In this document: in pieces, positions 1-64,000 of the stretch
Position numbering within the stretch: position 1 is the stretch's first letter
Layout: each line of letters starts with the position of its first letter
Source of the DNA: Blastocatellia bacterium
GTDB lineage: Bacteria > Acidobacteriota > Blastocatellia > HR10 > J050
Length of the DNA stretch: 64,000 nt
Assembly: GCA_026985075.1 (NCBI GenBank)
Contig: JALSQX010000011.1
Coordinates: 1 to 64,000, forward strand
Direction: 5' to 3'
Program-made: the position numbers and the translations under genes
Notes under the pieces: generated by a model
What the model was told of the DNA's origin: nothing
Seen by the model: the letters and a program-made list of their open reading frames with translations, nothing else
Database searches by the model: none

Positions 1-1
1 G

Positions 2-184
2 GGGGAGTATGCGCTGGTGGTTCGGGACAAGGCCCGGCCGCGCCTCATCACCGGGGTGGAGGCCCTGCTGGTCCGGCGTCCGTTCCTCTATGTGTTCACT
101 GCTGGTGGGGCTTATCGGTTCGATCTCGGGCAGAGACGCGCTGGTTCCCGGGCCGTTGACGGTGGCGAGAGCGGGCGTCAATGA
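2..184 (+). CDS. Hypothetical protein, C-terminal fragment
   Basis: The reading frame that is open from base 2 ends at TGA 182-184 and encodes about 60 residues with a protein-like composition: charged stretches alternate with a hydrophobic LLVRRPFLYVFTAGGAYRF segment. It has no start in the window, so it is the 3' end of a gene that begins upstream. I do not recognise a family. A different frame beginning at ATG 9 covers the same bases but is rich in Trp, Arg and Ser and looks like a shadow. The following 200 bases up to the next gene hold no other gene that I can see. Confidence 0.45.
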   Translation, partial: GEYALVVRDKARPRLITGVEALLVRRPFLYVFTAGGAYRFDLGQRRAGSRAVDGGESGRQ

Positions 185-392
185 GAATCGGCGTTCGCAC
201 TCAGGCGTAGGATCTGAGAAGTTGACGCAATGCTAGGACTGAGGTCATTGGATTCCCGTTCAGACGCAATGAGCTTTGTGGCCAGCCGGATGTGGGACTC
301 CACGTGACCGATGAATCGGGGACTCATTTTCCTGACGGCGGTTCTCCCTTTGCGCTGCTCTGTCGCCGGCCGTTGGGAGTGAAGGAGGTTGT

Positions 393-2348
393 ATGTGGAA
401 GAACAGTCTCATGCTCATACAGTTTCTCTGGTGGTTCCCTCTTTCAACGACTCCCTGCTGTTGGGCGGGCGTCGACCAGGAACTCACTGTGTTTGATCGT
501 TCGCCGTCTGGTCGGGAGATGCGAACGGTTCTCGCCACGCGGCCGATTGAGCGGGGCGATCGCGGATTGAGCATCGAGGACGATCAGGAGCAATCTTCCA
601 GACGGCGACAGGCTGCCGGGAGTCCGAAACTCGACGATCAGGGTTTGGGGAATCGAGATCAACAAATGACGACCGAGGACCAGGAAGCCGATTTCTCGCC
701 AGAAGAGAAGCGGGAACTCGCTCTCTCGCTCCTTCAGGGCGCTCTGGGAAGTGCTGAGCGACTCAAGCCGATCGAATATCGCATCCGCACGCAGGTCGAG
801 GCGGCGTCGGCGCTCTGGCACATCGACCGGGCGCGGGCGCGAGCCATCTTCGAGCGAGCTTTCGGAACGCTCCACCAGTGGAAAGCGGAAATCGAGAAAT
901 CAGAGCCGAATGATCGCACGAGCGAGGCGAGATGGAGAAAGCTCTGGTCTCTCGTGCTCCGCAAAATGGCCGCCGTCAACCCCGAGCTCGTGGAAGAGTT
1001 CTTGCGGCAAGCGGGTGAGCTCTCAAAACAAAAGTCGGCCAGGTGGACCGACGAAGCGCGGGCGATGATGAGCGTGGCCTGGGATCAGGTCGAGAAAGAC
1101 CCCGCCCTGGCCGCGCATCTGGCAGAAAAGAGCCTTCGCTTTGGTCTGGCCGATTGGACGAGCTTTCTCCAGAGTCTCAGCCGGCATGATCCGACCGAGG
1201 CCGAACGATTGGCCAGAGTGATCATCGACTGGTTGCGAGATGGACCGTTCGTCTCGACGCATCTTCTGAACTTCCGGCGGTTCGTCTTCGGTCCCGGGCG
1301 TTCCTCTGATCTCCAGGACGCTTTCCTGCACGCCCTCGTCGTTCGGCTCCGGCGAGATGCTCGTCCTGACACCCCCATGCGGGAACTGCAACGCGATCTT
1401 GACGCTGCTCGATACATGAGCCAATTCACCGCCTCCCTTGCCCCCCATTGGCAAGCGGAGTTCGAGACGTTGACGTCCGCTTTGGTGAATGTGTTCAAGG
1501 CGCGCGCCATGCCGCCTCCCGAACCTCCACCCACCAGGGCCATTGACGTCTCTTCAAACCGTTCGTCTCAGCCGGTGCCTACTTCGGAGATCCTCCAGGC
1601 GCTCTCCCAGGCTGAGGAGATAGAGGACGATCATCTTCGGGATGAGACATATCAACGATTGGCCTCTCGCGCCGCGCGCAGCGAGAACCTGGGGCTGGCC
1701 GAACGCATCATGTCCAGAATCGAGGATGAAAACATTCGCCGGGAGACTTCGCTCAAAGTCTATGGCCCTCTGGTACGAAAAGCATTGAGAGAGGCCGACT
1801 ATGTGCAGGCGCAGATGTACGCGTTGAAAATCTCGCATCCGCTCGGTCGGACACTGGTGCTCGATCTCATTGCCGAGCGGATGAGGCGGGCCAAGGTGAA
1901 TGGGGAACGCGTTGGGCAGGTTTATGATCTGGCCATGGCGCAACTCAGCGGAGAAGCCACCAGCGAAGAAGTGGCCAGGGCATACCTGGTGCTGGCCAGG
2001 TCGCTCGCAGAGATCGCTCCCGAGCGCAGCCTCGAGGCCCTCGGTTCGGCCATTGTTCGAATGAATCAACTGGCCAAAAAAGGCGCCCTTTTGTGGAGGT
2101 CTGAATTGCCCCCGGCCATTCGTCCCTGGGTTCGCCTGCCTCACTATGCGCTGAACGAAGATGAAGTCCTCGATCCCATCGAGATGCTGGAAATGACGTT
2201 CCGGGAGTTGACCAGATATGACGCCAGACGGGCCCTCTCGCTGGCTCCAGGATTGGCGCATGCGGGATCGCAGTCACTGGCTCAGGTGGCCATCGCCAGA
2301 GGGCTGCTCGATGAGGGAGAACGCGCTCCGGCGAGCCGTGAACCTTGA
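393..2348 (+). CDS. Secreted alpha-helical repeat-like protein of unknown function
   Basis: This encodes 651 residues. The start is fixed by AAGGAGG at 382-388, five bases before ATG. Residues 1-26 form a hydrophobic signal sequence ending near a CCWAG segment, so export is predicted. After a polar linker (about residues 30-95) the protein is almost wholly helical, rich in Ala, Leu, Glu and Arg with many conserved-looking Trp positions, interrupted by a proline-rich linker near residue 380 (PPPEPPPTR). The helices resemble TPR or armadillo-type solenoids, but I see no regular repeat that would prove it. Large secreted helical proteins of this kind are frequent in Acidobacteriota. No catalytic motif is visible and I assign no function. 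It stands alone, with 207 bp upstream. Confidence 0.8.
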   Translation: MWKNSLMLIQFLWWFPLSTTPCCWAGVDQELTVFDRSPSGREMRTVLATRPIERGDRGLSIEDDQEQSSRRRQAAGSPKLDDQGLGNRDQQMTTEDQEADFSPEEKRELALSLLQGALGSAERLKPIEYRIRTQVEAASALWHIDRARARAIFERAFGTLHQWKAEIEKSEPNDRTSEARWRKLWSLVLRKMAAVNPELVEEFLRQAGELSKQKSARWTDEARAMMSVAWDQVEKDPALAAHLAEKSLRFGLADWTSFLQSLSRHDPTEAERLARVIIDWLRDGPFVSTHLLNFRRFVFGPGRSSDLQDAFLHALVVRLRRDARPDTPMRELQRDLDAARYMSQFTASLAPHWQAEFETLTSALVNVFKARAMPPPEPPPTRAIDVSSNRSSQPVPTSEILQALSQAEEIEDDHLRDETYQRLASRAARSENLGLAERIMSRIEDENIRRETSLKVYGPLVRKALREADYVQAQMYALKISHPLGRTLVLDLIAERMRRAKVNGERVGQVYDLAMAQLSGEATSEEVARAYLVLARSLAEIAPERSLEALGSAIVRMNQLAKKGALLWRSELPPAIRPWVRLPHYALNEDEVLDPIEMLEMTFRELTRYDARRALSLAPGLAHAGSQSLAQVAIARGLLDEGERAPASREP

Positions 2349-2514
2349 GAGCGCGATGAGCACCTCCGGCGATACGCGCATGGGAGACGACGATAGCCCG
2401 CCCCCGGAGGGCCGCCGCACCATCCGAATGGAACGCCCTTGTGAGTTAAGTTTTTGATGAACAATGATTTTTTACTTTGTAAAGGTGCTATACATTTGAC
2501 AATTCAAAGGAGAT

Positions 2515-2775
2515 ATGCGCATCGATCGCCGCTTTGAGGAGCAAAGCGGATAACGTGATGAAGACTCACGCCCAATACTCCAGCAGCCGCGTTCTGATGT
2601 GATTGATGCTGATGGTGGCTCGCCGATTCCTTCGCCGGGTGAGCGTGAACATCCGAAGAGGGGCGCATGGCTTACGCGCTCCGTGATTGACATCGATGAT
2701 GATCTCCGATACTATGTGTTCGTGCAATCGGGTATCACTCGTTACGAGCGGTTGATTGGCGAGAGAGCCGCTTGA
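2515..2775 (+). pseudogene. Small ORF interrupted by an in-frame TAA
   Basis: A start with a strong Shine-Dalgarno (AAAGGAGA at 2506-2513, immediately before ATG 2515) opens a frame that meets TAA at 2551 after 12 codons. The same frame then stays open for 74 more codons to TGA 2773-2775, with plausible protein content (…SVIDIDDDLRYYVFVQSGITRY…). A TATACA hexamer at 2489-2494 could be a -10 element. This is either a gene broken by one nonsense mutation, a short leader peptide followed by an untranslated region, or a gene starting at GTG 2599. The Roadblock gene follows 29 bp later. The flanking bases 2349-2514 hold no other gene. Confidence 0.3.
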
Positions 2776-2804
2776 GAATCGAGCCAGGGGAGTGAAACGA
2801 AATC

Positions 2805-3185
2805 ATGCCATTGACCAATGTGGAGCAGCTCGAACAAACCCTCCAGGAAGCCAAGGCGATCGTGCCCGGTATCCAGGCGGCCGCCGTCGTGAGCACTGAT
2901 GGATTGACCATTGCCAGCGCATTACCGCCGGACCTCGACGAAGAGCGCTTCGTGGCCATGAGCGCCGCCCTGCTCGATGCCGGTCAGCGCACGGCGAGGG
3001 AACTCGACATGGGCTCGCTCGAACAGATGTACATGCGCAGTCAGAACGGGTATATGGTCGTCGTCCCGGCTGGGCCGGAGGCCGTCCTCGCCGCCATATT
3101 GGAGAAGGAAGCCAAATTGGGATTGGTGTTTCTCAACCTGCGACGATTCGCCGAGCAGGTGGCTCAGGCGCTGGCGGGTGTTTGA
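2805..3185 (+). CDS. Roadblock/LC7 domain protein (MglB-like)
   Basis: This 126-residue protein is a single Roadblock/LC7 domain. It shows the amphipathic first helix (EQLEQTLQEAKAIVPGIQ), the strand turn AAVVSTDGLTIASALP, the central helix around RFVAMSAALLDAGQRTARELDMG, and the paired strands YMVVVPAGPEAVLAAILEKEAKLGLVFLNLRR. In bacteria this family serves as a partner or activator of small Ras-like GTPases, as MglB does for MglA, or has unassigned signalling roles. No MglA-type GTPase gene is adjacent here, so the partner is unknown. The start follows GGGGAGTGAAACGAAATC. The stop overlaps the possible TTG start of the next gene, so the two may be translationally coupled. Confidence 0.85.
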   Translation: MPLTNVEQLEQTLQEAKAIVPGIQAAAVVSTDGLTIASALPPDLDEERFVAMSAALLDAGQRTARELDMGSLEQMYMRSQNGYMVVVPAGPEAVLAAILEKEAKLGLVFLNLRRFAEQVAQALAGV

Positions 3186-3193
3186 AGGACTCC

Positions 3194-3934
3194 GTGATTG
3201 AGTTCTGGCGCGAGCTCATGACGCTCGATCTCTCAGCGTTGACTGGACCTATGCCAACAGAGATGGTACCCCTCGAGTTTGAACGACTGGACGCAGAAAC
3301 GCAGCGGGCGCGGGCGCTTCAGTTCTTCCAGCGCATGAGAACGCGGCGGAGCGTGCGTCAATTCTCTTCTGAACCGGTGCCATTTGAGTTGATCGAATTG
3401 GCCATTCGCACGGCGGGCACCGCCCCATCGGGAGCCAATCAACAGCCTTGGCGCTTCATCGTGGTCGGCGATCCGGAACTGAAACGTCAGATCCGCCTGG
3501 CCGCCGAGGCGGAAGAGCGCGAGAACTACGAGCGCCGATTTCCGGCCGAGTGGAAACAGGTACTGGAACCTCTGGGCACGGATTGGCATAAAGAGTTTCT
3601 GGAAATCGCGCCCTACTTGATCGTCGTTTTCCGCATCGACTATGAAGAATCTCCCGCCGCCTTCCCCGATGGAACGGCTGGGCGACGCAAGCATTACTAT
3701 GTGATGGAATCGGTCGGTATTGCTGTCGGTCTGCTGCTCGCCTCACTCCATCAAGCGGGTCTGGCCACGCTCACGCACACGCCCAATCCCATGAAATTTC
3801 TCAACCGGATTCTGGGGCGTCCCAAGAATGAAAAACCATACCTGATCATCCCGGTTGGCTATCCCGCCGAAGGAGCGAGCGTCCCTCGTTTGGAGAAGAA
3901 ACCGCTGGAAGAGATCATGCAAGTCTTCGAATGA
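3194..3934 (+). CDS. Nitroreductase-family flavoprotein, iodotyrosine deiodinase-like
   Basis: This FMN-dependent nitroreductase-fold protein is about 246 residues long. I chose GTG 3194 because AAGGA (3185-3189) sits four bases upstream; an in-frame TTG at 3182 overlaps the previous stop and is the alternative. FMN-phosphate contacts appear in RTRRSVRQF. AGTAPSGANQQPW matches the AGTAPSGAxxxPW segment of iodotyrosine deiodinase (IYD). The substrate-lid residues of IYD (Glu, Tyr four residues later, Lys 21 residues after Tyr) are all present: E112, Y116 and K137 counted from the TTG. The C-terminal PVGYP motif also fits. IYD-type enzymes reductively dehalogenate halotyrosines, and bacterial homologues exist; the native substrate here is unknown. 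It follows the Roadblock gene directly. Confidence 0.85.
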   Translation: MIEFWRELMTLDLSALTGPMPTEMVPLEFERLDAETQRARALQFFQRMRTRRSVRQFSSEPVPFELIELAIRTAGTAPSGANQQPWRFIVVGDPELKRQIRLAAEAEERENYERRFPAEWKQVLEPLGTDWHKEFLEIAPYLIVVFRIDYEESPAAFPDGTAGRRKHYYVMESVGIAVGLLLASLHQAGLATLTHTPNPMKFLNRILGRPKNEKPYLIIPVGYPAEGASVPRLEKKPLEEIMQVFE

Positions 3935-4060
3935 GGTTGGGAGAAGGCTCGCCGCCGCTTATGGCGCTGCTTGAAAATTTGACCGAGGTCGCCTATACTC
4001 ACGAATAGGCTTTCCCATCCACCCTCGTGGCAGAAAGTTGACCGGGTGGGAGGAAAGTTG

Positions 4061-4146
4061 GGAGGGTTGGCCGAATTGGCAAGGCACCGGTCTTGAAAAC
4101 CGGCGGGCGCAAGCCCATGGGGGTTCGAGTCCCTCACCCTCCGCCA
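4061..4146 (+). tRNA. tRNA-Ser (anticodon UGA), CCA encoded
   Basis: Acceptor arms GGAGGGT (4061-4067) and ACCCTCC (4136-4142) pair fully and are followed by discriminator G4143 and an encoded CCA (4144-4146). The anticodon stem CCGGT/ACCGG (4087-4091, 4099-4103) encloses the loop CTTGAAA, which gives anticodon TGA at 4094-4096. A long variable arm (GCGGGCGCAAGCCCAT region) marks a class II tRNA, as expected for serine. The T-loop GGTTCGAGTCC is canonical. It lies 126 bp after the deiodinase-like gene. Confidence 0.95.
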
Positions 4147-4445
4147 GTTTCTTCCTCTCCACTTCATCAAAGCCGGTTCCTGGGGAAGTCAGTCGTCTGT
4201 CCCTTCCGGGAGGCCACTGAGCGAAGGGAGCATGAACTGTTCCGGTCGCCCCCTTACGAAAGTAGAGCGTGGCGCCAGACTATGTCATTCCTCATCCTTC
4301 GCGGTGTGTCCGTGGCCCATAAGCGGCTCTTCCATGTAGCGCGAGATGCCATCTTACGCTACATCGATTTCATCCGCTGCGGTGTGGCGAACCATAGGTG
4401 ACTTCCTTGGCCACCTTCGGTCCTCTGTCGATCCATCTCTTCGCT
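4147..4445. other. Intergenic region after tRNA-Ser
   Basis: These 299 bases lie between the tRNA and the end of the minus-strand DUF3352-like gene. Small open frames on the plus strand have no ribosome binding site and read as shadows. I see no convincing hairpin-plus-T terminator and no repeat. Confidence 0.5.
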
Positions 4446-6098
4446 TCACTCGCTCTCTGGGATTCTGGCTACTGCGGCCATCAACTCCGTCAACAGGTGC
4501 GGGAATGTCCCCATCGGCGACATGCCCTCAATGCGCAGGCCATCGCTTTCCACCGTCCCCGTCCAACTCGTCGGGAAGAGCGCTTCCATTTCCCGCGCTG
4601 GCCGCGGTTCGGAGAGCCCGCCCTCGTTCAGCACGCGCGCCATCCGTTCGAGGAGATGCTCATTTGTGGCGTAGAAGGTCAACACTGGTGGCGCGTCGTG
4701 ATCGGCCAGGGCTCGTTGATATGCGGCCGAGACCATCATGGTCTCGCCTGATCGATGAGCTTCGATGATTGTTTCAATGGCGGATCGACTGCCACTCACG
4801 ACGAGGAACTCGCCCACGAACGCACAATGCGCGGAGTGACCGGATCTCTCGCCATTGAGGATGAGCACCGGCTGATCAGCCACGCTCGTCTCGATCACGG
4901 TGAAGTGATGGGCCCGGGCCATCCGCTCAATCGCCGCCTTCACTTGGCGCGCGTCGAGGACTTCGACTATCAGAGCCGCCCGCGGGTGATCTCGTTTCAT
5001 CGACGGCAGGGCGATGACGGCCATTTGGTGGCCAATGGCTGCCAGGAGCTCATTTCGTATATCCACTCCCAACTCGGCCAACAGCCGATCAATCTTCGTC
5101 TCACCATCTGATCCCATCACCTGGAGCGTCGCCGTATACATCTCGTCATACAGAGCCAGGAGATCACCGAGAGAAGCGACGAAAACGCGATTGGCCGTCG
5201 CCGGGATGATCGACAGAATCTCGTCCGTCAGGGGGGGCGCACTCATCATCACCCGAACGATACCCGCACCACCATCAGGGGTGGCCAGAAACAGTCGTTC
5301 GGCCACTCCTTCCCCTTCGAACGAACTCACTCCGCCCATGGCGGCGATGGAATCCAGTCCGTAAGCGCGGAGGAGTTGATCGGGGGCAATCGCTTCTGGA
5401 TCGCGACGAGTTGAATGCGTTCGGTGGAGCGCCTGGATCGCCTCGAGGAGTCGCTCTCCATCGACGAATCCGAAGAACCCATCGGCGTATCCCAGCCGCC
5501 GGCGCATCTCCATCACCCGGGGATTATCGGCTAAAGAAGCCGCCGTCCCCGCCACAACATCGATGATGCCTTGCAGGCCTTCCTGGCGATTGCTGAACAC
5601 GAAGAGATCATCCCGCCGAGCGAAGTAAAGGGGATCGCCCTCGTGGTGGCCATAGACGATCAGAGGAACACCGTGGTACTGCCCGACCGTCGACGGACCG
5701 TCTTCGAACCTCTGCGAGAAGAAAAGATGGAGACTCCTGGCGAACTGCTCATCATCGGACTCCGCCAGTACAGCGACGAGCGGAAGGAGATGCCCTCCAT
5801 CAACCTCCAGACGGATGAGCGCCGCTGCGCCACTGGCGCGGAGCAGGCCACTATAGTTGGCGCTCATCAGGAAGCCGGTGGCCAGTTCCGGATAGGTCTC
5901 GGAGAAAATCCGCCAGGCTTTCGTCTCCACCAGCCGGAGCGCTTGATCCGAGAGATCGGCTACTTCCACAAAAGCCAACGTCCCGGCCGGGAGGTAGCGT
6001 TCCATGTGCGGACCGGAAGCGCGTCCGGCCAGTTGCCAGAACAGGATGACGCCCACCGTCACCATGAGCGAAGCGCCGACCAAAATTCGGTTCCTCAT
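4446..6098 (-). CDS. DUF3352-like membrane-anchored protein
   Basis: This encodes 550 residues with a single N-terminal hydrophobic segment (about residues 5-25), which acts as a signal or anchor and leaves the rest outside the cytoplasm. The opening …YLPAGTLAFVEVADL and repeated patterns such as TPDGGAGIVRVMMSAPPLTDEILSIIPA resemble the DUF3352 family, which pairs 'lives in the efflux of principal components'-type beta/alpha domains and has no assigned activity. The start has GAGGAACT just upstream. It sits 22 bp after the ABC permease gene and probably belongs to the same operon, which suggests an envelope-related role. The family call rests on pattern memory only. Confidence 0.6.
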   Translation of the reverse strand: MRNRILVGASLMVTVGVILFWQLAGRASGPHMERYLPAGTLAFVEVADLSDQALRLVETKAWRIFSETYPELATGFLMSANYSGLLRASGAAALIRLEVDGGHLLPLVAVLAESDDEQFARSLHLFFSQRFEDGPSTVGQYHGVPLIVYGHHEGDPLYFARRDDLFVFSNRQEGLQGIIDVVAGTAASLADNPRVMEMRRRLGYADGFFGFVDGERLLEAIQALHRTHSTRRDPEAIAPDQLLRAYGLDSIAAMGGVSSFEGEGVAERLFLATPDGGAGIVRVMMSAPPLTDEILSIIPATANRVFVASLGDLLALYDEMYTATLQVMGSDGETKIDRLLAELGVDIRNELLAAIGHQMAVIALPSMKRDHPRAALIVEVLDARQVKAAIERMARAHHFTVIETSVADQPVLILNGERSGHSAHCAFVGEFLVVSGSRSAIETIIEAHRSGETMMVSAAYQRALADHDAPPVLTFYATNEHLLERMARVLNEGGLSEPRPAREMEALFPTSWTGTVESDGLRIEGMSPMGTFPHLLTELMAAVARIPESE

Positions 6099-6120
6099 AG
6101 TTCCTCATCCTTTCATTCAT

Positions 6121-6921
6121 CTAAACCATCTGCTTACGCTGAAAAAGGATCTGCGACAGGAGGAAACACCCTATCGCCACGAGCAGCGTGATCAAGACCG
6201 TTTCCCTGCTGAGATCCCCGAACATGTCCAGACTGAACTCGCCACGATGTCCTCGCGCCGGTTCAAGGATGGAGAGAATCAGGCTCTTGCCGAAAAAGTA
6301 AAACAGGGCGATGACGGCCACGATGCCCGCGCCCATGCTGATCCACCATTGTTCGAAAACGACCGAGAAGCTGAACACGAGCGAGAAGACCATCACTCCC
6401 ACCACGCCACGCCAGAGTCCAATCCTGAACGCCGTGCCCATCAGCGGGAATACATGTCCCCACGACGCCTCCAGCGTGACGGTGTGAGAGACGAGGAGCA
6501 CGCCAATATACGCAGCCAGCAATGTGGTCAGCGGCGTGAGCGCCATCAAGGCGTACGCTTGCAATCCAGAGAGAGCATACTTGGCGCTCAGTACCGACCA
6601 TCGCGTGACCGGTCGTTCCAGGAGGAAGAAGATACGCCGCGAGGCGATCTCGCGCGAGGCGCTGCTCGCCGCATAGAAGACGATGAGAAAAAGACCGGCG
6701 GTGAGCGTGAACATGGACTGAGCGAATACGAGTCCCTCCATGACTTGATAAGCGGTCTTGGCGGGCATTGTCTGAAAAGTGAACCAGTGCTCCTCATCGA
6801 CGAGCAAGGCGACAGCGCTGATCCACACCAGAGGATGAAAAGCGAGAAAGAACGCCAGGAACTTCCATCGCGTCTCGCGCCATTCTTTCCATAACAGGGC
6901 TCTCGCCTTCGTCCAGTTCAT
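6121..6921 (-). CDS. ABC-2 type transporter permease
   Basis: I take the start as ATG at 6919-6921 (MNWTKARALLWKEWRE…), which gives 266 residues; the longer frame adds an Arg-rich, unlikely N-terminus. The leading segment ARALLWKEWRETRWKFL, followed by a long hydrophobic helix, is typical of ABC-2 exporter permeases. Six hydrophobic segments follow, including FQTMPAKTAYQVMEG…, a loop with REIASRRIFFLLERPVTRW, and a last helix LITLLVAIGCFLLSQILF. With the adjoining ATPase it should form a homodimeric or 2+2 exporter. The substrate is unknown. The gene begins 29 bp after the ATPase stop. Confidence 0.85.
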   Translation of the reverse strand: MNWTKARALLWKEWRETRWKFLAFFLAFHPLVWISAVALLVDEEHWFTFQTMPAKTAYQVMEGLVFAQSMFTLTAGLFLIVFYAASSASREIASRRIFFLLERPVTRWSVLSAKYALSGLQAYALMALTPLTTLLAAYIGVLLVSHTVTLEASWGHVFPLMGTAFRIGLWRGVVGVMVFSLVFSFSVVFEQWWISMGAGIVAVIALFYFFGKSLILSILEPARGHRGEFSLDMFGDLSRETVLITLLVAIGCFLLSQILFQRKQMV

Positions 6922-6950
6922 GTCACTCGCTCCTATCTCGGATCGCCGTC

Positions 6951-7841
6951 TCACCAGACCTCGGCGCGCACCGACTCGACGAATACATCTTCGAGCGACG
7001 GCGAAATAATCTCCGGCTCGCGGGCGCTCCACCGGCGGAGTCTCGCCAGGACCTCATCGTTCACCTCTCCGAGGGTGAGAATGTACTCGCTGGCGAGCTT
7101 CTCGACGCTCAACACGCCCCGGAGCTGTCCGAAGTCGGGCTCGCGGCCGTTGAGCACGAGACGGACTTTTTTCATCGAGGCTTTCACCTCCTCCAGAGGC
7201 GCGCTGATCTTCAATCGACCCTGGTGAAGGATTCCCACCCAATCGGCGATGCGCTCGACCTCTTCGACAAGATGCGACGAGAAGAGCACCGTTCGTCCTT
7301 CCTGTTCGATCTCCACAATCACGCTCTCAAGAACATCGCGCCGGACGACGGGATCGAGTCCGGAGGTTGGCTCATCCAGGATGAGCAGCTCAGGATCGAA
7401 GGCCAGTGCGACGATCAAACAGAGTCGTGCTCGATTACCCCGCGACAGGTGCCTCACTTTCATCGTGGGATCGAGCTGGAGTCTATCGGTCAATCGGCGC
7501 GCTTTCTTCCAATCCCACCGCTCGTGAAAGGCGGCGGCAAAGTGCAGCGTCTCTTCGACGGTCATCCAATCGTAAAGATATCGGTTTTCCGAGACGTAAC
7601 CGACGCGTTGCCGAATGGCGAGGAGATCGGCCGGGTACGACCGGCCGAGGACGGCAATGGTTCCTTCGGTCGGCCGCAGATGACCCATGAGCAATTTGAT
7701 CATCGTCGTCTTGCCCGATCCGTTCACACCCAGCAGGCCGTAGACCACGCCTCGTGGTACGCGCAGGCTCACGTCGTGAATGACGCGACGACGGCCAAAG
7801 TCACGGCACACATTCGCGGTTTCGATAGCATAATCGGTCAT
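6951..7841 (-). CDS. ABC transporter ATP-binding protein
   Basis: This 296-residue ATPase powers the adjacent ABC-2 permease. Walker A is GVNGSGKTT (residues 38-46), the Q-loop region is RQRVGYVSENRYLYDWMTV, and the signature is LSRGN at 132-136, where most families have LSGGQ. Walker B is LLILDEPTSGLD (152-163) and the H-switch is SSHLVEEVER. The altered signature and the YLYDWMTVEE stretch recall the YtrB/EcsA-like exporter ATPases, whose operons often begin with a GntR regulator; none is present here. The start has GAGGAGAAC upstream. The C-terminal 80 residues form the usual accessory domain. Confidence 0.9.
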   Translation of the reverse strand: MTDYAIETANVCRDFGRRRVIHDVSLRVPRGVVYGLLGVNGSGKTTMIKLLMGHLRPTEGTIAVLGRSYPADLLAIRQRVGYVSENRYLYDWMTVEETLHFAAAFHERWDWKKARRLTDRLQLDPTMKVRHLSRGNRARLCLIVALAFDPELLILDEPTSGLDPVVRRDVLESVIVEIEQEGRTVLFSSHLVEEVERIADWVGILHQGRLKISAPLEEVKASMKKVRLVLNGREPDFGQLRGVLSVEKLASEYILTLGEVNDEVLARLRRWSAREPEIISPSLEDVFVESVRAEVW

Positions 7842-8399
7842 GCGTTCTCCTCGTGACGTCCTCGTACCATTGGGATAGGGAATCCCTTCGGCGCCTCGCC
7901 GGGAATCCTCGAGGGGCTCCTTTTCGCGTCGCTCGATTCATGCATGGCTCTATATGAGGCGCTCTCGCAACCGAAAGCGCCACTCGCCGAGTGATGAACC
8001 GGCTCCGAACATATCGTTCGGGAATGACCTTTTCACGCACGTGGTTGCCGGAGATGCTCATCAAGAAGGGGCGATCCCACCATTGCAACGTCAGTCGCCG
8101 CGGAGACGATAAGAAACTCCTCGCCCAAGAGAATTGGTCAACAAGATGTCGCATCTTCTGTTCAATGATGTGCTCGCGATTTGGCAGACTATCCATTGGG
8201 CTGAGATCGATCATGTTTCGGTTCCTCTGACCAAACGAGTTACCGTAGCAACCGTAGAACACCACCCCTTCCTCCGTCAAGGAAGATGGTTCAGGGAAAC
8301 GTCGACTCAGGATCTATTGCCGTTAGAACTTATTCGTCGGGCTGTTTCAGGAGCAATGCAATTCAGGAAAGGCCTCCCTCGGCGCACGTGATCCGACCA
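7842..8399. other. Intergenic region between ABC operon and apbE
   Basis: These 558 bases contain no gene that I can support. A minus-strand frame of 159 codons (7801-8280) overlaps the ATPase start, has no ribosome binding site and looks random. On the minus strand, TTGACG (8280-8275) and TACGGT 18 bases further on could be a weak promoter for the ABC operon. The AT content is higher than in the neighbouring genes, which fits regulatory or decayed DNA. Confidence 0.4.
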
Positions 8400-9467
8400 T
8401 CAGTCGGGGTGATGGGGGAACATCTTCTCTAGGACGCGGTCAAAGCCTTCGGATTGCTCTATATGATACTCCTCTCCATTGTCTCCCTCGCCTACAATGA
8501 GCCCCATCACCTCATCGAGCCGGTTGAGCAAGGCCATGCCGCGTTCAAACCCTAGCACGAAGACGGACGTGGACAGGGCGTCCGATTGGATCGCTCGCGG
8601 CGCAACTATGGTGACGCTGTATATGCCTTGGACCGGTTGCCCCGTCCGGGGATCGAAGATATGCCCATACATTTTGCCGCTGAGACGAAAGAATTTTTCG
8701 TAGCGACCCGATGTGGACACCGACTGGTCTCTCAATCTCAGGACGGCCATCATTTTTTGGGGATGTTTCGGATCTCTGAGGCTCACACTCCAGAAGGTTT
8801 TGCCGGGCGGCGCTCCCAGCGCATAGATGGTGCTCTCGCCAGCGCTGAGGAGAGCGGATGTGATCCCGTACCGTCTGAGTATCTCCACGGCTCGATCGAT
8901 GGCATACCCTTTGGCGATGCCGCCGAGATCGATCTCGACCCCCGGTTTGGCGAAGGAGATCGTTTTTTCCTCCTCGTCCAGGATGAGGAAAGTATAGCCG
9001 ACGCGCGCGCGAACGTGCTCTAGTTCTCGAGCAGTGGGGAAGTGGCCTTCGTGTTTGTAGAATCCCCATAGTTTCAAGAGCGGCGCGACAGTCACATCAA
9101 ACGCTCCCTCCGTCAGTTCAGCATAAGAGATCGACTCCCGAATGATGGCATAGAGTTCATCGCTGGCGTGAAACGGTCGCTTCCATGCTGTGCGATTCAT
9201 TCGACTCAGTTCGCTCTCCGGCTTATAGTTACTCATCTTGGCATCGATCCGGCGAATTTCCTCGAACGCTGCTCGCATCGCCCGCTGTCCTGTCTCCCTG
9301 TCGGGTGTGTAGAGCGTGATCTGGAAAATCGTCCCCATGACGTAGTGCGCTTCGATGAGGGGGCGATCAGTCGCGTGGGCCAACATCCCACCACGCCATA
9401 ATAAGGAGACGAGGAACAATCCCATCATGTTGCCCATCGAGTGAAAATGTCTCCATCGGATATTCAT
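8400..9467 (-). CDS. apbE: FAD:protein FMN transferase ApbE
   Basis: This transfers FMN from FAD to a Thr of exported FMN-binding proteins. I chose ATG 9467 (355 residues) because of the GGAGGAGGT directly upstream; a longer frame reaches 9707. An N-terminal hydrophobic segment (about residues 11-31) exports it. Family motifs are visible: the MGTIFQI start of the domain, NRTAW, GAFDVTVAPLLKLWGF, EIDLGGIAKGYAIDRA, SAGESTIYALG and SDALSTSVFVLG, the last containing the metal-binding Asp/Thr region. It overlaps the preceding membrane-protein gene by 4 bp. Its likely target is the FMN-binding protein encoded two genes upstream. Confidence 0.95.
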   Translation of the reverse strand: MNIRWRHFHSMGNMMGLFLVSLLWRGGMLAHATDRPLIEAHYVMGTIFQITLYTPDRETGQRAMRAAFEEIRRIDAKMSNYKPESELSRMNRTAWKRPFHASDELYAIIRESISYAELTEGAFDVTVAPLLKLWGFYKHEGHFPTARELEHVRARVGYTFLILDEEEKTISFAKPGVEIDLGGIAKGYAIDRAVEILRRYGITSALLSAGESTIYALGAPPGKTFWSVSLRDPKHPQKMMAVLRLRDQSVSTSGRYEKFFRLSGKMYGHIFDPRTGQPVQGIYSVTIVAPRAIQSDALSTSVFVLGFERGMALLNRLDEVMGLIVGEGDNGEEYHIEQSEGFDRVLEKMFPHHPD

Positions 9468-10003
9468 GACCTCCTCCGAATGGTGTTCATGTGAACGCGA
9501 GTCTCTTCCATCTCGGCATTTCTTTTCTTGAACCACATCTCGTGAGTGGGGATGACGATATAGGACATCAAACTGAGCGCGAGGAGAATTTGAGCGACGA
9601 TCATCAGGAGTGCGCATTGGCCCGAGACATAGCGGATGAGCCAGGGCGAAGCGATCTCCAGTATCACCCCCACGAATGAAGCTCCAATGACCATGACTTT
9701 CAGCCATGCGCGAGCTGATGTCATCAAGAGGAGATGCGCCATGATCATAATCACCACGGGCATAGAGAAGATGTGAAAATGTGTCGTTTCGAGCAGAGCC
9801 CGAAGGCTTTGGGGAGCGATGAGCTGTTCTTCAGAGCCTCGATAGTATATGGCGATATCAGCGAGGCGAAATCGGGTGTGTTGATAGAAGATGGCCAGAT
9901 TGACGATGAGCCCGATGAGCATAGTGAAGTTGAAAAAAGTCATGATGATCTTCATGCCCACCGAACTGTTCCGCAGTTGGAATGGACTCCAGAAGGTGCG
10001 CAT
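9464..10003 (-). CDS. His-rich integral membrane protein of flavinylation operon
   Basis: This encodes 179 residues with four to five hydrophobic helices (about 19-40, 78-96, 100-118, 128-152). The conserved-looking stretch YYRGSEEQLIAPQSLRALLE is followed by THFHIFSM (H75, H77) and a helix containing H90, with another His at 154. These could be haem b or metal ligands, but that is inference. I do not know a named family, though I recall similar proteins beside FMN-binding genes in other bacteria. It lies between the FMN-binding protein (7 bp gap) and apbE (4 bp overlap), so it probably passes electrons across the inner membrane to the flavinylated partner. Confidence 0.75.
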   Translation of the reverse strand: MRTFWSPFQLRNSSVGMKIIMTFFNFTMLIGLIVNLAIFYQHTRFRLADIAIYYRGSEEQLIAPQSLRALLETTHFHIFSMPVVIMIMAHLLLMTSARAWLKVMVIGASFVGVILEIASPWLIRYVSGQCALLMIVAQILLALSLMSYIVIPTHEMWFKKRNAEMEETRVHMNTIRRRS

Positions 10004-10010
10004 CTCCGCT

Positions 10011-10598
10011 TCACCTCTTATCAGATGTTTGCGGCGTCAGATAGATAACCTGGATGATGGCCAGCGCTTTGCGAACGCCCACACTGAGCGCTCTGACCGA
10101 GAGCGTTGCGCCGCTGATATTTTTGATGTCTTTATATTGACGAATGGGATCTTTGAGGTTCTTGTTTCGGAATTGCCGCAAGAACCCTCGGTACCGAACT
10201 TCGCTACCATGTGATTCGCGATACATCATAATGGCGACATCCTTCACTGAACCGTCGGGCGTCACACCAACGATGAACGTGATCGGTCGATACTTGCCGA
10301 TCTCTTCACAAATGATGGCGTAACCGATGGTCTCGCCCTTTTGTTTGGCGATGAATGTGATGTAGAAAGGTTCCCATATCGAAGGTTTGGCCCGTCCGAT
10401 CAACCGTTGAGTTTTCTCGCGCAGCGCCGGCGTCGATGGGATCTCCCGCCGTTCAAAAGTGTCCGCTTCGGGGAAGACGGCCTTGGGGGCGTCTTCGACG
10501 GTGAGGAGGACTTGGGCGGAGACGAGAGAACTCATGGAGAGTACCAATCCTGTGAAGGTCATGGCCCGAAGGCAATGTAGGATTCCTTTTCCCACCAT
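10011..10598 (-). CDS. Exported FMN-binding domain protein (ApbE substrate)
   Basis: This encodes 195 residues from ATG 10598, preceded by AAGGAGG. Residues 1-28 form a Sec-type signal ending in VSA-Q. The C-terminal half is an FMN-binding domain of the NqrC/RnfG/NosR type with the flavinylation motif SGAT at 162-165, so T165 should carry FMN through a phosphoester bond. The surrounding DIKNISGATLSVRALSVGVRKAL matches the family. The earlier GYAIICEEIGKYRPITFIVGVTPDGSVKDV is the usual strand pair. In this operon it is the only visible substrate for ApbE, and it is expected to act as a periplasmic one- or two-electron carrier. Confidence 0.9.
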   Translation of the reverse strand: MVGKGILHCLRAMTFTGLVLSMSSLVSAQVLLTVEDAPKAVFPEADTFERREIPSTPALREKTQRLIGRAKPSIWEPFYITFIAKQKGETIGYAIICEEIGKYRPITFIVGVTPDGSVKDVAIMMYRESHGSEVRYRGFLRQFRNKNLKDPIRQYKDIKNISGATLSVRALSVGVRKALAIIQVIYLTPQTSDKR

Positions 10599-10638
10599 AT
10601 TGCCTCCTTGAAGATGAGCATGCGAAGAAACGCTATGG

Positions 10639-12543
10639 TTAGAATCCGAAAGCAATGCCAAAGAGAATCGTATCGAATGAACGATCCGAAAGGCGTCCTA
10701 ATCCCAGTATGTCTGGATAAACGAGCACTCGGCCCTTTCGTCGGTGATTGTGTTCATAAGCCAAGGAGATGGGGATCGATGGTATCGGTCGGTAGGTCAA
10801 TCCAATGGTGAGTCGATCTTGACTGATGTCTTCTAATGTCAGGTTCGTGATGATGCCGTCGGCGAATTTCAGCTCCCGTACCAGATCGTTGAACCACACC
10901 CGCTCGTAGCGCACAATTGGAATTAACTGTGGATCTTCAAATCCCCGGCCGAGGAAGCTCTCGCGCAACCACCGCGGACGCCAGCGATACTTAAAATCGA
11001 TCCAGAATCCATAGCGTTGATTGGTCAAGGGCCCCTTGAACTCAGCTTCCACTTCGGACTCTAATTCCTCTGTTTCTTCGCCCGACGTTTCGGCGCCCAC
11101 ATCGACGAGTTGGCGGGCCAGGTCATCGAGTACCCGCTGCATGCGGCCGTAGTCGGTGTAGATGAACTCGCCCTCAGCTTCTAATGATCCGAGTGTGAGT
11201 TTTCCATCGATGCCAAATGAGTTGATATTCTCGCGAATGCTCAGGTAATCCGGAGTATAGCGGCCGTGATAACCGGAGAAGGCAATTTCGCTCCCGATCC
11301 GAGGACTCACGGCCAGCCGCCAGGTCACCGCATCGGCAGTGTTCGATCCATTGACTGGTCCGGAGTCGAAGAAGATCTCCGGTTCAATTTCTATGAGATT
11401 GCGTCCTTGACGCAAGGACGCGGCGACCTCATTAGTGAAATCGAGAGTCACGCCATTGACGATATATGCTTGGTACTTGAGAAAGCCTCCACTCAGGGGA
11501 ATGGTTCCCAAGATCCCCGCTCCCAATTCGCTCCAGGCCGTCTTGGCTGGAAGCACGGGAGCGTCGCGATCGACTAGGGTACGTCGGGGAATATCCCAAT
11601 AGTCATCGTCATGAAGGAGATTGAATCGCCCGAGGGGGGGGAGAATAATCCCCGCTCGCAGACCAAATTGATCGGGAATGACATCGTATTGGAACCAGGC
11701 TTGCTCGATTTTGATCTCGCTCCCACTTTGTCCCTCGACGCCCTGAACGAACCGCGTTCCACTCCGGTGGCGTTGGCCACGATTCTCCGGAATCGCCGTC
11801 CGTTCAATCTCGATCTTCCCCAATCGCTCGAATTCGATTTCGCTGTGAATGCGGAGCCGGTCGGCAGGCGTGATATCCGTGGTGAGAACGAATCGGCGGA
11901 AGTCGAAGGAGTGGAAACCACGTCGAACCCGTGGGAGCGTGCCGAAAGGTATCCCAAGATCAATGTTATTGGCTTCGAAACGAAGGGAGCCATAACCGCC
12001 GATGTGAACGACATGGCTCGGCAAACCGCGTTGATCCTCGCCTGAGGAGCGCCTGCTATTGCCGGTGAGCCGCTTTTTCACGTCCAACCGATTGGTCGAT
12101 GCTGATCGAACTGCCCGAGGAACCGCTGATGCTCGTCGCGGGGTTTCCAGGGAACCTCGTTGTTCACCCTCAAGGAGCTTTTCAGAAACGCGACTATCTC
12201 TCCGGCTGGTCTCGGTCGAACCCGAAGTCTTGAGGCTGATCTCCGATCGCTCTCGTTTCATCTCGACGATCATTCTTTGCAACAGTTCGACCTGCGCGCG
12301 AAGCCGCTCGATTTCGGCTTTGAGAACCTCGAGGTTGGGAGTGCGGTGTGGGGGTTGTAGCTTGTGAACGATCGGATGTTCATGGAGTGTTTGTTGAGTT
12401 GGCCGACAGGATGGTTTCGTGTTGAACATTCTCTTATCCATGGGTGCGGAAGAGGGGGAAAAACGACGTTGTCCCCAAGCCCGATGGGATGGGTCAAACA
12501 GTATGATTGCTAAAGCGAAGGCGATGAAAAGATGACGGTTCAT
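10639..12543 (-). CDS. Outer-membrane porin with N-terminal coiled coil
   Basis: I take ATG 12543, preceded by AAGGAGGAG, giving 634 residues; the frame is open further upstream but without a binding site. A signal peptide (1-23) is followed by a polar linker and a coiled coil with Leu heptads (LEVLKAEIERLRAQVELLQRMIVEMKRE). A beta-barrel of the phosphate-selective porin O/P kind follows, with alternating hydrophobic strands such as GGYGSLRFEANNIDLG and RRFVLTTDITPADRLRIHSEIEFERLG, ending in the C-terminal Phe of IAFGF. The coiled coil after the signal resembles porins that bind peptidoglycan or trimerise. It is the first gene of the flavinylation operon and may import or export its substrate. 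Confidence 0.8.
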   Translation of the reverse strand: MNRHLFIAFALAIILFDPSHRAWGQRRFSPSSAPMDKRMFNTKPSCRPTQQTLHEHPIVHKLQPPHRTPNLEVLKAEIERLRAQVELLQRMIVEMKRERSEISLKTSGSTETSRRDSRVSEKLLEGEQRGSLETPRRASAVPRAVRSASTNRLDVKKRLTGNSRRSSGEDQRGLPSHVVHIGGYGSLRFEANNIDLGIPFGTLPRVRRGFHSFDFRRFVLTTDITPADRLRIHSEIEFERLGKIEIERTAIPENRGQRHRSGTRFVQGVEGQSGSEIKIEQAWFQYDVIPDQFGLRAGIILPPLGRFNLLHDDDYWDIPRRTLVDRDAPVLPAKTAWSELGAGILGTIPLSGGFLKYQAYIVNGVTLDFTNEVAASLRQGRNLIEIEPEIFFDSGPVNGSNTADAVTWRLAVSPRIGSEIAFSGYHGRYTPDYLSIRENINSFGIDGKLTLGSLEAEGEFIYTDYGRMQRVLDDLARQLVDVGAETSGEETEELESEVEAEFKGPLTNQRYGFWIDFKYRWRPRWLRESFLGRGFEDPQLIPIVRYERVWFNDLVRELKFADGIITNLTLEDISQDRLTIGLTYRPIPSIPISLAYEHNHRRKGRVLVYPDILGLGRLSDRSFDTILFGIAFGF

Positions 12544-13173
12544 GCTGCTCCTCCTTTCCAGGAATTGCCTGAAGAACCGGCGAACCCAAGAGGTTCGCTT
12601 TTCATGGATTCCAGAATGCGACGGTATGGCATTCGAGAGTTTGTGAGACATGTCCCGCGGACGACCGTGATTGACCAGAGATGACAGATACGATCGAGTT
12701 CTCAGCCCACCGGGCCCGATCGGGAACTCCGAGGGCTGCTCCTCGTAGTCTTGGCATATCATGAAATTGAAATCCATTTTCAATTTCGAAACCGAATCAT
12801 ACGCCATAGCGTAGCGACTGTCAAGTACCAGATCAGTGAAAATCTCTGTGAGCTCAATTGATCAGAGAGGGATGCGGACGGCGGGCGGGCGCGTGGTCTC
12901 TCCCGATGGAAATCCTCTCCCTCTCTACGTTCCGGCGGAATGGAAGATGTGCTGGCGCTCGATCACCCGAGAGGAACGAGCAGTGACGACCTTTGGTCAG
13001 GCATCGACGAGTCGGCCCGTATTCCTGCCACACGTCCATCACGAGATGGGACTTCCCCCGGAGTCGCCTCAGCGGGGGTCAGGTGAATGAGAGAAAAGCT
13101 CCTCACTATGCAGAGGGTATTTTCAAGTCTTCCCGTCGTGGGGTCGCACCATATGTGGCCTTATCAGTCCGTC
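12544..13173. other. Intergenic region upstream of porin operon
   Basis: These 630 bases separate the porin start from the end of hemL. They contain the inverted repeat at 12763-12787. A plus-strand frame at 12836-13090 starts with GTG, lacks a ribosome binding site and has no family resemblance, so I do not call it. Nothing else stands out. Confidence 0.5.
12763..12787 (-). promoter_or_regulatory. Fur-like operator palindrome
   Basis: Two perfect 10-base arms, GAAATTGAAA (12763-12772) and TTTCAATTTC (12778-12787), flank TCCAT. Read on the minus strand the core is TTGAAAATGGATTTCAA, close to the TGAAAAT/ATTTTCA half-sites of Fur-family boxes. It lies about 220 bp upstream of the porin start, at a plausible promoter distance for a long leader. 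Identity as a Fur site is inference from the consensus; the palindrome itself is exact. Confidence 0.45.
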
Positions 13174-14460
13174 TTAGAACATCATTCTCAGAACGGCGAG
13201 CTGAGTCTTCACTGTCTTCTCGATGTCCGCCGGCGAGTGCGCGGTTGAGAGGAACATGGCTTCGAATTGGGACGGGGCGATGAAGATCCCCTGATCCAGC
13301 ATGCGATGGAAATACTGGGCATATTTCTCGGTGTCAGCTCTCTTAGCCGTAGCATAATCGACAACTAATGAGAGAGTGAAGAATACAGTCAACATCGAGC
13401 CAATGTGATTGATTCGCAGTGGCCATCCGTGCCGCCGTATGCTCTTTTGGAGTTCATCCACCAGTTGCCTCGTCGTCTCTTCGAGTTGCTGGTAGATCCC
13501 CGGCCGTTTCAACTGGTTGAGCATTTCCAATCCGGCCCGCATGGCTAGCGGGTTTCCCGAGAGCGTTCCCGCCTGATAAACGGGACCGGAGGGAGCTACC
13601 AGTTGCATAATGTCGCGGCGGCCGCCGTAAGCGCCCACTGGCAGACCGCCGCCGATGATTTTTCCCAAGCAGGTGAGGTCAGCATTCACGCCGAAGTACT
13701 CTTGAGCCCCTCCATAGGCCAGTCGAAATCCGGTGATCACTTCGTCGAAGATGAGCAGGACGTTGTGATCCCGAGTCATCTCGCGCACCTCATGCAGATA
13801 TCCGTCGTAAGGCACAACGACGCCCATATTAGCTGGCACCGGTTCCAGGATGACGGCGGCGACATCGCTCTCATACTCCTCCAGAGCCGCTTTCAGGGCT
13901 TGGGTGTTATTGAACGGCACATTGATAGTCAATCCAGCGAATTCGTCGGGGACGCCGGGACTGGAGGCGATGCCCAGGGTCGTCAATCCGGAGCCCGCCT
14001 GGGAGAGGAATCCATCGCCATGACCGTGATAACATCCTTCACATTTGATGATTCTCTTCCGCCCGGTGAAAGCGCGGGCCAGCCGGACGGCGCTCATCGT
14101 CGCCTCAGTGCCGGAATTGACGAAGCGAACCATGTCGACCGATGGGATGGCGGCGACGATCTCGCTGGCCAATTCCACCTCCCATTCGGTCGGCGCGCCG
14201 TAACTCGTTCCCCGTTCGGCTTGTTCTTGGATGGCGCGCACGATGGCCGGATGGGCATGCCCAAGGATGAGAGGCCCATAGGAACACACATAGTCGATAT
14301 ACTCGCGCCCCTCCACGTCGTAGATCTTCGAGCCCGCGGCTCGAGCGACGAAGAACGGATCACCGCCCACGGAGGCGAATGAGCGAACGGGGCTGTTGAC
14401 GCCACCGGGAAGGAGATGTTTCGCTTGCTCCAACAGTTCGTGAGATGTTGGGTTGCTCAT
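13174..14460 (-). CDS. hemL: Glutamate-1-semialdehyde 2,1-aminomutase
   Basis: This is the second committed step of the C5 route: it isomerises glutamate-1-semialdehyde to 5-aminolevulinate using PLP/PMP. I chose ATG 14460 (428 residues) because GAGG lies just upstream; in-frame starts at 14478 and 14487 also exist. Signatures include LLPGGVNSPVRSF at the N-terminus, the cofactor-binding VNSGTEATMSAVRLAR, EPVPANMGVV, FDEVITGFR and the PLP lysine in CLGKIIGGGLPVGAYGG (about K267). The length is normal for the family. It is the last gene of the hemX-A-C-D-B-L array, 14 bp after hemB. Confidence 0.97.
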   Translation of the reverse strand: MSNPTSHELLEQAKHLLPGGVNSPVRSFASVGGDPFFVARAAGSKIYDVEGREYIDYVCSYGPLILGHAHPAIVRAIQEQAERGTSYGAPTEWEVELASEIVAAIPSVDMVRFVNSGTEATMSAVRLARAFTGRKRIIKCEGCYHGHGDGFLSQAGSGLTTLGIASSPGVPDEFAGLTINVPFNNTQALKAALEEYESDVAAVILEPVPANMGVVVPYDGYLHEVREMTRDHNVLLIFDEVITGFRLAYGGAQEYFGVNADLTCLGKIIGGGLPVGAYGGRRDIMQLVAPSGPVYQAGTLSGNPLAMRAGLEMLNQLKRPGIYQQLEETTRQLVDELQKSIRRHGWPLRINHIGSMLTVFFTLSLVVDYATAKRADTEKYAQYFHRMLDQGIFIAPSQFEAMFLSTAHSPADIEKTVKTQLAVLRMMF

Positions 14461-14474
14461 AGTCGTCCTCTTGG

Positions 14475-15452
<978 letters not shown>

Positions 15453-16271
15453 TCACCTCCTGCCAAAGTATGTCACCAGCGCTCGAACGAGCGCCGATCC
15501 CGTCGAGGCCGGCGCTTCGATGTGCACCGTCAATCCCTGTTCGCGGATCGTCTGCGAAGTTCGGGGACCGATGCTGGCGACCAGGAACCGGTGTTTCCAT
15601 CGCTCGATATTGGACGGCCCCACGAGGCGGACGAAATTCTCCACCGTTGATGAGCTGGTGAACACGACAACATCAACAGTCCCTGCTTCCAGCGAGCGAA
15701 GGATTCGGGGCTCTGGTGGATCGCCCATCACGGTTCGATACACAATCACGTCATCGACGCGCGCTCCGCGTCGGCGCAGTCCCTCCGACACAGTATCGCG
15801 CGCCAGATTCCCTCGCGGAAAGAGAATCTTCACCCCATCCAAGCGTCGGGGGAAAGCGGCGAGTACGCCCTCACCCGTGTGCGACTCGGGAACGAGATCG
15901 GCAACCAGTCCTCGAGCAGCGAGAGCCCGGGCCGTAGCTGGACCAATGGCGCACAGATGGAGTCGTGAAGGGGGGCGGTCGAACGAGCATCGGCGGCAAA
16001 AATACTCCACGGCATTGCGGCTGGTGAAGATGATCCAGTCGTATTCGGCCAGTCGCTCGATGGAGCGGTCGATCTCCGTCCACGTCTCGGGTTCGACGAT
16101 CTTGATCGTCGGCATGACGAGCACATGAGCGCCGTGCGTGCGAAGCGCATCGGTGAGTTCGCGCGCCTGCTCGCGTGGCCGAGTGATGAGGATGCAACGG
16201 CCACGGAGGGGCTGACTATTCACTCTGGGAGCCTTTCTGTTGGACATGTCGCTGGGCCTGTCGGTAAGCAT
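15453..16271 (-). CDS. hemD: Uroporphyrinogen-III synthase
   Basis: This cyclises hydroxymethylbilane with inversion of ring D. The family is poorly conserved, but RGRCILITRPREQARELTDAL near the N-terminus, IIFTSRNAVEYF, IGPATARAL, LFPRGNLARD, VDVVVFTSSSTVENF and ASIGPRTSQTIREQG are its recognisable landmarks in the expected order across two Rossmann-like domains. The 272-residue length is normal. The start overlaps the 3' end of hemC by 56 bp at ATG 16271; ATG 16247 is an alternative. Position between hemC and hemB supports the call. Confidence 0.93.
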   Translation of the reverse strand: MLTDRPSDMSNRKAPRVNSQPLRGRCILITRPREQARELTDALRTHGAHVLVMPTIKIVEPETWTEIDRSIERLAEYDWIIFTSRNAVEYFCRRCSFDRPPSRLHLCAIGPATARALAARGLVADLVPESHTGEGVLAAFPRRLDGVKILFPRGNLARDTVSEGLRRRGARVDDVIVYRTVMGDPPEPRILRSLEAGTVDVVVFTSSSTVENFVRLVGPSNIERWKHRFLVASIGPRTSQTIREQGLTVHIEAPASTGSALVRALVTYFGRR

Positions 16272-17181
16272 TCACCTCTTCGAGAATGCGATCGGCGCCT
16301 CGGGCGATCAGTTTCTGGGCGAGACGCACGCCGAGGCGTTCGCTATCGCTCGTCGGTCCGCTCAGACGGTCACGAACGATTTTCTCTCCATCCAACGAGA
16401 TGACACAGGCTTCGAGCCACAGGTCGTTCCCTTCGACGTGTCCCCACGCGCCAATGGGCACCTGACAGCCACCTTGCAATGCGCTCAACAAAGCGCGCTC
16501 GGCCATCACGGCGGCTCTCGTCGGGGGATGATCGATCGATGACAAAAGGGCGAGCAGTTCTCGATCATCGGCGCGAACTTCGACGCCTAGTGCTCCCTGT
16601 CCGACGGCGGGCAGGATCACCTCTGTGGAGAGAACCTGCGTAATGCGATCTGTCCACCCTAAACGATCCAGACCGGCTTTGGCCAGCACGATGGCGTCGT
16701 AAGAGCCCTCGCGAAGTTTTCGCCAGCGGGTATCCACGTTGCCGCGAATGTCAACGAATTCCAGATCAGGACGTCGGTGGCGAAGTTGAGCTTTTCGCCG
16801 CCAGCTACTGGTGCCCACGCGCGAACCTGATGGCAGTGATTCCAACGTCCGACCATCCCGCGAGAGGAGGCAGTCGCGTACGTCGTGACGGGCGCAGATG
16901 GCGCCCATGGTGAGCCCCGTCGGCATGTCCGTGGGGACGTCCTTCATGCTGTGTACGGCCATGTCAATGCGGCCCTCCAGCAGTGCTCGCTCGATCTCTT
17001 TGACGAAGACGCCCTTGCTGAGCGTGGCGATAGCCGCATCGAGAAATCTGTCGCCCGTCGTCTTGATCGTCATGATCTCAATCGGCATTTCCGTGAAGGC
17101 GGCGAGGTGCTGGCGAACGAAACGCGCCTGCCAGAGGGCGAGTTGGCTCCCGCGACTTCCGATGATGAGTTTCTCTCTCAT
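16216..17181 (-). CDS. hemC: Hydroxymethylbilane synthase (porphobilinogen deaminase)
   Basis: This polymerises four porphobilinogens into hydroxymethylbilane on a covalent dipyrromethane cofactor. C239 in LLSALQGGCQVPIGAW is the cofactor-attachment cysteine. Other family marks are IGSRGSQLALWQA, DMAVHSMKDVP with the catalytic Asp, GTSSWRRKAQL and RGNVDTRWRKL. The 321-residue length is standard. The start overlaps the end of hemA by 4 bp, indicating translational coupling, and the 3' end overlaps hemD. Confidence 0.97.
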   Translation of the reverse strand: MREKLIIGSRGSQLALWQARFVRQHLAAFTEMPIEIMTIKTTGDRFLDAAIATLSKGVFVKEIERALLEGRIDMAVHSMKDVPTDMPTGLTMGAICARHDVRDCLLSRDGRTLESLPSGSRVGTSSWRRKAQLRHRRPDLEFVDIRGNVDTRWRKLREGSYDAIVLAKAGLDRLGWTDRITQVLSTEVILPAVGQGALGVEVRADDRELLALLSSIDHPPTRAAVMAERALLSALQGGCQVPIGAWGHVEGNDLWLEACVISLDGEKIVRDRLSGPTSDSERLGVRLAQKLIARGADRILEEVNAYRQAQRHVQQKGSQSE

Positions 17182-18437
17182 TCCTCGTCGTTCAAATCGA
17201 ACAAGTATCGAATGCTCTCCAGATGCCGTTTATCGGCCGATTGTTTGAGTCGGACGGTCGGCTCGTGCAAAATCTTGTTGACGATGGCCAGGGTGAGAGC
17301 CGTGATGATATTCCGCTGACGATCCGAGAGCGGGCCCAGCTTTCTCAAATGAGCCTCCAGTTCCGACTGGCGAATTCGTTCCGCTTTGAATCGCAGGCTC
17401 TTGATGGTCGACACGGCCGAGAGGCTCTCTTGCCAGCGCATGAACTTCTGGACCTCCTCTTCAATGATTCGCTCCGCTTTGGGAATGTCCTTCTCTCGCT
17501 CTTGCCGGTTCTGAGCCGCGATGCTCTGGAGATCGTCCAGATTATACAAAAACACGTTGTAAACGCGCTCGGCATCGGGGTCGATATTGCGAGGCAATCC
17601 CAGGTCGATGAGGAACAGAGGCCGGTGATTTCGTTCGCTCATCATGTGTTCGATCACATCGTGTCGGATGATGTACTGATCGGTTTGGATCGAGGTGATG
17701 ACAATGTCCTGTGTTTTCAAACTGGCCATGAACTGCTCCCAGGGGAGGGCTCGCCCGCCCACCTGTTTGGCGAGAGCGGTGGCGCGATCGAACGATCGAT
17801 TAGTGACGGTAATATGTCTGGCGCCGCGCATGGCCAGGCCGCGCGCGGTGAGCTGACTCATCTGGCCGGCACCCACGACGAGGACCGAGCGATCGCCAAG
17901 CTCGCCGAAGATCTTGGTGGCCAGCTCCACGGCGACGGCGCTCACCGATGTCGGTCTCAATCCGATCTCGGTCTCGCTCCGAATCCGCTTGCCCACTTGC
18001 GCTGCCTTTTGAAACAGGTGATTGAGGATGAGCCCCGTCGTCCGACACTCCAGGGCCAGAGAGAAGGCCTGGCGAACTTGGCCCAGAATGTGCGGCTCGC
18101 CCAATACCATCGAGTCGAGGCTGGCGGCGACGCGAAACAGATGTCGCACGGCGTCGGCTTCCAGGTAATGGTAGAAAGCGCCATTGAGTCGTTGCGGATC
18201 AACGCGGTGGAATTGACAGACGAAAGACTGCACCGCCGCAATGGCTTTTCGTTCCAGAGCGCTCACGCCATAGACTTCGCTGCGATTACAGGTCGAGACG
18301 ATCACCGCTTCTTCCAGCACTCCTTCCCGAGTGAGTTGCTGGATGGCTTCTCTGGCCTGGGCGGGCGCAAACGCCACGTGCTCCCGGAGTTCGATGGGAG
18401 CGGTTCGGTGATTCAGTCCGACGACCAGCAGCGACAT
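17178..18437 (-). CDS. hemA: Glutamyl-tRNA reductase
   Basis: This is the NADPH-dependent first step of the C5 route, reducing glutamyl-tRNA to glutamate-1-semialdehyde. The 419 residues show the N-terminal GLNHRTAPIELRE, the catalytic cysteine C50 in STCNRSEVYG, EPHILGQVRQAF, and the NADPH site VVGAGQMSQLTARGL. The C-terminal dimerisation helices extend to the end. The enzyme feeds the rest of the array and is usually the control point for haem supply. It begins 18 bp after the hemX-like gene. Confidence 0.97.
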   Translation of the reverse strand: MSLLVVGLNHRTAPIELREHVAFAPAQAREAIQQLTREGVLEEAVIVSTCNRSEVYGVSALERKAIAAVQSFVCQFHRVDPQRLNGAFYHYLEADAVRHLFRVAASLDSMVLGEPHILGQVRQAFSLALECRTTGLILNHLFQKAAQVGKRIRSETEIGLRPTSVSAVAVELATKIFGELGDRSVLVVGAGQMSQLTARGLAMRGARHITVTNRSFDRATALAKQVGGRALPWEQFMASLKTQDIVITSIQTDQYIIRHDVIEHMMSERNHRPLFLIDLGLPRNIDPDAERVYNVFLYNLDDLQSIAAQNRQEREKDIPKAERIIEEEVQKFMRWQESLSAVSTIKSLRFKAERIRQSELEAHLRKLGPLSDRQRNIITALTLAIVNKILHEPTVRLKQSADKRHLESIRYLFDLNDEE

Positions 18438-18455
18438 CGTTGATACTATCCTCGA

Positions 18456-19277
18456 TCAAAAATAGGCGTGCAATCGCGAGAAAAAGAGGTTCACCATCGT
18501 GTAACTGAACAACACCACCAGAAAGCCCCCCACGGCTACCCACGCCGATCGCTGACCACGCCATCCACGGCGTTTTTGCAAGATGATGTAGAGCGCGTAA
18601 ATGACCAGCACGAGCAGAGACCAGGTGATCTTGGCATCCCATCGGTGCGAAGCGTGACTCCAGGCTCGTCGGGCCCATGCCACACCGGTCAGAATGCCCG
18701 CACTCAATGCGCCCACGCCGAGAATGACGCTGGTCAGGTTAACCCGTTCCAGAAGATCGAGCGAGGGCAAGAGCGAGGACCATCGTCCCGGCCGATGGGT
18801 CCGCAGTCGCCAGTGTTGGATCAAATACGCGACGCTGGCGATGAACGAGATGGCGAAGGCCGCATAGGCCAGGACGCTGATATTCACGTGAAGGGCGAAC
18901 AGCCATCCTTTCACCCAAGGGTCGATCTCAGTGGGCACTCTCTGAAACAGAGCGAACGCCGCTTGAAGAACGATGACGATGGGCAGCAGAAAAATACTCA
19001 TGGACTTCTGCCGAAGGTAGAGTTCCAGCCCGAGATAAATCAACCCCAGATCCCAAGCGAACAAGGAGATGGACCCATAGAGATCGCCGTAGGGAACGGA
19101 TCCGATGAGTGCAGCGCGTCGCATGAGGGCGATGAAATGGATGACGAGTCCCAGGGCGAGAAATCCAGTGGCCATTCGACCTAGATGAGGCTTCCGGAGG
19201 GTGAGAAATCCCACGTAGCCACTACCGCTCACCAGATAACAGAGCACAGACATCCAATTGAAGACCGTCGCGCTCAT
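18456..19277 (-). CDS. hemX: CcsA/HemX-like cytochrome c assembly family membrane protein
   Basis: This encodes about 273 residues from the internal ATG near 19277; a GTG 22 codons upstream is possible but the added residues are polar and unlikely. Eight hydrophobic helices are visible. The C-terminal half has the CcsA-family arrangement, with a His in the loop and helix regions and SHRWDAKITWSLLVLVIYALYI in place of the canonical WDPKE/W-rich segment. The gene neighbours hemA exactly as hemX does in Bacillus-type hemAXCDBL operons, where the protein influences glutamyl-tRNA reductase level. Whether this copy aids cytochrome c haem delivery or HemA control cannot be told from sequence alone. 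Confidence 0.8.
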   Translation of the reverse strand: MSATVFNWMSVLCYLVSGSGYVGFLTLRKPHLGRMATGFLALGLVIHFIALMRRAALIGSVPYGDLYGSISLFAWDLGLIYLGLELYLRQKSMSIFLLPIVIVLQAAFALFQRVPTEIDPWVKGWLFALHVNISVLAYAAFAISFIASVAYLIQHWRLRTHRPGRWSSLLPSLDLLERVNLTSVILGVGALSAGILTGVAWARRAWSHASHRWDAKITWSLLVLVIYALYIILQKRRGWRGQRSAWVAVGGFLVVLFSYTMVNLFFSRLHAYF

Positions 19278-19419
19278 GACTGCCCATTCAGGGAATCTCT
19301 TCCCCGCCTCCTGGGGATGGCGTTGTCTATCGCCCTCCTCCACCAGTTGTTCATCGCTCTCAGTTTCCTGAAGCTCTTCGGTGTGCTATCATCACCTTTT
19401 AAAGGAGCCATTATAACAG

Positions 19420-20493
19420 ATGGGGGAGGGCATTTCTAATCGAGATCGCCTGCTCCGCGCCTGCCGGCGTCAACCGGTGGATCGTCCCCCCGTGTGGCTC
19501 ATGCGGCAAGCCGGGCGTTATCTGGAAGAATACCGACAACTCCGCGCGCGCGCCTCATTTCTCCAGTTGTGTCAAACGCCGGATCTCGCCGTAGAGGTCT
19601 CGTTACAACCGTACCGCATCCTCGATGTCGATGCCGTCATCCTCTTCTCCGATATTCTCATCCCCGTTCAGGCTATGGGCGGCGTTCTCCTGTTCACCGA
19701 GCACGGGCCGCGCATCACTGAACCCGTTCGCACGATGGAACAGGTCGAGGCGCTGGCCATCCCCGATCCGGTGGAATCCACTCCATATGTATTGGAAACG
19801 ATTCGCCGCTTGCGAAGAGAACTCCAGGACGGCGTCCCCATCATCGGGTTCGCCGGCGCGCCGTGGACGCTGGCCACTTACCTCGTGGAAGGCGGAACAT
19901 CGAGGCACTTCGCCGTGGTGAAATCATTGGCCTACTCCCATCCGAGCCTGCTCCATCGATTGTTGGGGAAATTGGCACAAACCATCACCCTCTTTTTGCA
20001 GGCCCAAATCGAAGCCGGCGCCGACGTCGTTCAGCTCTTCGATACCTGGGCGGGAGAGTTGAGTGCGGACGCCTATGAAGAGTTTGCCCTTCCTTACCAG
20101 CGTCAGATCATCGAGAGCTTGCCGCGCGAGCGCGTGCCTGCCATTCTCTATATCAACGGCTGTGCTCATATTCTGGAGAAGATGGCGCGCTCGGGGGCCG
20201 ATGTGCTGAGCATCGACTGGCGACTCGATTTAGCCGAAGCGCGCCGCCGCGTCGGCGATCGTCTCGCCCTCCAAGGGAATGTTGATCCTGGCGTCTTACT
20301 GGGCGCACGCGAGCGCGTCGAACAGGTCGCGCGTGAAACGCTGAGCAAAGGCGGAGGCGTGGGGCATATTCTCAACTTGGGGCATGGCATCTTGCCTCAG
20401 ACCCCGGTAGAAAATGCCCGCGCTTTGGTCGATGTCGCCAAGAGGTGGACGCGCGATGCCGAATCGGGAAACGACGTGATGTCGAGGACATGA
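19420..20493 (+). CDS. hemE: Uroporphyrinogen decarboxylase
   Basis: This removes the four acetate carboxyls of uroporphyrinogen III to give coproporphyrinogen III. The 357-residue protein has PPVWLMRQAGRYLEEYR (family signature with substrate-binding Arg), DAVILFSDILIPVQAMG with the catalytic Asp, GFAGAPWTLATYLVEGG, DTWAGELS and LNLGHGILPQTPVENA near the C-terminus. AAAGGAG precedes the ATG. It opens the plus-strand half of the haem block and diverges from the minus-strand array across roughly 142 bp, which must hold both promoters. Confidence 0.97.
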   Translation: MGEGISNRDRLLRACRRQPVDRPPVWLMRQAGRYLEEYRQLRARASFLQLCQTPDLAVEVSLQPYRILDVDAVILFSDILIPVQAMGGVLLFTEHGPRITEPVRTMEQVEALAIPDPVESTPYVLETIRRLRRELQDGVPIIGFAGAPWTLATYLVEGGTSRHFAVVKSLAYSHPSLLHRLLGKLAQTITLFLQAQIEAGADVVQLFDTWAGELSADAYEEFALPYQRQIIESLPRERVPAILYINGCAHILEKMARSGADVLSIDWRLDLAEARRRVGDRLALQGNVDPGVLLGARERVEQVARETLSKGGGVGHILNLGHGILPQTPVENARALVDVAKRWTRDAESGNDVMSRT

Positions 20494-20529
20494 GCCTTTG
20501 AGAGCCACGGCCGGGAGGAGAAGAGAATC

Positions 20530-21951
20530 ATGCACAGGCCATCATCCTTCGAGTTTGCGTTGAACGGTGAACATTGCCAACTCACGCTGGATGTGCTCAA
20601 CAAATACAATGTACCGGGCCCTCGATACACGAGCTATCCGACGGCACCGGAGTGGTCCGATGACTTTGGACCGGCCGATTTCGAGCGAGCCATGATAGAG
20701 GCCGATTCCTCAACATCGCCCAGGCCGGTCTCGCTTTACTTCCACATCCCATTTTGTGAACGCCTCTGTCTCTTCTGCGGGTGTAACGTCGTCATCAATA
20801 AGCGGAAGGAAGTCGCCATCCCATATCTGGAGCATCTCCGGCGAGAGATCGAGCGCATCGGTCGGTTCGTCTCGCCCGCTCGGGAGGTGATTCAGCTTCA
20901 CTGGGGCGGCGGTACGCCGACCTATCTCTCACCAGCGCAAATCGAGGACCTCTTTGGATGCATCAGCGAGCACTTCCGATTCGCCCCTGATGCCGAGATT
21001 GGCGTGGAAGTCGATCCGCGAGTGACGACCGAAGAGCAGGTGCGATTATTGCGCCGCCTGGGCTTCAATCGCATCAGTCTGGGCGTGCAAGATTTCAATC
21101 CCCTCGTCCAAAAGACGGTGCGACGTATCCAACCTTATGAGGAAACGAAGGCGCTGGTTGATCTGTGCCGCGAAGTGGGTTTCGAGAGCATCAATATCGA
21201 TCTCATCTATGGTCTTCCCCATCAAACGCCGGAGAGCTTCGCTGACTCGGTGGAGAAAGTGATCGCCATCGATCCTGATCGTATCGCCATGTATAGTTAT
21301 GCCCACGTGCCCTGGTTGAAGAAACAGCAGCGTTCGTTCGAGAAGTATATTCCCGAGGGAGTGGACAAGTTTCTCATCTTTCGCATTGGTATTCAGCTAT
21401 TCACCGAGGCGGGCTACCGGTATATTGGCATGGATCATTTCGCCAAGCCCGGCGATGAGCTGACCATCGCCCAGCAGAACAAAACGCTTCATCGCAATTT
21501 TCAAGGATATTCGACGCGAGCCAATGCCGATTTATACGCCATGGGCGTGAGTTCCATCAGCGGATTTCACCACGCCTATGCGCAAAACTATCGCGACGTG
21601 CCGTCCTACTATGAAGCGCTGGATCAGGATCGGTTGCCCACAATGCGGGGCTGGTGGTTGACCGCAGATGACATCATCCGGCGAGCTGTGATCATGCGGA
21701 TGCTCTGCCATCGCGTGATCCACAAACCGGAGATCGAAGCCGAATTCAATATTTGCTTCGATGAGTACTTCGCCGAGGAGCGATCGAATCTGGAAGAATT
21801 GCAGGCCGATGGCCTCATCACCATGGACGAGGAATGTATCCGCGCTACTCCCCTCGGCTGCATCTTCTTGCGAAACATCGGCATGGCCTTCGATAAATAT
21901 CTCCGGCGACGGCGCGGGCAAGACCAACCGATCTTCTCCAAAACATTGTGA
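20530..21951 (+). CDS. hemN: Oxygen-independent coproporphyrinogen III oxidase
   Basis: This radical-SAM enzyme oxidatively decarboxylates coproporphyrinogen III without oxygen. The cluster motif is C76-x3-C80-x2-C83 in FHIPFCERLCLFCGC, with the additional C85 seen in true HemN. The N-terminus NVPGPRYTSYPTAPEW, HWGGGTPTYLSP, GVEVDPR and NIDLIYGLPHQT follow in order. The 473-residue length and the C-terminal HemN domain distinguish it from HemW-type proteins. It sits 36 bp after hemE with GGAGGAGAAGAG upstream. An anaerobic-type enzyme fits the nitrate-respiring lifestyle suggested elsewhere in the window. Confidence 0.96.
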   Translation: MHRPSSFEFALNGEHCQLTLDVLNKYNVPGPRYTSYPTAPEWSDDFGPADFERAMIEADSSTSPRPVSLYFHIPFCERLCLFCGCNVVINKRKEVAIPYLEHLRREIERIGRFVSPAREVIQLHWGGGTPTYLSPAQIEDLFGCISEHFRFAPDAEIGVEVDPRVTTEEQVRLLRRLGFNRISLGVQDFNPLVQKTVRRIQPYEETKALVDLCREVGFESINIDLIYGLPHQTPESFADSVEKVIAIDPDRIAMYSYAHVPWLKKQQRSFEKYIPEGVDKFLIFRIGIQLFTEAGYRYIGMDHFAKPGDELTIAQQNKTLHRNFQGYSTRANADLYAMGVSSISGFHHAYAQNYRDVPSYYEALDQDRLPTMRGWWLTADDIIRRAVIMRMLCHRVIHKPEIEAEFNICFDEYFAEERSNLEELQADGLITMDEECIRATPLGCIFLRNIGMAFDKYLRRRRGQDQPIFSKTL

Positions 21952-21963
21952 GTCGGGAACGAG

Positions 21964-22983
21964 ATGGCACCACGCGCGCGAACCGGCATCTTGCTCCTCA
22001 ATTTCGGCGGACCGGAAACGCCAGATGACGTGCGCCCTTTCCTTCGACGCCTGTTCGCCGATCCAGAAGTGATTCGTTTACCCGCCATCGTCCGGGTTCC
22101 TCTGTCTCGCGTTCTGGCTGCCGTCCGGCACCGACGATCACGAGACGCTTACCGGCACATCGGCGGCGGATCGCCGATTCGCCGAATAACCGAGCAACAA
22201 GGCGAGGCCCTGAAGCGTGCTCTCCAGGGGTGGGGATACGACGTTGGCGTATACGTCGGCATGCAATGCTGGCACCCGTTCATCGAGGAGGCCGTTGAGC
22301 GCATTGTTGAAGATGAAATCACACATCTGGTCATTTTGCCCCTGTTTCCTCAATTCTCCTTCACGACGACGGGCGCTTGTCTGGCCAAGCTGCGCCGGGC
22401 GGTGCGACGGCGATCGGATTGGCCGGTGAAACGGCAGGTGACGATCGAGCATTGGCACGAAGATCCGCGATATATCGAGGCCGTGTCTCGAATGATCGAA
22501 GAGGCGTTGGACGATTTCGCGGCGAAGATCGGTTCTCGCGTTCATCTCCTGTTCAGTGCCCATAGCATCCCTCAACGATACGTGGATGAGGGTGATCCCT
22601 ATGTGGCGCAGACACAAGAGACGGTAGAACGGATCATGGATCGACTCGGCCGTCGGCATCCTTATCATCTCGCCTTTCAAAGCCGTCTCGGTCCGGTGAA
22701 GTGGGTATCGCCCTACATTGATCGGGTCATCGAGCAGTTGGGGCACGATGGCGTTCGACACTTACTGGTCATCCCCATCAGTTTCGTTTCCGAGCATATC
22801 GAAACACTTTACGAACTGGACATCCTCTATCGGGAGACGGCCCGTCGGGCGGGTATCACTGATTTTCGACGAGTGGCCGCGCCGAACACCCATCCGGCTT
22901 TCATTGGCGCCCTCGCTCACCTGGTCCGGAAGCGACTTGCGGCGCTCGATGTCACCTCAGCCTTGACGCATCCGGGAGATTGA
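21964..22983 (+). CDS. hemH: Ferrochelatase
   Basis: This inserts ferrous iron into protoporphyrin IX. Landmarks are LLLNFGGPETPDDVRPFLRRLF at the N-terminus, GGGSPIRRITEQQ, the catalytic histidine in LLFSAHSIPQRYVDEGDPY, AFQSRLGPVKWVSPY and FVSEHIETLYELDI with the conserved Glu. The 339-residue length is normal. It starts 12 bp after hemN and ends 3 bp before the oxidase gene, so the four plus-strand haem genes form one operon. Confidence 0.96.
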   Translation: MAPRARTGILLLNFGGPETPDDVRPFLRRLFADPEVIRLPAIVRVPLSRVLAAVRHRRSRDAYRHIGGGSPIRRITEQQGEALKRALQGWGYDVGVYVGMQCWHPFIEEAVERIVEDEITHLVILPLFPQFSFTTTGACLAKLRRAVRRRSDWPVKRQVTIEHWHEDPRYIEAVSRMIEEALDDFAAKIGSRVHLLFSAHSIPQRYVDEGDPYVAQTQETVERIMDRLGRRHPYHLAFQSRLGPVKWVSPYIDRVIEQLGHDGVRHLLVIPISFVSEHIETLYELDILYRETARRAGITDFRRVAAPNTHPAFIGALAHLVRKRLAALDVTSALTHPGD

Positions 22984-22986
22984 ATC

Positions 22987-24354
22987 ATGGGACCGCAGGT
23001 CATCATCATTGGTGGAGGAATTTCAGGGCTCACCTGTGCCTACCGCTTGAAGCAACGGGGATATGAGGTATTGCTCCTGGAGCGAGAAGAGCGGGTCGGG
23101 GGCGTGATGCAGAGCGAGCGTCGGGACGGATTCCTGACCGAGCATGGGCCGAACAGCTTTCAGAGTGCGCCAGAGATCATGGAGCTCGTCGAGGAACTGG
23201 AATTGACCGACCAACTCGTGACGGCCCCCGGTTCGGTGCCTCGCTACATCTACTATGATGGGCGACTTCACGCCTTCCCCACGAATCCGCTGGCGTTCTT
23301 TTCGACCGCGCTGTTGAGCTTTCGCGACAAGGTGAAAATTTTCCTCGAACCGTGGGCGCCGCCGCCTCCCGAGCGTGAGGAGTCGATTGCCGAATTCATC
23401 ACGCGACGATTCGGTCGCCGCGTCCTCGAAGCATTTGTGGATCCGTTCGTCTCCGGCGTCTATGCCGGTGATCCAGCCCGACTGAGTCTGGCGAGCACAT
23501 TTCCGTCATTGGCCGAATGGGAGAAAACGTACGGGAGCATATTGAAAGGACTGATTCGCTCCCGAAAGGATGCCTCTCGGCCGCGCTCCGAGAGATTGCT
23601 CTGTTCATTCCGACACGGGTTGGGGCAGCTCCCTCGGGCTCTCGCCGAACGATTGGGCGATGCCGTGGTGACTGGGGCTCGGGCCGTCCATTTGGAGACG
23701 GTCACCTCAATGATGGGCCCTCCTTATCGGCTGACGATCAAGTGGTCGGCGGGAACAGACCGCGTCCGCGCTGACGCTATCGTATTAGCGACGCCCGCCT
23801 ATGTAGCTGCCGATTTAGTACGCTCCCTCTCCCAACCACTGGCTGAGGTGTTAGAATCGATCGAATATCCACCGCTGGCGGTGATTTGTTTGGGGTATGA
23901 TGAGACAGGCCTCCGGCGATCTCTCGACGGATTCGGATTCCTCGTTCCTCGACGTCAGGGCATCCGGTTGCTGGGGTGTTTATGGAATTCCAGTCTCTTT
24001 CCCGAGCGTGCTCCTGAAGGGAAGGTGTGCCTGACTTGTTTCGTCGGTGGGACGACTGATCCAACGGTGCGCCAATTGAGTGATGAACAGGTGGTGAACA
24101 TGGTGTGTGACGAATTGAGGCTGATACTCGGCGTCCGGGCCGAGCCCCGGGTCGTCGCCATCCATCGCCATGACCGAGCGATCCCTCAATATCATCTGGG
24201 ACATCACGCGAAGCTCCAACGGGTGGAGGAGTATCTCGGTCATCTTCCCGGTCTCTTTCTGGTGGGGAATTACTTGCGCGGTGTCTCGGTGAGTGATTGT
24301 GTGCGCGAAGCGATGAAGACCGCCGAGCAGCTCGATCGCGCGTTTCCGGATTGA
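22987..24354 (+). CDS. hemG: Protoporphyrinogen oxidase (HemY/HemG flavoprotein type)
   Basis: This FAD enzyme oxidises protoporphyrinogen IX to protoporphyrin IX with oxygen as acceptor in characterised members. It has 455 residues. The dinucleotide motif IIIGGGISGLTCAYRL begins at residue 5, followed by LEREERVGGVMQSERRDGFLTEHGPNSF, a central PFVSGVYAGDP segment and the C-terminal FLVGNYLRGVSVSDCVREA, which closes the FAD site. Pairing an oxygen-independent HemN with this oxygen-using oxidase is common in facultative bacteria. It is the last gene of the plus-strand haem operon. Confidence 0.94.
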   Translation: MGPQVIIIGGGISGLTCAYRLKQRGYEVLLLEREERVGGVMQSERRDGFLTEHGPNSFQSAPEIMELVEELELTDQLVTAPGSVPRYIYYDGRLHAFPTNPLAFFSTALLSFRDKVKIFLEPWAPPPPEREESIAEFITRRFGRRVLEAFVDPFVSGVYAGDPARLSLASTFPSLAEWEKTYGSILKGLIRSRKDASRPRSERLLCSFRHGLGQLPRALAERLGDAVVTGARAVHLETVTSMMGPPYRLTIKWSAGTDRVRADAIVLATPAYVAADLVRSLSQPLAEVLESIEYPPLAVICLGYDETGLRRSLDGFGFLVPRRQGIRLLGCLWNSSLFPERAPEGKVCLTCFVGGTTDPTVRQLSDEQVVNMVCDELRLILGVRAEPRVVAIHRHDRAIPQYHLGHHAKLQRVEEYLGHLPGLFLVGNYLRGVSVSDCVREAMKTAEQLDRAFPD

Positions 24355-24498
24355 CCTCCCGAGGTGGGCGAACCGCGCTTCTCCCTTGATGTGGAGACCC
24401 GAGGCCGCGATGAACGATCAGCGAAGGCGTTCATCCCTCGAAACCGCTCATTAGAGACTCGATATCTCCTCATCGGCGAGGGATGCGCCATGCTTCCT

Positions 24499-24975
24499 TC
24501 ACACATCGGCTAATCGCGCCTTCAACCACTCAGCGAAAATGCGCGCCTCTTCGCGTTTGCCGCGGGAGAGCGCTCGGTTCATTCCGATGAGCGCCATCAC
24601 TTCCGCATGATGTTGGCCCGCTCGATCTCCTCGACTCTCGAACTCGCGATACAGTCGATCGATGCGCTCGACGCTCGCTCGGGCATCCTGGGGCGTCTTG
24701 AATCGCACGATGCCGCGGGAGAAGTGGGAGTAGAAATTCATCAGTTGAGCGCTCGTCGTGTACAGATCGAAATAGCCAGACAGCAGGCCCGCTTCGGTGA
24801 GCACACGCGCCACGTAGCTCGGTTGCGAGTGGACCGCCGAGGCCAATTCGGCCACGTTGGTCATCCCCGTGCGGTAGAGTTCGAGGATGCGCTCCTTCTT
24901 GGACGGTCGCTTTCGCGTCCGCCCCGTTCGGTCGGGCATCCTCACCAGTGACGATTTTCTGGCCGCGTTAGTCAT
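24499..24975 (-). CDS. Small helix-turn-helix protein of unknown family
   Basis: This encodes 158 residues with a basic N-terminus (DRTGRTRKRPSKKER) and a probable helix-turn-helix in RILELYRTGMTNVAELASAVHSQPSYVARVLTEAG. The remainder is helical with aromatic residues (GYFDLYTTSAQLMNFYSHFSRG) and charged helices to the end. I read it as a DNA-binding regulator or a component that binds DNA or sigma, but I do not recognise the family. The start may be ATG 24975 or an internal Met 12 codons on. It diverges from the XRE gene across 168 bp. Confidence 0.7.
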   Translation of the reverse strand: MTNAARKSSLVRMPDRTGRTRKRPSKKERILELYRTGMTNVAELASAVHSQPSYVARVLTEAGLLSGYFDLYTTSAQLMNFYSHFSRGIVRFKTPQDARASVERIDRLYREFESRGDRAGQHHAEVMALIGMNRALSRGKREEARIFAEWLKARLADV

Positions 24976-25143
24976 CGCGTGTTCTCCACGTATCCAGAGC
25001 CGCGCCGATCAAAGATGAACCCTCCGGTGACTCGCCGCGAAAACGCGCGACTCCGGTGATTGTTTCATCTATGAAATAGTATACCCGAAATAAACCAGCG
25101 TTTCAAAGGGAAGAGGAAATGAGAATCTGCTTCCTCGCGGCGC

Positions 25144-25584
25144 TTGACTGTAATACCATGCGCGATGGCGCCGGAGGCGAAACGGCGGAAGAGAACGAAC
25201 CGCTCCCGGTCCCCTATCAAACTGACCGAATTGAGCGCGTCCATTCAGCGCAAGCGAACCGCTGAGGGCCTCTCATTGCGCCAGGTCGCCCGGCAGGTTG
25301 GGCTGGGGGCGTCGACACTCTGGCGATTGGAGAGGGGACGCGGAGTACCTGATTCGGCGACTCTGGCGCGATTGGCCGAGTGGCTGAGCGTCCCGCTGGA
25401 GCGACTGGTCGACGTCGCCAGGCCGACGAAGCGGAAGGCGATCGTTTACTACGAGGATGAGAACACACCGGATATTGTGGAAGCTCACCTGCGCGCCGAT
25501 CGTCGTCTCTCGCCGGAGACGGCCAAAGCCTTGGTTGAGTTATTTCGCGTAGCCTACAACCAATTCGCCCGAAAGAAGAGGTGA
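25144..25584 (+). CDS. XRE-family transcriptional regulator
   Basis: This encodes 146 residues. A Lys/Arg-rich start leads into a classic Cro/CI helix-turn-helix at about residues 35-85: RTAEGLSLRQVARQVGLGASTLWRLERG followed by PDSATLARLAEWLSVPLERLV. The C-terminal 50 residues (YYEDENTPDIVEAHLRADRRLSPETAKALVELFRVAY) form a helical tail often seen in regulators paired with metallopeptidases of the ImmA type, but no peptidase gene is adjacent. The first codons are uncertain: a second ATG lies at 25165. A TTGACT hexamer occurs just upstream. Confidence 0.85.
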   Translation: MTVIPCAMAPEAKRRKRTNRSRSPIKLTELSASIQRKRTAEGLSLRQVARQVGLGASTLWRLERGRGVPDSATLARLAEWLSVPLERLVDVARPTKRKAIVYYEDENTPDIVEAHLRADRRLSPETAKALVELFRVAYNQFARKKR

Positions 25585-25827
25585 ACGCTTCGGCCTTCTC
25601 ATCAGACCGCGTACGAGCGCGTCGATCCCCGACCGGACGCCCATGAGCGGAACGACCTCAGAGGATCTCTCTTAATCTCGATTCGCCCTTCCATCGTGAA
25701 CTCGCCGTACTCCCGTGAGCCCGGTCGGGCATCGCCTCTGAGGCGACGAGGCCGAAACCCAGCCGTATCAGACCAAGTCGGTTTTGACGGAGGTCCCAAA
25801 CGACGGACGTCGCTATCTCTTCCTCGG

Positions 25828-28812
25828 CTAGAAACGCAATCGGAAGGCGAACTGGATCTCTCGAGGATTGAATACATCTCGTGGCGTCCCAAAGCCGAGG
25901 AAGGGTGGTGGCGGCGTGTTCAGATCGGCCGAGCCCCAGACGGTGCTGAAATTCTTGATGTTCACCGTGTTGAAGAGATTGAAGACCTCGGCGATGAACT
26001 CTCCTTTCCATCGCTCGCCGAAGGCGAAAGAGCGGGAGACGCGCAGGCTGAGGTCGGAGAATCCATCGCCTTTGAACGTGTTCTTACCCAGTTGGCCGGG
26101 GCGATCGGCGAGGGGATTACCATCCTGATTGGCATCGACGCCAGCGAACACGGTGAAGAATCGCGCGCTCTGAAGCGTTGTGATGACGCCGAGCTTGAAA
26201 TGGCGCAGGAGGCCATGGAGCCGATCCCGAGGACCCTCTCCCAGAAAGGTGAGGACGAATCGTTGTCCCACGTGTTGATTGGAGAGCGCACGTTCCAGAT
26301 TGGCGTTGTTGGGATCATTGGCCCACATCGCCAGATCGAGTCCCCACCCGGCGGGATCGCGAAGAGAAATCGTTTTGGAGATGGTATAGCTGGCATTGAG
26401 ACTGAAGTGATGATTGAATCGTTTGTTCAAGGAGAAGGTTCCTCCGTGGTAGTTCGAACGATCATCATTGCGGACGACGAGAACAGCCAGATAATGGGGA
26501 TCTCTTCGACCGGCCAGAAGGGGGCGTCCATCGGGAGTCGTTCCCGTCTGGATGGCGTTGATATTCGTCCCTGCCGCGGGCAGCTTGAGACCATGCACAA
26601 ATAGATAATGTGCCGAGATGGCCACATCTCCGGCTAACTGATAAGAAATGCCCAGACTGGCCTGCTCACTGTACGGGCTCCGAAGCGTCCGTTCATTAGT
26701 AATATTGAAGATGAGACCCTGCGCGTTGGGGGGGAGCTGGCCCGTGGTCATGAGCTTGAAGAATGCCGGCGCGGCTACTGGCGGTCCGGCCAGGGAGTAG
26801 AGGGCGATGTGGCTCAGTCGCCGATTGAAGGGACCGAGATCCATCAGCGGAGAGGATCGTCCCCATCCGATCACCGTGAATCCATGGAACCAGTGTGCCG
26901 GAACGCGCTTCAGATCGTGAAACAGCCCGAATCCGCCACGGATGACGCCGCGCCCCCGAGCGAACGCGTAGGCCCAGCCCAGGCGTGGCTGGACATTATT
27001 GTAGTCTCGATCGGCGACGAAGGTCGGCAGCGTGTCAAAATCGTAACGGACGCCATAATTGAGGGTGAAATGGGGCGTCAGGCGCCATCGATCCTGAATG
27101 AAGAATCCCCAACTCTCGTAGTCGTAGCGAATGCCGGTTAACTCCTCCCAGGGAGCGGGCACCGCGCGATCCCAGGTCGTGCTGAATCCGGGATGAACGT
27201 CCACATCGACGGCTGATGGCCACTGCATGAAGACCGGCGTGATGCCGGGAAATGGCGGCAGTCCGAGGAAACCGGGCAGACCGGCGAAGATGATGCGGGC
27301 GGGGAAGAAGAGCTGCCACCGGGACGTATCTTGATAATGATTGATGTTGAAGCCGAATTTCACCTCATGGCCGCCGCGCGTATGGCTCGTCTGATCGATG
27401 CCTTGCCAGAGGCTCTCCCGGTAAAAATCGAAATCCGACGTGCTCTTTCCCATCACAATGAGATTGGGAATCTCCAGGGCCGGCTCGTGCAGAATGGAAG
27501 GAAAGGCGAAAGATCGTCGCCCGTATTGAAAGCGGACTTCATTGACCCAGGTGGGAGAGATCACGGAGACGACATTGACGACCAGCACCTGATCGCGCAC
27601 GAAGGCATTCCGCCGCGTCGACGAAGCGGGCGATGCGCGACCGCCGCCGCCGAGGAAGTTGTGGGTATCCGAATCGATGAAGTTATATCGGAGCATCGCC
27701 CGATTTTTGGCAGTGAGCGCGTGATCGGTCCTGATGAGGAACTCATCATAATTGTTGGTTCGCGTGAGCGTATCCACTTCCGGCTGGAGTCCGAATTGAG
27801 CCCGAATGCGGTTGATGGCGGCCAGATTCCGCAGGAGGACTTCCGAGAAATTGTTCCCTTCGGCGCGCCGTTGTCCTTCATAATTGCCGAAGAAGGTGTG
27901 CTCTCCCGAGGCGATGGGACCGCCCAGCGTGAATCCGAATTGATGTTGTCGCAGCACCTTCGATTCCGGCCGTTGCAGGATCGACCGCGCGTTCAGTGCA
28001 TCGTTCATGCCAAAGTAGTAGACGGTGCCATGGTACTCATCGGTGCCCGATCGAGTGACGATATTGACCAATCCGGCCAGGAATCGACCGTGTTCGGCCG
28101 CATACGTGCTGTTCAAGATGCGAAATTCTTTGACCGCTTCTTGAGAGGGCGTCGCTCGGGGCAGGCCAGTGATCGTTTGTGAATTGTCCACGCCGTCGAT
28201 TTGAATGAGCGTCAAGCGCTCGTTCTGTCCACCGAATGTCAATCGGGGAGCTGCCGCCGGTCCCACGGCCACCGTCGGTTCCTGGAAAGCGCCACCGGTC
28301 AGGTTGCCGCGGGCGGGCGCGACCTGACTGGACAGTTTGACGAAATCCACGAAGTTTCGACCGATGATCGGCAGATCATCAATCTCGCGCTCATCGATCA
28401 CGCGACTCACCTCGGCTTTGGTGAATTCCAGCAATGGGGCCGCGGCGGTGACGAGGACTTCTTCGGTGATCTCGCCAACCTTGAGGGTGACGTCGACGAC
28501 GACCTCTCCACCCACGGCGAGCGTGAGCCCGCGCTGCACGGCGCGCTGGAATCCCTCGTGCTCCACGCGAAGCTCATATTGGCCGGGAGCCAGCGTCGAG
28601 AAGCGAAAGCGCCCCTGAGGGTCCGTCACGATGGTTCGCTCTTGACCCGTCTCTTCGTTCTTCAATGTGACGACGGCGCCAGGGATGGCGGCTCCGCGCT
28701 CATCGACGACGGTACCCATCACCGAACCCGATTGAGCCCTCACCGGCTGGCCACCGAGCACAAGGAACCATAGTCCCACCATACTCACGATCACGCCACT
28801 CTGTCTGGACAT
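25828..28812 (-). CDS. Oar-like TonB-dependent receptor with carboxypeptidase-regulatory domain
   Basis: This encodes 994 residues from ATG 28812. The signal peptide (1-26) ends at VRAQ. A carboxypeptidase-regulatory-like domain follows (SVMGTVVDERGAAIPGAVVTLKN… to about residue 115), then a plug domain with LPIIGRNFVDFVKLSSQVAP and QIDGVDNSQTITGLPRATPSQEAVKEF, and a large beta-barrel that ends in REIQFAFRLRF. This is the Oar/SusC-like architecture multiplied in Acidobacteriota. The ligand is unknown. No binding-protein gene, riboswitch or Fur-like site is visible nearby. It diverges from the acyltransferase gene across 141 bp. Confidence 0.9.
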   Translation of the reverse strand: MSRQSGVIVSMVGLWFLVLGGQPVRAQSGSVMGTVVDERGAAIPGAVVTLKNEETGQERTIVTDPQGRFRFSTLAPGQYELRVEHEGFQRAVQRGLTLAVGGEVVVDVTLKVGEITEEVLVTAAAPLLEFTKAEVSRVIDEREIDDLPIIGRNFVDFVKLSSQVAPARGNLTGGAFQEPTVAVGPAAAPRLTFGGQNERLTLIQIDGVDNSQTITGLPRATPSQEAVKEFRILNSTYAAEHGRFLAGLVNIVTRSGTDEYHGTVYYFGMNDALNARSILQRPESKVLRQHQFGFTLGGPIASGEHTFFGNYEGQRRAEGNNFSEVLLRNLAAINRIRAQFGLQPEVDTLTRTNNYDEFLIRTDHALTAKNRAMLRYNFIDSDTHNFLGGGGRASPASSTRRNAFVRDQVLVVNVVSVISPTWVNEVRFQYGRRSFAFPSILHEPALEIPNLIVMGKSTSDFDFYRESLWQGIDQTSHTRGGHEVKFGFNINHYQDTSRWQLFFPARIIFAGLPGFLGLPPFPGITPVFMQWPSAVDVDVHPGFSTTWDRAVPAPWEELTGIRYDYESWGFFIQDRWRLTPHFTLNYGVRYDFDTLPTFVADRDYNNVQPRLGWAYAFARGRGVIRGGFGLFHDLKRVPAHWFHGFTVIGWGRSSPLMDLGPFNRRLSHIALYSLAGPPVAAPAFFKLMTTGQLPPNAQGLIFNITNERTLRSPYSEQASLGISYQLAGDVAISAHYLFVHGLKLPAAGTNINAIQTGTTPDGRPLLAGRRDPHYLAVLVVRNDDRSNYHGGTFSLNKRFNHHFSLNASYTISKTISLRDPAGWGLDLAMWANDPNNANLERALSNQHVGQRFVLTFLGEGPRDRLHGLLRHFKLGVITTLQSARFFTVFAGVDANQDGNPLADRPGQLGKNTFKGDGFSDLSLRVSRSFAFGERWKGEFIAEVFNLFNTVNIKNFSTVWGSADLNTPPPPFLGFGTPRDVFNPREIQFAFRLRF

Positions 28813-28953
28813 GACGCGTCCCTCCTCAGCTCGAGCTGTGCTGTTCCCACGACAACATCTCCGAAATAGCGCCACCAATTTTGAAGCCCTGGTGGTTGAA
28901 TTGCAAGGGGGATCTCTCTAAAATGTGCTTTCGCAGGGGAGCACGCACGGACG

Positions 28954-29652
28954 ATGATGCTGAAGAAATGGCTGCGTCGAGTGAGCCTGGAGGGGGCATT
29001 CTGGCTGACCTGGATTTACGTGAAAGCGCTCTACTTGACCTGTCGCATCACTATCGTGGGGGAGTTGAAGGAATACTTGGCCAGAGACGAGCCTTTCCTG
29101 CTCACCTGCTGGCACCAGGACATGATTTTCACTGTGGGATATCTGTTTCAGTTTGCCAGAAAGAGGAAGTTCGCCATTCTGGTGAGCTTGAGTCAGGAGG
29201 GTGAGTTGGGCGATTTCTTTCTCCGGCGATTCGGACTCCGGACGGTTCGAGGCTCCAGTTCTCGAAGAGGCACAGAGGCGATTTACGAGTTCAGTCAATT
29301 GGTGACCCAGCAAGGATACGTGGGCATCATCGTGTGCGATGGTCCTCGCCCGCCGGCTCGACGGGCCAATTCGGGAATCGTCCTGTTGGGACGAATGACG
29401 GGACGACCGATTTTGCTCGTGCGCTCCTGGGCCACGCGGCAACACATTCTGGCTAAAACTTGGCCGAAATTCGCCCTCGTCCATCCCTTTTCTCAGGTCG
29501 TGATGCTCGTTGACGGTCCGCTCTATATCCCGGCAGATGCCGATAAGGGAACCATCGAGCGTTATCGGCAGGAGATCGAAGTTCGACTCAATGAACTGGC
29601 CGCGCGGGCCGAGCAGGTCGTCAACCAGATGCACGTGCCCGCCGTCCAGTGA
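28954..29652 (+). CDS. DUF374 lysophospholipid acyltransferase family protein
   Basis: This encodes 232 residues. The family motifs are recognisable in order: TCWHQDMIF (the H-x4-D-like acyl-acceptor site in DUF374 proteins), SLSQEGELGDFFLRRFGLRTVRGSSSRRGTEA, and VCDGPRPPAR in the place of the usual DGPRGP. An N-terminal amphipathic or membrane-associated helix (about 10-32) suggests attachment to the inner membrane. DUF374 enzymes are thought to acylate lipid A precursors or glycerophospholipids. It precedes and abuts an acyl-CoA ligase gene, which fits lipid metabolism. Confidence 0.85.
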   Translation: MMLKKWLRRVSLEGAFWLTWIYVKALYLTCRITIVGELKEYLARDEPFLLTCWHQDMIFTVGYLFQFARKRKFAILVSLSQEGELGDFFLRRFGLRTVRGSSSRRGTEAIYEFSQLVTQQGYVGIIVCDGPRPPARRANSGIVLLGRMTGRPILLVRSWATRQHILAKTWPKFALVHPFSQVVMLVDGPLYIPADADKGTIERYRQEIEVRLNELAARAEQVVNQMHVPAVQ

Positions 29653-31188
29653 ATGGGGGAGATGATGTTAGGAGACATTCTGGCCCAAGCCGCCGATCGA
29701 TGGGGTGATCGTCCCGCTCTCACTGTCGATGATCGTCAGTTCGGTTTTCGGTCGCTGCACCTGGAGACGAATCGGTTGGCGCATGGACTCGTCCACCATG
29801 TCGACATCCAACCGGGTGATCGTGTGGTGATCCTGCTGGACAACTGTTGGCAAGCGGTGATGAGCTATCATGCTGTCGTCAAGGCGGGAGCCATCGCCAT
29901 CCCGTGTAATACGCGCCAGACCCGCTCCGAACTTCAATTCGTGCTGGGCGACTCTGGCGCGCGTCTGGTGATCACATCGACCGCGTATCTGTCGCAGATT
30001 GATTCTATCCGCTCATCATTGCCAGCACTTGCCAGCGTGATCTGCGTCGATGGGGAATCCGAGCGGGCCATCTCCTGGTCAGCCTGTGTGGAAGGAATGC
30101 CCGAGCGTGACCTGCCATCCCGATCCCGACCCGACGATGTGGCCTTCATCGCCTATACGTCGGGGACGACCGGTCGGCCCAAAGGAGCGATGCTCACTCA
30201 TGGCGGGTACCTCGCCAATCTGGATTCCATTCATCGGGCCATTCCATTCCATCCGAGCGATACCGTGCTGATCATGCTCCCTCACTTCCACATCTTCCCG
30301 CTGACGCTCGGTCTCTTTTACGCTCTTCGAGAAGGGGCTCAGATCGTTTTAACCGAGATAGGGCGGTCGTTCGAAAAACTGGTCCGCCTCATCGCCCAAC
30401 ATCGCATCACCATCCTCCCCGCCGTGCCGCCCATCTTCCACATTCTCGTCTCCAAGCGCATTCCTGGCGTGGCGGCGGCGCTGTCGAGCTTGCGTATGGC
30501 TATTTCGGGTGGCGCGGCGTTGTCTCCCGCGACGTGGGAGAAGTTCGAACGAACGTTCGGCGTCCCGCTGCTCGAAGCGTATGGGATGACCGAAGGAGGG
30601 CCCCTCATCTGCATCAATCGCATAGATGCGCCGCGAAAACCCGGATCGGTCGGTCTCCCCATCCCCGGCGTGGAAGTGGATATTCTCGACCCTCAGGGGA
30701 GACGACTTCCTCCAGGAGAAATCGGCGAGATCGCCGTCAAGAGTCCGGGCGTCCTGAAGGGATATTATCATCAACCCGAAGCCACGCGAGAGGCTTTGCG
30801 CCAGGGTCGGTTGCTGACCGGTGATATGGGCATGCGCGATGCCGAAGGGTACGTCTATATCGTGGATCGCAAAAAAGATGTCATCGTCGTTCAAGGCATC
30901 AATGTCTACCCCAAGGAAATCGAGGAGATTCTCAGCCGCCATCCGGCGATCATGGAGGCGGCGGTCATCGGCGAAAAACGAGGAGGAAGCGAGATTCCCG
31001 TGGCCCTGGTCACGCTTCGTCCAGGGCTCACCGTCACGGGGAGAGAGATCCTGGACTATTGTCGTCAACATCTGGCGCCCTTTAAGGTCCCTCGACGAGT
31101 GCACATCGTGAGCGAGCTCCCTAAGACGCCCCTGGGGAAGGTCCAGAAGCAGGAATTACACAAGGTACTGAGTGGAACCCGCGATTGA
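29653..31188 (+). CDS. Acyl-CoA/fatty acid ligase (AMP-binding)
   Basis: This 511-residue ANL-superfamily enzyme activates a carboxylic acid as its acyl-adenylate and then its CoA thioester. The P-loop-like motif is AYTSGTTGRPKGAML (residues 168-182). Further marks are LPHFHIFPLTLGLFYAL, the AYGMTEGGP adenine-binding segment, TGDMGMRDAEGYVYIVDRKKDVIVVQGINVYPKEIE, and the catalytic lysine in PLGKVQKQELH near the C-terminus. The chain length preference is unknown; long-chain acids are likely from the neighbourhood. The ATG directly follows the acyltransferase stop, so the two genes are coupled; in-frame ATGs at 29662 and 29665 are alternatives. Confidence 0.92.
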   Translation: MGEMMLGDILAQAADRWGDRPALTVDDRQFGFRSLHLETNRLAHGLVHHVDIQPGDRVVILLDNCWQAVMSYHAVVKAGAIAIPCNTRQTRSELQFVLGDSGARLVITSTAYLSQIDSIRSSLPALASVICVDGESERAISWSACVEGMPERDLPSRSRPDDVAFIAYTSGTTGRPKGAMLTHGGYLANLDSIHRAIPFHPSDTVLIMLPHFHIFPLTLGLFYALREGAQIVLTEIGRSFEKLVRLIAQHRITILPAVPPIFHILVSKRIPGVAAALSSLRMAISGGAALSPATWEKFERTFGVPLLEAYGMTEGGPLICINRIDAPRKPGSVGLPIPGVEVDILDPQGRRLPPGEIGEIAVKSPGVLKGYYHQPEATREALRQGRLLTGDMGMRDAEGYVYIVDRKKDVIVVQGINVYPKEIEEILSRHPAIMEAAVIGEKRGGSEIPVALVTLRPGLTVTGREILDYCRQHLAPFKVPRRVHIVSELPKTPLGKVQKQELHKVLSGTRD

Positions 31189-31260
31189 ACGCCTCACCCA
31201 ATGCATGGGCGGAGAAAGTCCCCGTGTTGGCGGGGTCGTGAGGAGCGAAAGGGCAATTGC

Positions 31261-31367
31261 CCCCTCAGCGAGTTACACTTTCCTGAACATAAGAGATGAT
31301 GGGCGATACCCTCTGTGTGACAGTCGTATTGGTCTCCTCGGCGAGTTATACTTTCTTGAAGATGAGA
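31261..31367. repeat. 34-bp imperfect direct repeat at fabF 3' end
   Basis: The segments 31261-31294 and 31334-31367 match at 28 of 34 positions (CCCCTCAGCGAGTTACACTT versus CTCCTCGGCGAGTTATACTT and onward). The second copy covers the last codons and stop of fabF; the first lies 73 bp away in the convergent intergenic space. A perfect 12-bp palindrome, GGGCAATTGCCC, sits at 31251-31262 beside the first copy. It looks like a degenerate duplication of the gene's end. Confidence 0.6.
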
Positions 31368-32575
31368 GAGGCGTTGCTGCCCCCAAATCCCATAGAATTC
31401 GATAGGGCCACCTTCACGTCCCAGGGACAGGCCTCGTTAGGCGTATAATCCAGATCGCATGCGGGATCGGGATATTCGTAGTTGATGGTGGGAGGAATCA
31501 CCCCGTGCTTGATGACCAGCGCGCAGAAAGCCGCTTCCACAGCTCCAGCGGCTCCCGACAGATGCCCGGTCATGGATTTGGTAGAGCTGATCTTGAGACG
31601 GCGACTATGGTCTTTGAACGCTGCTTTGATGGCCAGCGTCTCGTGCCAGTCATTGTAATGGGTGGCGGTGCCATGGGCGTTGATATAATCGACCTGGTCG
31701 GGCGACAGGCGAGCATCGCTGAGGGCCATCAACATACAGCGAGCGCCACCCTCGGGATCGGGAATCACCGGCGAGTGAGCATCGCTGGTCGTACCGAAAC
31801 CGACCAACTCGGCATAGATGGGCGCGCCTCGTCGCCGAGCCCGCTCATGCTCTTCTAGCACAAGGACACCGGCGCCTTCGCCAAGGACCATGCCATCGCG
31901 TTCTCGGTCGAAAGGGCGGCTTGCTCGTTGCGGTTCATCATTGCGGTGCGAGAGCGCGCCAGTGGCATCAAACCCGGCGACATAATAGGGCGTGATGGAC
32001 GCCTCGCTGCCGCCGGCAATCATGACGTCGGCATATCCGAGTTGAATGTACTTGAAGGCGTCGCCGATGGCGTGCGCGCCAGCCGAGCACGCCGTCGCTG
32101 TACAGTTGACCGGCCCTTTCGCGCCGAGGAGAATAGCCACTTCCCCGGCCGCCATATTGAGCAGCATTCGCGGACCGGCGAACGGGGAGACGCGCCGGGG
32201 TCCGCGCTGGAGAAATCGCCGATAACCTTCCTCGGTCTCTTGCATTCCACCCATCGCCGTACCGATGACCACGCCGATGCGCTCAGGATTTTCCTTCCCC
32301 ACCTCCAGTCCAGCATCACGGACGGCCATCTGCGTGGCCGCGATCGCATAGTGAGTGAAAAGTCCCATGGCCTTCGCTTTTTTCCGATCCAGGTAATCTC
32401 CCACATCGAATCCTTTCACCTCGCCGGCGATCTGAACGCGGAATTCCGAAGCGTCGAATCGGGTGATACGATCAATGCCCGAGCGCCCGTGAATCAAGGC
32501 ATCCCAATTCTCGACCACGCCCAGGCCCAGAGGCGTGACCAGCCCCAAACCGGTGATCACCACTCGTCTGTTCAT
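31346..32575 (-). CDS. fabF: Beta-ketoacyl-ACP synthase II
   Basis: This elongates acyl-ACP with malonyl-ACP. From ATG 32575 it has 409 residues, the usual FabF length; a longer frame starts at 32611. The catalytic triad is present: Cys in NCTATACSAGAHAIGD, His in INAHGTATHYND and His in STKSMTGHLSGAAGA. The opening MNRRVVITGLGLVTPLG, the RPFDRERDGMVLGEGAGVLVLE segment and the C-terminal SNSMGFGGSNASLIF are diagnostic. It is convergent with the acyl-CoA ligase and has no acpP or fabG beside it, so it is a stand-alone copy. Confidence 0.95.
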   Translation of the reverse strand: MNRRVVITGLGLVTPLGLGVVENWDALIHGRSGIDRITRFDASEFRVQIAGEVKGFDVGDYLDRKKAKAMGLFTHYAIAATQMAVRDAGLEVGKENPERIGVVIGTAMGGMQETEEGYRRFLQRGPRRVSPFAGPRMLLNMAAGEVAILLGAKGPVNCTATACSAGAHAIGDAFKYIQLGYADVMIAGGSEASITPYYVAGFDATGALSHRNDEPQRASRPFDRERDGMVLGEGAGVLVLEEHERARRRGAPIYAELVGFGTTSDAHSPVIPDPEGGARCMLMALSDARLSPDQVDYINAHGTATHYNDWHETLAIKAAFKDHSRRLKISSTKSMTGHLSGAAGAVEAAFCALVIKHGVIPPTINYEYPDPACDLDYTPNEACPWDVKVALSNSMGFGGSNASLIFKKV

Positions 32576-32978
32576 ATCAAGGCCATATGGTAGCTCATTC
32601 TGGCGTCGCATCCAACTCTCTGCGCCCCGGAAACGACCACAGAAATCGCCGCGAGATCACGAAGGGTAAACGCAGCTCTCCGATTCGAGAGGAGAGCAGG
32701 AGTGTTCCCGTCGATGCATCCCTGGCGCTCGCGCGCATCGCATGAGGCGATGTCGCCTCAGGTGGGTGATTTCCACCGTGGAGCGGGTGATGCAGCGCAG
32801 TCGCTCACCGTCTTCATCGCTGGCACTCGGAAGAAATGAGATCCTCGCTTCTGGCCTCGTCATGTAAATGCTGGTATTCTTAGGCATTGGAATGGGCCAG
32901 CGAGGGCGCGCTCGTGGACATGGCGAGTGGCATAGGAGTTGCATTCAGTGAGGTGAAAACAAAAGGCCCGCGGAGGGA
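32576..32978. other. Intergenic region upstream of fabF
   Basis: These 403 bases hold the fabF promoter by position. Minus-strand frames here are rich in Arg, Pro and His and lack binding sites. I see no RNA gene or clear repeat. The only supported element is the small plus-strand gene that begins at 32979. Confidence 0.4.
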
Positions 32979-33116
32979 ATGATGCATACCCGAAATGACC
33001 ATGTGGGGAGTTCCGTGTTAGTGGCCATTCTTTATCCGATCGCCATCTTACTCCTGGCTTATGCATACATTGCTGTGCTCTATCACATCGCCCGGTGGCT
33101 CGGTTCGCTACTTTGA
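32979..33116 (+). CDS. 45-residue single-pass membrane protein
   Basis: GGAGGG (32972-32977) lies just before the ATG pair at 32979 and 32982. The 45-residue product has a polar start (MMHTRNDHVGSS), one long hydrophobic helix (about residues 13-36) with several Tyr, and a short basic end (HIARWLGSLL). It resembles small accessory subunits of membrane complexes, but I cannot assign it to any. Neighbours give no hint: fabF diverges and the cobalamin-controlled receptor lies downstream. Confidence 0.5.
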   Translation: MMHTRNDHVGSSVLVAILYPIAILLLAYAYIAVLYHIARWLGSLL

Positions 33117-33573
33117 GGGCGTCGGTCATCGGCTCTGAGCCCGCCGGGACGGATGAAGGTGCCTGGCGCAAGTCGCTCCGGATGGCCTCTTGCCCCCCTC
33201 ATTGTCACGGGAAGCGGTTATGGGCCATCAGTCCACCCCGAATGATGGAAGCCCTCTTTTTCTGTAAGCCTTGGCGAATCGATCAGCGTGGTGATTCTCA
33301 GAGGTGGCGAGTTCCGGGACCGAGAGCGCACGCGCAGCTTGCATCATACGTTATTTTCTGCAGGGCCTGTGGAGATGAGAAGGCGTAGCTGGATTCGCTA
33401 CGAGAGGACGGGCTCTTTCGCGGGTGCTCCAGCACAAAATGACATTTTGCGCGCTGTGACCTTAATGGCTGATGGCAGGTTCCTCACAGTGACTTCGGTC
33501 AACGGCTCCTGGAGTTCGTGGTGTCCGGGCGTTCCAGAGAGCCCTTTCTTTCAGCTCTGCGATGAGCATCAGC
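33117..33573. other. Intergenic region before the riboswitch promoter
   Basis: I see no supported gene in these 457 bases. Short frames on both strands lack ribosome binding sites. The segment ends at a strong sigma70-type promoter that drives the riboswitch leader. Confidence 0.4.
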
Positions 33574-33602
33574 TTGACACCTTCTTGGGGGTGTGTTATA
33601 GT
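33574..33602 (+). promoter_or_regulatory. Sigma70-type promoter of riboswitch leader
   Basis: TTGACA (33574-33579) is a perfect -35 hexamer, followed after exactly 17 bases by TATAGT (33597-33602), a 5/6 match to -10. Transcription would start near 33609, about 25 bases before the conserved part of the cobalamin riboswitch, which supports the assignment. Confidence 0.8.
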
Positions 33603-33632
33603 CGCAGCTCCGACTGGCTCTTTGAACTGACT

Positions 33633-33823
33633 TTGGGTGCCCGCTGTCCTTCCGGCAGTGGGATAATAGGGAAGCGGGTGAGAATCCCGCACGGTCCCGC
33701 CACTGTGATGCTCTCCGATATCTCTGCTCACTGAAGGCCACTGCGCGGCCAGCGTGGGAAGGCCGAGCGGAGATGCGGCGCTGATGATCGGGCGCCGCGG
33801 AGCTCAGTCAGGAAACCTGCCCA
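33633..33823 (+). promoter_or_regulatory. Cobalamin (AdoCbl-type) riboswitch
   Basis: The conserved core is present in order: TGGGTGCC near 33634, GGGAAGCGGGTGAGAATCCC (about 33669-33688), GCACGGTCCCGCCACTGTGA (about 33689-33708) and the closing GTCAGGAAACCTGCCC (about 33807-33822). These are the sequence signatures of the cobalamin riboswitch (B12 box region). It lies between a strong promoter and an intrinsic terminator, ahead of a TonB receptor, so it most likely shuts off receptor transcription when cobalamin is plentiful. Boundaries are approximate. Confidence 0.95.
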
Positions 33824-33894
33824 AAGTCTCGCGCGCTCGACTCTTCGAGGAAAGAGTGGCCGCACCGTGAGGCAGTGAGTGCTTTGTTGATCGG

Positions 33895-33955
33895 AAGCCT
33901 CTGCCGGGCTCGCGTCCTCGATCCTTGCGAGTCGGGTGGAGGCTTTTTGTTTTGT
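33895..33955 (+). terminator. Intrinsic terminator of the riboswitch expression platform
   Basis: AAGCCTC (33895-33901) pairs with GAGGCTT (33939-33945). The stem extends inward through interrupted pairing of CCGGGCTC with GAGTCGGG. A T-rich run, TTTTTGTTTT, follows the stem. Its position 72 bp after the aptamer and 120 bp before the receptor ATG suits riboswitch-controlled premature termination. Confidence 0.8.
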
Positions 33956-34075
33956 CTCCGCCACCAACATCTCCTCGTCTCGTTCGACGCGCCTCCACGG
34001 TGGGACCGGCGCTGGATTCTTTCCAGGACCATCTTCCCTTTGGCCTTGGGGGCCGGGGACATGAAGGAGTGATCA

Positions 34076-36502
34076 ATGATGAGAAAAACGACTTTACACG
34101 TGCTATGGTGTATCGGGTTGTTGGCCATCTCGCTCCCGGCAGGCGCGCAAACCGCCACCGTCATCACCGGGCGCGTCACCGATCCTCAGGGCGCAGCCAT
34201 CGTGGGCGCTCAGGTGAGACTCTATGAGCGCGACGGGCGGATTCGCCTGAGCACGAGGACCGATGAGGCTGGCCAGTATCGGTTCGAGCGACTGGCGGCG
34301 GGTCCGTATCTCCTGGAAATCGAAGCCGAGGGCTTCGCCCGGGTCCTGCGGAACGTGCGAGTGAAGAAAGGAGATTCGCTCGCCGTCGATGTGCAACTAG
34401 AGGTCGGGCGCGTGCGCGCCGAAGTCATCGTGACCGCCTCGGCGACGGCCCAGTCAGTGGATGAGACATCCAAAGCCATCACTGTGGTGAATGCCGAAGA
34501 GATCCAGAATCGGGACGAATTCTCCATCGGCGAGAGCATTCGCCGCACGCCGGGGCTGCGCGTTCAGCAACTCGGCGGCCCGGGCGCGCTCACCAAGATC
34601 AAGATTCGCGGCTTGCGCAACCAAGACACGGCCGTTTTGATCGATGGGTTTCGGTTCCGCGATGCGGCGACCATTCAGGGCGACGCCACCTCGTTCCTCG
34701 AAGACTTGCTCGTCGTCAACCCTGAGCGGGTGGAAGTGCTTCGCGGCTCGGGTTCCTCGCTCTACGGCACCAACGCCATCGGCGGCGTCATCAATATCGT
34801 CACCGATCGCGGTGGCGGTCCAACTCACGGTCAGCTTCAACTGGAAGGGGGGATGCTCGATCTGTTTCGCGGTCGCGGGCAAGTGGCTGGTGGCCTGGGT
34901 CGAGATCGTTTCCAATATAGTGCGGCGGTGACGCATCTGAACGTCGCTGGAGGCGTCGATGGCAACGATGCCACTCGCCACACAAGCGGCCAGGGATTCG
35001 CAGAGGTCAACCTCACTCCCACTATTTCGGTGAGCGGACGGATCTGGACTGCGGACTCCTTCCTCCAACTGAACGATAGTCCTTTCGCCGCGCCCGGCGC
35101 GACGCTGCCGCCGCGCGGGCCTGTCCCGGCCATTCCGCTCCCTCCTGCAGAGCGGCGGCGCTTGGAGGCGGGCCAATCATTCAACGTGGGCGGAGCGACT
35201 TTCGTTCCCGATGTGGACGATCCGGACTCTCGACGCGCGGCCGATTTCTTCGCCGGGGCGGTGGTCTTCTCTCAGCGGCTCGGCGAAGCGGCCAGCTATC
35301 GCCTCAGTTTCCAGCATGTGGCCACTGATCGGACTTTCCGCGATGGGCCGGCGGGCGTGCGATTCGAACCGTCATTCGGCACTCAGAGCGATTTCCAGGG
35401 GCGCATTGACACGCTCAATCTGCGCGCCGATCTCTGGCTGGGGCGATGGAATCTTCTCTCGGCGGGCTACGAATACGAGCGGGAAACGTTCACCAACATC
35501 TCCAGAGATGAAAATCCCGATCCGGCCAACCGCGTTCTGGCGCGCTCGCACATCAAGCAACGTAGTCACACTGTTTTCGTGCAGGATCAACTTCCCTTAT
35601 TGGATCGTCGCCTTCAGATCTCGTTGGCCGGGCGCGTCCAGGCGTTCGATCTCTCGCGCCCGGAGTTCGTGGGTGGAACGACGCGCTTCACCGAAGTGCC
35701 CCTCCAGGATCCGCAGACGGCATACACCGGCGATGCCTCAATCGCCTACACGGTGGCGGCGACCGAGACCAAACTGCGCGCTCACGTGGGCAATGGCTAT
35801 CACGCCCCGTCGCTGTTTGAGCGGTTTGGGGCTTCGTTCTTCTTCGGGACTTTTTTCCCATTCGGTGATCCACGACTGCGGCCGGAGCGCTCCATCGCCT
35901 TCGATGTCGGCGTAGATCAATCGCTGGCCGGTGGTCGCCTGTATCTGAGCACCACCTACTTTTATACTCGTCTGCAGGAAGTCATCGCGTTCGATAGCAG
36001 TGGGCTCATCAATCCGGCCACCGATCCGTTCGGGCGCTCGAGCGGTTATCTGAACACCGGGGGTGGTTTGGCCCGGGGTGTGGAAGTGAGCATAGAAGGA
36101 AGGCCCACGGCAGCGCTCGATTTCTCGCTCTCCTATACGTACACCAACGCTGATGAGCGCGTGCCCAGCATCCTGGATTTCCCCAAGACGCTGGAGATCT
36201 CCGACCACATGCTCACGCTCATCGTGAATCAACGCCTCGCCCGGCGCATTCACCTCACCTTCGATCTCTTCGCGGCCAGCGATTATGCGTTCCCCTTCTT
36301 TGCTGGTGATCGGTCGCGGGCGTTCATCTTCGATGGGCCGGTCAAAGCCGATCTGGGCGTGAGTTATACGCTTCCGCTCTCAGAGGCTCGAAGTCTGCGC
36401 TTTTACACCAAGGTGGATAATATCTTTGACGATGCGTACTTCGAAGACGGATTTCGCACGCCCGGCGCGACGTGGAGTGGTGGAGTGACACTGCGATTCT
36501 GA
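34076..36502 (+). CDS. TonB-dependent cobalamin receptor (BtuB-like) with carboxypeptidase-regulatory domain
   Basis: This 808-residue outer-membrane receptor starts at ATG 34076 after AAGGAG (34064-34069). The signal peptide (1-25) ends at AGAQ. Residues 27-105 form a carboxypeptidase-regulatory-like domain (ITGRVTDPQGAAIVGAQVRL…). The plug follows (SIGESIRRTPGLRVQQLGGP…KIRGLRNQDTAVLIDG…VEVLRGSGSSLYGTNAIGGVINIVT), then a 22-strand-type barrel ending in WSGGVTLRF. The B12 riboswitch upstream is the reason for proposing cobalamin or a corrinoid as ligand. The extra N-terminal domain is absent from enterobacterial BtuB but usual in this phylum. No btuCDF genes follow in the window. Confidence 0.88.
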   Translation: MMRKTTLHVLWCIGLLAISLPAGAQTATVITGRVTDPQGAAIVGAQVRLYERDGRIRLSTRTDEAGQYRFERLAAGPYLLEIEAEGFARVLRNVRVKKGDSLAVDVQLEVGRVRAEVIVTASATAQSVDETSKAITVVNAEEIQNRDEFSIGESIRRTPGLRVQQLGGPGALTKIKIRGLRNQDTAVLIDGFRFRDAATIQGDATSFLEDLLVVNPERVEVLRGSGSSLYGTNAIGGVINIVTDRGGGPTHGQLQLEGGMLDLFRGRGQVAGGLGRDRFQYSAAVTHLNVAGGVDGNDATRHTSGQGFAEVNLTPTISVSGRIWTADSFLQLNDSPFAAPGATLPPRGPVPAIPLPPAERRRLEAGQSFNVGGATFVPDVDDPDSRRAADFFAGAVVFSQRLGEAASYRLSFQHVATDRTFRDGPAGVRFEPSFGTQSDFQGRIDTLNLRADLWLGRWNLLSAGYEYERETFTNISRDENPDPANRVLARSHIKQRSHTVFVQDQLPLLDRRLQISLAGRVQAFDLSRPEFVGGTTRFTEVPLQDPQTAYTGDASIAYTVAATETKLRAHVGNGYHAPSLFERFGASFFFGTFFPFGDPRLRPERSIAFDVGVDQSLAGGRLYLSTTYFYTRLQEVIAFDSSGLINPATDPFGRSSGYLNTGGGLARGVEVSIEGRPTAALDFSLSYTYTNADERVPSILDFPKTLEISDHMLTLIVNQRLARRIHLTFDLFAASDYAFPFFAGDRSRAFIFDGPVKADLGVSYTLPLSEARSLRFYTKVDNIFDDAYFEDGFRTPGATWSGGVTLRF

Positions 36503-36629
36503 TGCTGGGAATCGGGGCTCGTGATTCGTCGTTCAAAGTCCAAAGAGGGCGTGGTGAATCTGGCCACTTGTGCCCGAGCGCACCAGTCTGAGGAGAGAGG
36601 AGAACCGCCAGCCGTCGGGAGCGCGAGAT

Positions 36630-38039
36630 TCAGAAGTGATAGGAGGCCATAGCGTAGGCGAACATCGTGTTCTCACCGGGCGTGGCCTGCTGGAGAAACT
36701 GACCGGCGAAAAGGTGAGCCACGCCCGCGCCCAACGAGAGGGAGGTCGTTAACTTGATCGAGCCATAAAGATCGATCTCTTCCCCAATATGGCGGCTGGT
36801 TGCGCCCTCGGGAATTCTGGCCACAGGACGACCCGGGGCGTTATATAGCGCATCGCGCCGACTGGCCAACCAGAACGAATGGACATCGAAATGGATGCCC
36901 GTGCGATCTGTTGGTTTGAGCGAGAGGCCGAGCCGCAGGTTATGCATGTTCCGCCATCCCACCAGATCGGCGATGCCATACTTGTTATGGTTGGTAGGAA
37001 AGAGTTGATCGAAGGTACCGACCTTCCCATCGTTAGGGTCGTCATCGCCGGAGGCGAAGTTATATTCGGCGAGGAATCGCGGTTTGAGGCGCACGCGGGC
37101 CGGGGTGTATCCCAGTTGGAGGTGGGCCGCCCAAGCCCGCACCCGGTCGCCGGCGACGTCGCCCGCTTGTCCGACGAGCTCCACGCCATAGTCGAAATTA
37201 TGTGGCAATTTGCCCACCAGTCGAGTGCCAAACGTCACGCGATCAGCATCGCCTCTCTCTCCTCGCTCGTTCACTGTCTGCGACTGGGCGCGCCACAAGG
37301 TATACACCTCCCATCGGCCTCGTGGGATCAACCGGGGGAAGGCCGTATAGACGCCATAGAGATTGTCTCCCTTGGCCGTCCGATTGAACCGCTCATCTTG
37401 AATGCGCACCACTGAGGCGGCGAATGCGTCCAGGCGGATGGCTTTCGTCTCATAGTAGACCCGCACGGCATCGAACGTACGCGCCGTATTCCCCCAGTTG
37501 AAGGCGCCAATGAGACGCTCCTCGCCGAAGATCAATTCCTGCCGCCCCAGGCGCAGCCCCAGTCCCCTCTTCTGGCGGTGGAAGAGATCAATATAGGCTT
37601 GTCGGAGATCGAAAGTGTCCTGGAATACGGGAGGATCTGGACCCCCAGCCAGCCCGAGAGCTTGCGCATCCTGGCCTTCTATGTAAGCCCGAAACCATTC
37701 CCCTGGGTGGACATCCAGATGAAAGCGGAATCGGGTGAGCAGGTATCCATCATCATTCCCAGAGCGGAAGCCGGCATGACGTCGTCCTTCCCATCGCAGG
37801 CGGATCTCTCCTCCCACGCTCAGCCACTCTTCAGTCGTTTGATTGGACCGCTCGGTCGCTCGGTGAGGGGATGACCGCGTCGAGGTGTGGGATTCGGTGG
37901 AGGAAGAAGGCGAATCCCCGGCCTTTTCCTGAGCATACGCCCGGGGGGCGATAAACGGTGTCACCACCAACACCACCGCTGTCCAAAAGAGAACGGCGGC
38001 CACGCTACTGTGCTTTTTCGTTCGTTGTCGGGGGGGCAT
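36630..38039 (-). CDS. Alginate-export-type outer-membrane porin in nitrate operon
   Basis: From ATG 38039 the product has 469 residues; frames to 38153 exist upstream. A signal segment (about 9-38) ends at AYAQ, followed by a low-complexity Ser/Thr linker. The barrel begins WLSVGGEIRLRWEGRRHAGF and shows LRQAYIDLFHRQKRGLGLRLGRQELIFGEERLIGAFNWGNTARTFDAVRVYY, the hallmark of the alginate_exp family (AlgE-like), and ends in FAYAMASYHF. Despite the family name, members occur beside many transport and respiration genes. Placement after narK suggests passage of nitrate or nitrite across the outer membrane. It is the last gene of the rrf2-nar-act array. Confidence 0.82.
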   Translation of the reverse strand: MPPRQRTKKHSSVAAVLFWTAVVLVVTPFIAPRAYAQEKAGDSPSSSTESHTSTRSSPHRATERSNQTTEEWLSVGGEIRLRWEGRRHAGFRSGNDDGYLLTRFRFHLDVHPGEWFRAYIEGQDAQALGLAGGPDPPVFQDTFDLRQAYIDLFHRQKRGLGLRLGRQELIFGEERLIGAFNWGNTARTFDAVRVYYETKAIRLDAFAASVVRIQDERFNRTAKGDNLYGVYTAFPRLIPRGRWEVYTLWRAQSQTVNERGERGDADRVTFGTRLVGKLPHNFDYGVELVGQAGDVAGDRVRAWAAHLQLGYTPARVRLKPRFLAEYNFASGDDDPNDGKVGTFDQLFPTNHNKYGIADLVGWRNMHNLRLGLSLKPTDRTGIHFDVHSFWLASRRDALYNAPGRPVARIPEGATSRHIGEEIDLYGSIKLTTSLSLGAGVAHLFAGQFLQQATPGENTMFAYAMASYHF

Positions 38040-38162
38040 CACCCATCCTTCGTCGTCCTCCATCCTTCGTTCATCGCCATCAGTTGTTGGAATGAAGGGA
38101 CAACGAACAAAGCTAACGCTCGTGTGCTCGTGAAACATGAGATGATTCCTCACCAGAGCAGG

Positions 38163-39482
38163 CTACCCCGCTCGCATTTCCACGGCCTGAGCTTGAGCCG
38201 CGTGCGACCGTTTCAACACGTAGGCCAGTGCCAACGAGAAGATGGCCAGGCCAATGAAGACGACGAATCCGGTGGCGTACCCAACATTGCCTTGCGCTCG
38301 AACGAAGGCTCCCATCACCGGAGGAATGGCGAATCCACCGAAAGCTCCTAGACCACCAACCCACCCGGCAGCGCCTCCGACCGCTTCCGGAACTTCTTGA
38401 GGCACGAGCTTGAAGACGGCCGCATTATTGACGCCCATTCCCACCGCCATCAAGACTTCCGCGGCCACCGAGAGCCCATAGTTGTGCGAAGTGGTCATCA
38501 AGACGGCTCCCACCAGCATCATGAGCAACGCCAGGATGGCCGTGTTCTCCCCACCGATGCGGTCCGAGAGCGAGCCACCGGGAATTCGAATGGCCGAGGT
38601 CAACAGCGAGTAGAGCGCCGTGAGCAACCCCGCGGTGACTGCTGATACGGCGAAGAATGACTTCCAGTAGGTGGGCAGCCAGGCGGTCAGCGCAATGAAG
38701 CCACCGAATGTGGTGAAGTAGAGGATCACCAGCATCCACGTCTTCCAGATCCGCGCCGAGGCTTTCAGACTCTCCATCAGGCTGCTCGCCGGGAAGAGTT
38801 CTTGACCCTGTCGACGGGCCTCCTGCATCGCCTCATCGACAGGAGCCCCTTGCTCGCGCAATTGGAAATACCAGGCATTGCGCCCCATCAGGTAGTAGAG
38901 GCCCGTGCCCATCACCAGGAAGAGAAGCCAGGCCAGATACGAACCGGCCAATCCCCACGACTCCAGAGCAATGGGAAGGAGAAAAGAGAACAACCCCGGA
39001 GCCAGGTTCCCAACTCCCGCATACGTCCCCAACGCCCATCCCTGGCGGGCTTGGGGGAACCAGTATGAGACCTGGCTGATGCCCACAGAGAAGGTGGCGA
39101 TACCACAACCGCTGAGCACTCCGAGGAGCAAGAGCAGCGGATAAAGGGTCGGACTCAACCGGCCGGGGTAGAGCAGATAGACCACCAAGGTCAACCCGAG
39201 CATCCCCACGATGGAGAGAAGGAGCAGGACCAGAAACGGCTTCCGACCCCCAGTCGTATCCACCCAGGCGGAGAAGGGAATGCGCAACAGGGAGCCCGAG
39301 AGCGACGGCGCCGCCACCAACAAACCCACCAGCACCGGACTGAGGTGCATGACCTCCTTGAACTTGTGCGCCGTCGGACCGAACAACGAGACGGCGGCGA
39401 AGCCGACGAAGAATCCTAACGTCGCACCGAACAACCCTTCGGTCGGACTGCCCTTCAATGTGTAGCGCGTCGTGTCTGCCAT
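38163..39482 (-). CDS. narK: NarK-type nitrate/nitrite MFS transporter
   Basis: I chose ATG 39482 (MADTTRYTLKG…, 439 residues), with GGGAGGGAACACG upstream. Twelve hydrophobic helices are visible. Both nitrate signatures are present: GWALGTYAGVGNLAPGLFSF in the fifth helix and GGAAGWVGGLGAFGGFAIPP in the eleventh. The MFS loop motif RIPFSAWVDTTGGRKP follows helix two with the conserved nitrate-binding Arg region. It would bring nitrate to the cytoplasmic NarG site or exchange it for nitrite. It lies 41 bp after actF and 123 bp before the porin start. Confidence 0.93.
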   Translation of the reverse strand: MADTTRYTLKGSPTEGLFGATLGFFVGFAAVSLFGPTAHKFKEVMHLSPVLVGLLVAAPSLSGSLLRIPFSAWVDTTGGRKPFLVLLLLSIVGMLGLTLVVYLLYPGRLSPTLYPLLLLLGVLSGCGIATFSVGISQVSYWFPQARQGWALGTYAGVGNLAPGLFSFLLPIALESWGLAGSYLAWLLFLVMGTGLYYLMGRNAWYFQLREQGAPVDEAMQEARRQGQELFPASSLMESLKASARIWKTWMLVILYFTTFGGFIALTAWLPTYWKSFFAVSAVTAGLLTALYSLLTSAIRIPGGSLSDRIGGENTAILALLMMLVGAVLMTTSHNYGLSVAAEVLMAVGMGVNNAAVFKLVPQEVPEAVGGAAGWVGGLGAFGGFAIPPVMGAFVRAQGNVGYATGFVVFIGLAIFSLALAYVLKRSHAAQAQAVEMRAG

Positions 39483-39523
39483 CGTGTTCCCTCCCATCAT
39501 ACTCGTTGTGTTTTGTAGACCGC

Positions 39524-40711
39524 TCAATAGACTCCTGCCTCCGCTTCATGTGAGCCGAGGGCCAAACTCTCTTGCAGATACGGATCGTGCACCGGCAAGA
39601 GTGCAGCTTGCTTGAGACTTCGCAGAAATGTGTAGAGGAACAGCGCCGTGAATCCCATCCCCAGCATGAGATCGTAGGGACCGATCATGGCCGCCGCGCC
39701 AATCTGGGGAAAGATCATCAGGTAAAGATCCAGCCAATGGCCAACGAGAACAATCACACAGGCGATCATGAGCCATCCTTCGCGGCGCTTCGCCTGGCGC
39801 GGGAGTAGAATCACGAACGGAATGATCCAGTTCAAAAACAGGTTCAGCAGAAATAATCCATACCATCCCGGCGTAGCCATTTGGCGAATATAGTAGATGG
39901 TCTCTTCGGGAAGGTTCGCGTAGTAGATGAGCAGGTACTGCGAGATCCAAATATACGCCCAGAACGTCGTGAATCCGAATATCAGCTTGCCCAGGTTGTG
40001 CAGATGCTCTTCACCAACCTCGGGCAAGAAGCCGCGCCGGCGCAACCAGATGACCAGAATGGCGATGGCGGCGATGCCGCTCACAAACAGTCCCGAGAAA
40101 CAATAAAACGCATAGATCGTGCTATAGAACTCCGGTTCAATGGACATGAGCCAGTCGAAGCTGGCCAGCGAAAAAGTCAGAGCGAAGACGACGAGGAAGA
40201 CGGCCGAGATCTTCTTGCTGCGCATCGTATGTTCGAGCCGTCCATCCTCATCCTGTCGGAACGATTCCCGGCGCAGGAGCGCCATGAAGGCAATCCATAT
40301 GGCCAGAATGATCGCCATGCGGGCGAAGAAAGAAGGCGTGTTCAAGAGCCACGCCTTCACCGACAACACACCATCGGAGTGAACGACCGCTTCATGCGTC
40401 CAGCGGTAGATGGCCCGCCGGCCGAAAAAGGTGAGCAGCATCATCACGGCCCCCAGGGGCACATAACCCATCATGGCTTCGGGGATGCGCCGGATGGCCG
40501 TGCTCCAGCCCGCATTGGACACGTGGTGAATGCTGACAAACACCATCGCCCCCAGCGCGAGCGTCAGGAAATAAAAGGCATTGAGGAGAAAACCCGGCCA
40601 AAGACGCGCGCTGTGAGAGAGCCATCCGGCGACGAATCCCAATGCTCCCAGAGCCAACAGGCCCATCAATGCCCTGCGCTCCCGATCCGAGATGAAATCT
40701 TTGAAAGACAT
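39524..40711 (-). CDS. actF: Alternative complex III subunit ActF
   Basis: This encodes 395 residues from ATG 40711 with AGGAGTG upstream. Ten hydrophobic helices are visible, consistent with the second NrfD-like membrane subunit of ACIII. Recognisable are SVVFVSIHHVSNAGWSTAIRRIPEAM-like text near residue 55 (with two His in the loop), LVVFALTFSLASFDWLMSIEPEFYSTIYAFYCFSG and FTTFWAYIWISQYLLIYYANLPEET. Those last two segments are strongly conserved in ActF proteins. Its role in known ACIII is structural or proton-conducting in the membrane. It follows actE by 123 bp. Confidence 0.9.
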   Translation of the reverse strand: MSFKDFISDRERRALMGLLALGALGFVAGWLSHSARLWPGFLLNAFYFLTLALGAMVFVSIHHVSNAGWSTAIRRIPEAMMGYVPLGAVMMLLTFFGRRAIYRWTHEAVVHSDGVLSVKAWLLNTPSFFARMAIILAIWIAFMALLRRESFRQDEDGRLEHTMRSKKISAVFLVVFALTFSLASFDWLMSIEPEFYSTIYAFYCFSGLFVSGIAAIAILVIWLRRRGFLPEVGEEHLHNLGKLIFGFTTFWAYIWISQYLLIYYANLPEETIYYIRQMATPGWYGLFLLNLFLNWIIPFVILLPRQAKRREGWLMIACVIVLVGHWLDLYLMIFPQIGAAAMIGPYDLMLGMGFTALFLYTFLRSLKQAALLPVHDPYLQESLALGSHEAEAGVY

Positions 40712-40834
40712 AGGCTCACTCCTGCAGATAGTGTCTGGCGTTGCGTGGAGTCCAGGAATTCGCGTCCGGCATCCATGGCCGCCCACCGTGATATGGACTC
40801 TGATCGAATGGACTCGACCGCCTCAGCATCTCGG

Positions 40835-41395
40835 CTATTTCCCTTGGAGCTGGCGAATGTAAAGAATCACTTTCCACCGATCTTCTGGCGAAACCTGGGC
40901 CGCGTACGACGGCATGTTCTTTCGCCCCATGGTGATGATGTGAAACATGGTTCCATCGGGCAGCGCCTTCGAGGTGTCGGTATGGAACGACGGTGGATTG
41001 GGATACTTGGGAATGATGGGACCATCGCCGGCGCCGGTCGGCCCGTGACAAACGAGGCAGAAATGCGTATAGACCTGCCGTCCGCGAGCTAGATTCTTCT
41101 CCGTCGGTTGAAACGGATTCTTCAACTCGCGACCGGCGCGAGCCGCTTCCTCCGGCCCGGGCCCGTAATGAAAGGGCTGGAATCCTCGGGGGATTGTCCC
41201 CGGGACGGGCATCTGCTGAGTCATCCCATGGGGCAGAACAGGATTGGGTGTCTGAGACAGATACGCCGGCGAATATTCCATCTGCGTCGGCCATTCCAAA
41301 TTCCGAACTGCCGGATTGCGCTTCAGCGCCGCGATACTGCCCAGCACAATGACCGGCAGGAGAATGACTCCCCACCATGATGCTCTTTTCCTCAT
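40835..41395 (-). CDS. actE: Alternative complex III monohaem cytochrome c subunit ActE
   Basis: This encodes 186 residues. A signal anchor (about 7-24) precedes the segment MEYSPAYLSQTPNPVLPHGMTQQMPVPGTIPRG, which is typical of ActE, and a single haem site FCLVCHGPTGAGDGP. The likely axial Met is in KNMPSYAAQVSPEDRW, followed by the cytochrome c C-terminal helix RWKVILYIRQLQ. It is expected to accept electrons from ActA and deliver them to an oxidase or soluble cytochrome. It overlaps actD by 4 bp. Confidence 0.93.
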   Translation of the reverse strand: MRKRASWWGVILLPVIVLGSIAALKRNPAVRNLEWPTQMEYSPAYLSQTPNPVLPHGMTQQMPVPGTIPRGFQPFHYGPGPEEAARAGRELKNPFQPTEKNLARGRQVYTHFCLVCHGPTGAGDGPIIPKYPNPPSFHTDTSKALPDGTMFHIITMGRKNMPSYAAQVSPEDRWKVILYIRQLQGK

Positions 41396-41934
41396 ACGAA
41401 CTGATCTCCTTCTGTCACCCTGATGGCTCCATGCCTGGTGAACACCTTGGCCGCTTCTTCGGCGTCCGATGCGGCGTCCGACTGTTTGATCACACAGACG
41501 AACAAATCATCGGTCACCCGATCAAACACCCGGCGCTTACTGAACAGCCAGAGGCGATTCCGTATGAGCAGCATGCCGATGGCGATGAGACCCGAAAAAA
41601 GGACCGTCAGCTCGAATGTGACCGGAATGAACAGAGGGAATGAGTTGAACGGCGCGCCGCCGACATTCAGTGGCCAGTCGTAGACGGACGTCCAGATCTG
41701 GAGCGCCAACCCGGCCGCCAGTCCCATCACGCCGGCCACAAAGGCAATCCAGGTCAGGCGCGACCGTCGCAGTCCCATCGCCCGGTCCATGCCATGAACG
41801 GCAAACGGCGTGTACACATCGTGTATCTGGAGGCCAGCGCGCCGCGCCTCCCGGACGGCGGCCAGCACGTCTCGTTCGCGTTTGAAGAATCCAGCCATAT
41901 ACCTGACGTTGGGTTGACGGTCAGTCGCGGGCAT
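41392..41934 (-). CDS. actD: Alternative complex III subunit ActD (DUF3341)
   Basis: This encodes 180 residues. The N-terminal alpha/beta region GFFKRERDVLAAVREARRAGLQIHDVYTPFAVHGMDRAMGLRRSRL is the DUF3341 signature, with the YTPFAVHGMD motif. Two transmembrane helices follow, then the conserved loop WPLNVGGAPFNSFPLFIPVTFELTVLFSG and a soluble C-terminal tail. The subunit is membrane-bound with unresolved function in ACIII. The start overlaps actC by 14 bp and the stop overlaps actE by 4 bp, so it is tightly coupled. Confidence 0.93.
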   Translation of the reverse strand: MPATDRQPNVRYMAGFFKRERDVLAAVREARRAGLQIHDVYTPFAVHGMDRAMGLRRSRLTWIAFVAGVMGLAAGLALQIWTSVYDWPLNVGGAPFNSFPLFIPVTFELTVLFSGLIAIGMLLIRNRLWLFSKRRVFDRVTDDLFVCVIKQSDAASDAEEAAKVFTRHGAIRVTEGDQFV

Positions 41935-43327
41935 AGTGAAGCACCCCCTTGACTTCGTTAATGGAGATGACCGGGAAGACTCGCAAGAAGAGGAGATAGA
42001 GCGTGAAGAAGAGTCCGAAGCTTCCCGCCAGAATGAACACCTCGGTCATCGTCGGCATATACATCGCCCAACTCGATGGCATGAAATCGCGGTGCAGCGA
42101 CGTCACGATGATGACAAATCGCTCAAACCACATGCCCACGTTGATCAGGATCGAGATGATGAAGATCAATGGGATAGAGGACCGCACGCGCTTGAACCAG
42201 AAGAGTTGCGGGATCAGCGCATTGCAAGCGATCATCGTCCAGAAAGCCCAGCGATAGGGTCCGAGCGCCCGATTCACGATGACGAAGACTTCGTAGCGAT
42301 TGCCGCTATAAAACCCGATGTAGATTTCGATGAGATAGGACAGGGCGACGATCGAGCCGGTGAGCAACGTGACCTTGCACATGTTGTCGAAGTGCCGGAG
42401 GGTGATGTAGCTCTCCAGGTGCATGAACTTCCTGGTCGGAATGAGCAACGTCATCACCATGGCGAACCCGGAGAAGATCGCTCCGGCCACGAAGTACGGT
42501 GGGAAGATCGTCGTATGCCAGCCGGGCACGATGGAGACGGCGAAGTCGAAACTCACGATGCTGTGGACCGAGAGCACGAGCGGCGTGGCCAGCGCCGCCA
42601 GGACCATGTAGACGACTTCATATCGCGACCAGGTGCGGTGAGAGCCGTTCCATCCCAGGCTCAACACATGATAGACGGCGCGCCGCACTCGGGATCTGAT
42701 GCGGTCCCGGGCCGTAGCCAGATCGGGGATGAGGCCGAGATACCAGAACACGAGCGAGATGGTGAAGTACGTCGCGATGGCGAAGAAGTCCCAGAGCAGC
42801 GGCGAACGGAAATTCACCCACAACGACCCTCGCGCATTGGGGTAGGGCAGAATCCAATAGAACAACCAGGGACGGCCCAGGTGGATGATGGGGAAGAGAC
42901 CGGCGCAAATCACGGCGAATATCGTCATCGCCTCGGCCGACCGGTTGATGGAGGTTCGCCATTTCTGATTGAACAGATGAAGAATGGCCGAGATGAATGT
43001 CCCCGCGTGTCCGATTCCGATCCAGAAGACGAAATTGGTGATGGCGAACGCCCATCCCACCGTTTTATTCAATCCCCAGGTGCCGATGCCCGTGACCACT
43101 GTATAGCCGATGGCGATGAGGCCGGCCACGAGCACCGAAAATGAAGCCGAGAAGGCCAGCCACCAGCCCCGCCCGGGCTTCTGATCGAGGAGCTGACAAA
43201 TATCGGCTGTCGCCTCGCTATACGTTTTATGTCCCTCGATGAGCGGTTCCCGCAAAGGAGACAGGACGGGACGCTCGACTTCCGGTTTGACCTCAACTTC
43301 GGGAATGTGTTCAACGGCCACAGACAT
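41921..43327 (-). CDS. actC: Alternative complex III NrfD-like quinone subunit ActC
   Basis: This 468-residue integral membrane protein of the NrfD/PsrC family has about ten helices. Family landmarks include NKTVGWAFAITNFVFWIGIGHAGTFISAILHLFNQKWRTSINRSAEAMT, LGRPWLFYWILPYPN and WHTTIFPPYFVAGAIFSGFAMVMTL. It is the quinol-oxidising membrane subunit in ACIII, passing electrons to the Fe-S clusters of ActB. It starts 3 bp after actB with GAGG upstream. Confidence 0.95.
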   Translation of the reverse strand: MSVAVEHIPEVEVKPEVERPVLSPLREPLIEGHKTYSEATADICQLLDQKPGRGWWLAFSASFSVLVAGLIAIGYTVVTGIGTWGLNKTVGWAFAITNFVFWIGIGHAGTFISAILHLFNQKWRTSINRSAEAMTIFAVICAGLFPIIHLGRPWLFYWILPYPNARGSLWVNFRSPLLWDFFAIATYFTISLVFWYLGLIPDLATARDRIRSRVRRAVYHVLSLGWNGSHRTWSRYEVVYMVLAALATPLVLSVHSIVSFDFAVSIVPGWHTTIFPPYFVAGAIFSGFAMVMTLLIPTRKFMHLESYITLRHFDNMCKVTLLTGSIVALSYLIEIYIGFYSGNRYEVFVIVNRALGPYRWAFWTMIACNALIPQLFWFKRVRSSIPLIFIISILINVGMWFERFVIIVTSLHRDFMPSSWAMYMPTMTEVFILAGSFGLFFTLYLLFLRVFPVISINEVKGVLHYARD

Positions 43328-43330
43328 GCT

Positions 43331-46279
43331 CTATGCCTCCTCGCGATTTCGAACCCTGGCCAGATAGGTGATGTTGGGGCGTCGATTCAACTCCTCCAGG
43401 AGGACGTAGCCTCGCTTGTCTCGTCTCAATCGGGCGACGCGACTCTGGCGATCGACCAGATCGCCGAAGATGATCGCTCCGGCCGGACAGCTCTGCTGGC
43501 ACGCCGTTTGGATCTCGCCATCCTTGAGGGGACGGCCTTCATTGCGCGCGCGAATCTTCGCTTCCTCGATGCGCTGGATACAGAACGTGCATTTTTCCAT
43601 CACGCCGCGCGTGCGCACCGTGACATCGGGATTGAGGGCCAGGTTGGCGATGGGATCGGAATGGGGATACTGAAACCAGTTGAACCGACGCACCTTGTAC
43701 GGACAATTGTTTTCGCAGTATCGCGTCCCCACGCACCGGTTATATACCTGCATGTTCAATCCCTCGCTGCTGTGGACGGTCGCCAGCACCGGACAGACGC
43801 TCTCGCAGGACGCGTTGTCGCACTGGTAGCACATGACGGGAAGGTAAGACACGGTGGGATCATCCGCCTCACCTCGATAATAGCGATCCAATCTGATCCA
43901 GTGCATCTCCCGCCGCTCGCGCACCAGGTCTTTGCCGACGACGGGAACATTGTTTTCTGCCTGGCAACTGAGGATGCAGGCCGAGCAGCCGGTGCAAGCA
44001 TTCAGGTCAACGACCATGGCCCACTTGTGTTCGCCGTAGGGGTATTCTTCCCAGATGCTCCAGGATCGCGCCCTCTGCTGATCCTGATCCCCGTCCTCGG
44101 CGAGATATTCGGCGAGCGTGAGTTCTTTGATGAGCGGTCGCCCATCGAGCGTGTGATGGCGCTGCGTGGAAGCGAATTCCACGCGATGAGGCGTCTTCTC
44201 GATGGTGATGCCGTGCGTCAGGTACTGGAAGGTTCCTCGCTCGAATGAGACCAATGGATAGGCGTTGACGCCGACGTAACTCCCTCCTCGCCCCGCTTTC
44301 GTCCTTCCATATCCCAGGGCGATGGCGATAGTGCGGTCATCCTGTCCCGGTTGGATGAGAACGGGAAGTTCGAGCGAGACCTCTCCCTTGGAGAGACGAA
44401 TGACGCGGCCCTCTTCGAGCTGCCACTGTTCAGCCAGCTTGGGAGAGAGACTGGCATAGTTGTCCCAGGTCACTTTGGTGATGGGATCGGGAAGCTCATG
44501 GAGCCAGGGATTGCTGGCATGCGCACCGTCGCGGAGCGCCACGCTCTCATAGAGGATCACGCTGAGACTTTCGGCCATCTCAGTCGAGCGGGCTCGCAAT
44601 CGTCGCACGGCGGCGCCCACCTCATCGGCAGTGAATCGAGGGATCGTGGTCGATGCCGATGCCGATGTCAGAACGACGACCCCATCCTGGAGCGACCGAT
44701 CCCAGAACTCGTCGAAATTCGTCGTCCCGTTTTGTCGCGGAAATAGATGCTCCCGCCAGTGTTGCCGGAGAACCTCGTAGTAGCTCCGCTCATCGCCGCT
44801 CCACCGGAGCAGGCTCTCCTGATAGGCCCTCGTTTGGAACAGCGGAGCGATAGTTGGCTGGTTCAAACTGAACACGCCGGGCACCGGTTCGGCATCGTCC
44901 CACGTTTCCAGGAAGTGATGATGAGGGCAAATGTAGTCGACCAGAGCGGACGTCTCGTCGCGCCGAGGACTGAAGGAGATCTTCACCGGAACGTTGGACA
45001 GGCCTCTGATGAAATCCTCGCGGGCATAATAGTCATATGCCGGATTCACTCCGACCATGAGGAGGGCGGCGATTTTCCCTTCATTCATCTCCTTGACCAA
45101 CTGAACCATGTCCCCATCGCTGGCTTGGTTCTGGTTGGTGGGCGCGCGGAGATCGACCGTTTGGCCATATGCCCCGGTCAAGTGATTGATGAAGTTGACC
45201 ACACACTGCACGTCCACGTCGTTGGAGCCACTGATGACCAGCGATCGCCCGGGCCACTGCCATACCTGCCTCGCCGCCCGTTCCACGGCATCGCGCACGC
45301 GTTCGGGGAGTTGGGTCTCATCCAACGAGCGCAATTCGGCCGGCGGATGGCGGAAACGCTTCTCGGCGACGCGCTTGGCCAGGAGCAGCAGGGCCGCTAT
45401 CTCCTCGGCCGGAGAGACGCGGACGCGCGCGTCGGCATTGATGCCGGTCAGAGACAATCTCGACTCGAATTGGATGTGACGCAGCATCTCTCGGCGGCCA
45501 TCCTGGAGGTTGCGTGCCCGCGCATACTGGCGCGTGAATTGCACCGGGGCCAGCCAGGTTCCCAGAAAATCGGCGCCGAAGCTGATGATTAACCTCGCCT
45601 TGTCCAATCGATAATTTGGCACCACGGCCACTCCATGCGTCTTCTGATGCGCCTGGGAAATGGCGGCGGTGGACACGGGTTCATACACGATGTGTCGGCC
45701 GTCGGCGAACTGGTTGAGGAATCGAGCGATGACCTCCCTGGATGTCGGGCTGTTGATGGTTGAGCTCAACAACCGCACCGCGCCGCCGGACTGCTTGATG
45801 GTCGTCAACGTCTCGATGATCTGGCGATCCACTTCTTCCCAATCGGCGCCTTGGGAACCGATCATCGGCTGGCGAAGCCGCTCCGCGTCATACAGATCGA
45901 ACACCATGGCGTGGGCCACGGCGCACAAGCCGCCTTCGGTCAACGGATGTTGGGGATTTCCTTCCAGCTTGATCGGTCGACCATCGCGGACTTTCACCAG
46001 TACGCCACAGGCCGCGCGACAGCCACCACACGTGGACGCATACCAGTTGGCTACGCCCGGCGTGAGCTCAACCGGCTGGTTGAGATAAGGGATGATTTTC
46101 TGTTCCGGCGGACGGCAACTGCTGAAGGCCAAGGCGGCCGCTGAGAACCCGATGAGCTCGATGAACGTTCGCCGCGACATGCCCGCTCGGGGCAGCGGCG
46201 AAGAGGTCTCATCGCCAGCCGCCGCTTCGGCATCCGCCTCCCAACGTTGAAAGACCTTCCAGAGTTTCTCCCCGTTCAT
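43331..46279 (-). CDS. actB: Alternative complex III fused molybdopterin-like/ferredoxin subunit ActB
   Basis: This encodes 982 residues with two fused modules. An N-terminal extension precedes a twin-arginine-type signal SRRTFIELIGFSAAALAF (about residues 35-52). The molybdopterin-oxidoreductase-like module follows, with CGGCRAACG and a further Cys in GGLCAV. As in other ActB proteins, I see no Cys or SeCys ligand for molybdenum. The C-terminal ferredoxin module carries four cluster motifs: ACTGCSACILSCQAENN, CYQCDNASCESVCP, CVGTRYCENNCPY and CTFCIQRI with a later CQQSCP. It transfers electrons from ActC to the haems of ActA. The start follows AAGGAGAT. Confidence 0.96.
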   Translation of the reverse strand: MNGEKLWKVFQRWEADAEAAAGDETSSPLPRAGMSRRTFIELIGFSAAALAFSSCRPPEQKIIPYLNQPVELTPGVANWYASTCGGCRAACGVLVKVRDGRPIKLEGNPQHPLTEGGLCAVAHAMVFDLYDAERLRQPMIGSQGADWEEVDRQIIETLTTIKQSGGAVRLLSSTINSPTSREVIARFLNQFADGRHIVYEPVSTAAISQAHQKTHGVAVVPNYRLDKARLIISFGADFLGTWLAPVQFTRQYARARNLQDGRREMLRHIQFESRLSLTGINADARVRVSPAEEIAALLLLAKRVAEKRFRHPPAELRSLDETQLPERVRDAVERAARQVWQWPGRSLVISGSNDVDVQCVVNFINHLTGAYGQTVDLRAPTNQNQASDGDMVQLVKEMNEGKIAALLMVGVNPAYDYYAREDFIRGLSNVPVKISFSPRRDETSALVDYICPHHHFLETWDDAEPVPGVFSLNQPTIAPLFQTRAYQESLLRWSGDERSYYEVLRQHWREHLFPRQNGTTNFDEFWDRSLQDGVVVLTSASASTTIPRFTADEVGAAVRRLRARSTEMAESLSVILYESVALRDGAHASNPWLHELPDPITKVTWDNYASLSPKLAEQWQLEEGRVIRLSKGEVSLELPVLIQPGQDDRTIAIALGYGRTKAGRGGSYVGVNAYPLVSFERGTFQYLTHGITIEKTPHRVEFASTQRHHTLDGRPLIKELTLAEYLAEDGDQDQQRARSWSIWEEYPYGEHKWAMVVDLNACTGCSACILSCQAENNVPVVGKDLVRERREMHWIRLDRYYRGEADDPTVSYLPVMCYQCDNASCESVCPVLATVHSSEGLNMQVYNRCVGTRYCENNCPYKVRRFNWFQYPHSDPIANLALNPDVTVRTRGVMEKCTFCIQRIEEAKIRARNEGRPLKDGEIQTACQQSCPAGAIIFGDLVDRQSRVARLRRDKRGYVLLEELNRRPNITYLARVRNREEA

Positions 46280-46321
46280 ATCTCCTTGCTTATGCTGAAG
46301 CGCGCCATGGGCGCGCCATCG

Positions 46322-46909
46322 TTAGTGGTGGCACACCGAACAGTCGGTTGACGCCATCAATTTCTCCCGCGTCGGCTCTCGGGTGATGATCGGCTTGCCC
46401 GATTCGTCCACGGTGACCACGCGGTGCGTGCGGTGACAATCGACGCACATGCCCATGCTGAGCGATCGGAATTGAGAGATTCGCTCCATGGTCTCCACCG
46501 GTCCGTGGCACTGTTGGCATTTGATTCCCGCCCAGACGTGGCGGCTGTGATTGAATTTGGTGAAGTCCGGCAGGTCGTGGACGCGGACCCAGGCGATAGG
46601 CCGATTCTCTTTGAGCGCCCGCACAATCTTCTGGATCTCCGGCGCGTCCTTTCGGATCTGGGAGTGGCAATTCATGCAAATCGACGCTGCCGGAATGCCC
46701 GCCACACTCGATTTTTCCGCCGCCCAATGGCAGTAGAGGCAGGGAATCTGGTTGTCTCCGGCGTGCAGTTTATGCGAGAAAGCGATCGGTTGCGCCGGCG
46801 CGTAGCCTTGATGATTGTTGAACCAGTGGAAGCTCGCCCCGCGCAACAGAGCGACAGCGCCGGTGATGGTGACCAGGAGCGAAATGATCTTAGCCGTCGT
46901 CAAGCTCAT
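46322..46909 (-). CDS. actA: Alternative complex III pentahaem cytochrome c subunit ActA
   Basis: This encodes 195 residues. One N-terminal membrane helix (8-24) anchors a periplasmic domain with five CxxCH sites: C57-H61, C78-H82, C131-H135, C155-H159 and C190-H194. The segments QPIAFSHKLHAGDN and KFNHSRHVWAGIKCQQCHGPVETM provide distal His ligands and are diagnostic for ActA/QrcA-type cytochromes. It starts 4 bp after the narI stop, with GAGGTGAGACG upstream, so nar and act genes are contiguous in one transcription unit. Confidence 0.96.
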   Translation of the reverse strand: MSLTTAKIISLLVTITGAVALLRGASFHWFNNHQGYAPAQPIAFSHKLHAGDNQIPCLYCHWAAEKSSVAGIPAASICMNCHSQIRKDAPEIQKIVRALKENRPIAWVRVHDLPDFTKFNHSRHVWAGIKCQQCHGPVETMERISQFRSLSMGMCVDCHRTHRVVTVDESGKPIITREPTREKLMASTDCSVCHH

Positions 46910-46913
46910 CGTC

Positions 46914-47684
46914 TCACCTCGTGAATGCCGGTCGTCGTCTGGTCATTGGTTCTCTGATCGGCTCGCTCGCCTCTACGGGCTGCTGGCTCAGCGCGGGAGC
47001 CTGACCTCTGATCCGCCAGCGATTCCAGTTCCAAATGACCAGTTGATAGGGCCGCCACAGATACTGGACGGGAAAGACCAGCATGTGAACCAATCGAGAG
47101 AAACCAAAGATGGCCACCAGCAGATAAGCGTTCACAATGTGGAGCTTCACAACCCACGGTAGCGGCGCGATCAACTGGACATCCGGCCGTAAGGCCAGGA
47201 GCGAACGCAGGTAGGGAACGGCGACGGCGGCATACCAGGATGATCCCCAACGGTAGAAAATAGCCGTATACACGCCGAGCGCCACCTGAATGAGCAACAG
47301 AACGAGCACGATGACGTCCATCGGCGTAGTGACCGCCCGCACCCGCGCTGACACGATCCGCCGCACCAGCAGGCTCACAATACCAACCAGAGCCAGCAGA
47401 CCGAACAGTAACCCGGTGCTCTCCAGGATATACAATCGCACCGGCACGCCATTGAACCAGAGCACGCGCTCGGGGAACAACAGACCGATCAGATGGCCGA
47501 TGAGAACGGCGATGATGCCAAAATGCCAAGCCACAGAGCCGTAGAACAACTCACCGCTCTCCAGGAACTGCGATGAGAGACTCGAATAGGAGAAGCCGCT
47601 CTTGAAATATCGCTGAGCGGTCGCCACGACCGCCAACAGCACGGCGGCATAAGGGAAGATGACGAACAACAGATTGTCCATCAT
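46914..47684 (-). CDS. narI: Respiratory nitrate reductase gamma subunit (cytochrome b)
   Basis: I chose ATG 47684 because AAGGAG lies five bases upstream, giving 256 residues. Five membrane helices are visible. The haem-ligand pairs expected of NarI are seen: SVAWHFGIIAVLIGHLIGL (two His ten residues apart) and KLHIVNAYLLVAIFGFSRLVHMLV (two His). The protein oxidises quinol at the periplasmic side and passes electrons to NarH. The C-terminal tail RRRPAFTR is basic. It follows narJ by 10 bp. Confidence 0.95.
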   Translation of the reverse strand: MMDNLLFVIFPYAAVLLAVVATAQRYFKSGFSYSSLSSQFLESGELFYGSVAWHFGIIAVLIGHLIGLLFPERVLWFNGVPVRLYILESTGLLFGLLALVGIVSLLVRRIVSARVRAVTTPMDVIVLVLLLIQVALGVYTAIFYRWGSSWYAAVAVPYLRSLLALRPDVQLIAPLPWVVKLHIVNAYLLVAIFGFSRLVHMLVFPVQYLWRPYQLVIWNWNRWRIRGQAPALSQQPVEASEPIREPMTRRRPAFTR

Positions 47685-47694
47685 AGTCGCTCCT

Positions 47695-48294
47695 TCACCG
47701 CTTGACTGCGGCCTTTGACGTGATGGTATACACCTCGGGAACCGATGAATGACGCATCGCCTTGTCGACCTGCGATGACCGGGACATCCCCACATCCTGG
47801 GCCAGCGCCCGGCCAACCATGCGGAGAAGATGACCATACGGATTCTCGCTCTCACCGAGAGCCCGGGCCATCTTGTTCACCGCCGGGATCATGATCTCCC
47901 GGATGAGGGCATTGCGCAGCTCTCGGTCATCCAGCCTCGCCACCAATCGAAGCAGCACCGGGAGGTAATCCGGAAGTTGCCGATCCTGACCGAGATCGTA
48001 AGGCGATTCGGTCTCGCGCAATCGCGCCAGCAGCACTCCTCGCTTATAGTTCTCGCCGAAGATATGGTATCCGATCTCCAGCGCACATGTGGGATTGAGA
48101 TCGAACGTATGGGTATACAGCTCCTGAAGCGCCGTCACCGAAAGGGCGTCCACGTTCTGGCGGAAGGCGAGAAAATCCTCGACCAGATCGGGATGCCCAG
48201 CGCTCACCTGGCGCTCACACCGGCTGAGCCGCGCATCCCAATCCTCGTCGGGATACTCCAGTAGATCGGCTACTCCGTCGTAAAGATGATCCAT
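47695..48294 (-). CDS. narJ: Nitrate reductase assembly chaperone
   Basis: This 199-residue helical protein belongs to the NarJ/TorD family and guides molybdenum cofactor and Fe-S insertion into NarG without being part of the mature enzyme. Diagnostic text is LQELYTHTFDLNPTCALEIGYHIFGENYKRG, followed by LPDYLPVLLRLVARL. It begins 3 bp after narH and its position between narH and narI is the standard order. Confidence 0.95.
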   Translation of the reverse strand: MDHLYDGVADLLEYPDEDWDARLSRCERQVSAGHPDLVEDFLAFRQNVDALSVTALQELYTHTFDLNPTCALEIGYHIFGENYKRGVLLARLRETESPYDLGQDRQLPDYLPVLLRLVARLDDRELRNALIREIMIPAVNKMARALGESENPYGHLLRMVGRALAQDVGMSRSSQVDKAMRHSSVPEVYTITSKAAVKR

Positions 48295-48297
48295 CTC

Positions 48298-49791
<1,494 letters not shown>

Positions 49792-49850
49792 AAGCGTTGC
49801 CCTCAGTCAATGAATCGGTCGCCCGCGGTCATGGTGTGACCACAGACGAA

Positions 49851-53488
<3,638 letters not shown>

Positions 53489-53492
<4 letters not shown>

Positions 53493-54352
53493 GATGTGCT
53501 CCTCCTCACCAATGGTTCGCGGACGCCGCGGAGACGACTCTTCCAGATGACATTGAGTCCAATGATCGCGCCTAACAGGACCACGAAGCCGATGGTCACA
53601 AACCAAGGTTCGATGCGAGCGATGCCCGCCAAGGCTTGAGTCGTCGGATGGGCCGGCTTGACGTTTTGCAAGTAGGCGAAGAGCTGAACGATTTCTTCGT
53701 CAGTGAGCGGCCGCGTGCCGAATACCGTCTTCATGGTGGGGAAATTGGGATTCTGCAAGATGGCGATCAGCTCCGGGTCGCGATACTTCACATTGACGGC
53801 GGTCAGATCGGGACCGAGCGTGCCGCCGCCCAACCGTCCCACACCGCTCACCGTGTGACAGGAGATGCACGCCGGACCTCCATTGCTCAACGCCCGTCGT
53901 CCGACGAACAATTGCCGTCCGAGATCGATATCGGCTGGCGTCACCGGACGACTCAGCTTCGCCCCAGCGGGGACGAAGGTCTCGTTTTTCCTGGTGAGCT
54001 CATCGATCAGGGCGAGGATGGCATCGATTTGCTCATCGGTGATATCCTGGTCGGGCATGACTTCCGGAGCGAATTTTTTGAACAGGGCGCGCGCTTCCGG
54101 ATCGCCACGGCGATTCATGGCAGCAGGCGATTTGATGTATTCGTGCAACCAATCGCGGGAGCGTCGGAGCGTCACGCCCTTCAGGTCCGGTCCCTTCTTG
54201 TCGCCACTCCCGATATTGTGACAACTATAACACCGCTTCTCGAACAGCGTGGCCCCGGGCGAAGGAGCCTGTCCTCGCGCCTCAATGGAAATGAGCAATC
54301 CTGCGCACAGCCCGATCACACTCCATGTGAACCCGCTTCGCATGCTCATCAT
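53489..54352 (-). CDS. Membrane-anchored diheme cytochrome c, NarC-like
   Basis: I take ATG 54352, with AAGGGG upstream, giving 287 residues; ATG 54367 is an alternative. A signal peptide (about 1-28) leads to two cytochrome c domains with haem sites [10 protein letters not shown] and CISCHTVSG. Probable axial Met residues are in [13 protein letters not shown] and [12 protein letters not shown]-terminal membrane helix (about 248-268) anchors it with a short cytoplasmic tail. In Thermus the nar operon also starts with a diheme cytochrome, NarC. Here it may link the nitrate reductase or ACIII to other carriers. Sequence homology to Thermus NarC is not tested. Confidence 0.85.
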
Positions 54353-54363
54353 AGAGATCCCCT

Positions 54364-54834
54364 TCATTTCTGCTCCTGATCGCCGCCTCGCATACTAGGC
54401 TGCGCGAGTGATCGGTCAACTGGCCGATGGCTCGAAACGAAGGCGGCGACCTCGGAAATCGTTTTGCTTTTCAGTAACCCAATCACGGCCTGACGCACCT
54501 TCTGCCACTCTTCGTGCAGTGCGCAGGCCGATTCATGACTGCACTGCTCATACCCCAAAATGCACATGTCCAGATAAGGATCGGGATCGAGAACCCGGAA
54601 TACCTCCCACAACGTGATGACGTCCGGGGAACGAGCGAGCTCATACCCTCCGTGGATGCCTTTGGTCGATCGGAGCAGACGGTGGCGCCGCAACTCGCCC
54701 AACACTTTGCGCAAGTAGACGGGAGGGATTTTCTCGTGTTCGACGATCTCCTGGAGACCACACGGCCTGTTAGGATGGTTGGCCAAATAGGCCAACGCTC
54801 TGATGCCATATGCCGTGGTCTTGGAAAATATCAT
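54364..54834 (-). CDS. Rrf2-family regulator, probably Fe-S sensing
   Basis: This 156-residue regulator starts [18 protein letters not shown], the usual Rrf2 opening, followed by a winged helix ([42 protein letters not shown]). Potential cluster ligands are C91, C98, C104 and H107 ([18 protein letters not shown]), which align closely with the IscR pattern and resemble NsrR. It is the first gene of the nar-act array and lies 11 bp before the cytochrome start. By family behaviour it should sense Fe-S status, nitric oxide or oxygen and control its own operon. The last 25 residues are polar and of no known role. Confidence 0.88.
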
Positions 54835-54944
54835 CTCTACCTCACTAAATTACCTCTTTGTCCTTTTTAGAGATGGCATGGTTGCATTTTCGGCGGTTCG
54901 AGACAATAATTAGTCCACATCATTTTTGTGATGCGAGTGATCGA

Positions 54945-55604
54945 ATGCGCCTCGGGGAGATCAAAAAGTTGGTCGAGAGCACGGCCGACGCCGCCTTCGC
55001 CGTCGATGGGTTGGGGGTGATTGTGGCGTGGAATGAGGCGGCGGAATCTCTTTTCGGCGTGCCGGTCGGCGAGGCCATCGGCAAGCCCTGCGGCGAGATT
55101 CTGAAGGGATCGGATGAGTGTGGGCCAGTCTGTTGTCGCGATTGCACCATCCAGCAGGCGGTTCGAAAACGTCATCCGCTGAGCAACTTCGATCTTCAGG
55201 TTCACACGGCATCAGGGCTGCAATGGTGTAACTTTTCCGTGCTCATCGCCAGCGATGCTGGTTCTGCGTTCCCCTACGCCATCCACATCGTTCGCCCCGT
55301 GGATATTCGCAAGCGATTGGAATTGGTGGTGCGCGACTTCATCGTCAGCGAGACGGATCTCCCCCCCGATCAGGCCACCAAGGTGACGGCGGTGCGATCG
55401 CCCGCTCGCGGAGCGGACTTGACCAAACGGGAACTGGAGATCTTGCGCCTGCTGGCCCGAGGGATGACCACAACCGATATTGCGGACGCGTTGTTCATCA
55501 GTCGCACGACGGTCAATAACCACATCCAGCATATCCTCCGTAAGCTCAACGCTCATAGTCGATTAGAAGCTATCCGGCGAGCCGAACGGGCCGGATTGAT
55601 TTGA
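54945..55604 (+). CDS. PAS-LuxR transcriptional regulator with clustered cysteines
   Basis: I chose ATG 54945, which gives 219 residues and begins just before the PAS domain; ATG 54858 extends it by 29 residues but leaves only 23 bp between divergent genes. The PAS domain (ESTADAAFAVDGLGVIVAWNEAAESLFG) contains five cysteines within 19 residues (GKPCGEILKGSDECGPVCCRDC), suited to a redox, metal or Fe-S cofactor. A linker leads to a LuxR/FixJ-type helix-turn-helix: LTKRELEILRLLARGMTTTDIADALFISRTTVNNHIQHILRKL. There is no receiver domain. It separates the nar-act operon from the second Act-like operon and could regulate either. Confidence 0.85.
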   Translation: MRLGEIKKLVESTADAAFAVDGLGVIVAWNEAAESLFGVPVGEAIGKPCGEILKGSDECGPVCCRDCTIQQAVRKRHPLSNFDLQVHTASGLQWCNFSVLIASDAGSAFPYAIHIVRPVDIRKRLELVVRDFIVSETDLPPDQATKVTAVRSPARGADLTKRELEILRLLARGMTTTDIADALFISRTTVNNHIQHILRKLNAHSRLEAIRRAERAGLI

Positions 55605-55748
55605 CCCCCCCCGAGGAGGCGACGGTGACGGCCAGGCGTCGTTCATTCCCGGATAGAGGATCATTCGCTGAGCGTGAGGTTGACCTCCGTTTTCGAGCGT
55701 CTACCTGGAACGGCGCTCGGTGAGCGAGCCCACAGATCTCCCTTCGTC

Positions 55749-55777
55749 TTGCTATTAAAATGGCCCCGTGCTATAAA
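55749..55777 (+). promoter_or_regulatory. Probable sigma70-type promoter of second Act-like operon
   Basis: TTGCTA (55749-55754, 4/6 match) and TATAAA (55772-55777, 5/6 match) are separated by exactly 17 bases. Transcription would start near 55784, about 70 bases before the cytochrome start codon at 55854 and just before the tandem repeat in the leader. Confidence 0.5.
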
Positions 55778-55790
55778 AAGCGCCTCTGTG

Positions 55791-55843
55791 GAGCTTGAAG
55801 GGAGAGGGTGGGATGGAGCGAGCTTGAAGGGCTGGCTGGGATG
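55791..55843 (+). repeat. Tandem 28/29-bp repeat in operon leader
   Basis: GAGCTTGAAGGG occurs at 55791-55802 and again at 55820-55831; TGGGATG follows at 55809-55815 and 55837-55843. The two units differ in a 5-6 base centre (AGAGGG versus CTGGC). Both are purine-rich and contain Shine-Dalgarno-like GAAGGG or GATGAGG stretches, so they may affect translation or bind a regulator. Confidence 0.65.
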
Positions 55844-55853
55844 AGGAGATAGT

Positions 55854-56387
55854 GTGGTGATCAGGAAGCGGGTGTGGTTTCACTTAGCGGTTATCGTCAT
55901 TCTCACCTTTTTGGGAAGCGGATTCCTGCTGTGGAGCTTGCTGGCGGGCACGCCGGAACAACCCATCGCCTTCAGTCACAAAGTTCATGTCGAGAAGCAA
56001 ATCGCCTGTACGTTCTGTCACCAATACGCCGATAAGTCTCCCCAGGCGGGTCTTCCCAGCGTTCAACTCTGCATGACCTGTCATCAGGTGATCAAAGCTG
56101 ATAGCCCAGAGATTCAGAAGGTGCGCGCCTATCTCGATCAGCAGCGAGAGATTCCCTGGGCGCGCGTGTATGGATTTCCGGCCCATGCGCACGTTCGCTT
56201 CCATCACCAGCGTCACGTTGCCGCCGGCATAGACTGCGCCAAGTGTCATGGGGACGTCGGGCAAATGGCGGTCGCCGAGCGAGCCATCAGGCATACGATG
56301 GGATGGTGCGTCGAATGTCATAAACAGAATCGATCCCGGTTCGCCAAGCCCCGATTAGCCACTGATTGCCTCACCTGTCACTACTGA
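55854..56387 (+). CDS. Pentahaem cytochrome c, ActA/QrcA-like
   Basis: This 177-residue protein begins at GTG 55854 with GAGGAG upstream. One membrane helix (about 9-30) anchors a periplasmic domain with five CxxCH sites: C52-H56, C73-H77, C128-H132, C152-H156 and C172-H176. The order and spacing follow ActA of the first cluster, with QPIAFSHKVHVEKQ and VRFHHQRHVAAGIDCAKCHGDVGQM as the distal-ligand segments. It is the electron-exchange subunit of the second Act/Qrc-like complex and should face periplasmic carriers. It ends 16 bp before the catalytic-like subunit. Confidence 0.92.
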   Translation: MVIRKRVWFHLAVIVILTFLGSGFLLWSLLAGTPEQPIAFSHKVHVEKQIACTFCHQYADKSPQAGLPSVQLCMTCHQVIKADSPEIQKVRAYLDQQREIPWARVYGFPAHAHVRFHHQRHVAAGIDCAKCHGDVGQMAVAERAIRHTMGWCVECHKQNRSRFAKPRLATDCLTCHY

Positions 56388-56403
56388 GGAGGACCGTTTA
56401 CAC

Positions 56404-58743
56404 ATGAAGCGACGCGAGTTTCTCATCACCACGACTCTGGGGGCGGGAGCGACCGTTGTGCTCCAAGGTTGCGGGCATCGAGAAGAGCGACTCATCCCTC
56501 TCCTCGTGTCCGAGGAACAGCTCGTGCCGGGCGCCCAGTACTGGACGGCGAGCGTCTGTCGCCAGTGTCCGGCCGGTTGCGGCATCGTGGTCAAGACCAT
56601 GCTCGGCGAAGCGACGACGACAGTCGATGGTCAAACGGTGCGCGTCAAACGGCGGCAGGCCAAGAAAATCGAGGGGAATCCCGACCATCCGCTCAATCGA
56701 GGCCGGCTCTGTGCTCGCGGGCAGGCGGGCTTGCAGGTCCTCTATAATCCCGATCGGCTCCAGGGACCATTGAGGCGAACCGGACCGCGGGGTTCCGATC
56801 AATATGTTGAGATCACCTGGGAGGAGGCTATCCGGTTGCTGGTCGAGCGACTCCAGGGATTGCGGCAACGCCACCAGGCCCATGCCCTGGTCTTTCTCAC
56901 TGGCCGGTTATCGAAGCACACGCGCTTGCTCGTCGAGCGATTCATGCGCGCCTATGGCTCGCCCAATCACATCACGTATGAGCTGTTCGATGATGCTGTC
57001 GAGCGTCGAGCGAATGAGCTCACCATGGGGCGAGAGGCTTTGGCGACGTATGATCTCGCCCGGGCGCGTTATGTGCTCTCGTTCAGCGCCCCTTTCCTGG
57101 AGACCTGGCGTTCGCCGGTCTATTACAGTCTGGGATTTGGGAGCATGCGACAGGGACGTCCGGGCGTGCGCGGCAAGCTGGTGCACGTCGAGCCGCGCTT
57201 CTCGCTGACAGCGGCCAGCGCCGATGAGTGGCTTCCCATTAATCCAGGAACGGAGGGGACGCTGGCCATGGGACTGGCCGGGATCATCATCGAAGAGAAT
57301 CTCTTCGATCGGGCATTCATCGAGCGCCACACCCGTGGATTCCAGGCGTTCCGTCAGTTGGCGCGTGAGGAGTATCCTCCCGAGCGGGTCTCCGAGATCA
57401 CCGCCATTCCTGCTGAGACCATCGTGCGTCTGGCTCGCGAGTTCGCTCAACACCGGCCCAGCCTGGCATTGGGCGGTGGTGCGGCGGCGGCCCACACGAA
57501 CGGCCTCTTCAACCTGATCGCCATCCAGGCTCTCAACGCCCTGGTAGGGAACTTGGGCCGGCCAGGCGGTCTCTCGTTCACCCCCGATCCGCCATTTCAA
57601 GAATTTCCACCGGTGCCCGAGACGCCTCAAACCCGGGAGAGCTTGCGCCAGCCTCGACTCGATCGCGTCGACGGAGCAACGAGCATCCCCGCGCTCATCG
57701 AGCGATGGCGGTCGGGCCAACCATATGCCGTGGATACGCTCTTTCTCTATGAAGTCAATCCGCTGTTCACGCTTCCTCCAGCGTTAGGTGTGCGAGAGGC
57801 GCTCCAGAAGATCCCTTTCATCGTCAGTTTTTCATCTTTCAAAGACGAATCCGCGGCATGGGCTGATTTGATTCTGCCCGATCACACCTACCTGGAGAGC
57901 TGGTGGGATGAAGTGCCGGAGCCGGGAGCGGGACAGCCGGCAGTGGGACTGGCTCAGCCGGTGGTCAAACCGCTATATAACACGCGCCTCACATCGGATG
58001 TGTTACTCCACGTGGCTCGGACTATCGGCGACGATATGCGGGCGGCTCTCCCCTGGGAGCGATTCGAGGATTTTTTGAAGGAGGCCTATCGCGGTCTCCA
58101 TCGCGCCGTGGGTGAAGGAGGGGATTTCGAGCATTTTTGGGAGGAGGTTCTCAAAAACGGCGGTTGGTGGATGCCCGATGACCAGCGGTCGTCACTGACG
58201 GACCATCCGGAGCCACAAACATTTGATTTTTCGCCCGCGCTCTCGCATCGGCGACAACCGACGTTCGCTGGCGATGAGCGAGCCTATCCCTTTCACCTGC
58301 ACATCTATCCATCCATCGCCTTTTTCGATGGCCGAGGCGCCAACCAACCTTGGCTCCAGGAGATGCCCGATCCGATGACCACGGTGGCCTGGGGATCATG
58401 GGTGGAGATTCATCCTCGGACGGCCGAGCAGCTTGGAGTGAGCGAGGGCGATTGGGTGTGGATCGAATCGCCCCATGGCCGGATTCAGGCCCCAGTGGTT
58501 CTCTTTCCCGGAGCGCGACCGGATACCGTCAACATACCGGTGGGGCAAGGTCACCAGGCCTACGGACGCTACGCGAAGGACCGGGGCGCCAATCCCGTTC
58601 GTCTGCTCACGCCATTGATGGAACCCGTGTCGGGCGGATTGGCTTGGGCGGCCACGCGGGTGAAGGTGTCAAAGGCACCTGACCGCGGTCGACTCGTCAC
58701 CGTGGGTTACACGAGGGTGCATACGGAAGCTGAACGACGGTGA
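56404..58743 (+). CDS. Molybdopterin-oxidoreductase-like subunit of Act/Qrc-like complex
   Basis: This encodes 779 residues. The N-terminus MKRREFLITTTLGAGATVVLQGC combines a twin-arginine motif with a lipobox-like cysteine at 23, so it is probably a Tat-exported, possibly lipidated, periplasmic subunit. The domain retains four Fe-S cysteines (CRQCPAGC and RLCARG). The region where catalytic family members carry a Cys or Ser molybdenum ligand shows neither (ELFDDAVERRANELTMG), as in ActB and QrcB. The C-terminal part (WVEIHPRTAEQLGVSEGDWVWIESPHGRIQAPVVL) is the molybdopterin-dinucleotide-binding-like domain. Unlike ActB of the first cluster it is not fused to a ferredoxin module. Confidence 0.88.
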   Translation: MKRREFLITTTLGAGATVVLQGCGHREERLIPLLVSEEQLVPGAQYWTASVCRQCPAGCGIVVKTMLGEATTTVDGQTVRVKRRQAKKIEGNPDHPLNRGRLCARGQAGLQVLYNPDRLQGPLRRTGPRGSDQYVEITWEEAIRLLVERLQGLRQRHQAHALVFLTGRLSKHTRLLVERFMRAYGSPNHITYELFDDAVERRANELTMGREALATYDLARARYVLSFSAPFLETWRSPVYYSLGFGSMRQGRPGVRGKLVHVEPRFSLTAASADEWLPINPGTEGTLAMGLAGIIIEENLFDRAFIERHTRGFQAFRQLAREEYPPERVSEITAIPAETIVRLAREFAQHRPSLALGGGAAAAHTNGLFNLIAIQALNALVGNLGRPGGLSFTPDPPFQEFPPVPETPQTRESLRQPRLDRVDGATSIPALIERWRSGQPYAVDTLFLYEVNPLFTLPPALGVREALQKIPFIVSFSSFKDESAAWADLILPDHTYLESWWDEVPEPGAGQPAVGLAQPVVKPLYNTRLTSDVLLHVARTIGDDMRAALPWERFEDFLKEAYRGLHRAVGEGGDFEHFWEEVLKNGGWWMPDDQRSSLTDHPEPQTFDFSPALSHRRQPTFAGDERAYPFHLHIYPSIAFFDGRGANQPWLQEMPDPMTTVAWGSWVEIHPRTAEQLGVSEGDWVWIESPHGRIQAPVVLFPGARPDTVNIPVGQGHQAYGRYAKDRGANPVRLLTPLMEPVSGGLAWAATRVKVSKAPDRGRLVTVGYTRVHTEAERR

Positions 58744-58796
58744 TCTGCGCCCTTCGCCAGTCATCGAGAAGCGGAGGGCCGAGGAGGAAAACGGAG

Positions 58797-59492
58797 ATGG
58801 CAAAATGGGGCATGGTCATCGACCTGGATCGTTGTACGGGATGCGAAGCCTGTGTCATCGCCTGTCACGCGGAGAACAACCTGCCCATCGTAGGGGAAGA
58901 AGAGTCAGCGAAGGGCCGACAGCATAACTGGATTCGCGTCGAACGCTATTGGGAAGGCGAGTATCCTCATATTCGGGCGCGGTTCATCCCCGTGCTCTGC
59001 CAGCAGTGTGATCATGCTCCTTGCGAACCGGTGTGCCCGGTCTATGCCACCTATCATAACCCCGAAGGACTCAACGCTCAGGTGTACAATCGATGTATTG
59101 GAACGCGATTCTGTGCCAATAACTGTCCCTACACGGTGCGCGTCTTCAACTGGTTCGATCATCACTGGGAGAAACCTCTTGACGAGCAACTCAATCCAGA
59201 CGTATCTATTCGCACGCGAGGGATGATGGAAAAGTGCACTTTCTGCATTCAACGCATTCATCGGGCGCGCCACCAGGCCGAGGACGAAGGTCGGGACATT
59301 CGGGATGGCGATGTTCAGCCGGCATGCGTCCAATCCTGTCCCACCGAGGCCATGGTGTTCGGCGATTTGGACGATCCGGACAGTCGCGTCTCGCAGCGAG
59401 CGCGGAGTCGCCGCGCGTTTCGCTTACTCGAAGAGTTGGGGACGGAGCCCAGTGTCATTTATCTCAAAGGCGATGAATGGGTCGAGCCATAG
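58797..59492 (+). CDS. Four-cluster ferredoxin subunit of Act/Qrc-like complex
   Basis: I chose ATG 58797 because GAGGAGG lies upstream, giving 231 residues; a longer frame overlaps the previous gene. The start AKWGMVIDLDRCTGCEACVIACHAENN has the first cluster (C13, C16, C19, C23). It continues with CQQCDHAPCEPVCP, CIGTRFCANNCPYTVRVFNWF and CTFCIQRI, with CVQSCPTEAMVFGD closing. It matches the C-terminal module of ActB segment by segment, but as a free subunit. It would conduct electrons between the NrfD subunit and the pentahaem cytochrome. Confidence 0.92.
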   Translation: MAKWGMVIDLDRCTGCEACVIACHAENNLPIVGEEESAKGRQHNWIRVERYWEGEYPHIRARFIPVLCQQCDHAPCEPVCPVYATYHNPEGLNAQVYNRCIGTRFCANNCPYTVRVFNWFDHHWEKPLDEQLNPDVSIRTRGMMEKCTFCIQRIHRARHQAEDEGRDIRDGDVQPACVQSCPTEAMVFGDLDDPDSRVSQRARSRRAFRLLEELGTEPSVIYLKGDEWVEP

Positions 59493-59537
59493 CGGCGAGG
59501 ATGGAAGATCTGGCCCTTCCCTCCGAGGTGGGCAAGA

Positions 59538-60953
59538 GTGACCGGAATGTCTCAATCGGATGGCCGAACTATGAGTGACGAAACCGGATCTCTGACGACA
59601 CGCATGATGCACGAAGATCTCATCCGTCCAGTGGTGTTCACCGGGCGGCGATTTTATCTGGCGGTGGCTTTGTTGGGACTGATCGTGCTCTGGGGATTGG
59701 CCGCTTGGGGATATCAAGTGAGGACGGGCATGGGAGTTGCCGGCATCAACAGCCCAGTCTTTTGGGGCGTGTACATTGCCACCTACATCTTTTTCATTGG
59801 CATCAGCAATGCGGGCACGCTCATTTCCGCCATGTTGCGTCTGAGCCATGCTGGTTGGCGCCATCCAGTGACCCGGTGTGCGGAAGCGATCACTGTGTTC
59901 GCGCTGATGGTCGGGGGGATGTTTCCGCTCATTCATCTAGGCCGCGTCTGGAAATTTTATTGGCTCATCCCCTATCCCAATGAACGGGGATTGTGGCCCA
60001 ACTTTCATAGTCCGCTGGTGTGGGATTTCATGGCCATCAATACCTACTTGTTGGGAAGTTTCGTCTACCTTTATCTGCCGATGTTGCCCGACTTGGCCTT
60101 GATCCGCGATCGCGTGAACGGGTGGCGGCGCCGGTTCTATGGCTTGCTCGCCCTCGGCTGGAGCGGGACACCGGTAGAGTGGCATCGACTGGAGAAGGCG
60201 ATCTCTATTCTGGCCGTCGTCATCATTCCTGTGGCCATCTCCATGCATTCGGTCGTCGCCTGGGATTTCTCGGTAGCCCTCAAGCCGATGTGGCACAGCA
60301 CGATCTTCGCTCCCTATTTTGTCGTCGGCGCGCTCTTTTCGGGCATTGCCATATTGATAGTAGCTATGGTGATCTTGCGCCGCGTGTTCCACCTGGAAGC
60401 GTATCTGGAGCCCATCCATTTCAATAATCTCGGATTGCTCCTGCTGATGTTTTGCTGCTTGTGGCTCTATTTCACGTTCGCCGAATATCTGGTGACCTGG
60501 TACGGCCACCTGCCCGATGAGATGGCCCCATTCCGATTCAGGGTAGAAGGATCGTTGGCCCCATTTTTCTGGGGCATGGTGTTGATGAACTTCGTCATTC
60601 CCGTTCCCATTCTGGCGGTGCGCAAGACGCGAACGGTCACCGGCTGTCTGGTGGCCTCGTTGTCCATCCTCATCGGCATGTGGTTGGAGCGGTATCTCAT
60701 CGTCGTCGGGACGCTCTCGCGCCCGCGACTGGAGTTCGCCTGGGGGCATTATGCGCCCACGTGGGTGGAAATGTCTATTCTCGCGGGGACGATCGCCTAT
60801 TTCATCCTGTTATACGTGTTGTTCAGCAAGCTCTTTCCCATCATCTCTATCTGGGAGTTCAAGCAGGGACGCCGTCTTCGTGAGCGAAGACCCACGAGGG
60901 ATGTCCCCGTCATGGCCGATGAACCATTTCCTGGAGTGATGCTGGATGACTGA
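59538..60953 (+). CDS. NrfD/ActC-like quinone-reactive membrane subunit
   Basis: This 471-residue protein (start 59538; ATG 59571 also possible) has about ten membrane helices. NrfD-family text includes GVYIATYIFFIGISNAGTLISAMLRLSHAGWRHPVTRCAEAIT, LGRVWKFYWLIPYPN and WHSTIFAPYFVVGALFSGIAIL, each with a close counterpart in ActC of the first cluster. It should bind quinone on the periplasmic side and is the likely energy-coupling subunit. It overlaps the DUF3341 gene by 8 bp. There is no ActF-like second membrane subunit after it. Confidence 0.93.
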   Translation: MTGMSQSDGRTMSDETGSLTTRMMHEDLIRPVVFTGRRFYLAVALLGLIVLWGLAAWGYQVRTGMGVAGINSPVFWGVYIATYIFFIGISNAGTLISAMLRLSHAGWRHPVTRCAEAITVFALMVGGMFPLIHLGRVWKFYWLIPYPNERGLWPNFHSPLVWDFMAINTYLLGSFVYLYLPMLPDLALIRDRVNGWRRRFYGLLALGWSGTPVEWHRLEKAISILAVVIIPVAISMHSVVAWDFSVALKPMWHSTIFAPYFVVGALFSGIAILIVAMVILRRVFHLEAYLEPIHFNNLGLLLLMFCCLWLYFTFAEYLVTWYGHLPDEMAPFRFRVEGSLAPFFWGMVLMNFVIPVPILAVRKTRTVTGCLVASLSILIGMWLERYLIVVGTLSRPRLEFAWGHYAPTWVEMSILAGTIAYFILLYVLFSKLFPIISIWEFKQGRRLRERRPTRDVPVMADEPFPGVMLDD

Positions 60954-61470
60954 ACGAGTTCTCGGTGTATTTGAAACGCCTGCCGATGCCCGTCGAGCGG
61001 TGAGGGAATTGGTCAACGCGGGCATCCCGCGACAAAACATCATCATCTGTTCGACCGAACCAATGCTCGATCCCGAGTTCCTCCCAGTTGAAGATCGGAA
61101 GACGCGGATGTCGCTCTGGGCGATCGTGGGCGCCATTCTGGGGTGCGCCATTGGTTATTCATTGCCGGTCACCGCTGCTCGGCTTATGGGGCTCGCATCG
61201 GGGGGGCAACCCATCGTCTCGTTATGGGCTTTTGCCATCGTCATTTTTGAATTGACGGCGCTTGGCGCTATCGGTGGAACGGTCATCACGTTCTTTCGCG
61301 AGGCGGGTCTGCCCGAGCGGCCCAGAGCCATTCCCAGCGCTGAGATGGCCAGGACGTTTGTCGACGCTGGCTTGATCGTCGGTGTGTCGGGCGATCGCAT
61401 GGAGACAATCGAGATAGCCGATCGCCTGTTACGAGAGGCGGGGGCCAGAGAGATCGAGCATCAGAGATAA
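60946..61470 (+). CDS. DUF3341 (ActD-like) subunit
   Basis: This 174-residue protein has an N-terminal alpha/beta segment (VLGVFETPADARRAVRELVNAGIP), two membrane helices (about 55-75 and 88-115) and a soluble tail. It is a divergent DUF3341 protein: the YTPFAVHGMD motif seen in the first cluster is replaced by ICSTEPMLDPEF. Its presence links this complex to ACIII rather than to Qrc of sulphate reducers, which lacks ActD. It is the last gene of the operon. The 214 bp that follow separate it from the convergent barrel gene and show no clear terminator. Confidence 0.82.
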   Translation: MTERVLGVFETPADARRAVRELVNAGIPRQNIIICSTEPMLDPEFLPVEDRKTRMSLWAIVGAILGCAIGYSLPVTAARLMGLASGGQPIVSLWAFAIVIFELTALGAIGGTVITFFREAGLPERPRAIPSAEMARTFVDAGLIVGVSGDRMETIEIADRLLREAGAREIEHQR

Positions 61471-61684
61471 CGGCCGTGTGATCACGATCCCCCTCCATGG
61501 GTGAAGATACTTCCCCGAAGTATGCGATCTGCTCATCGTGCCTCTCTGACAAACCGGGTGGACTGGCGGGTGGCGGCTCGCATTCGTCATCCAGTGGTGA
61601 GCCCGTATATGGAATAGGCGATCATCGCGTGAATCCCGCCGTGAGGGCGATGACCCGTCACGTCACGACGCCATTGGCCGTCGA

Positions 61685-63859
61685 TCAAAAAGAGAGCCGC
61701 AAACTCGTGGTCAACAGGTTGGCCCGGTAATCCTGAATCGAGCGACCGCGCTCATTATACCCGTAGTGCTGATAGTTGATGTTCAACGTCACCGTGTCAT
61801 GCAGAGGGAAGCTCAATCGGGCGTAAGGGCGGTGAAAATTGATGGGAAAACTGCCGCTGGAGTTCACGAGCCGATAACCGAAATCCGTACGAACGCCTTT
61901 ATAGAGCGTCAGATTGATGCCCGCTTGCACCACGTGACTATCCTCTCGATAGACGATCACGGGACGCGGCGCGTTTCCTCGATCTCGATCCAGGGTGTAG
62001 ATGGTGGCCGTGATATGACTGCGCGTGTAATCCACATCCAGCGTCGCTCGCTTCTGGGGGAACCACGACAGGGAGAAGCCGCCGCTTCGATAGCGATTCT
62101 GATTCCGTAACATGAGATCGAGTCCCTGTCGGGTCCGGTTCGGTCGCGTTTGATCGGAGACCGTTCCCGAGGCGGTGAACGACCATCGATCATTCGGCCG
62201 GAACTGAATGCGAAGCCGCCCCCGTTGATAATCGCGCGGCTCGACGCGGGTGAAAGAAGTGAGACGGCCTCCATTTTCATAGTCGAATGCCAGGCGGAGC
62301 CGGCGTCGCCAGCGATAACTGAAGCCGGTAAACAGCGTGTGCGTATTTTGCGTCGTCTGTTCATCGCGTGGCTCGAAGTCGAAGGGGGGCTCGGGACCGA
62401 AGATCGAAGAGCGGATGCTCTGTCGGTCGCGTTCTTGCAAAAAGGTGCGCCGGTGCTCGAACCGATAGCCGGCGCGCACGATGAGTTGATCGGTGATCGC
62501 GTAGTCGCCCTGCACCCGATTCATGAACGCATTCAAGAACTCGCGCCGGAATGAGGTCTGCTCCACCGTCACCTGTTCTTCAGGCGCATCGAAGTTGGTG
62601 AATTGTTCGCCGAAGGTCGTGGCACCAGCGATGACGAAGTGCGCACCACGAAACGTCTCGCTCACCGCTAATCGTCGCCCGAGGCGAAGGCGCATGGTTC
62701 CATCGGCGACGAGGTGAGGTCGGCGGGGATTCGCCCGATTGGCCGCCAGCCCGCGAGAAGCGAAGAGAAACGTCTCTCGATTCAATACCACACCGCTGAA
62801 AAAGCGCGCGTAGGCATAATCGATGTCGGCGTCGCTATAGTAGAGCCGTGCCGTGAAGGCCAAGCGTCGCAGACCCCGAGAACTCACCGCCACTCGGGTA
62901 GTGGGAATGGAGCCGCGGGCGAAGTAGAATCGTTGGAACGCGGTGAGAAAGATCTGTTGGAAATCGAAGAGCAGATCGGGACTGTTCCCCAAACTGAACG
63001 TTCCCGGGAGCGCGTTCCCCTGATCATCTCTGAAGCGACGGAATCCCTGCTCGAAGCCCATCGTCAGCTTCCACACGCTCAGGTCGACGCCGAACGTGTA
63101 ATCGTCCGTGCTGTTCTTGACGCGACGAGCGATGAGAAACTCATCACCCCCCATGTTCACGGTGATGAAGGCGGGCCCCGAGATGCTGTTCCGAGCGTAA
63201 CGGAGATGCACCTGCAGGCGCGGGGCGTGAGGGAAGAGATCCAGACGGGCGCTCTGAAGGCGACGGGAGAGGTCAAAACTATGTTGGCCGAGCACCGTGC
63301 CGCTGGCCTGGCGAGCGCCGATCTTCCGTCGCACCGCTTCGGCGAACGATGGGTTGGCAAACTGAGGGATGAAGTTGAAGGAATCGATCTTTTGATAGTG
63401 ATACGCGAAGTCGTACCAGAGATCTTTCTTCACGCGCACTCGCGCTGTGTTATAGGGGTCCCCTCCCCAGTGATCCAGAGTCACGCTCAAACTATCGAAT
63501 AATCGGCCACTGCTCTCCGGAGCGCGTAGTTCGAAAGATGACGAGAACAATTTCAACCCATTGCCCAGATTGACGTGGCTGCGATAGACGTCCTCGTTGC
63601 CATCGAAATCGCGCCACCGCGGCCCGAATTCAATGGTGTTCTTGAGCCGCAGCCCACCGAAGGTGATGGGTTCGCGCTGAGGTGGCACCAGGTGCGACGA
63701 TGAGGCCGAGGCCGTCGCCGGAGGAGAAGAATGGACTTCGGTGATCACCTCGTTCGCGGCCGGTCGTTGCGCCGAGACGGAGTACAGGCCGAGGGCCAGC
63801 GCTGGGGCGAGTCCCAGGACGTTGATCATAGACGGGCCGATCCATCGACGTCTTCTCAT
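61685..63859 (-). CDS. Outer-membrane beta-barrel, MtrB/PioB-like candidate
   Basis: This encodes 724 residues. A basic signal peptide (about 1-32) ends near VSAQ and is followed by a short Ser/Ala/Pro linker. From about residue 65 to the end the protein is a regular alternation of amphipathic strands (…TIEFGPRWRDFDG…YHYQKIDSFNF…) closing with LLTTSLRLSF, as expected of a large barrel. Such barrels beside MtrA/DmsE cytochromes form the sheath of porin-cytochrome conduits. The N-terminal CxxC of Shewanella MtrB is absent, so assignment rests on size, fold and the cytochrome gene 44 bp upstream. It converges on the second Act-like operon. Confidence 0.7.
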   Translation of the reverse strand: MRRRRWIGPSMINVLGLAPALALGLYSVSAQRPAANEVITEVHSSPPATASASSSHLVPPQREPITFGGLRLKNTIEFGPRWRDFDGNEDVYRSHVNLGNGLKLFSSSFELRAPESSGRLFDSLSVTLDHWGGDPYNTARVRVKKDLWYDFAYHYQKIDSFNFIPQFANPSFAEAVRRKIGARQASGTVLGQHSFDLSRRLQSARLDLFPHAPRLQVHLRYARNSISGPAFITVNMGGDEFLIARRVKNSTDDYTFGVDLSVWKLTMGFEQGFRRFRDDQGNALPGTFSLGNSPDLLFDFQQIFLTAFQRFYFARGSIPTTRVAVSSRGLRRLAFTARLYYSDADIDYAYARFFSGVVLNRETFLFASRGLAANRANPRRPHLVADGTMRLRLGRRLAVSETFRGAHFVIAGATTFGEQFTNFDAPEEQVTVEQTSFRREFLNAFMNRVQGDYAITDQLIVRAGYRFEHRRTFLQERDRQSIRSSIFGPEPPFDFEPRDEQTTQNTHTLFTGFSYRWRRRLRLAFDYENGGRLTSFTRVEPRDYQRGRLRIQFRPNDRWSFTASGTVSDQTRPNRTRQGLDLMLRNQNRYRSGGFSLSWFPQKRATLDVDYTRSHITATIYTLDRDRGNAPRPVIVYREDSHVVQAGINLTLYKGVRTDFGYRLVNSSGSFPINFHRPYARLSFPLHDTVTLNINYQHYGYNERGRSIQDYRANLLTTSLRLSF

Positions 63860-63903
63860 ATCGCTCTGCGCTCACCTTGATGCCCGTTCATCTGCCCGTT
63901 CCT

Positions 63904-64000
63904 TCATCGGAAAAAGAGTCGGCTCGTATTGGAGCCATGAATCATCACATGACAGCTCGTACAGTTCTGAAAGCGCGGCAGTCGCAGATCGTGGACAAAT
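63904..64000 (-). CDS. MtrA/DmsE-like multihaem cytochrome c, C-terminal fragment
   Basis: Read on the minus strand, the frame from 63999 to the TGA at 63904-63906 encodes FVHDLRLPRFQNCTSCH, then VMIHGSN and a short end LFFR. The CxxCH followed by x3-HGSN is the characteristic final haem of decahaem MtrA/PioA/DmsE cytochromes. The gene continues beyond the window, so the number of haems is unknown. It ends 44 bp before the barrel gene and is transcribed in the same direction, which is the usual MtrA-MtrB order. Confidence 0.75.
   Translation of the reverse strand, partial: FVHDLRLPRFQNCTSCHVMIHGSNTSRLFFR

Follow-up and report, generated by a model that had tools for sequence, protein, structure and literature searches.

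A porin, an FMN-binding protein, a membrane protein of no named family and ApbE encoded together in a bacterial operon with a possible role in iron reduction

The window, which is the whole stretch of 64,000 nucleotides analysed in the current work, originates from an uncultured Acidobacteria-like bacterium and contains a set of four collinear genes on the minus strand, all of which were confirmed. In order of transcription, these encode an exported porin-like barrel protein of 634 amino acids with an N-terminal coiled-coil-like stretch (10639..12543, the start being presumed), an exported FMN-binding protein of 195 amino acids (10011..10598; Pfam FMN_bind, 7e-9), a membrane protein of 179 amino acids without a named family, designated here as MP4 (9464..10003), and an ApbE FMN transferase of 355 amino acids (8400..9467; Pfam ApbE, 7e-85). 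The porin and FMN-binding genes are separated by 40 nt and the latter gene and MP4 by 7 nt, while MP4 and the ApbE gene share a 4-nt ATGA overlap, in agreement with the operon with overlaps or short gaps that a first-pass annotation had described; the range given there (9464-12543) covered the first three genes and left out that of ApbE.

The module was found again in Acidobacteria and ‘Ca. Dadabacteria’, and because of this recurrence in two phyla the four-gene set is taken to be more than a chance arrangement. A total of 46 MP4 loci were inspected for an FMN_bind gene at a distance of at most 4.5 kb from MP4 and on the same strand. Such a gene is present at 31 loci (referred to as flavin-type), 30 of which also contain the porin; ApbE is encoded within 4.5 kb in 22 of the flavin-type loci and not within that distance in the other nine. 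In 12 of the 46 loci, a c-haem motif (CxxCH) is found in MP4 itself, inserted between TM1 and TM2 (after the position corresponding to window residue 64 in 11/11 aligned sequences), and none of the FMN, porin and ApbE genes is located near these 12. Three loci have neither an FMN_bind gene nor CxxCH, and no locus has both. Since the flavin partner and the built-in c-haem are mutually exclusive, this distribution marks MP4 as a probable electron-transfer protein. MP4 is encoded by 41 of 57 Dadabacterial genomes searched and, including haem-type members, by 23 of 396 from Acidobacteria. One haem-type MP4 (locus L034) adjoins a gene for an exported CxxCH protein which is Cyc2-like near its haem motif.

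The FMN-binding protein carries an SGAT flavin-attachment motif (10104..10115, minus strand), in which the threonine is T165, as previously assigned, provided that translation starts at the ATG at 10598. This threonine is invariant in 20/20 aligned FMN proteins. The strict [S/T]GA[S/T] motif is found in 26 of the 31 flavin-type loci and SGST in four, while the single protein with neither (L060) retains the threonine in the alignment. As is characteristic of ApbE-flavinylated extracytosolic systems, an FMN_bind domain and the motif thus occur in a protein whose export was judged by eye from its N-terminus, and ApbE is encoded; T165 would accordingly be the residue flavinylated by ApbE. A search of the genome returned one match each for FMN_bind and ApbE, both inside the operon, and because there is no second FMN_bind gene, no NqrC/RnfG-type partner was found, as the first-pass annotation had maintained for Nqr and Rnf. 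The operon’s protein shares the FMN_bind domain with RnfG and NqrC, and the best solved relatives of the FMN_bind family profile are RnfG structures (1.2e-11); unlike these, it is a stand-alone, exported protein, and it scored below the cut-offs of the rnfG models (33 versus 102 bits).

No family in Pfam or NCBIfam was matched by MP4, and a comparison of 24 MP4 members with both collections bore out the view that this membrane protein has no named family. Among the families listed for these 24 members at E<=0.1 (Pfam, 8; NCBIfam, 7), none was PepSY, MsrQ or DUF4405, and weak Pfam matches of one or two members (DUF4212 at 1e-4, chlorophyll a-b binding, GtrA) were considered to be due to chance. 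The histidines H75, H77 and H90 are present in the window’s MP4 as originally reported, the HxH codons 75-77 being located at 9781-9773. H77 is retained in 44/44 aligned members and H75 together with H77 in 31/31 of flavin type; H90 is retained in 29/31 flavin-type members versus 0/13 others, and M81 in 28/31 of flavin type. An AlphaFold model of MP4 (four sequences, pLDDT 61) was too poor to judge a bis-His b-haem, and no PDB structure was matched at E<=0.001 when this model was used in a fold search. Five variants of MP4 were also searched for in plasmids, with no match. Two MP4 members are encoded close to metal-efflux-like genes, which were named by eye.

The window’s porin has no significant Pfam match, and the designation as porin is drawn from its relatives, which showed weak Pfam matches at E<=0.1 to Porin_O_P (3/18), BBP2 (8/18) and IAT_beta (9/18), the window’s own protein showing none. 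CxxCH is found in 0/30 porins; the strict flavinylation motif occurs in one of the 30 and SGST in two, at no common position. As no motif is conserved, the possibility that the porin itself is flavinylated was rejected, and for the trans-envelope electron path that had been suggested, the crossing of the outer membrane was not borne out by these porin sequences. An AlphaFold porin model (three sequences, pLDDT 28.5) was discarded.

Upstream of the porin, a sigma-70-type promoter (TTGACA-17-TATGAT, 11/12 consensus bases) is located at 12796..12824 on the minus strand and is retained at locus L004. The region holds three promoter-like sites against 3.2 expected, so that the weight of this promoter lies in its place. 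Directly behind it is a putative operator (12763..12787, minus strand) with a 10-base perfect inverted repeat, GAAATTGAAA-ATGGA-TTTCAATTTC. Fur-box-like 19-mers with at least 15/19 identity were detected upstream of the porin in 10/27 loci versus 0/312 control upstreams from the same loci, the other 17 porin upstreams scoring below 15/19. As these ten positives represent four tree branches (L005, L026, L098 and seven members of one Dadabacterial clade), the corresponding Fisher p value of 1.7e-12 overstates independence. The window’s site matches the E. coli-type consensus at 13/19 positions, which was equalled by 7/200 mononucleotide shuffles. Locus L036, from the same genus, scored 11, although its longest ORF starts upstream and the stretch tested therefore misses the operator. 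A second palindrome is present upstream of some Dadabacterial porins and at 3/312 control upstreams.

When the Fur-like site of locus L065 was used as a pattern with at most three mismatches, a single match was obtained in the 5.2-Mb genome, preceding by 9 nt what is presumed to be the start (MLESLV) of an FTR1-FtrD-YHS gene; the longest ORF that can be read there would include this site. The window’s operator agrees with this FTR1 site at 18/21 positions, a score reached by 0/1000 dinucleotide shuffles (best, 15), and elsewhere in the window no more than 15 was attained. The 25-bp operator of the window is not a repeated genome motif, with one match at three or fewer mismatches, and looser matches were rejected as being inside genes or CRISPR-like arrays. 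A pattern built from the window and FTR1 sites matches both exactly by construction, and these matches were excluded from the evidence. Three FUR-family genes are present in the genome, and the operon’s regulator could be a FUR-family protein other than Fur. FTR1 is located next to the operon in 7/31 flavin-type loci, in two arrangements and two branches, this adjacency being confined to two clades of Dadabacteria; in the window’s genome, FTR1 is located away from the operon. The earlier guess of ferric reduction has thus gained regulatory evidence, from the Fur-like sites and the shared operator, and neighbourhood evidence, from FTR1, and the interpretation as a whole is partly supported.

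Considering the gene set and its motifs and neighbourhood, the exclusivity of flavin and c-haem, the Fur-like sites, the operator shared with FTR1 and the FTR1 neighbours, all of which were read from the DNA, the operon is proposed, with a probability of roughly 0.6, to encode a flavin-based ferric reductase of the periplasm that is induced by iron starvation and fed by MP4. Quinol would supply MP4 with electrons in the inner membrane, perhaps via a b-haem at the HxH site, and on the periplasmic side MP4 would pass them on to the exported FMN protein, to which ApbE would have attached the flavin at T165. The reduced FMN protein would then reduce ferric iron or ferric chelates entering by the dedicated porin, and the iron would subsequently be imported, perhaps by FTR1 in genomes that contain the module. 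We infer from the features above flavinylation, the electron donor, the involvement of haem or quinone, the direction of electron flow, the substrate of the porin and iron as acceptor.

MP4 might instead be a channel for iron or another metal, with HxHxxxM and H90 along a single helix conducting the Fe(II) that the FMN protein generates, and the FMN protein itself obtaining its electrons from elsewhere. The retention of H75, H77, M81 and H90 in the flavin-type members would suit such a channel, as would iron-type regulation and the metal-efflux-like genes near two members; yet the built-in c-haem of 12 MP4 members fits electron transfer and not a channel, the operon contains no other membrane donor, and a known permease family, FTR1, is found beside it in seven loci, for which reasons a channel is considered unlikely. 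The near-constant porin (30/31 flavin-type loci) and the Cyc2-like protein beside the haem-type MP4 of L034 could point to an outer-membrane conduit, in which the FMN protein, docked in the barrel, delivers electrons to external acceptors in extracellular respiration, as Cyc2 in reverse. However, the barrels carry neither CxxCH nor a conserved flavin motif, and Fur-like control suits assimilation more than respiration, so that this arrangement also appears improbable. A flavin-dependent periplasmic reductase acting on another substrate, be it in oxidative-stress repair or on a small electron acceptor, under PerR- or Zur-like FUR-family control, would accommodate the three FUR-family genes and the fact that no reductase domain names the substrate; the operator common to the FTR1 iron permease and the FTR1 neighbours speak against it, and it is regarded as very unlikely.

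The proposed ferric reductase has parallels among known systems. PepSY-like/DUF2271/ApbE clusters likewise combine an inner-membrane electron carrier, an exported flavinylated protein and ApbE; some are reported to be repressed by Fur, with iron assimilation proposed, and some are accompanied by a TonB receptor (PMC8238504). The present operon differs in that MP4 has no PepSY match, FMN_bind replaces DUF2271 and a dedicated porin is encoded. In P19/FTR1 clusters an FMN-binding gene is also part of an FTR1 iron-uptake cluster (PMC8238504), whereas the core here consists of porin, FMN protein and MP4, with FTR1 as an occasional neighbour. DUF4405 proteins and FezC, for which haem binding as a homodimer has been proposed, are similarly small membrane proteins with conserved histidines and are tied to flavinylation or ferrosomes (PMC11334425); in MP4, by contrast, a single helix carries the conserved histidines, and the c-haem insert is present in one branch. 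Cyc2, a fused cytochrome-porin with CxxCH joined to the barrel, resembles the operon in pairing one redox centre with an OprO/P-like barrel (PMC8406198). Here, the proteins are separate, flavin takes the place of haem and the barrel lacks CxxCH.

The DUF3570 protein is a barrel. It is a flavinylated ApbE substrate of about 420 amino acids with two [S/T]GA[S/T] sites (PMC8238504), unlike the window-type porin, which has no conserved site of this kind. Five uncharacterised membrane electron-donor classes are named in the flavinylation surveys, to which DUF4405 was later added (PMC8238504, PMC11334425), and MP4 matches none of those named there. No description of the four-gene set was found in searches of an open-access library, although it may sit unnamed in the supplementary tables of surveys. 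The operon would belong to the flavinylated systems for extracytosolic electron transfer, as a new variant whose membrane protein is of no named family.

More broadly, and at about even odds, MP4 may represent a new family of small electron donors of the inner membrane, which have a single conserved HxH helix and either feed a flavinylated carrier with its own porin and iron control or bear a c-haem in a periplasmic loop, the flavin form constituting porin-coupled reductive iron uptake outside the named flavinylation systems. A family that replaces a flavoprotein partner with a c-haem of its own offers a natural experiment on the interchange of flavin and cytochrome. If the link to iron is true, the operon would provide an iron route for the Dadabacterial phylum and scattered Acidobacteria, testable with a four-gene construct.

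The operon lies on the minus strand and consists of a porin-like gene (12543-10639, no significant Pfam family), the gene of an FMN-binding protein (10598-10011; Pfam FMN_bind, 7e-9), that of the 179-residue membrane protein MP4 (10003-9464) and an ApbE gene (9467-8400; Pfam, 7e-85). The range of 9464-12543 which the first-pass annotation had assigned to this extracytoplasmic flavinylation operon is incomplete, ApbE falling outside it; the residues it had named, being T165 in the SGAT of the FMN-binding protein and H75, H77 and H90 of MP4, were found in place, and MP4, described as lacking a named family, indeed produced no significant match. A genome search for FMN_bind and ApbE gave a single match to each, and the two lie in the operon. 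Directly upstream, on the same strand, is a run of genes resembling tetrapyrrole synthesis (13174-19343), including a class-III aminotransferase (Pfam) and, by eye, ALAD- and uroporphyrinogen-synthase-like genes, behind which the operon's own promoter-like site stands. The minus strand also encodes, at 25828-28878, a large barrel protein of the outer membrane whose N-terminal domain is carboxypeptidase-regulatory-like.

When public genomes were scanned for MP4, three loci emerged, one in J050 (the closest by MP4, 91%) and two in 'Ca. Dadabacteria'. At the Dadabacterial locus L005, porin, FMN, ApbE and MP4 genes are grouped together, and at L006 the available sequence stops short of the porin. 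Profile searches covered two phyla: among 396 genomes of the phylum to which the window belongs they recovered MP4 in 14 (in 23 with a broader profile), and in the phylum of L005 it is present in 41 of the 57 genomes searched. The 46 loci analyzed, most of them from draft genomes, comprise all 23 of the window's phylum, one further same-genus genome, 20 of 39 further genomes of L005's phylum, L005 and L006. When synteny was searched with MP4 as query, as proposed in the first-pass annotation, an FMN_bind gene was found within 4.5 kb on the same strand in 31 of the 46 loci, and the neighbourhood is conserved around it, a porin being present in 30 of these 31 (on the opposite strand in L035 and L098) and ApbE in 22 (opposite strand in seven).

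Across these loci, a flavin partner and a built-in c-haem site are mutually exclusive. CxxCH occurs within MP4 in 12 of the 46 loci, seven of which come from one genus code, with weak matches (E 4e-5 to 5e-4), and with the models used, the 4.5 kb around each of the 12 revealed neither an FMN gene nor one for porin or ApbE; no locus has both CxxCH and an FMN gene, and both are missing from three, namely L030, L031 and the fragment L069. The CxxCH insert follows window residue 64, between hydrophobic segments one and two, in all 11 aligned members, and since c-haem is attached outside the cytosol, the loop bearing it is placed in the periplasm. H77 is kept in all 44 aligned MP4 members, H75 in 31/31 flavin-type (FMN_bind gene nearby), 4/11 haem-type and 2/2 other members, and H90 in 29/31, 0/11 and 0/2, respectively; structure models were too poor for placing haem or quinone.

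In the 44-row MP4 tree, which has several long branches, flavin-type MP4 forms one group (support 98/91) and haem-type MP4 is separated by a 90/84 branch. As few as two state changes explain this distribution, which shows, with deep joins unsure, a single flavin/haem exchange rather than repeated ones. After the same-genus relative, the window's nearest rows by path length are the Dadabacterial L005 and L006, and neither phylum comes out as one group, which suggests transfer between the two.

Several loci lacking a flavin partner have other neighbours. At L034 (155-2260) haem-type MP4 adjoins a 434-aa exported protein without Pfam family, whose single CxxCH is near to, not identical with, the Cyc2 motif, and L029 (5432-5839) and L032 (1350-1790), both haem-type, have in common an adjoining protein of 135-146 aa in which a Cys-rich stretch is conserved; its L029 copy gave no significant Pfam family. 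A stop codon interrupts the haem-type MP4 gene at L099:4321-5003 (G291). MP4 with neither flavin partner nor c-haem lies at L031:174-4000 upstream of a 193-aa exported protein, which has no SGAT and no Pfam family, and of a gene resembling a metal P-type ATPase; at L030:2229-7697 it lies downstream of an RND-pump-like gene, both pump genes being identified by eye.

T165 is invariant in all 20 aligned FMN proteins, each of which matches Pfam FMN_bind at E<=0.1. The flavinylation motif is strict in 26 of the 31 FMN proteins, SGST in four and neither in one (L060), and the best relatives of the family profile among solved structures are RnfG subunits (1.2e-11). By eye, the FMN proteins at L025:9444-10121 and L026:9125-9685 start with apparent twin-arginine signal peptides, and that of the window does not.

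Fur-like sites were sought by scoring the sequence about every porin ORF start against the E. coli Fur consensus of 19 bases. Of the porin upstreams, 27 were used, the window and two porins at the ends of contigs being set aside; 10 score at least 15/19 and 14 at least 14/19. Among 312 control upstreams, taken from the other ORFs of these loci, the corresponding numbers are 0 and two. The ten sites fall in four tree branches, three of them represented by L005, L026 and L098 and the fourth by seven rows from a Dadabacterial clade. In front of haem-type MP4 genes (n=12) the score does not exceed 11. Some Dadabacteria (L053:4185, L060:4453 and similar), at loci without a good Fur-like site, have a second palindrome, ATTATGGATAT-N3-ATATCCATAAT, upstream of the porin. 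In the window, the best match to the consensus is 13, equalled by 7 of 200 shuffles, and a perfect 10-base inverted repeat (12787-12763), a candidate operator also kept in L004, stands directly behind a promoter-like TTGACA-17-TATGAT.

This operator is shared with FTR1. Used as a pattern with at most three mismatches, the Fur-like site of L065 has one match in the 5.2-Mb genome, 9 nt upstream of the start presumed for the FTR1 iron permease gene. This matching site shares 18 of 21 bases with the window operator. When the 300-base upstream stretch was shuffled 1000 times by dinucleotides, no shuffle did better than 15, and nowhere else in the 64-kb window exceeds 15 against the site. The genome has three FUR-family genes, and its FTR1 (L121:71-1492, G000:C5) combines FTR1, FtrD-like and YHS domains. 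Seven of the 31 flavin-type loci have FTR1 next to the operon: in L051-L055 it diverges from the porin, and in L064 and L068 it follows downstream on the operon's strand; the L053 copy, the only one scanned, also has a cytochrome c domain (Pfam). No FTR1 was found in the available stretches of the 12 haem-type loci. Elsewhere in the genome, near 87.5 and 95.2 kb of G000:C4 (L113 and L114), translated units recur in a way suggestive of CRISPR arrays, the repeat of which contains ATTGAAAC.

Described electron donors of flavinylated systems include NapH-, MsrQ-, PepSY-like, DsbD and Nqr/Rnf-like proteins, with PepSY clusters under Fur control, P19/FTR1 clusters containing an FMN-binding gene and flavin/cytochrome interchange (PMC8238504), to which DUF4405 and FezC were added (PMC11334425); the word 'porin' is absent from the main texts of both. 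A scan of 24 members gave no match between MP4 and the families of these papers, and the module, as judged from sequence, would therefore be a new variant of flavinylated extracytosolic electron transfer, differing in having a porin of its own and a membrane partner from an unnamed family.

One rival explanation makes MP4 a metal channel. Porin and FMN protein could also form a conduit across the outer membrane, which is less favoured because the 30 porins contain neither CxxCH nor a conserved flavin motif. In the preferred scheme, ApbE would attach FMN to T165 outside the cytosol, and MP4, whose H77 is invariant and lies towards the periplasmic end of TM2, would supply the FMN protein with electrons from the membrane, either from quinol or from b-haem. 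The latter would reduce ferric iron arriving via the porin, and the iron would then be imported by FTR1 or another permease, so that the module as a whole probably serves ferric iron reduction and uptake.

Follow-up and report, generated by a model that had tools for sequence, protein, structure and literature searches.

The 64,000-nucleotide stretch of DNA analyzed here (C11:1-64000, referred to as the window) ends in two minus-strand genes that very probably encode a trans-outer-membrane conduit of the MtrAB/PioAB type, that is, a divergent form of a known device, present as a stand-alone unit and as the second of two paralogous conduits in the genome. This assignment, which agrees with an earlier note on this DNA that had proposed an MtrA/MtrB-like conduit, is based on a curated family match of the cytochrome, remote full-length homology of the barrel, near-invariant adjacency of the two genes, and matching trees. 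In the predicted conduit, a periplasmic ten-haem wire of the DmsE/MtrA family would be threaded into a large outer-membrane β-barrel and would pass electrons between periplasmic multihaem carriers and an extracellular donor or acceptor. We infer the physical complex, its outer-membrane location, electron flow, inner-membrane partner, and substrate from the genes.

The genome of this uncultured Acidobacteria bacterium (5.2 Mb in 105 contigs, 98.7% complete) carries the window on a contig of 90,649 bp, so the bases past position 64000 could be read. The earlier note had recognized the terminal haem signature of a decahaem cytochrome near the window's end. This motif, CTSCH-VMI-HGSN (CTSCHVMIHGSN), was found at 63935-63963 on the minus strand, just upstream of the barrel ORF, in the 3′ portion of the gene contained in the window (63904..64000, minus strand). 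The whole gene extends over C11:63904-65004 when read from a GTG (366 codons). An alternative ATG lies 33 codons in, at C11:64905, and gives 333 codons; the product starting there (Met34 onward) begins with a hydrophobic Sec-like export signal, as judged by eye, and this ATG is the likelier start. The encoded cytochrome contains exactly 10 CxxCH motifs and 27 histidines, whereas shuffles of its own mature sequence contained 0.15 CxxCH motifs on average and 2 at most. The earlier note had advised looking for at least eight further motifs past base 64000; the complete gene has 10 in total, which excludes the mono- or dihaem cytochrome named there beforehand as a refutation. The protein scored 218.5 bits against TIGR03508 (DmsE family decaheme; cut-off, 192.2) over model positions 1-257 of 258. 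It also matched 6r2q_A over 263 residues (E=4.4e-32) with the haem motifs aligned; we take 6r2q to be the Shewanella baltica MtrCAB structure and chain A to be MtrA, the chain being misnamed in the copy searched. These two matches place the cytochrome in the MtrA/DmsE family.

The barrel gene (61685..63859, minus strand) is an ORF of 724 codons that follows the cytochrome gene in the same orientation after a gap of 44 bp. The product had no Pfam match and no match to TIGR03509 or PF11854, the MtrB/PioB models, at E<=0.01. Its sole NCBIfam match was to GSU2204, at a sub-threshold level (E=0.001), and only 2 and 5 of its 23 relatives had weak matches to TIGR03509 and PF11854, respectively. Direct searches of the PDB with the sequence and with the barrel-family profile gave no match. 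We compared two alignments, one of the 23 barrel relatives from the class (A4) and one of 12 Acidobacteriota proteins scoring over the TIGR03509 cut-off, which were gathered independently of the first (A5). The A5 profile matched 6r2q_B (MtrB) with E=2.6e-81. In hhalign, A4 and A5 matched with a probability of 99.3%, an E-value of 1.5e-20, and a score of 177, the 595 aligned columns spanning almost the entire length of both proteins. The controls scored 43 over 133 columns for the reversed A5, 15-18 for five column shuffles, and 44-57 over about 155 columns for a 14-member alignment of TonB-receptor barrels.

Two other features of the protein were consistent with an outer-membrane β-barrel. 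The C-terminal residue is phenylalanine, and 23 amphipathic segments of alternating hydrophobicity were counted, compared with 10.6 +/- 3.0 in shuffles. A barrel of the MtrB/PioB type would be expected to have about 26 strands and to hold the cytochrome inside; an AlphaFold model made with only three aligned sequences had an unusably low pLDDT of 29. The barrel contains no cysteine and hence lacks the N-terminal CxxC that is a feature of Shewanella MtrB. Acidobacteriota MtrB-family proteins also lack this motif, and its absence is thus no argument against homology. The results show that the 724-residue β-barrel noted earlier downstream of the cytochrome is a remote MtrB/PioB homologue, not a member of the TIGR03509 and PF11854 models.

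The association of the two genes was examined across the class. In all 24 loci inspected, a decahaem gene lay directly upstream of the barrel gene on the same strand and within about 150 bp, one of these genes being a contig-end fragment with 8 motifs. In a survey of 147 genomes, in which an upstream TIGR03508 gene was counted within 700 bp, 87 of the 91 barrel matches were paired; three of the four unpaired matches start less than 100 bp from a contig end, and the fourth is a fragment. Both genes occurred in 76 genomes, the barrel without the cytochrome in none, and the cytochrome without a recognized barrel in five. A profile search of contigs with a two-row barrel alignment gave matches in the sister genome only. 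The locus has the arrangement that defines porin-cytochrome complexes, in which the genes for the barrel and for a periplasmic multihaem cytochrome lie side by side in the same orientation.

Exactly two cytochrome-barrel pairs were found in the genome, that of the window and one on contig C25. The gene order of the two pairs is the same. The decahaem cytochromes share 50% identity with all ten motifs conserved, and the barrels share 36% identity. On C25, the plus-strand order is an 11-haem/cytochrome-b fusion, OmcA/MtrC, DmsE, barrel, Rieske protein, cytochrome b, a nine-haem cytochrome, and a five-haem cytochrome. The OmcA/MtrC product scored 498.6 bits against TIGR03507, and the fusion presumably resembles CbcL. 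By its predicted gene content, the C25 copy is a full extracellular-electron-transfer cluster. Window-type and C25-type proteins formed separate clades, both with support of 100/100, in the separately built cytochrome and barrel trees, and the pairwise distances of cytochromes and barrels were correlated (r=0.94). From these congruent trees and distances, the pair appears to have been duplicated as a unit before the divergence of three families of the order, with both conduits kept since that early stage. Pairs of the window type were found in G000, G001, G002, G020, and G038 and were absent from genus g3. In C25-type clusters of related genomes, an additional gene for a five-haem membrane cytochrome was observed upstream of the decahaem gene (L043:6267-7703, L045:6284-7732, L046:12658-14145, and L047:12152-13627). 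That of L043 includes an NrfH/CymA-like stretch, and no such gene was seen at the corresponding position in the window's own genome.

An OmcA/MtrC-like surface cytochrome, which the earlier note had advised looking for past base 64000, was not found beside the pair: none was detected within about 15 kb upstream, and the only TIGR03507 gene of the genome is that of the paralogous C25 cluster. Nine of 10 genomes in the order have OmcA/MtrC; most have one such gene and G038 has two, and the gene sits inside the C25-type cluster in G000 and G002. No surface-cytochrome gene was seen in the window-type loci inspected, and the window copy consists of the two conduit genes alone. In G038 (C192:5080-14642), two more DmsE-family genes flank OmcA/MtrC with no recognized barrel adjoining, which suggests that a further barrel type may exist.

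The pair converges on a five-gene plus-strand operon (55854-61470, referred to as Act2) that is most like Qrc, a menaquinone reductase, and alternative complex III (ACIII), with scores below every equivalog cut-off. It encodes a QrcA/ActA-like pentahaem cytochrome with 5 CxxCH motifs (55854..56387; NF041781 QrcA, 86 bits, cut-off 180), a QrcB/ActB-like molybdopterin-fold subunit (56404..58743; NF041783 QrcB, 331 bits, cut-off 440), a QrcC-like Fe-S subunit (58740..59492; NF041782 QrcC, 273.7 bits, cut-off 400), an ActC-like integral membrane subunit of the NrfD type (59538..60953; PF03916 NrfD, 7e-31), and an ActD-like subunit (60946..61470; PF11821 ActD, 2.4e-20), whose gene ends 214 bp from the end of the barrel gene. 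The region between the convergent operons showed neither a terminator nor a promoter signal, and its predicted RNA fold is ordinary. In the molybdopterin-fold subunit, the N-terminal 4Fe-4S cysteines are kept, whereas orthologues differ freely at the Mo-ligand position, a pattern that fits an electron-transfer complex without Mo better than a terminal reductase.

Several other genes and operons were observed in the window and on C25. On the minus strand, a first, canonical-looking ACIII operon (38163-46909) encodes a pentahaem ActA, a fused ActB, an NrfD-type ActC, an ActD, and further subunits, and a NarGHJI nitrate reductase operon (46914-54367) has a dihaem cytochrome c gene ahead of it, an arrangement that we take to be like narC-G-H-J-I of Thermus. 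A PAS-LuxR regulator gene (54858-55604, plus strand) lies directly upstream of the Act2 operon and is conserved in G001. A third Act/Qrc-like operon (L066:3125-9990, identical to C25:15124-21989) was found on C25; its molybdopterin subunit scored slightly higher as ArrA than as QrcB, both below the cut-off.

The earlier note had also proposed an electron route through the facing operon. This part of the proposal went further than the data, which consist of convergent neighbouring genes. The sister genome G001 has the pair, Act2, PAS-LuxR, NarC, and NarG in the same order, but the linkage of the pair and Act2 was found in two genomes of one genus only; in G020 they lie on different contigs, and G002 has the pair and lacks Act2. 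Co-occurrence of the pair and Act2 was considered as evidence and rejected. G000, G001, G020, and G038 have the two together and g3 has neither, but G002 is an exception, and other families have Act2-like operons without a window-type pair. The third Act/Qrc-like operon converges on the C25 conduit cluster, so convergent Act/Qrc-like operons accompany both conduits; since this concerns one genus, the arrangement is suggestive of a circuit and no proof of one. One candidate for the inner-membrane partner of the window conduit is the Act2 complex, with its pentahaem cytochrome as a possible electron partner.

The two directions, outward to Fe(III) or extracellular quinones and inward from Fe(II), are of nearly equal plausibility, the outward one being slightly favoured. 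The specific inward route, comparable to PioAB/MtoAB, would lead from extracellular Fe(II) or minerals through the pair to the pentahaem subunit of the Act/Qrc-like complex, from there into the quinone pool, and finally to nitrate or oxygen. It agrees with our reading on the conduit itself and differs on direction and partner. The pair without a dedicated MtrC, the similarity of the Act2 subunits to those of a menaquinone reductase, and the nitrate reductase upstream are in line with this route, and so is the presumed habitat. The label of the nearest relative, J050, is in the style of the metagenome-assembled genomes (MAGs) from Jinata Onsen, which carry three-digit J labels and come from a spring whose source water has a temperature of 63 °C, a pH of 5.4, and 261 µM Fe2+ (PMC6759342), although that paper does not name J050. 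However, MtrAB-type conduits run both ways and gene content does not set the direction, and the dependence on Act2 is at odds with its linkage to the pair in a single genus and with its absence from G002. We therefore regard this route in its complete form as a real possibility, though a doubtful one.

It is improbable that the pair instead works like DmsEF, feeding a surface-exposed molybdoenzyme such as DMSO reductase for the respiration of an extracellular soluble compound. The cytochrome matches a model named after DmsE, and a neighbouring gene encodes a molybdopterin-fold protein, but the name of TIGR03508 also covers MtrA, a stretch of about 15 kb showed no DmsAB genes, and the neighbouring protein is QrcB/ActB-like, has the freely varying Mo-ligand position, and belongs to a five-gene operon with an NrfD subunit and ActD. 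Least credible of all is that the barrel, which has no curated family match above cut-off, is a transporter or porin of unrelated origin whose place behind a decahaem gene is fortuitous, given the near-constant pairing, the congruent duplications of cytochrome and barrel, and the full-length match to MtrB/PioB profiles that TonB barrels did not give.

Conduits have already been reported in Acidobacteriota, and the window pair is a divergent member of this known type. Two porin-cytochrome complexes were described in Holophaga, claimed as the first report in the phylum (PMC7399161). Three Acidobacteria MAGs from hot springs were reported to have putative extracellular-electron-transfer systems (PMC6137239), and three further Acidobacteriota MAGs to have MtrABC genes (PMC9671151); porin-cytochrome complexes were also reported in Acidobacteriota MAGs from a cave system (PMC13264449). 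In the literature searched, which excluded most subscription journals, we found no report of the paired paralogues or of the divergent barrel lineage seen across the class. A pair of this kind occurs in about half of the sampled genomes of the class, but its barrel escapes the standard MtrB/PioB models. Acidobacteriota are common in soils and hot springs, and their capacity for extracellular electron transfer may for this reason be underestimated. A full and a bare conduit in one genome also offer a natural comparison for the role of the surface cytochrome and for whether the inner-membrane partner sets the direction. A more far-reaching picture, unlikely as a whole, would be that the class has its own divergent MtrB lineage, that in the order a duplicated pair free of a surface cytochrome is wired to a second Act/Qrc-like quinone oxidoreductase, and that a single cell thus runs two circuits across its outer membrane, perhaps in opposite directions, with the inward one serving, for example, Fe(II)-dependent nitrate respiration.

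The window pair was compared with known systems. Like Shewanella MtrAB(C) (6r2q), it combines a periplasmic decahaem cytochrome of the MtrA family with a large predicted barrel encoded behind it, which is remotely homologous to MtrB over its full length; it differs in having no adjoining MtrC/OmcA and in its cysteine-free barrel, which scores below the MtrB/PioB cut-offs. PioAB of Rhodopseudomonas and MtoAB of Sideroxydans likewise combine a decahaem cytochrome and a barrel in a cluster without a surface decahaem cytochrome, whereas no CymA/ImoA, MtoD, or PioC-like gene adjoins the window pair. For GSU2203/GSU2204 of Geobacter, the decahaem family match was 197 bits, and GSU2204 was the best, though weak, named barrel match, obtained for 13 of the 23 members; both matches fall well short of the curated cut-offs (325 and 350 bits, respectively), and Geobacter GSU2204 is a CXXCH-containing (seleno)protein, unlike the window barrel. 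The C25 cluster, in contrast to the window pair, has OmcA/MtrC, the CbcL-like 11-haem/cytochrome-b fusion, the Rieske protein, cytochrome b, and further multihaem cytochromes.
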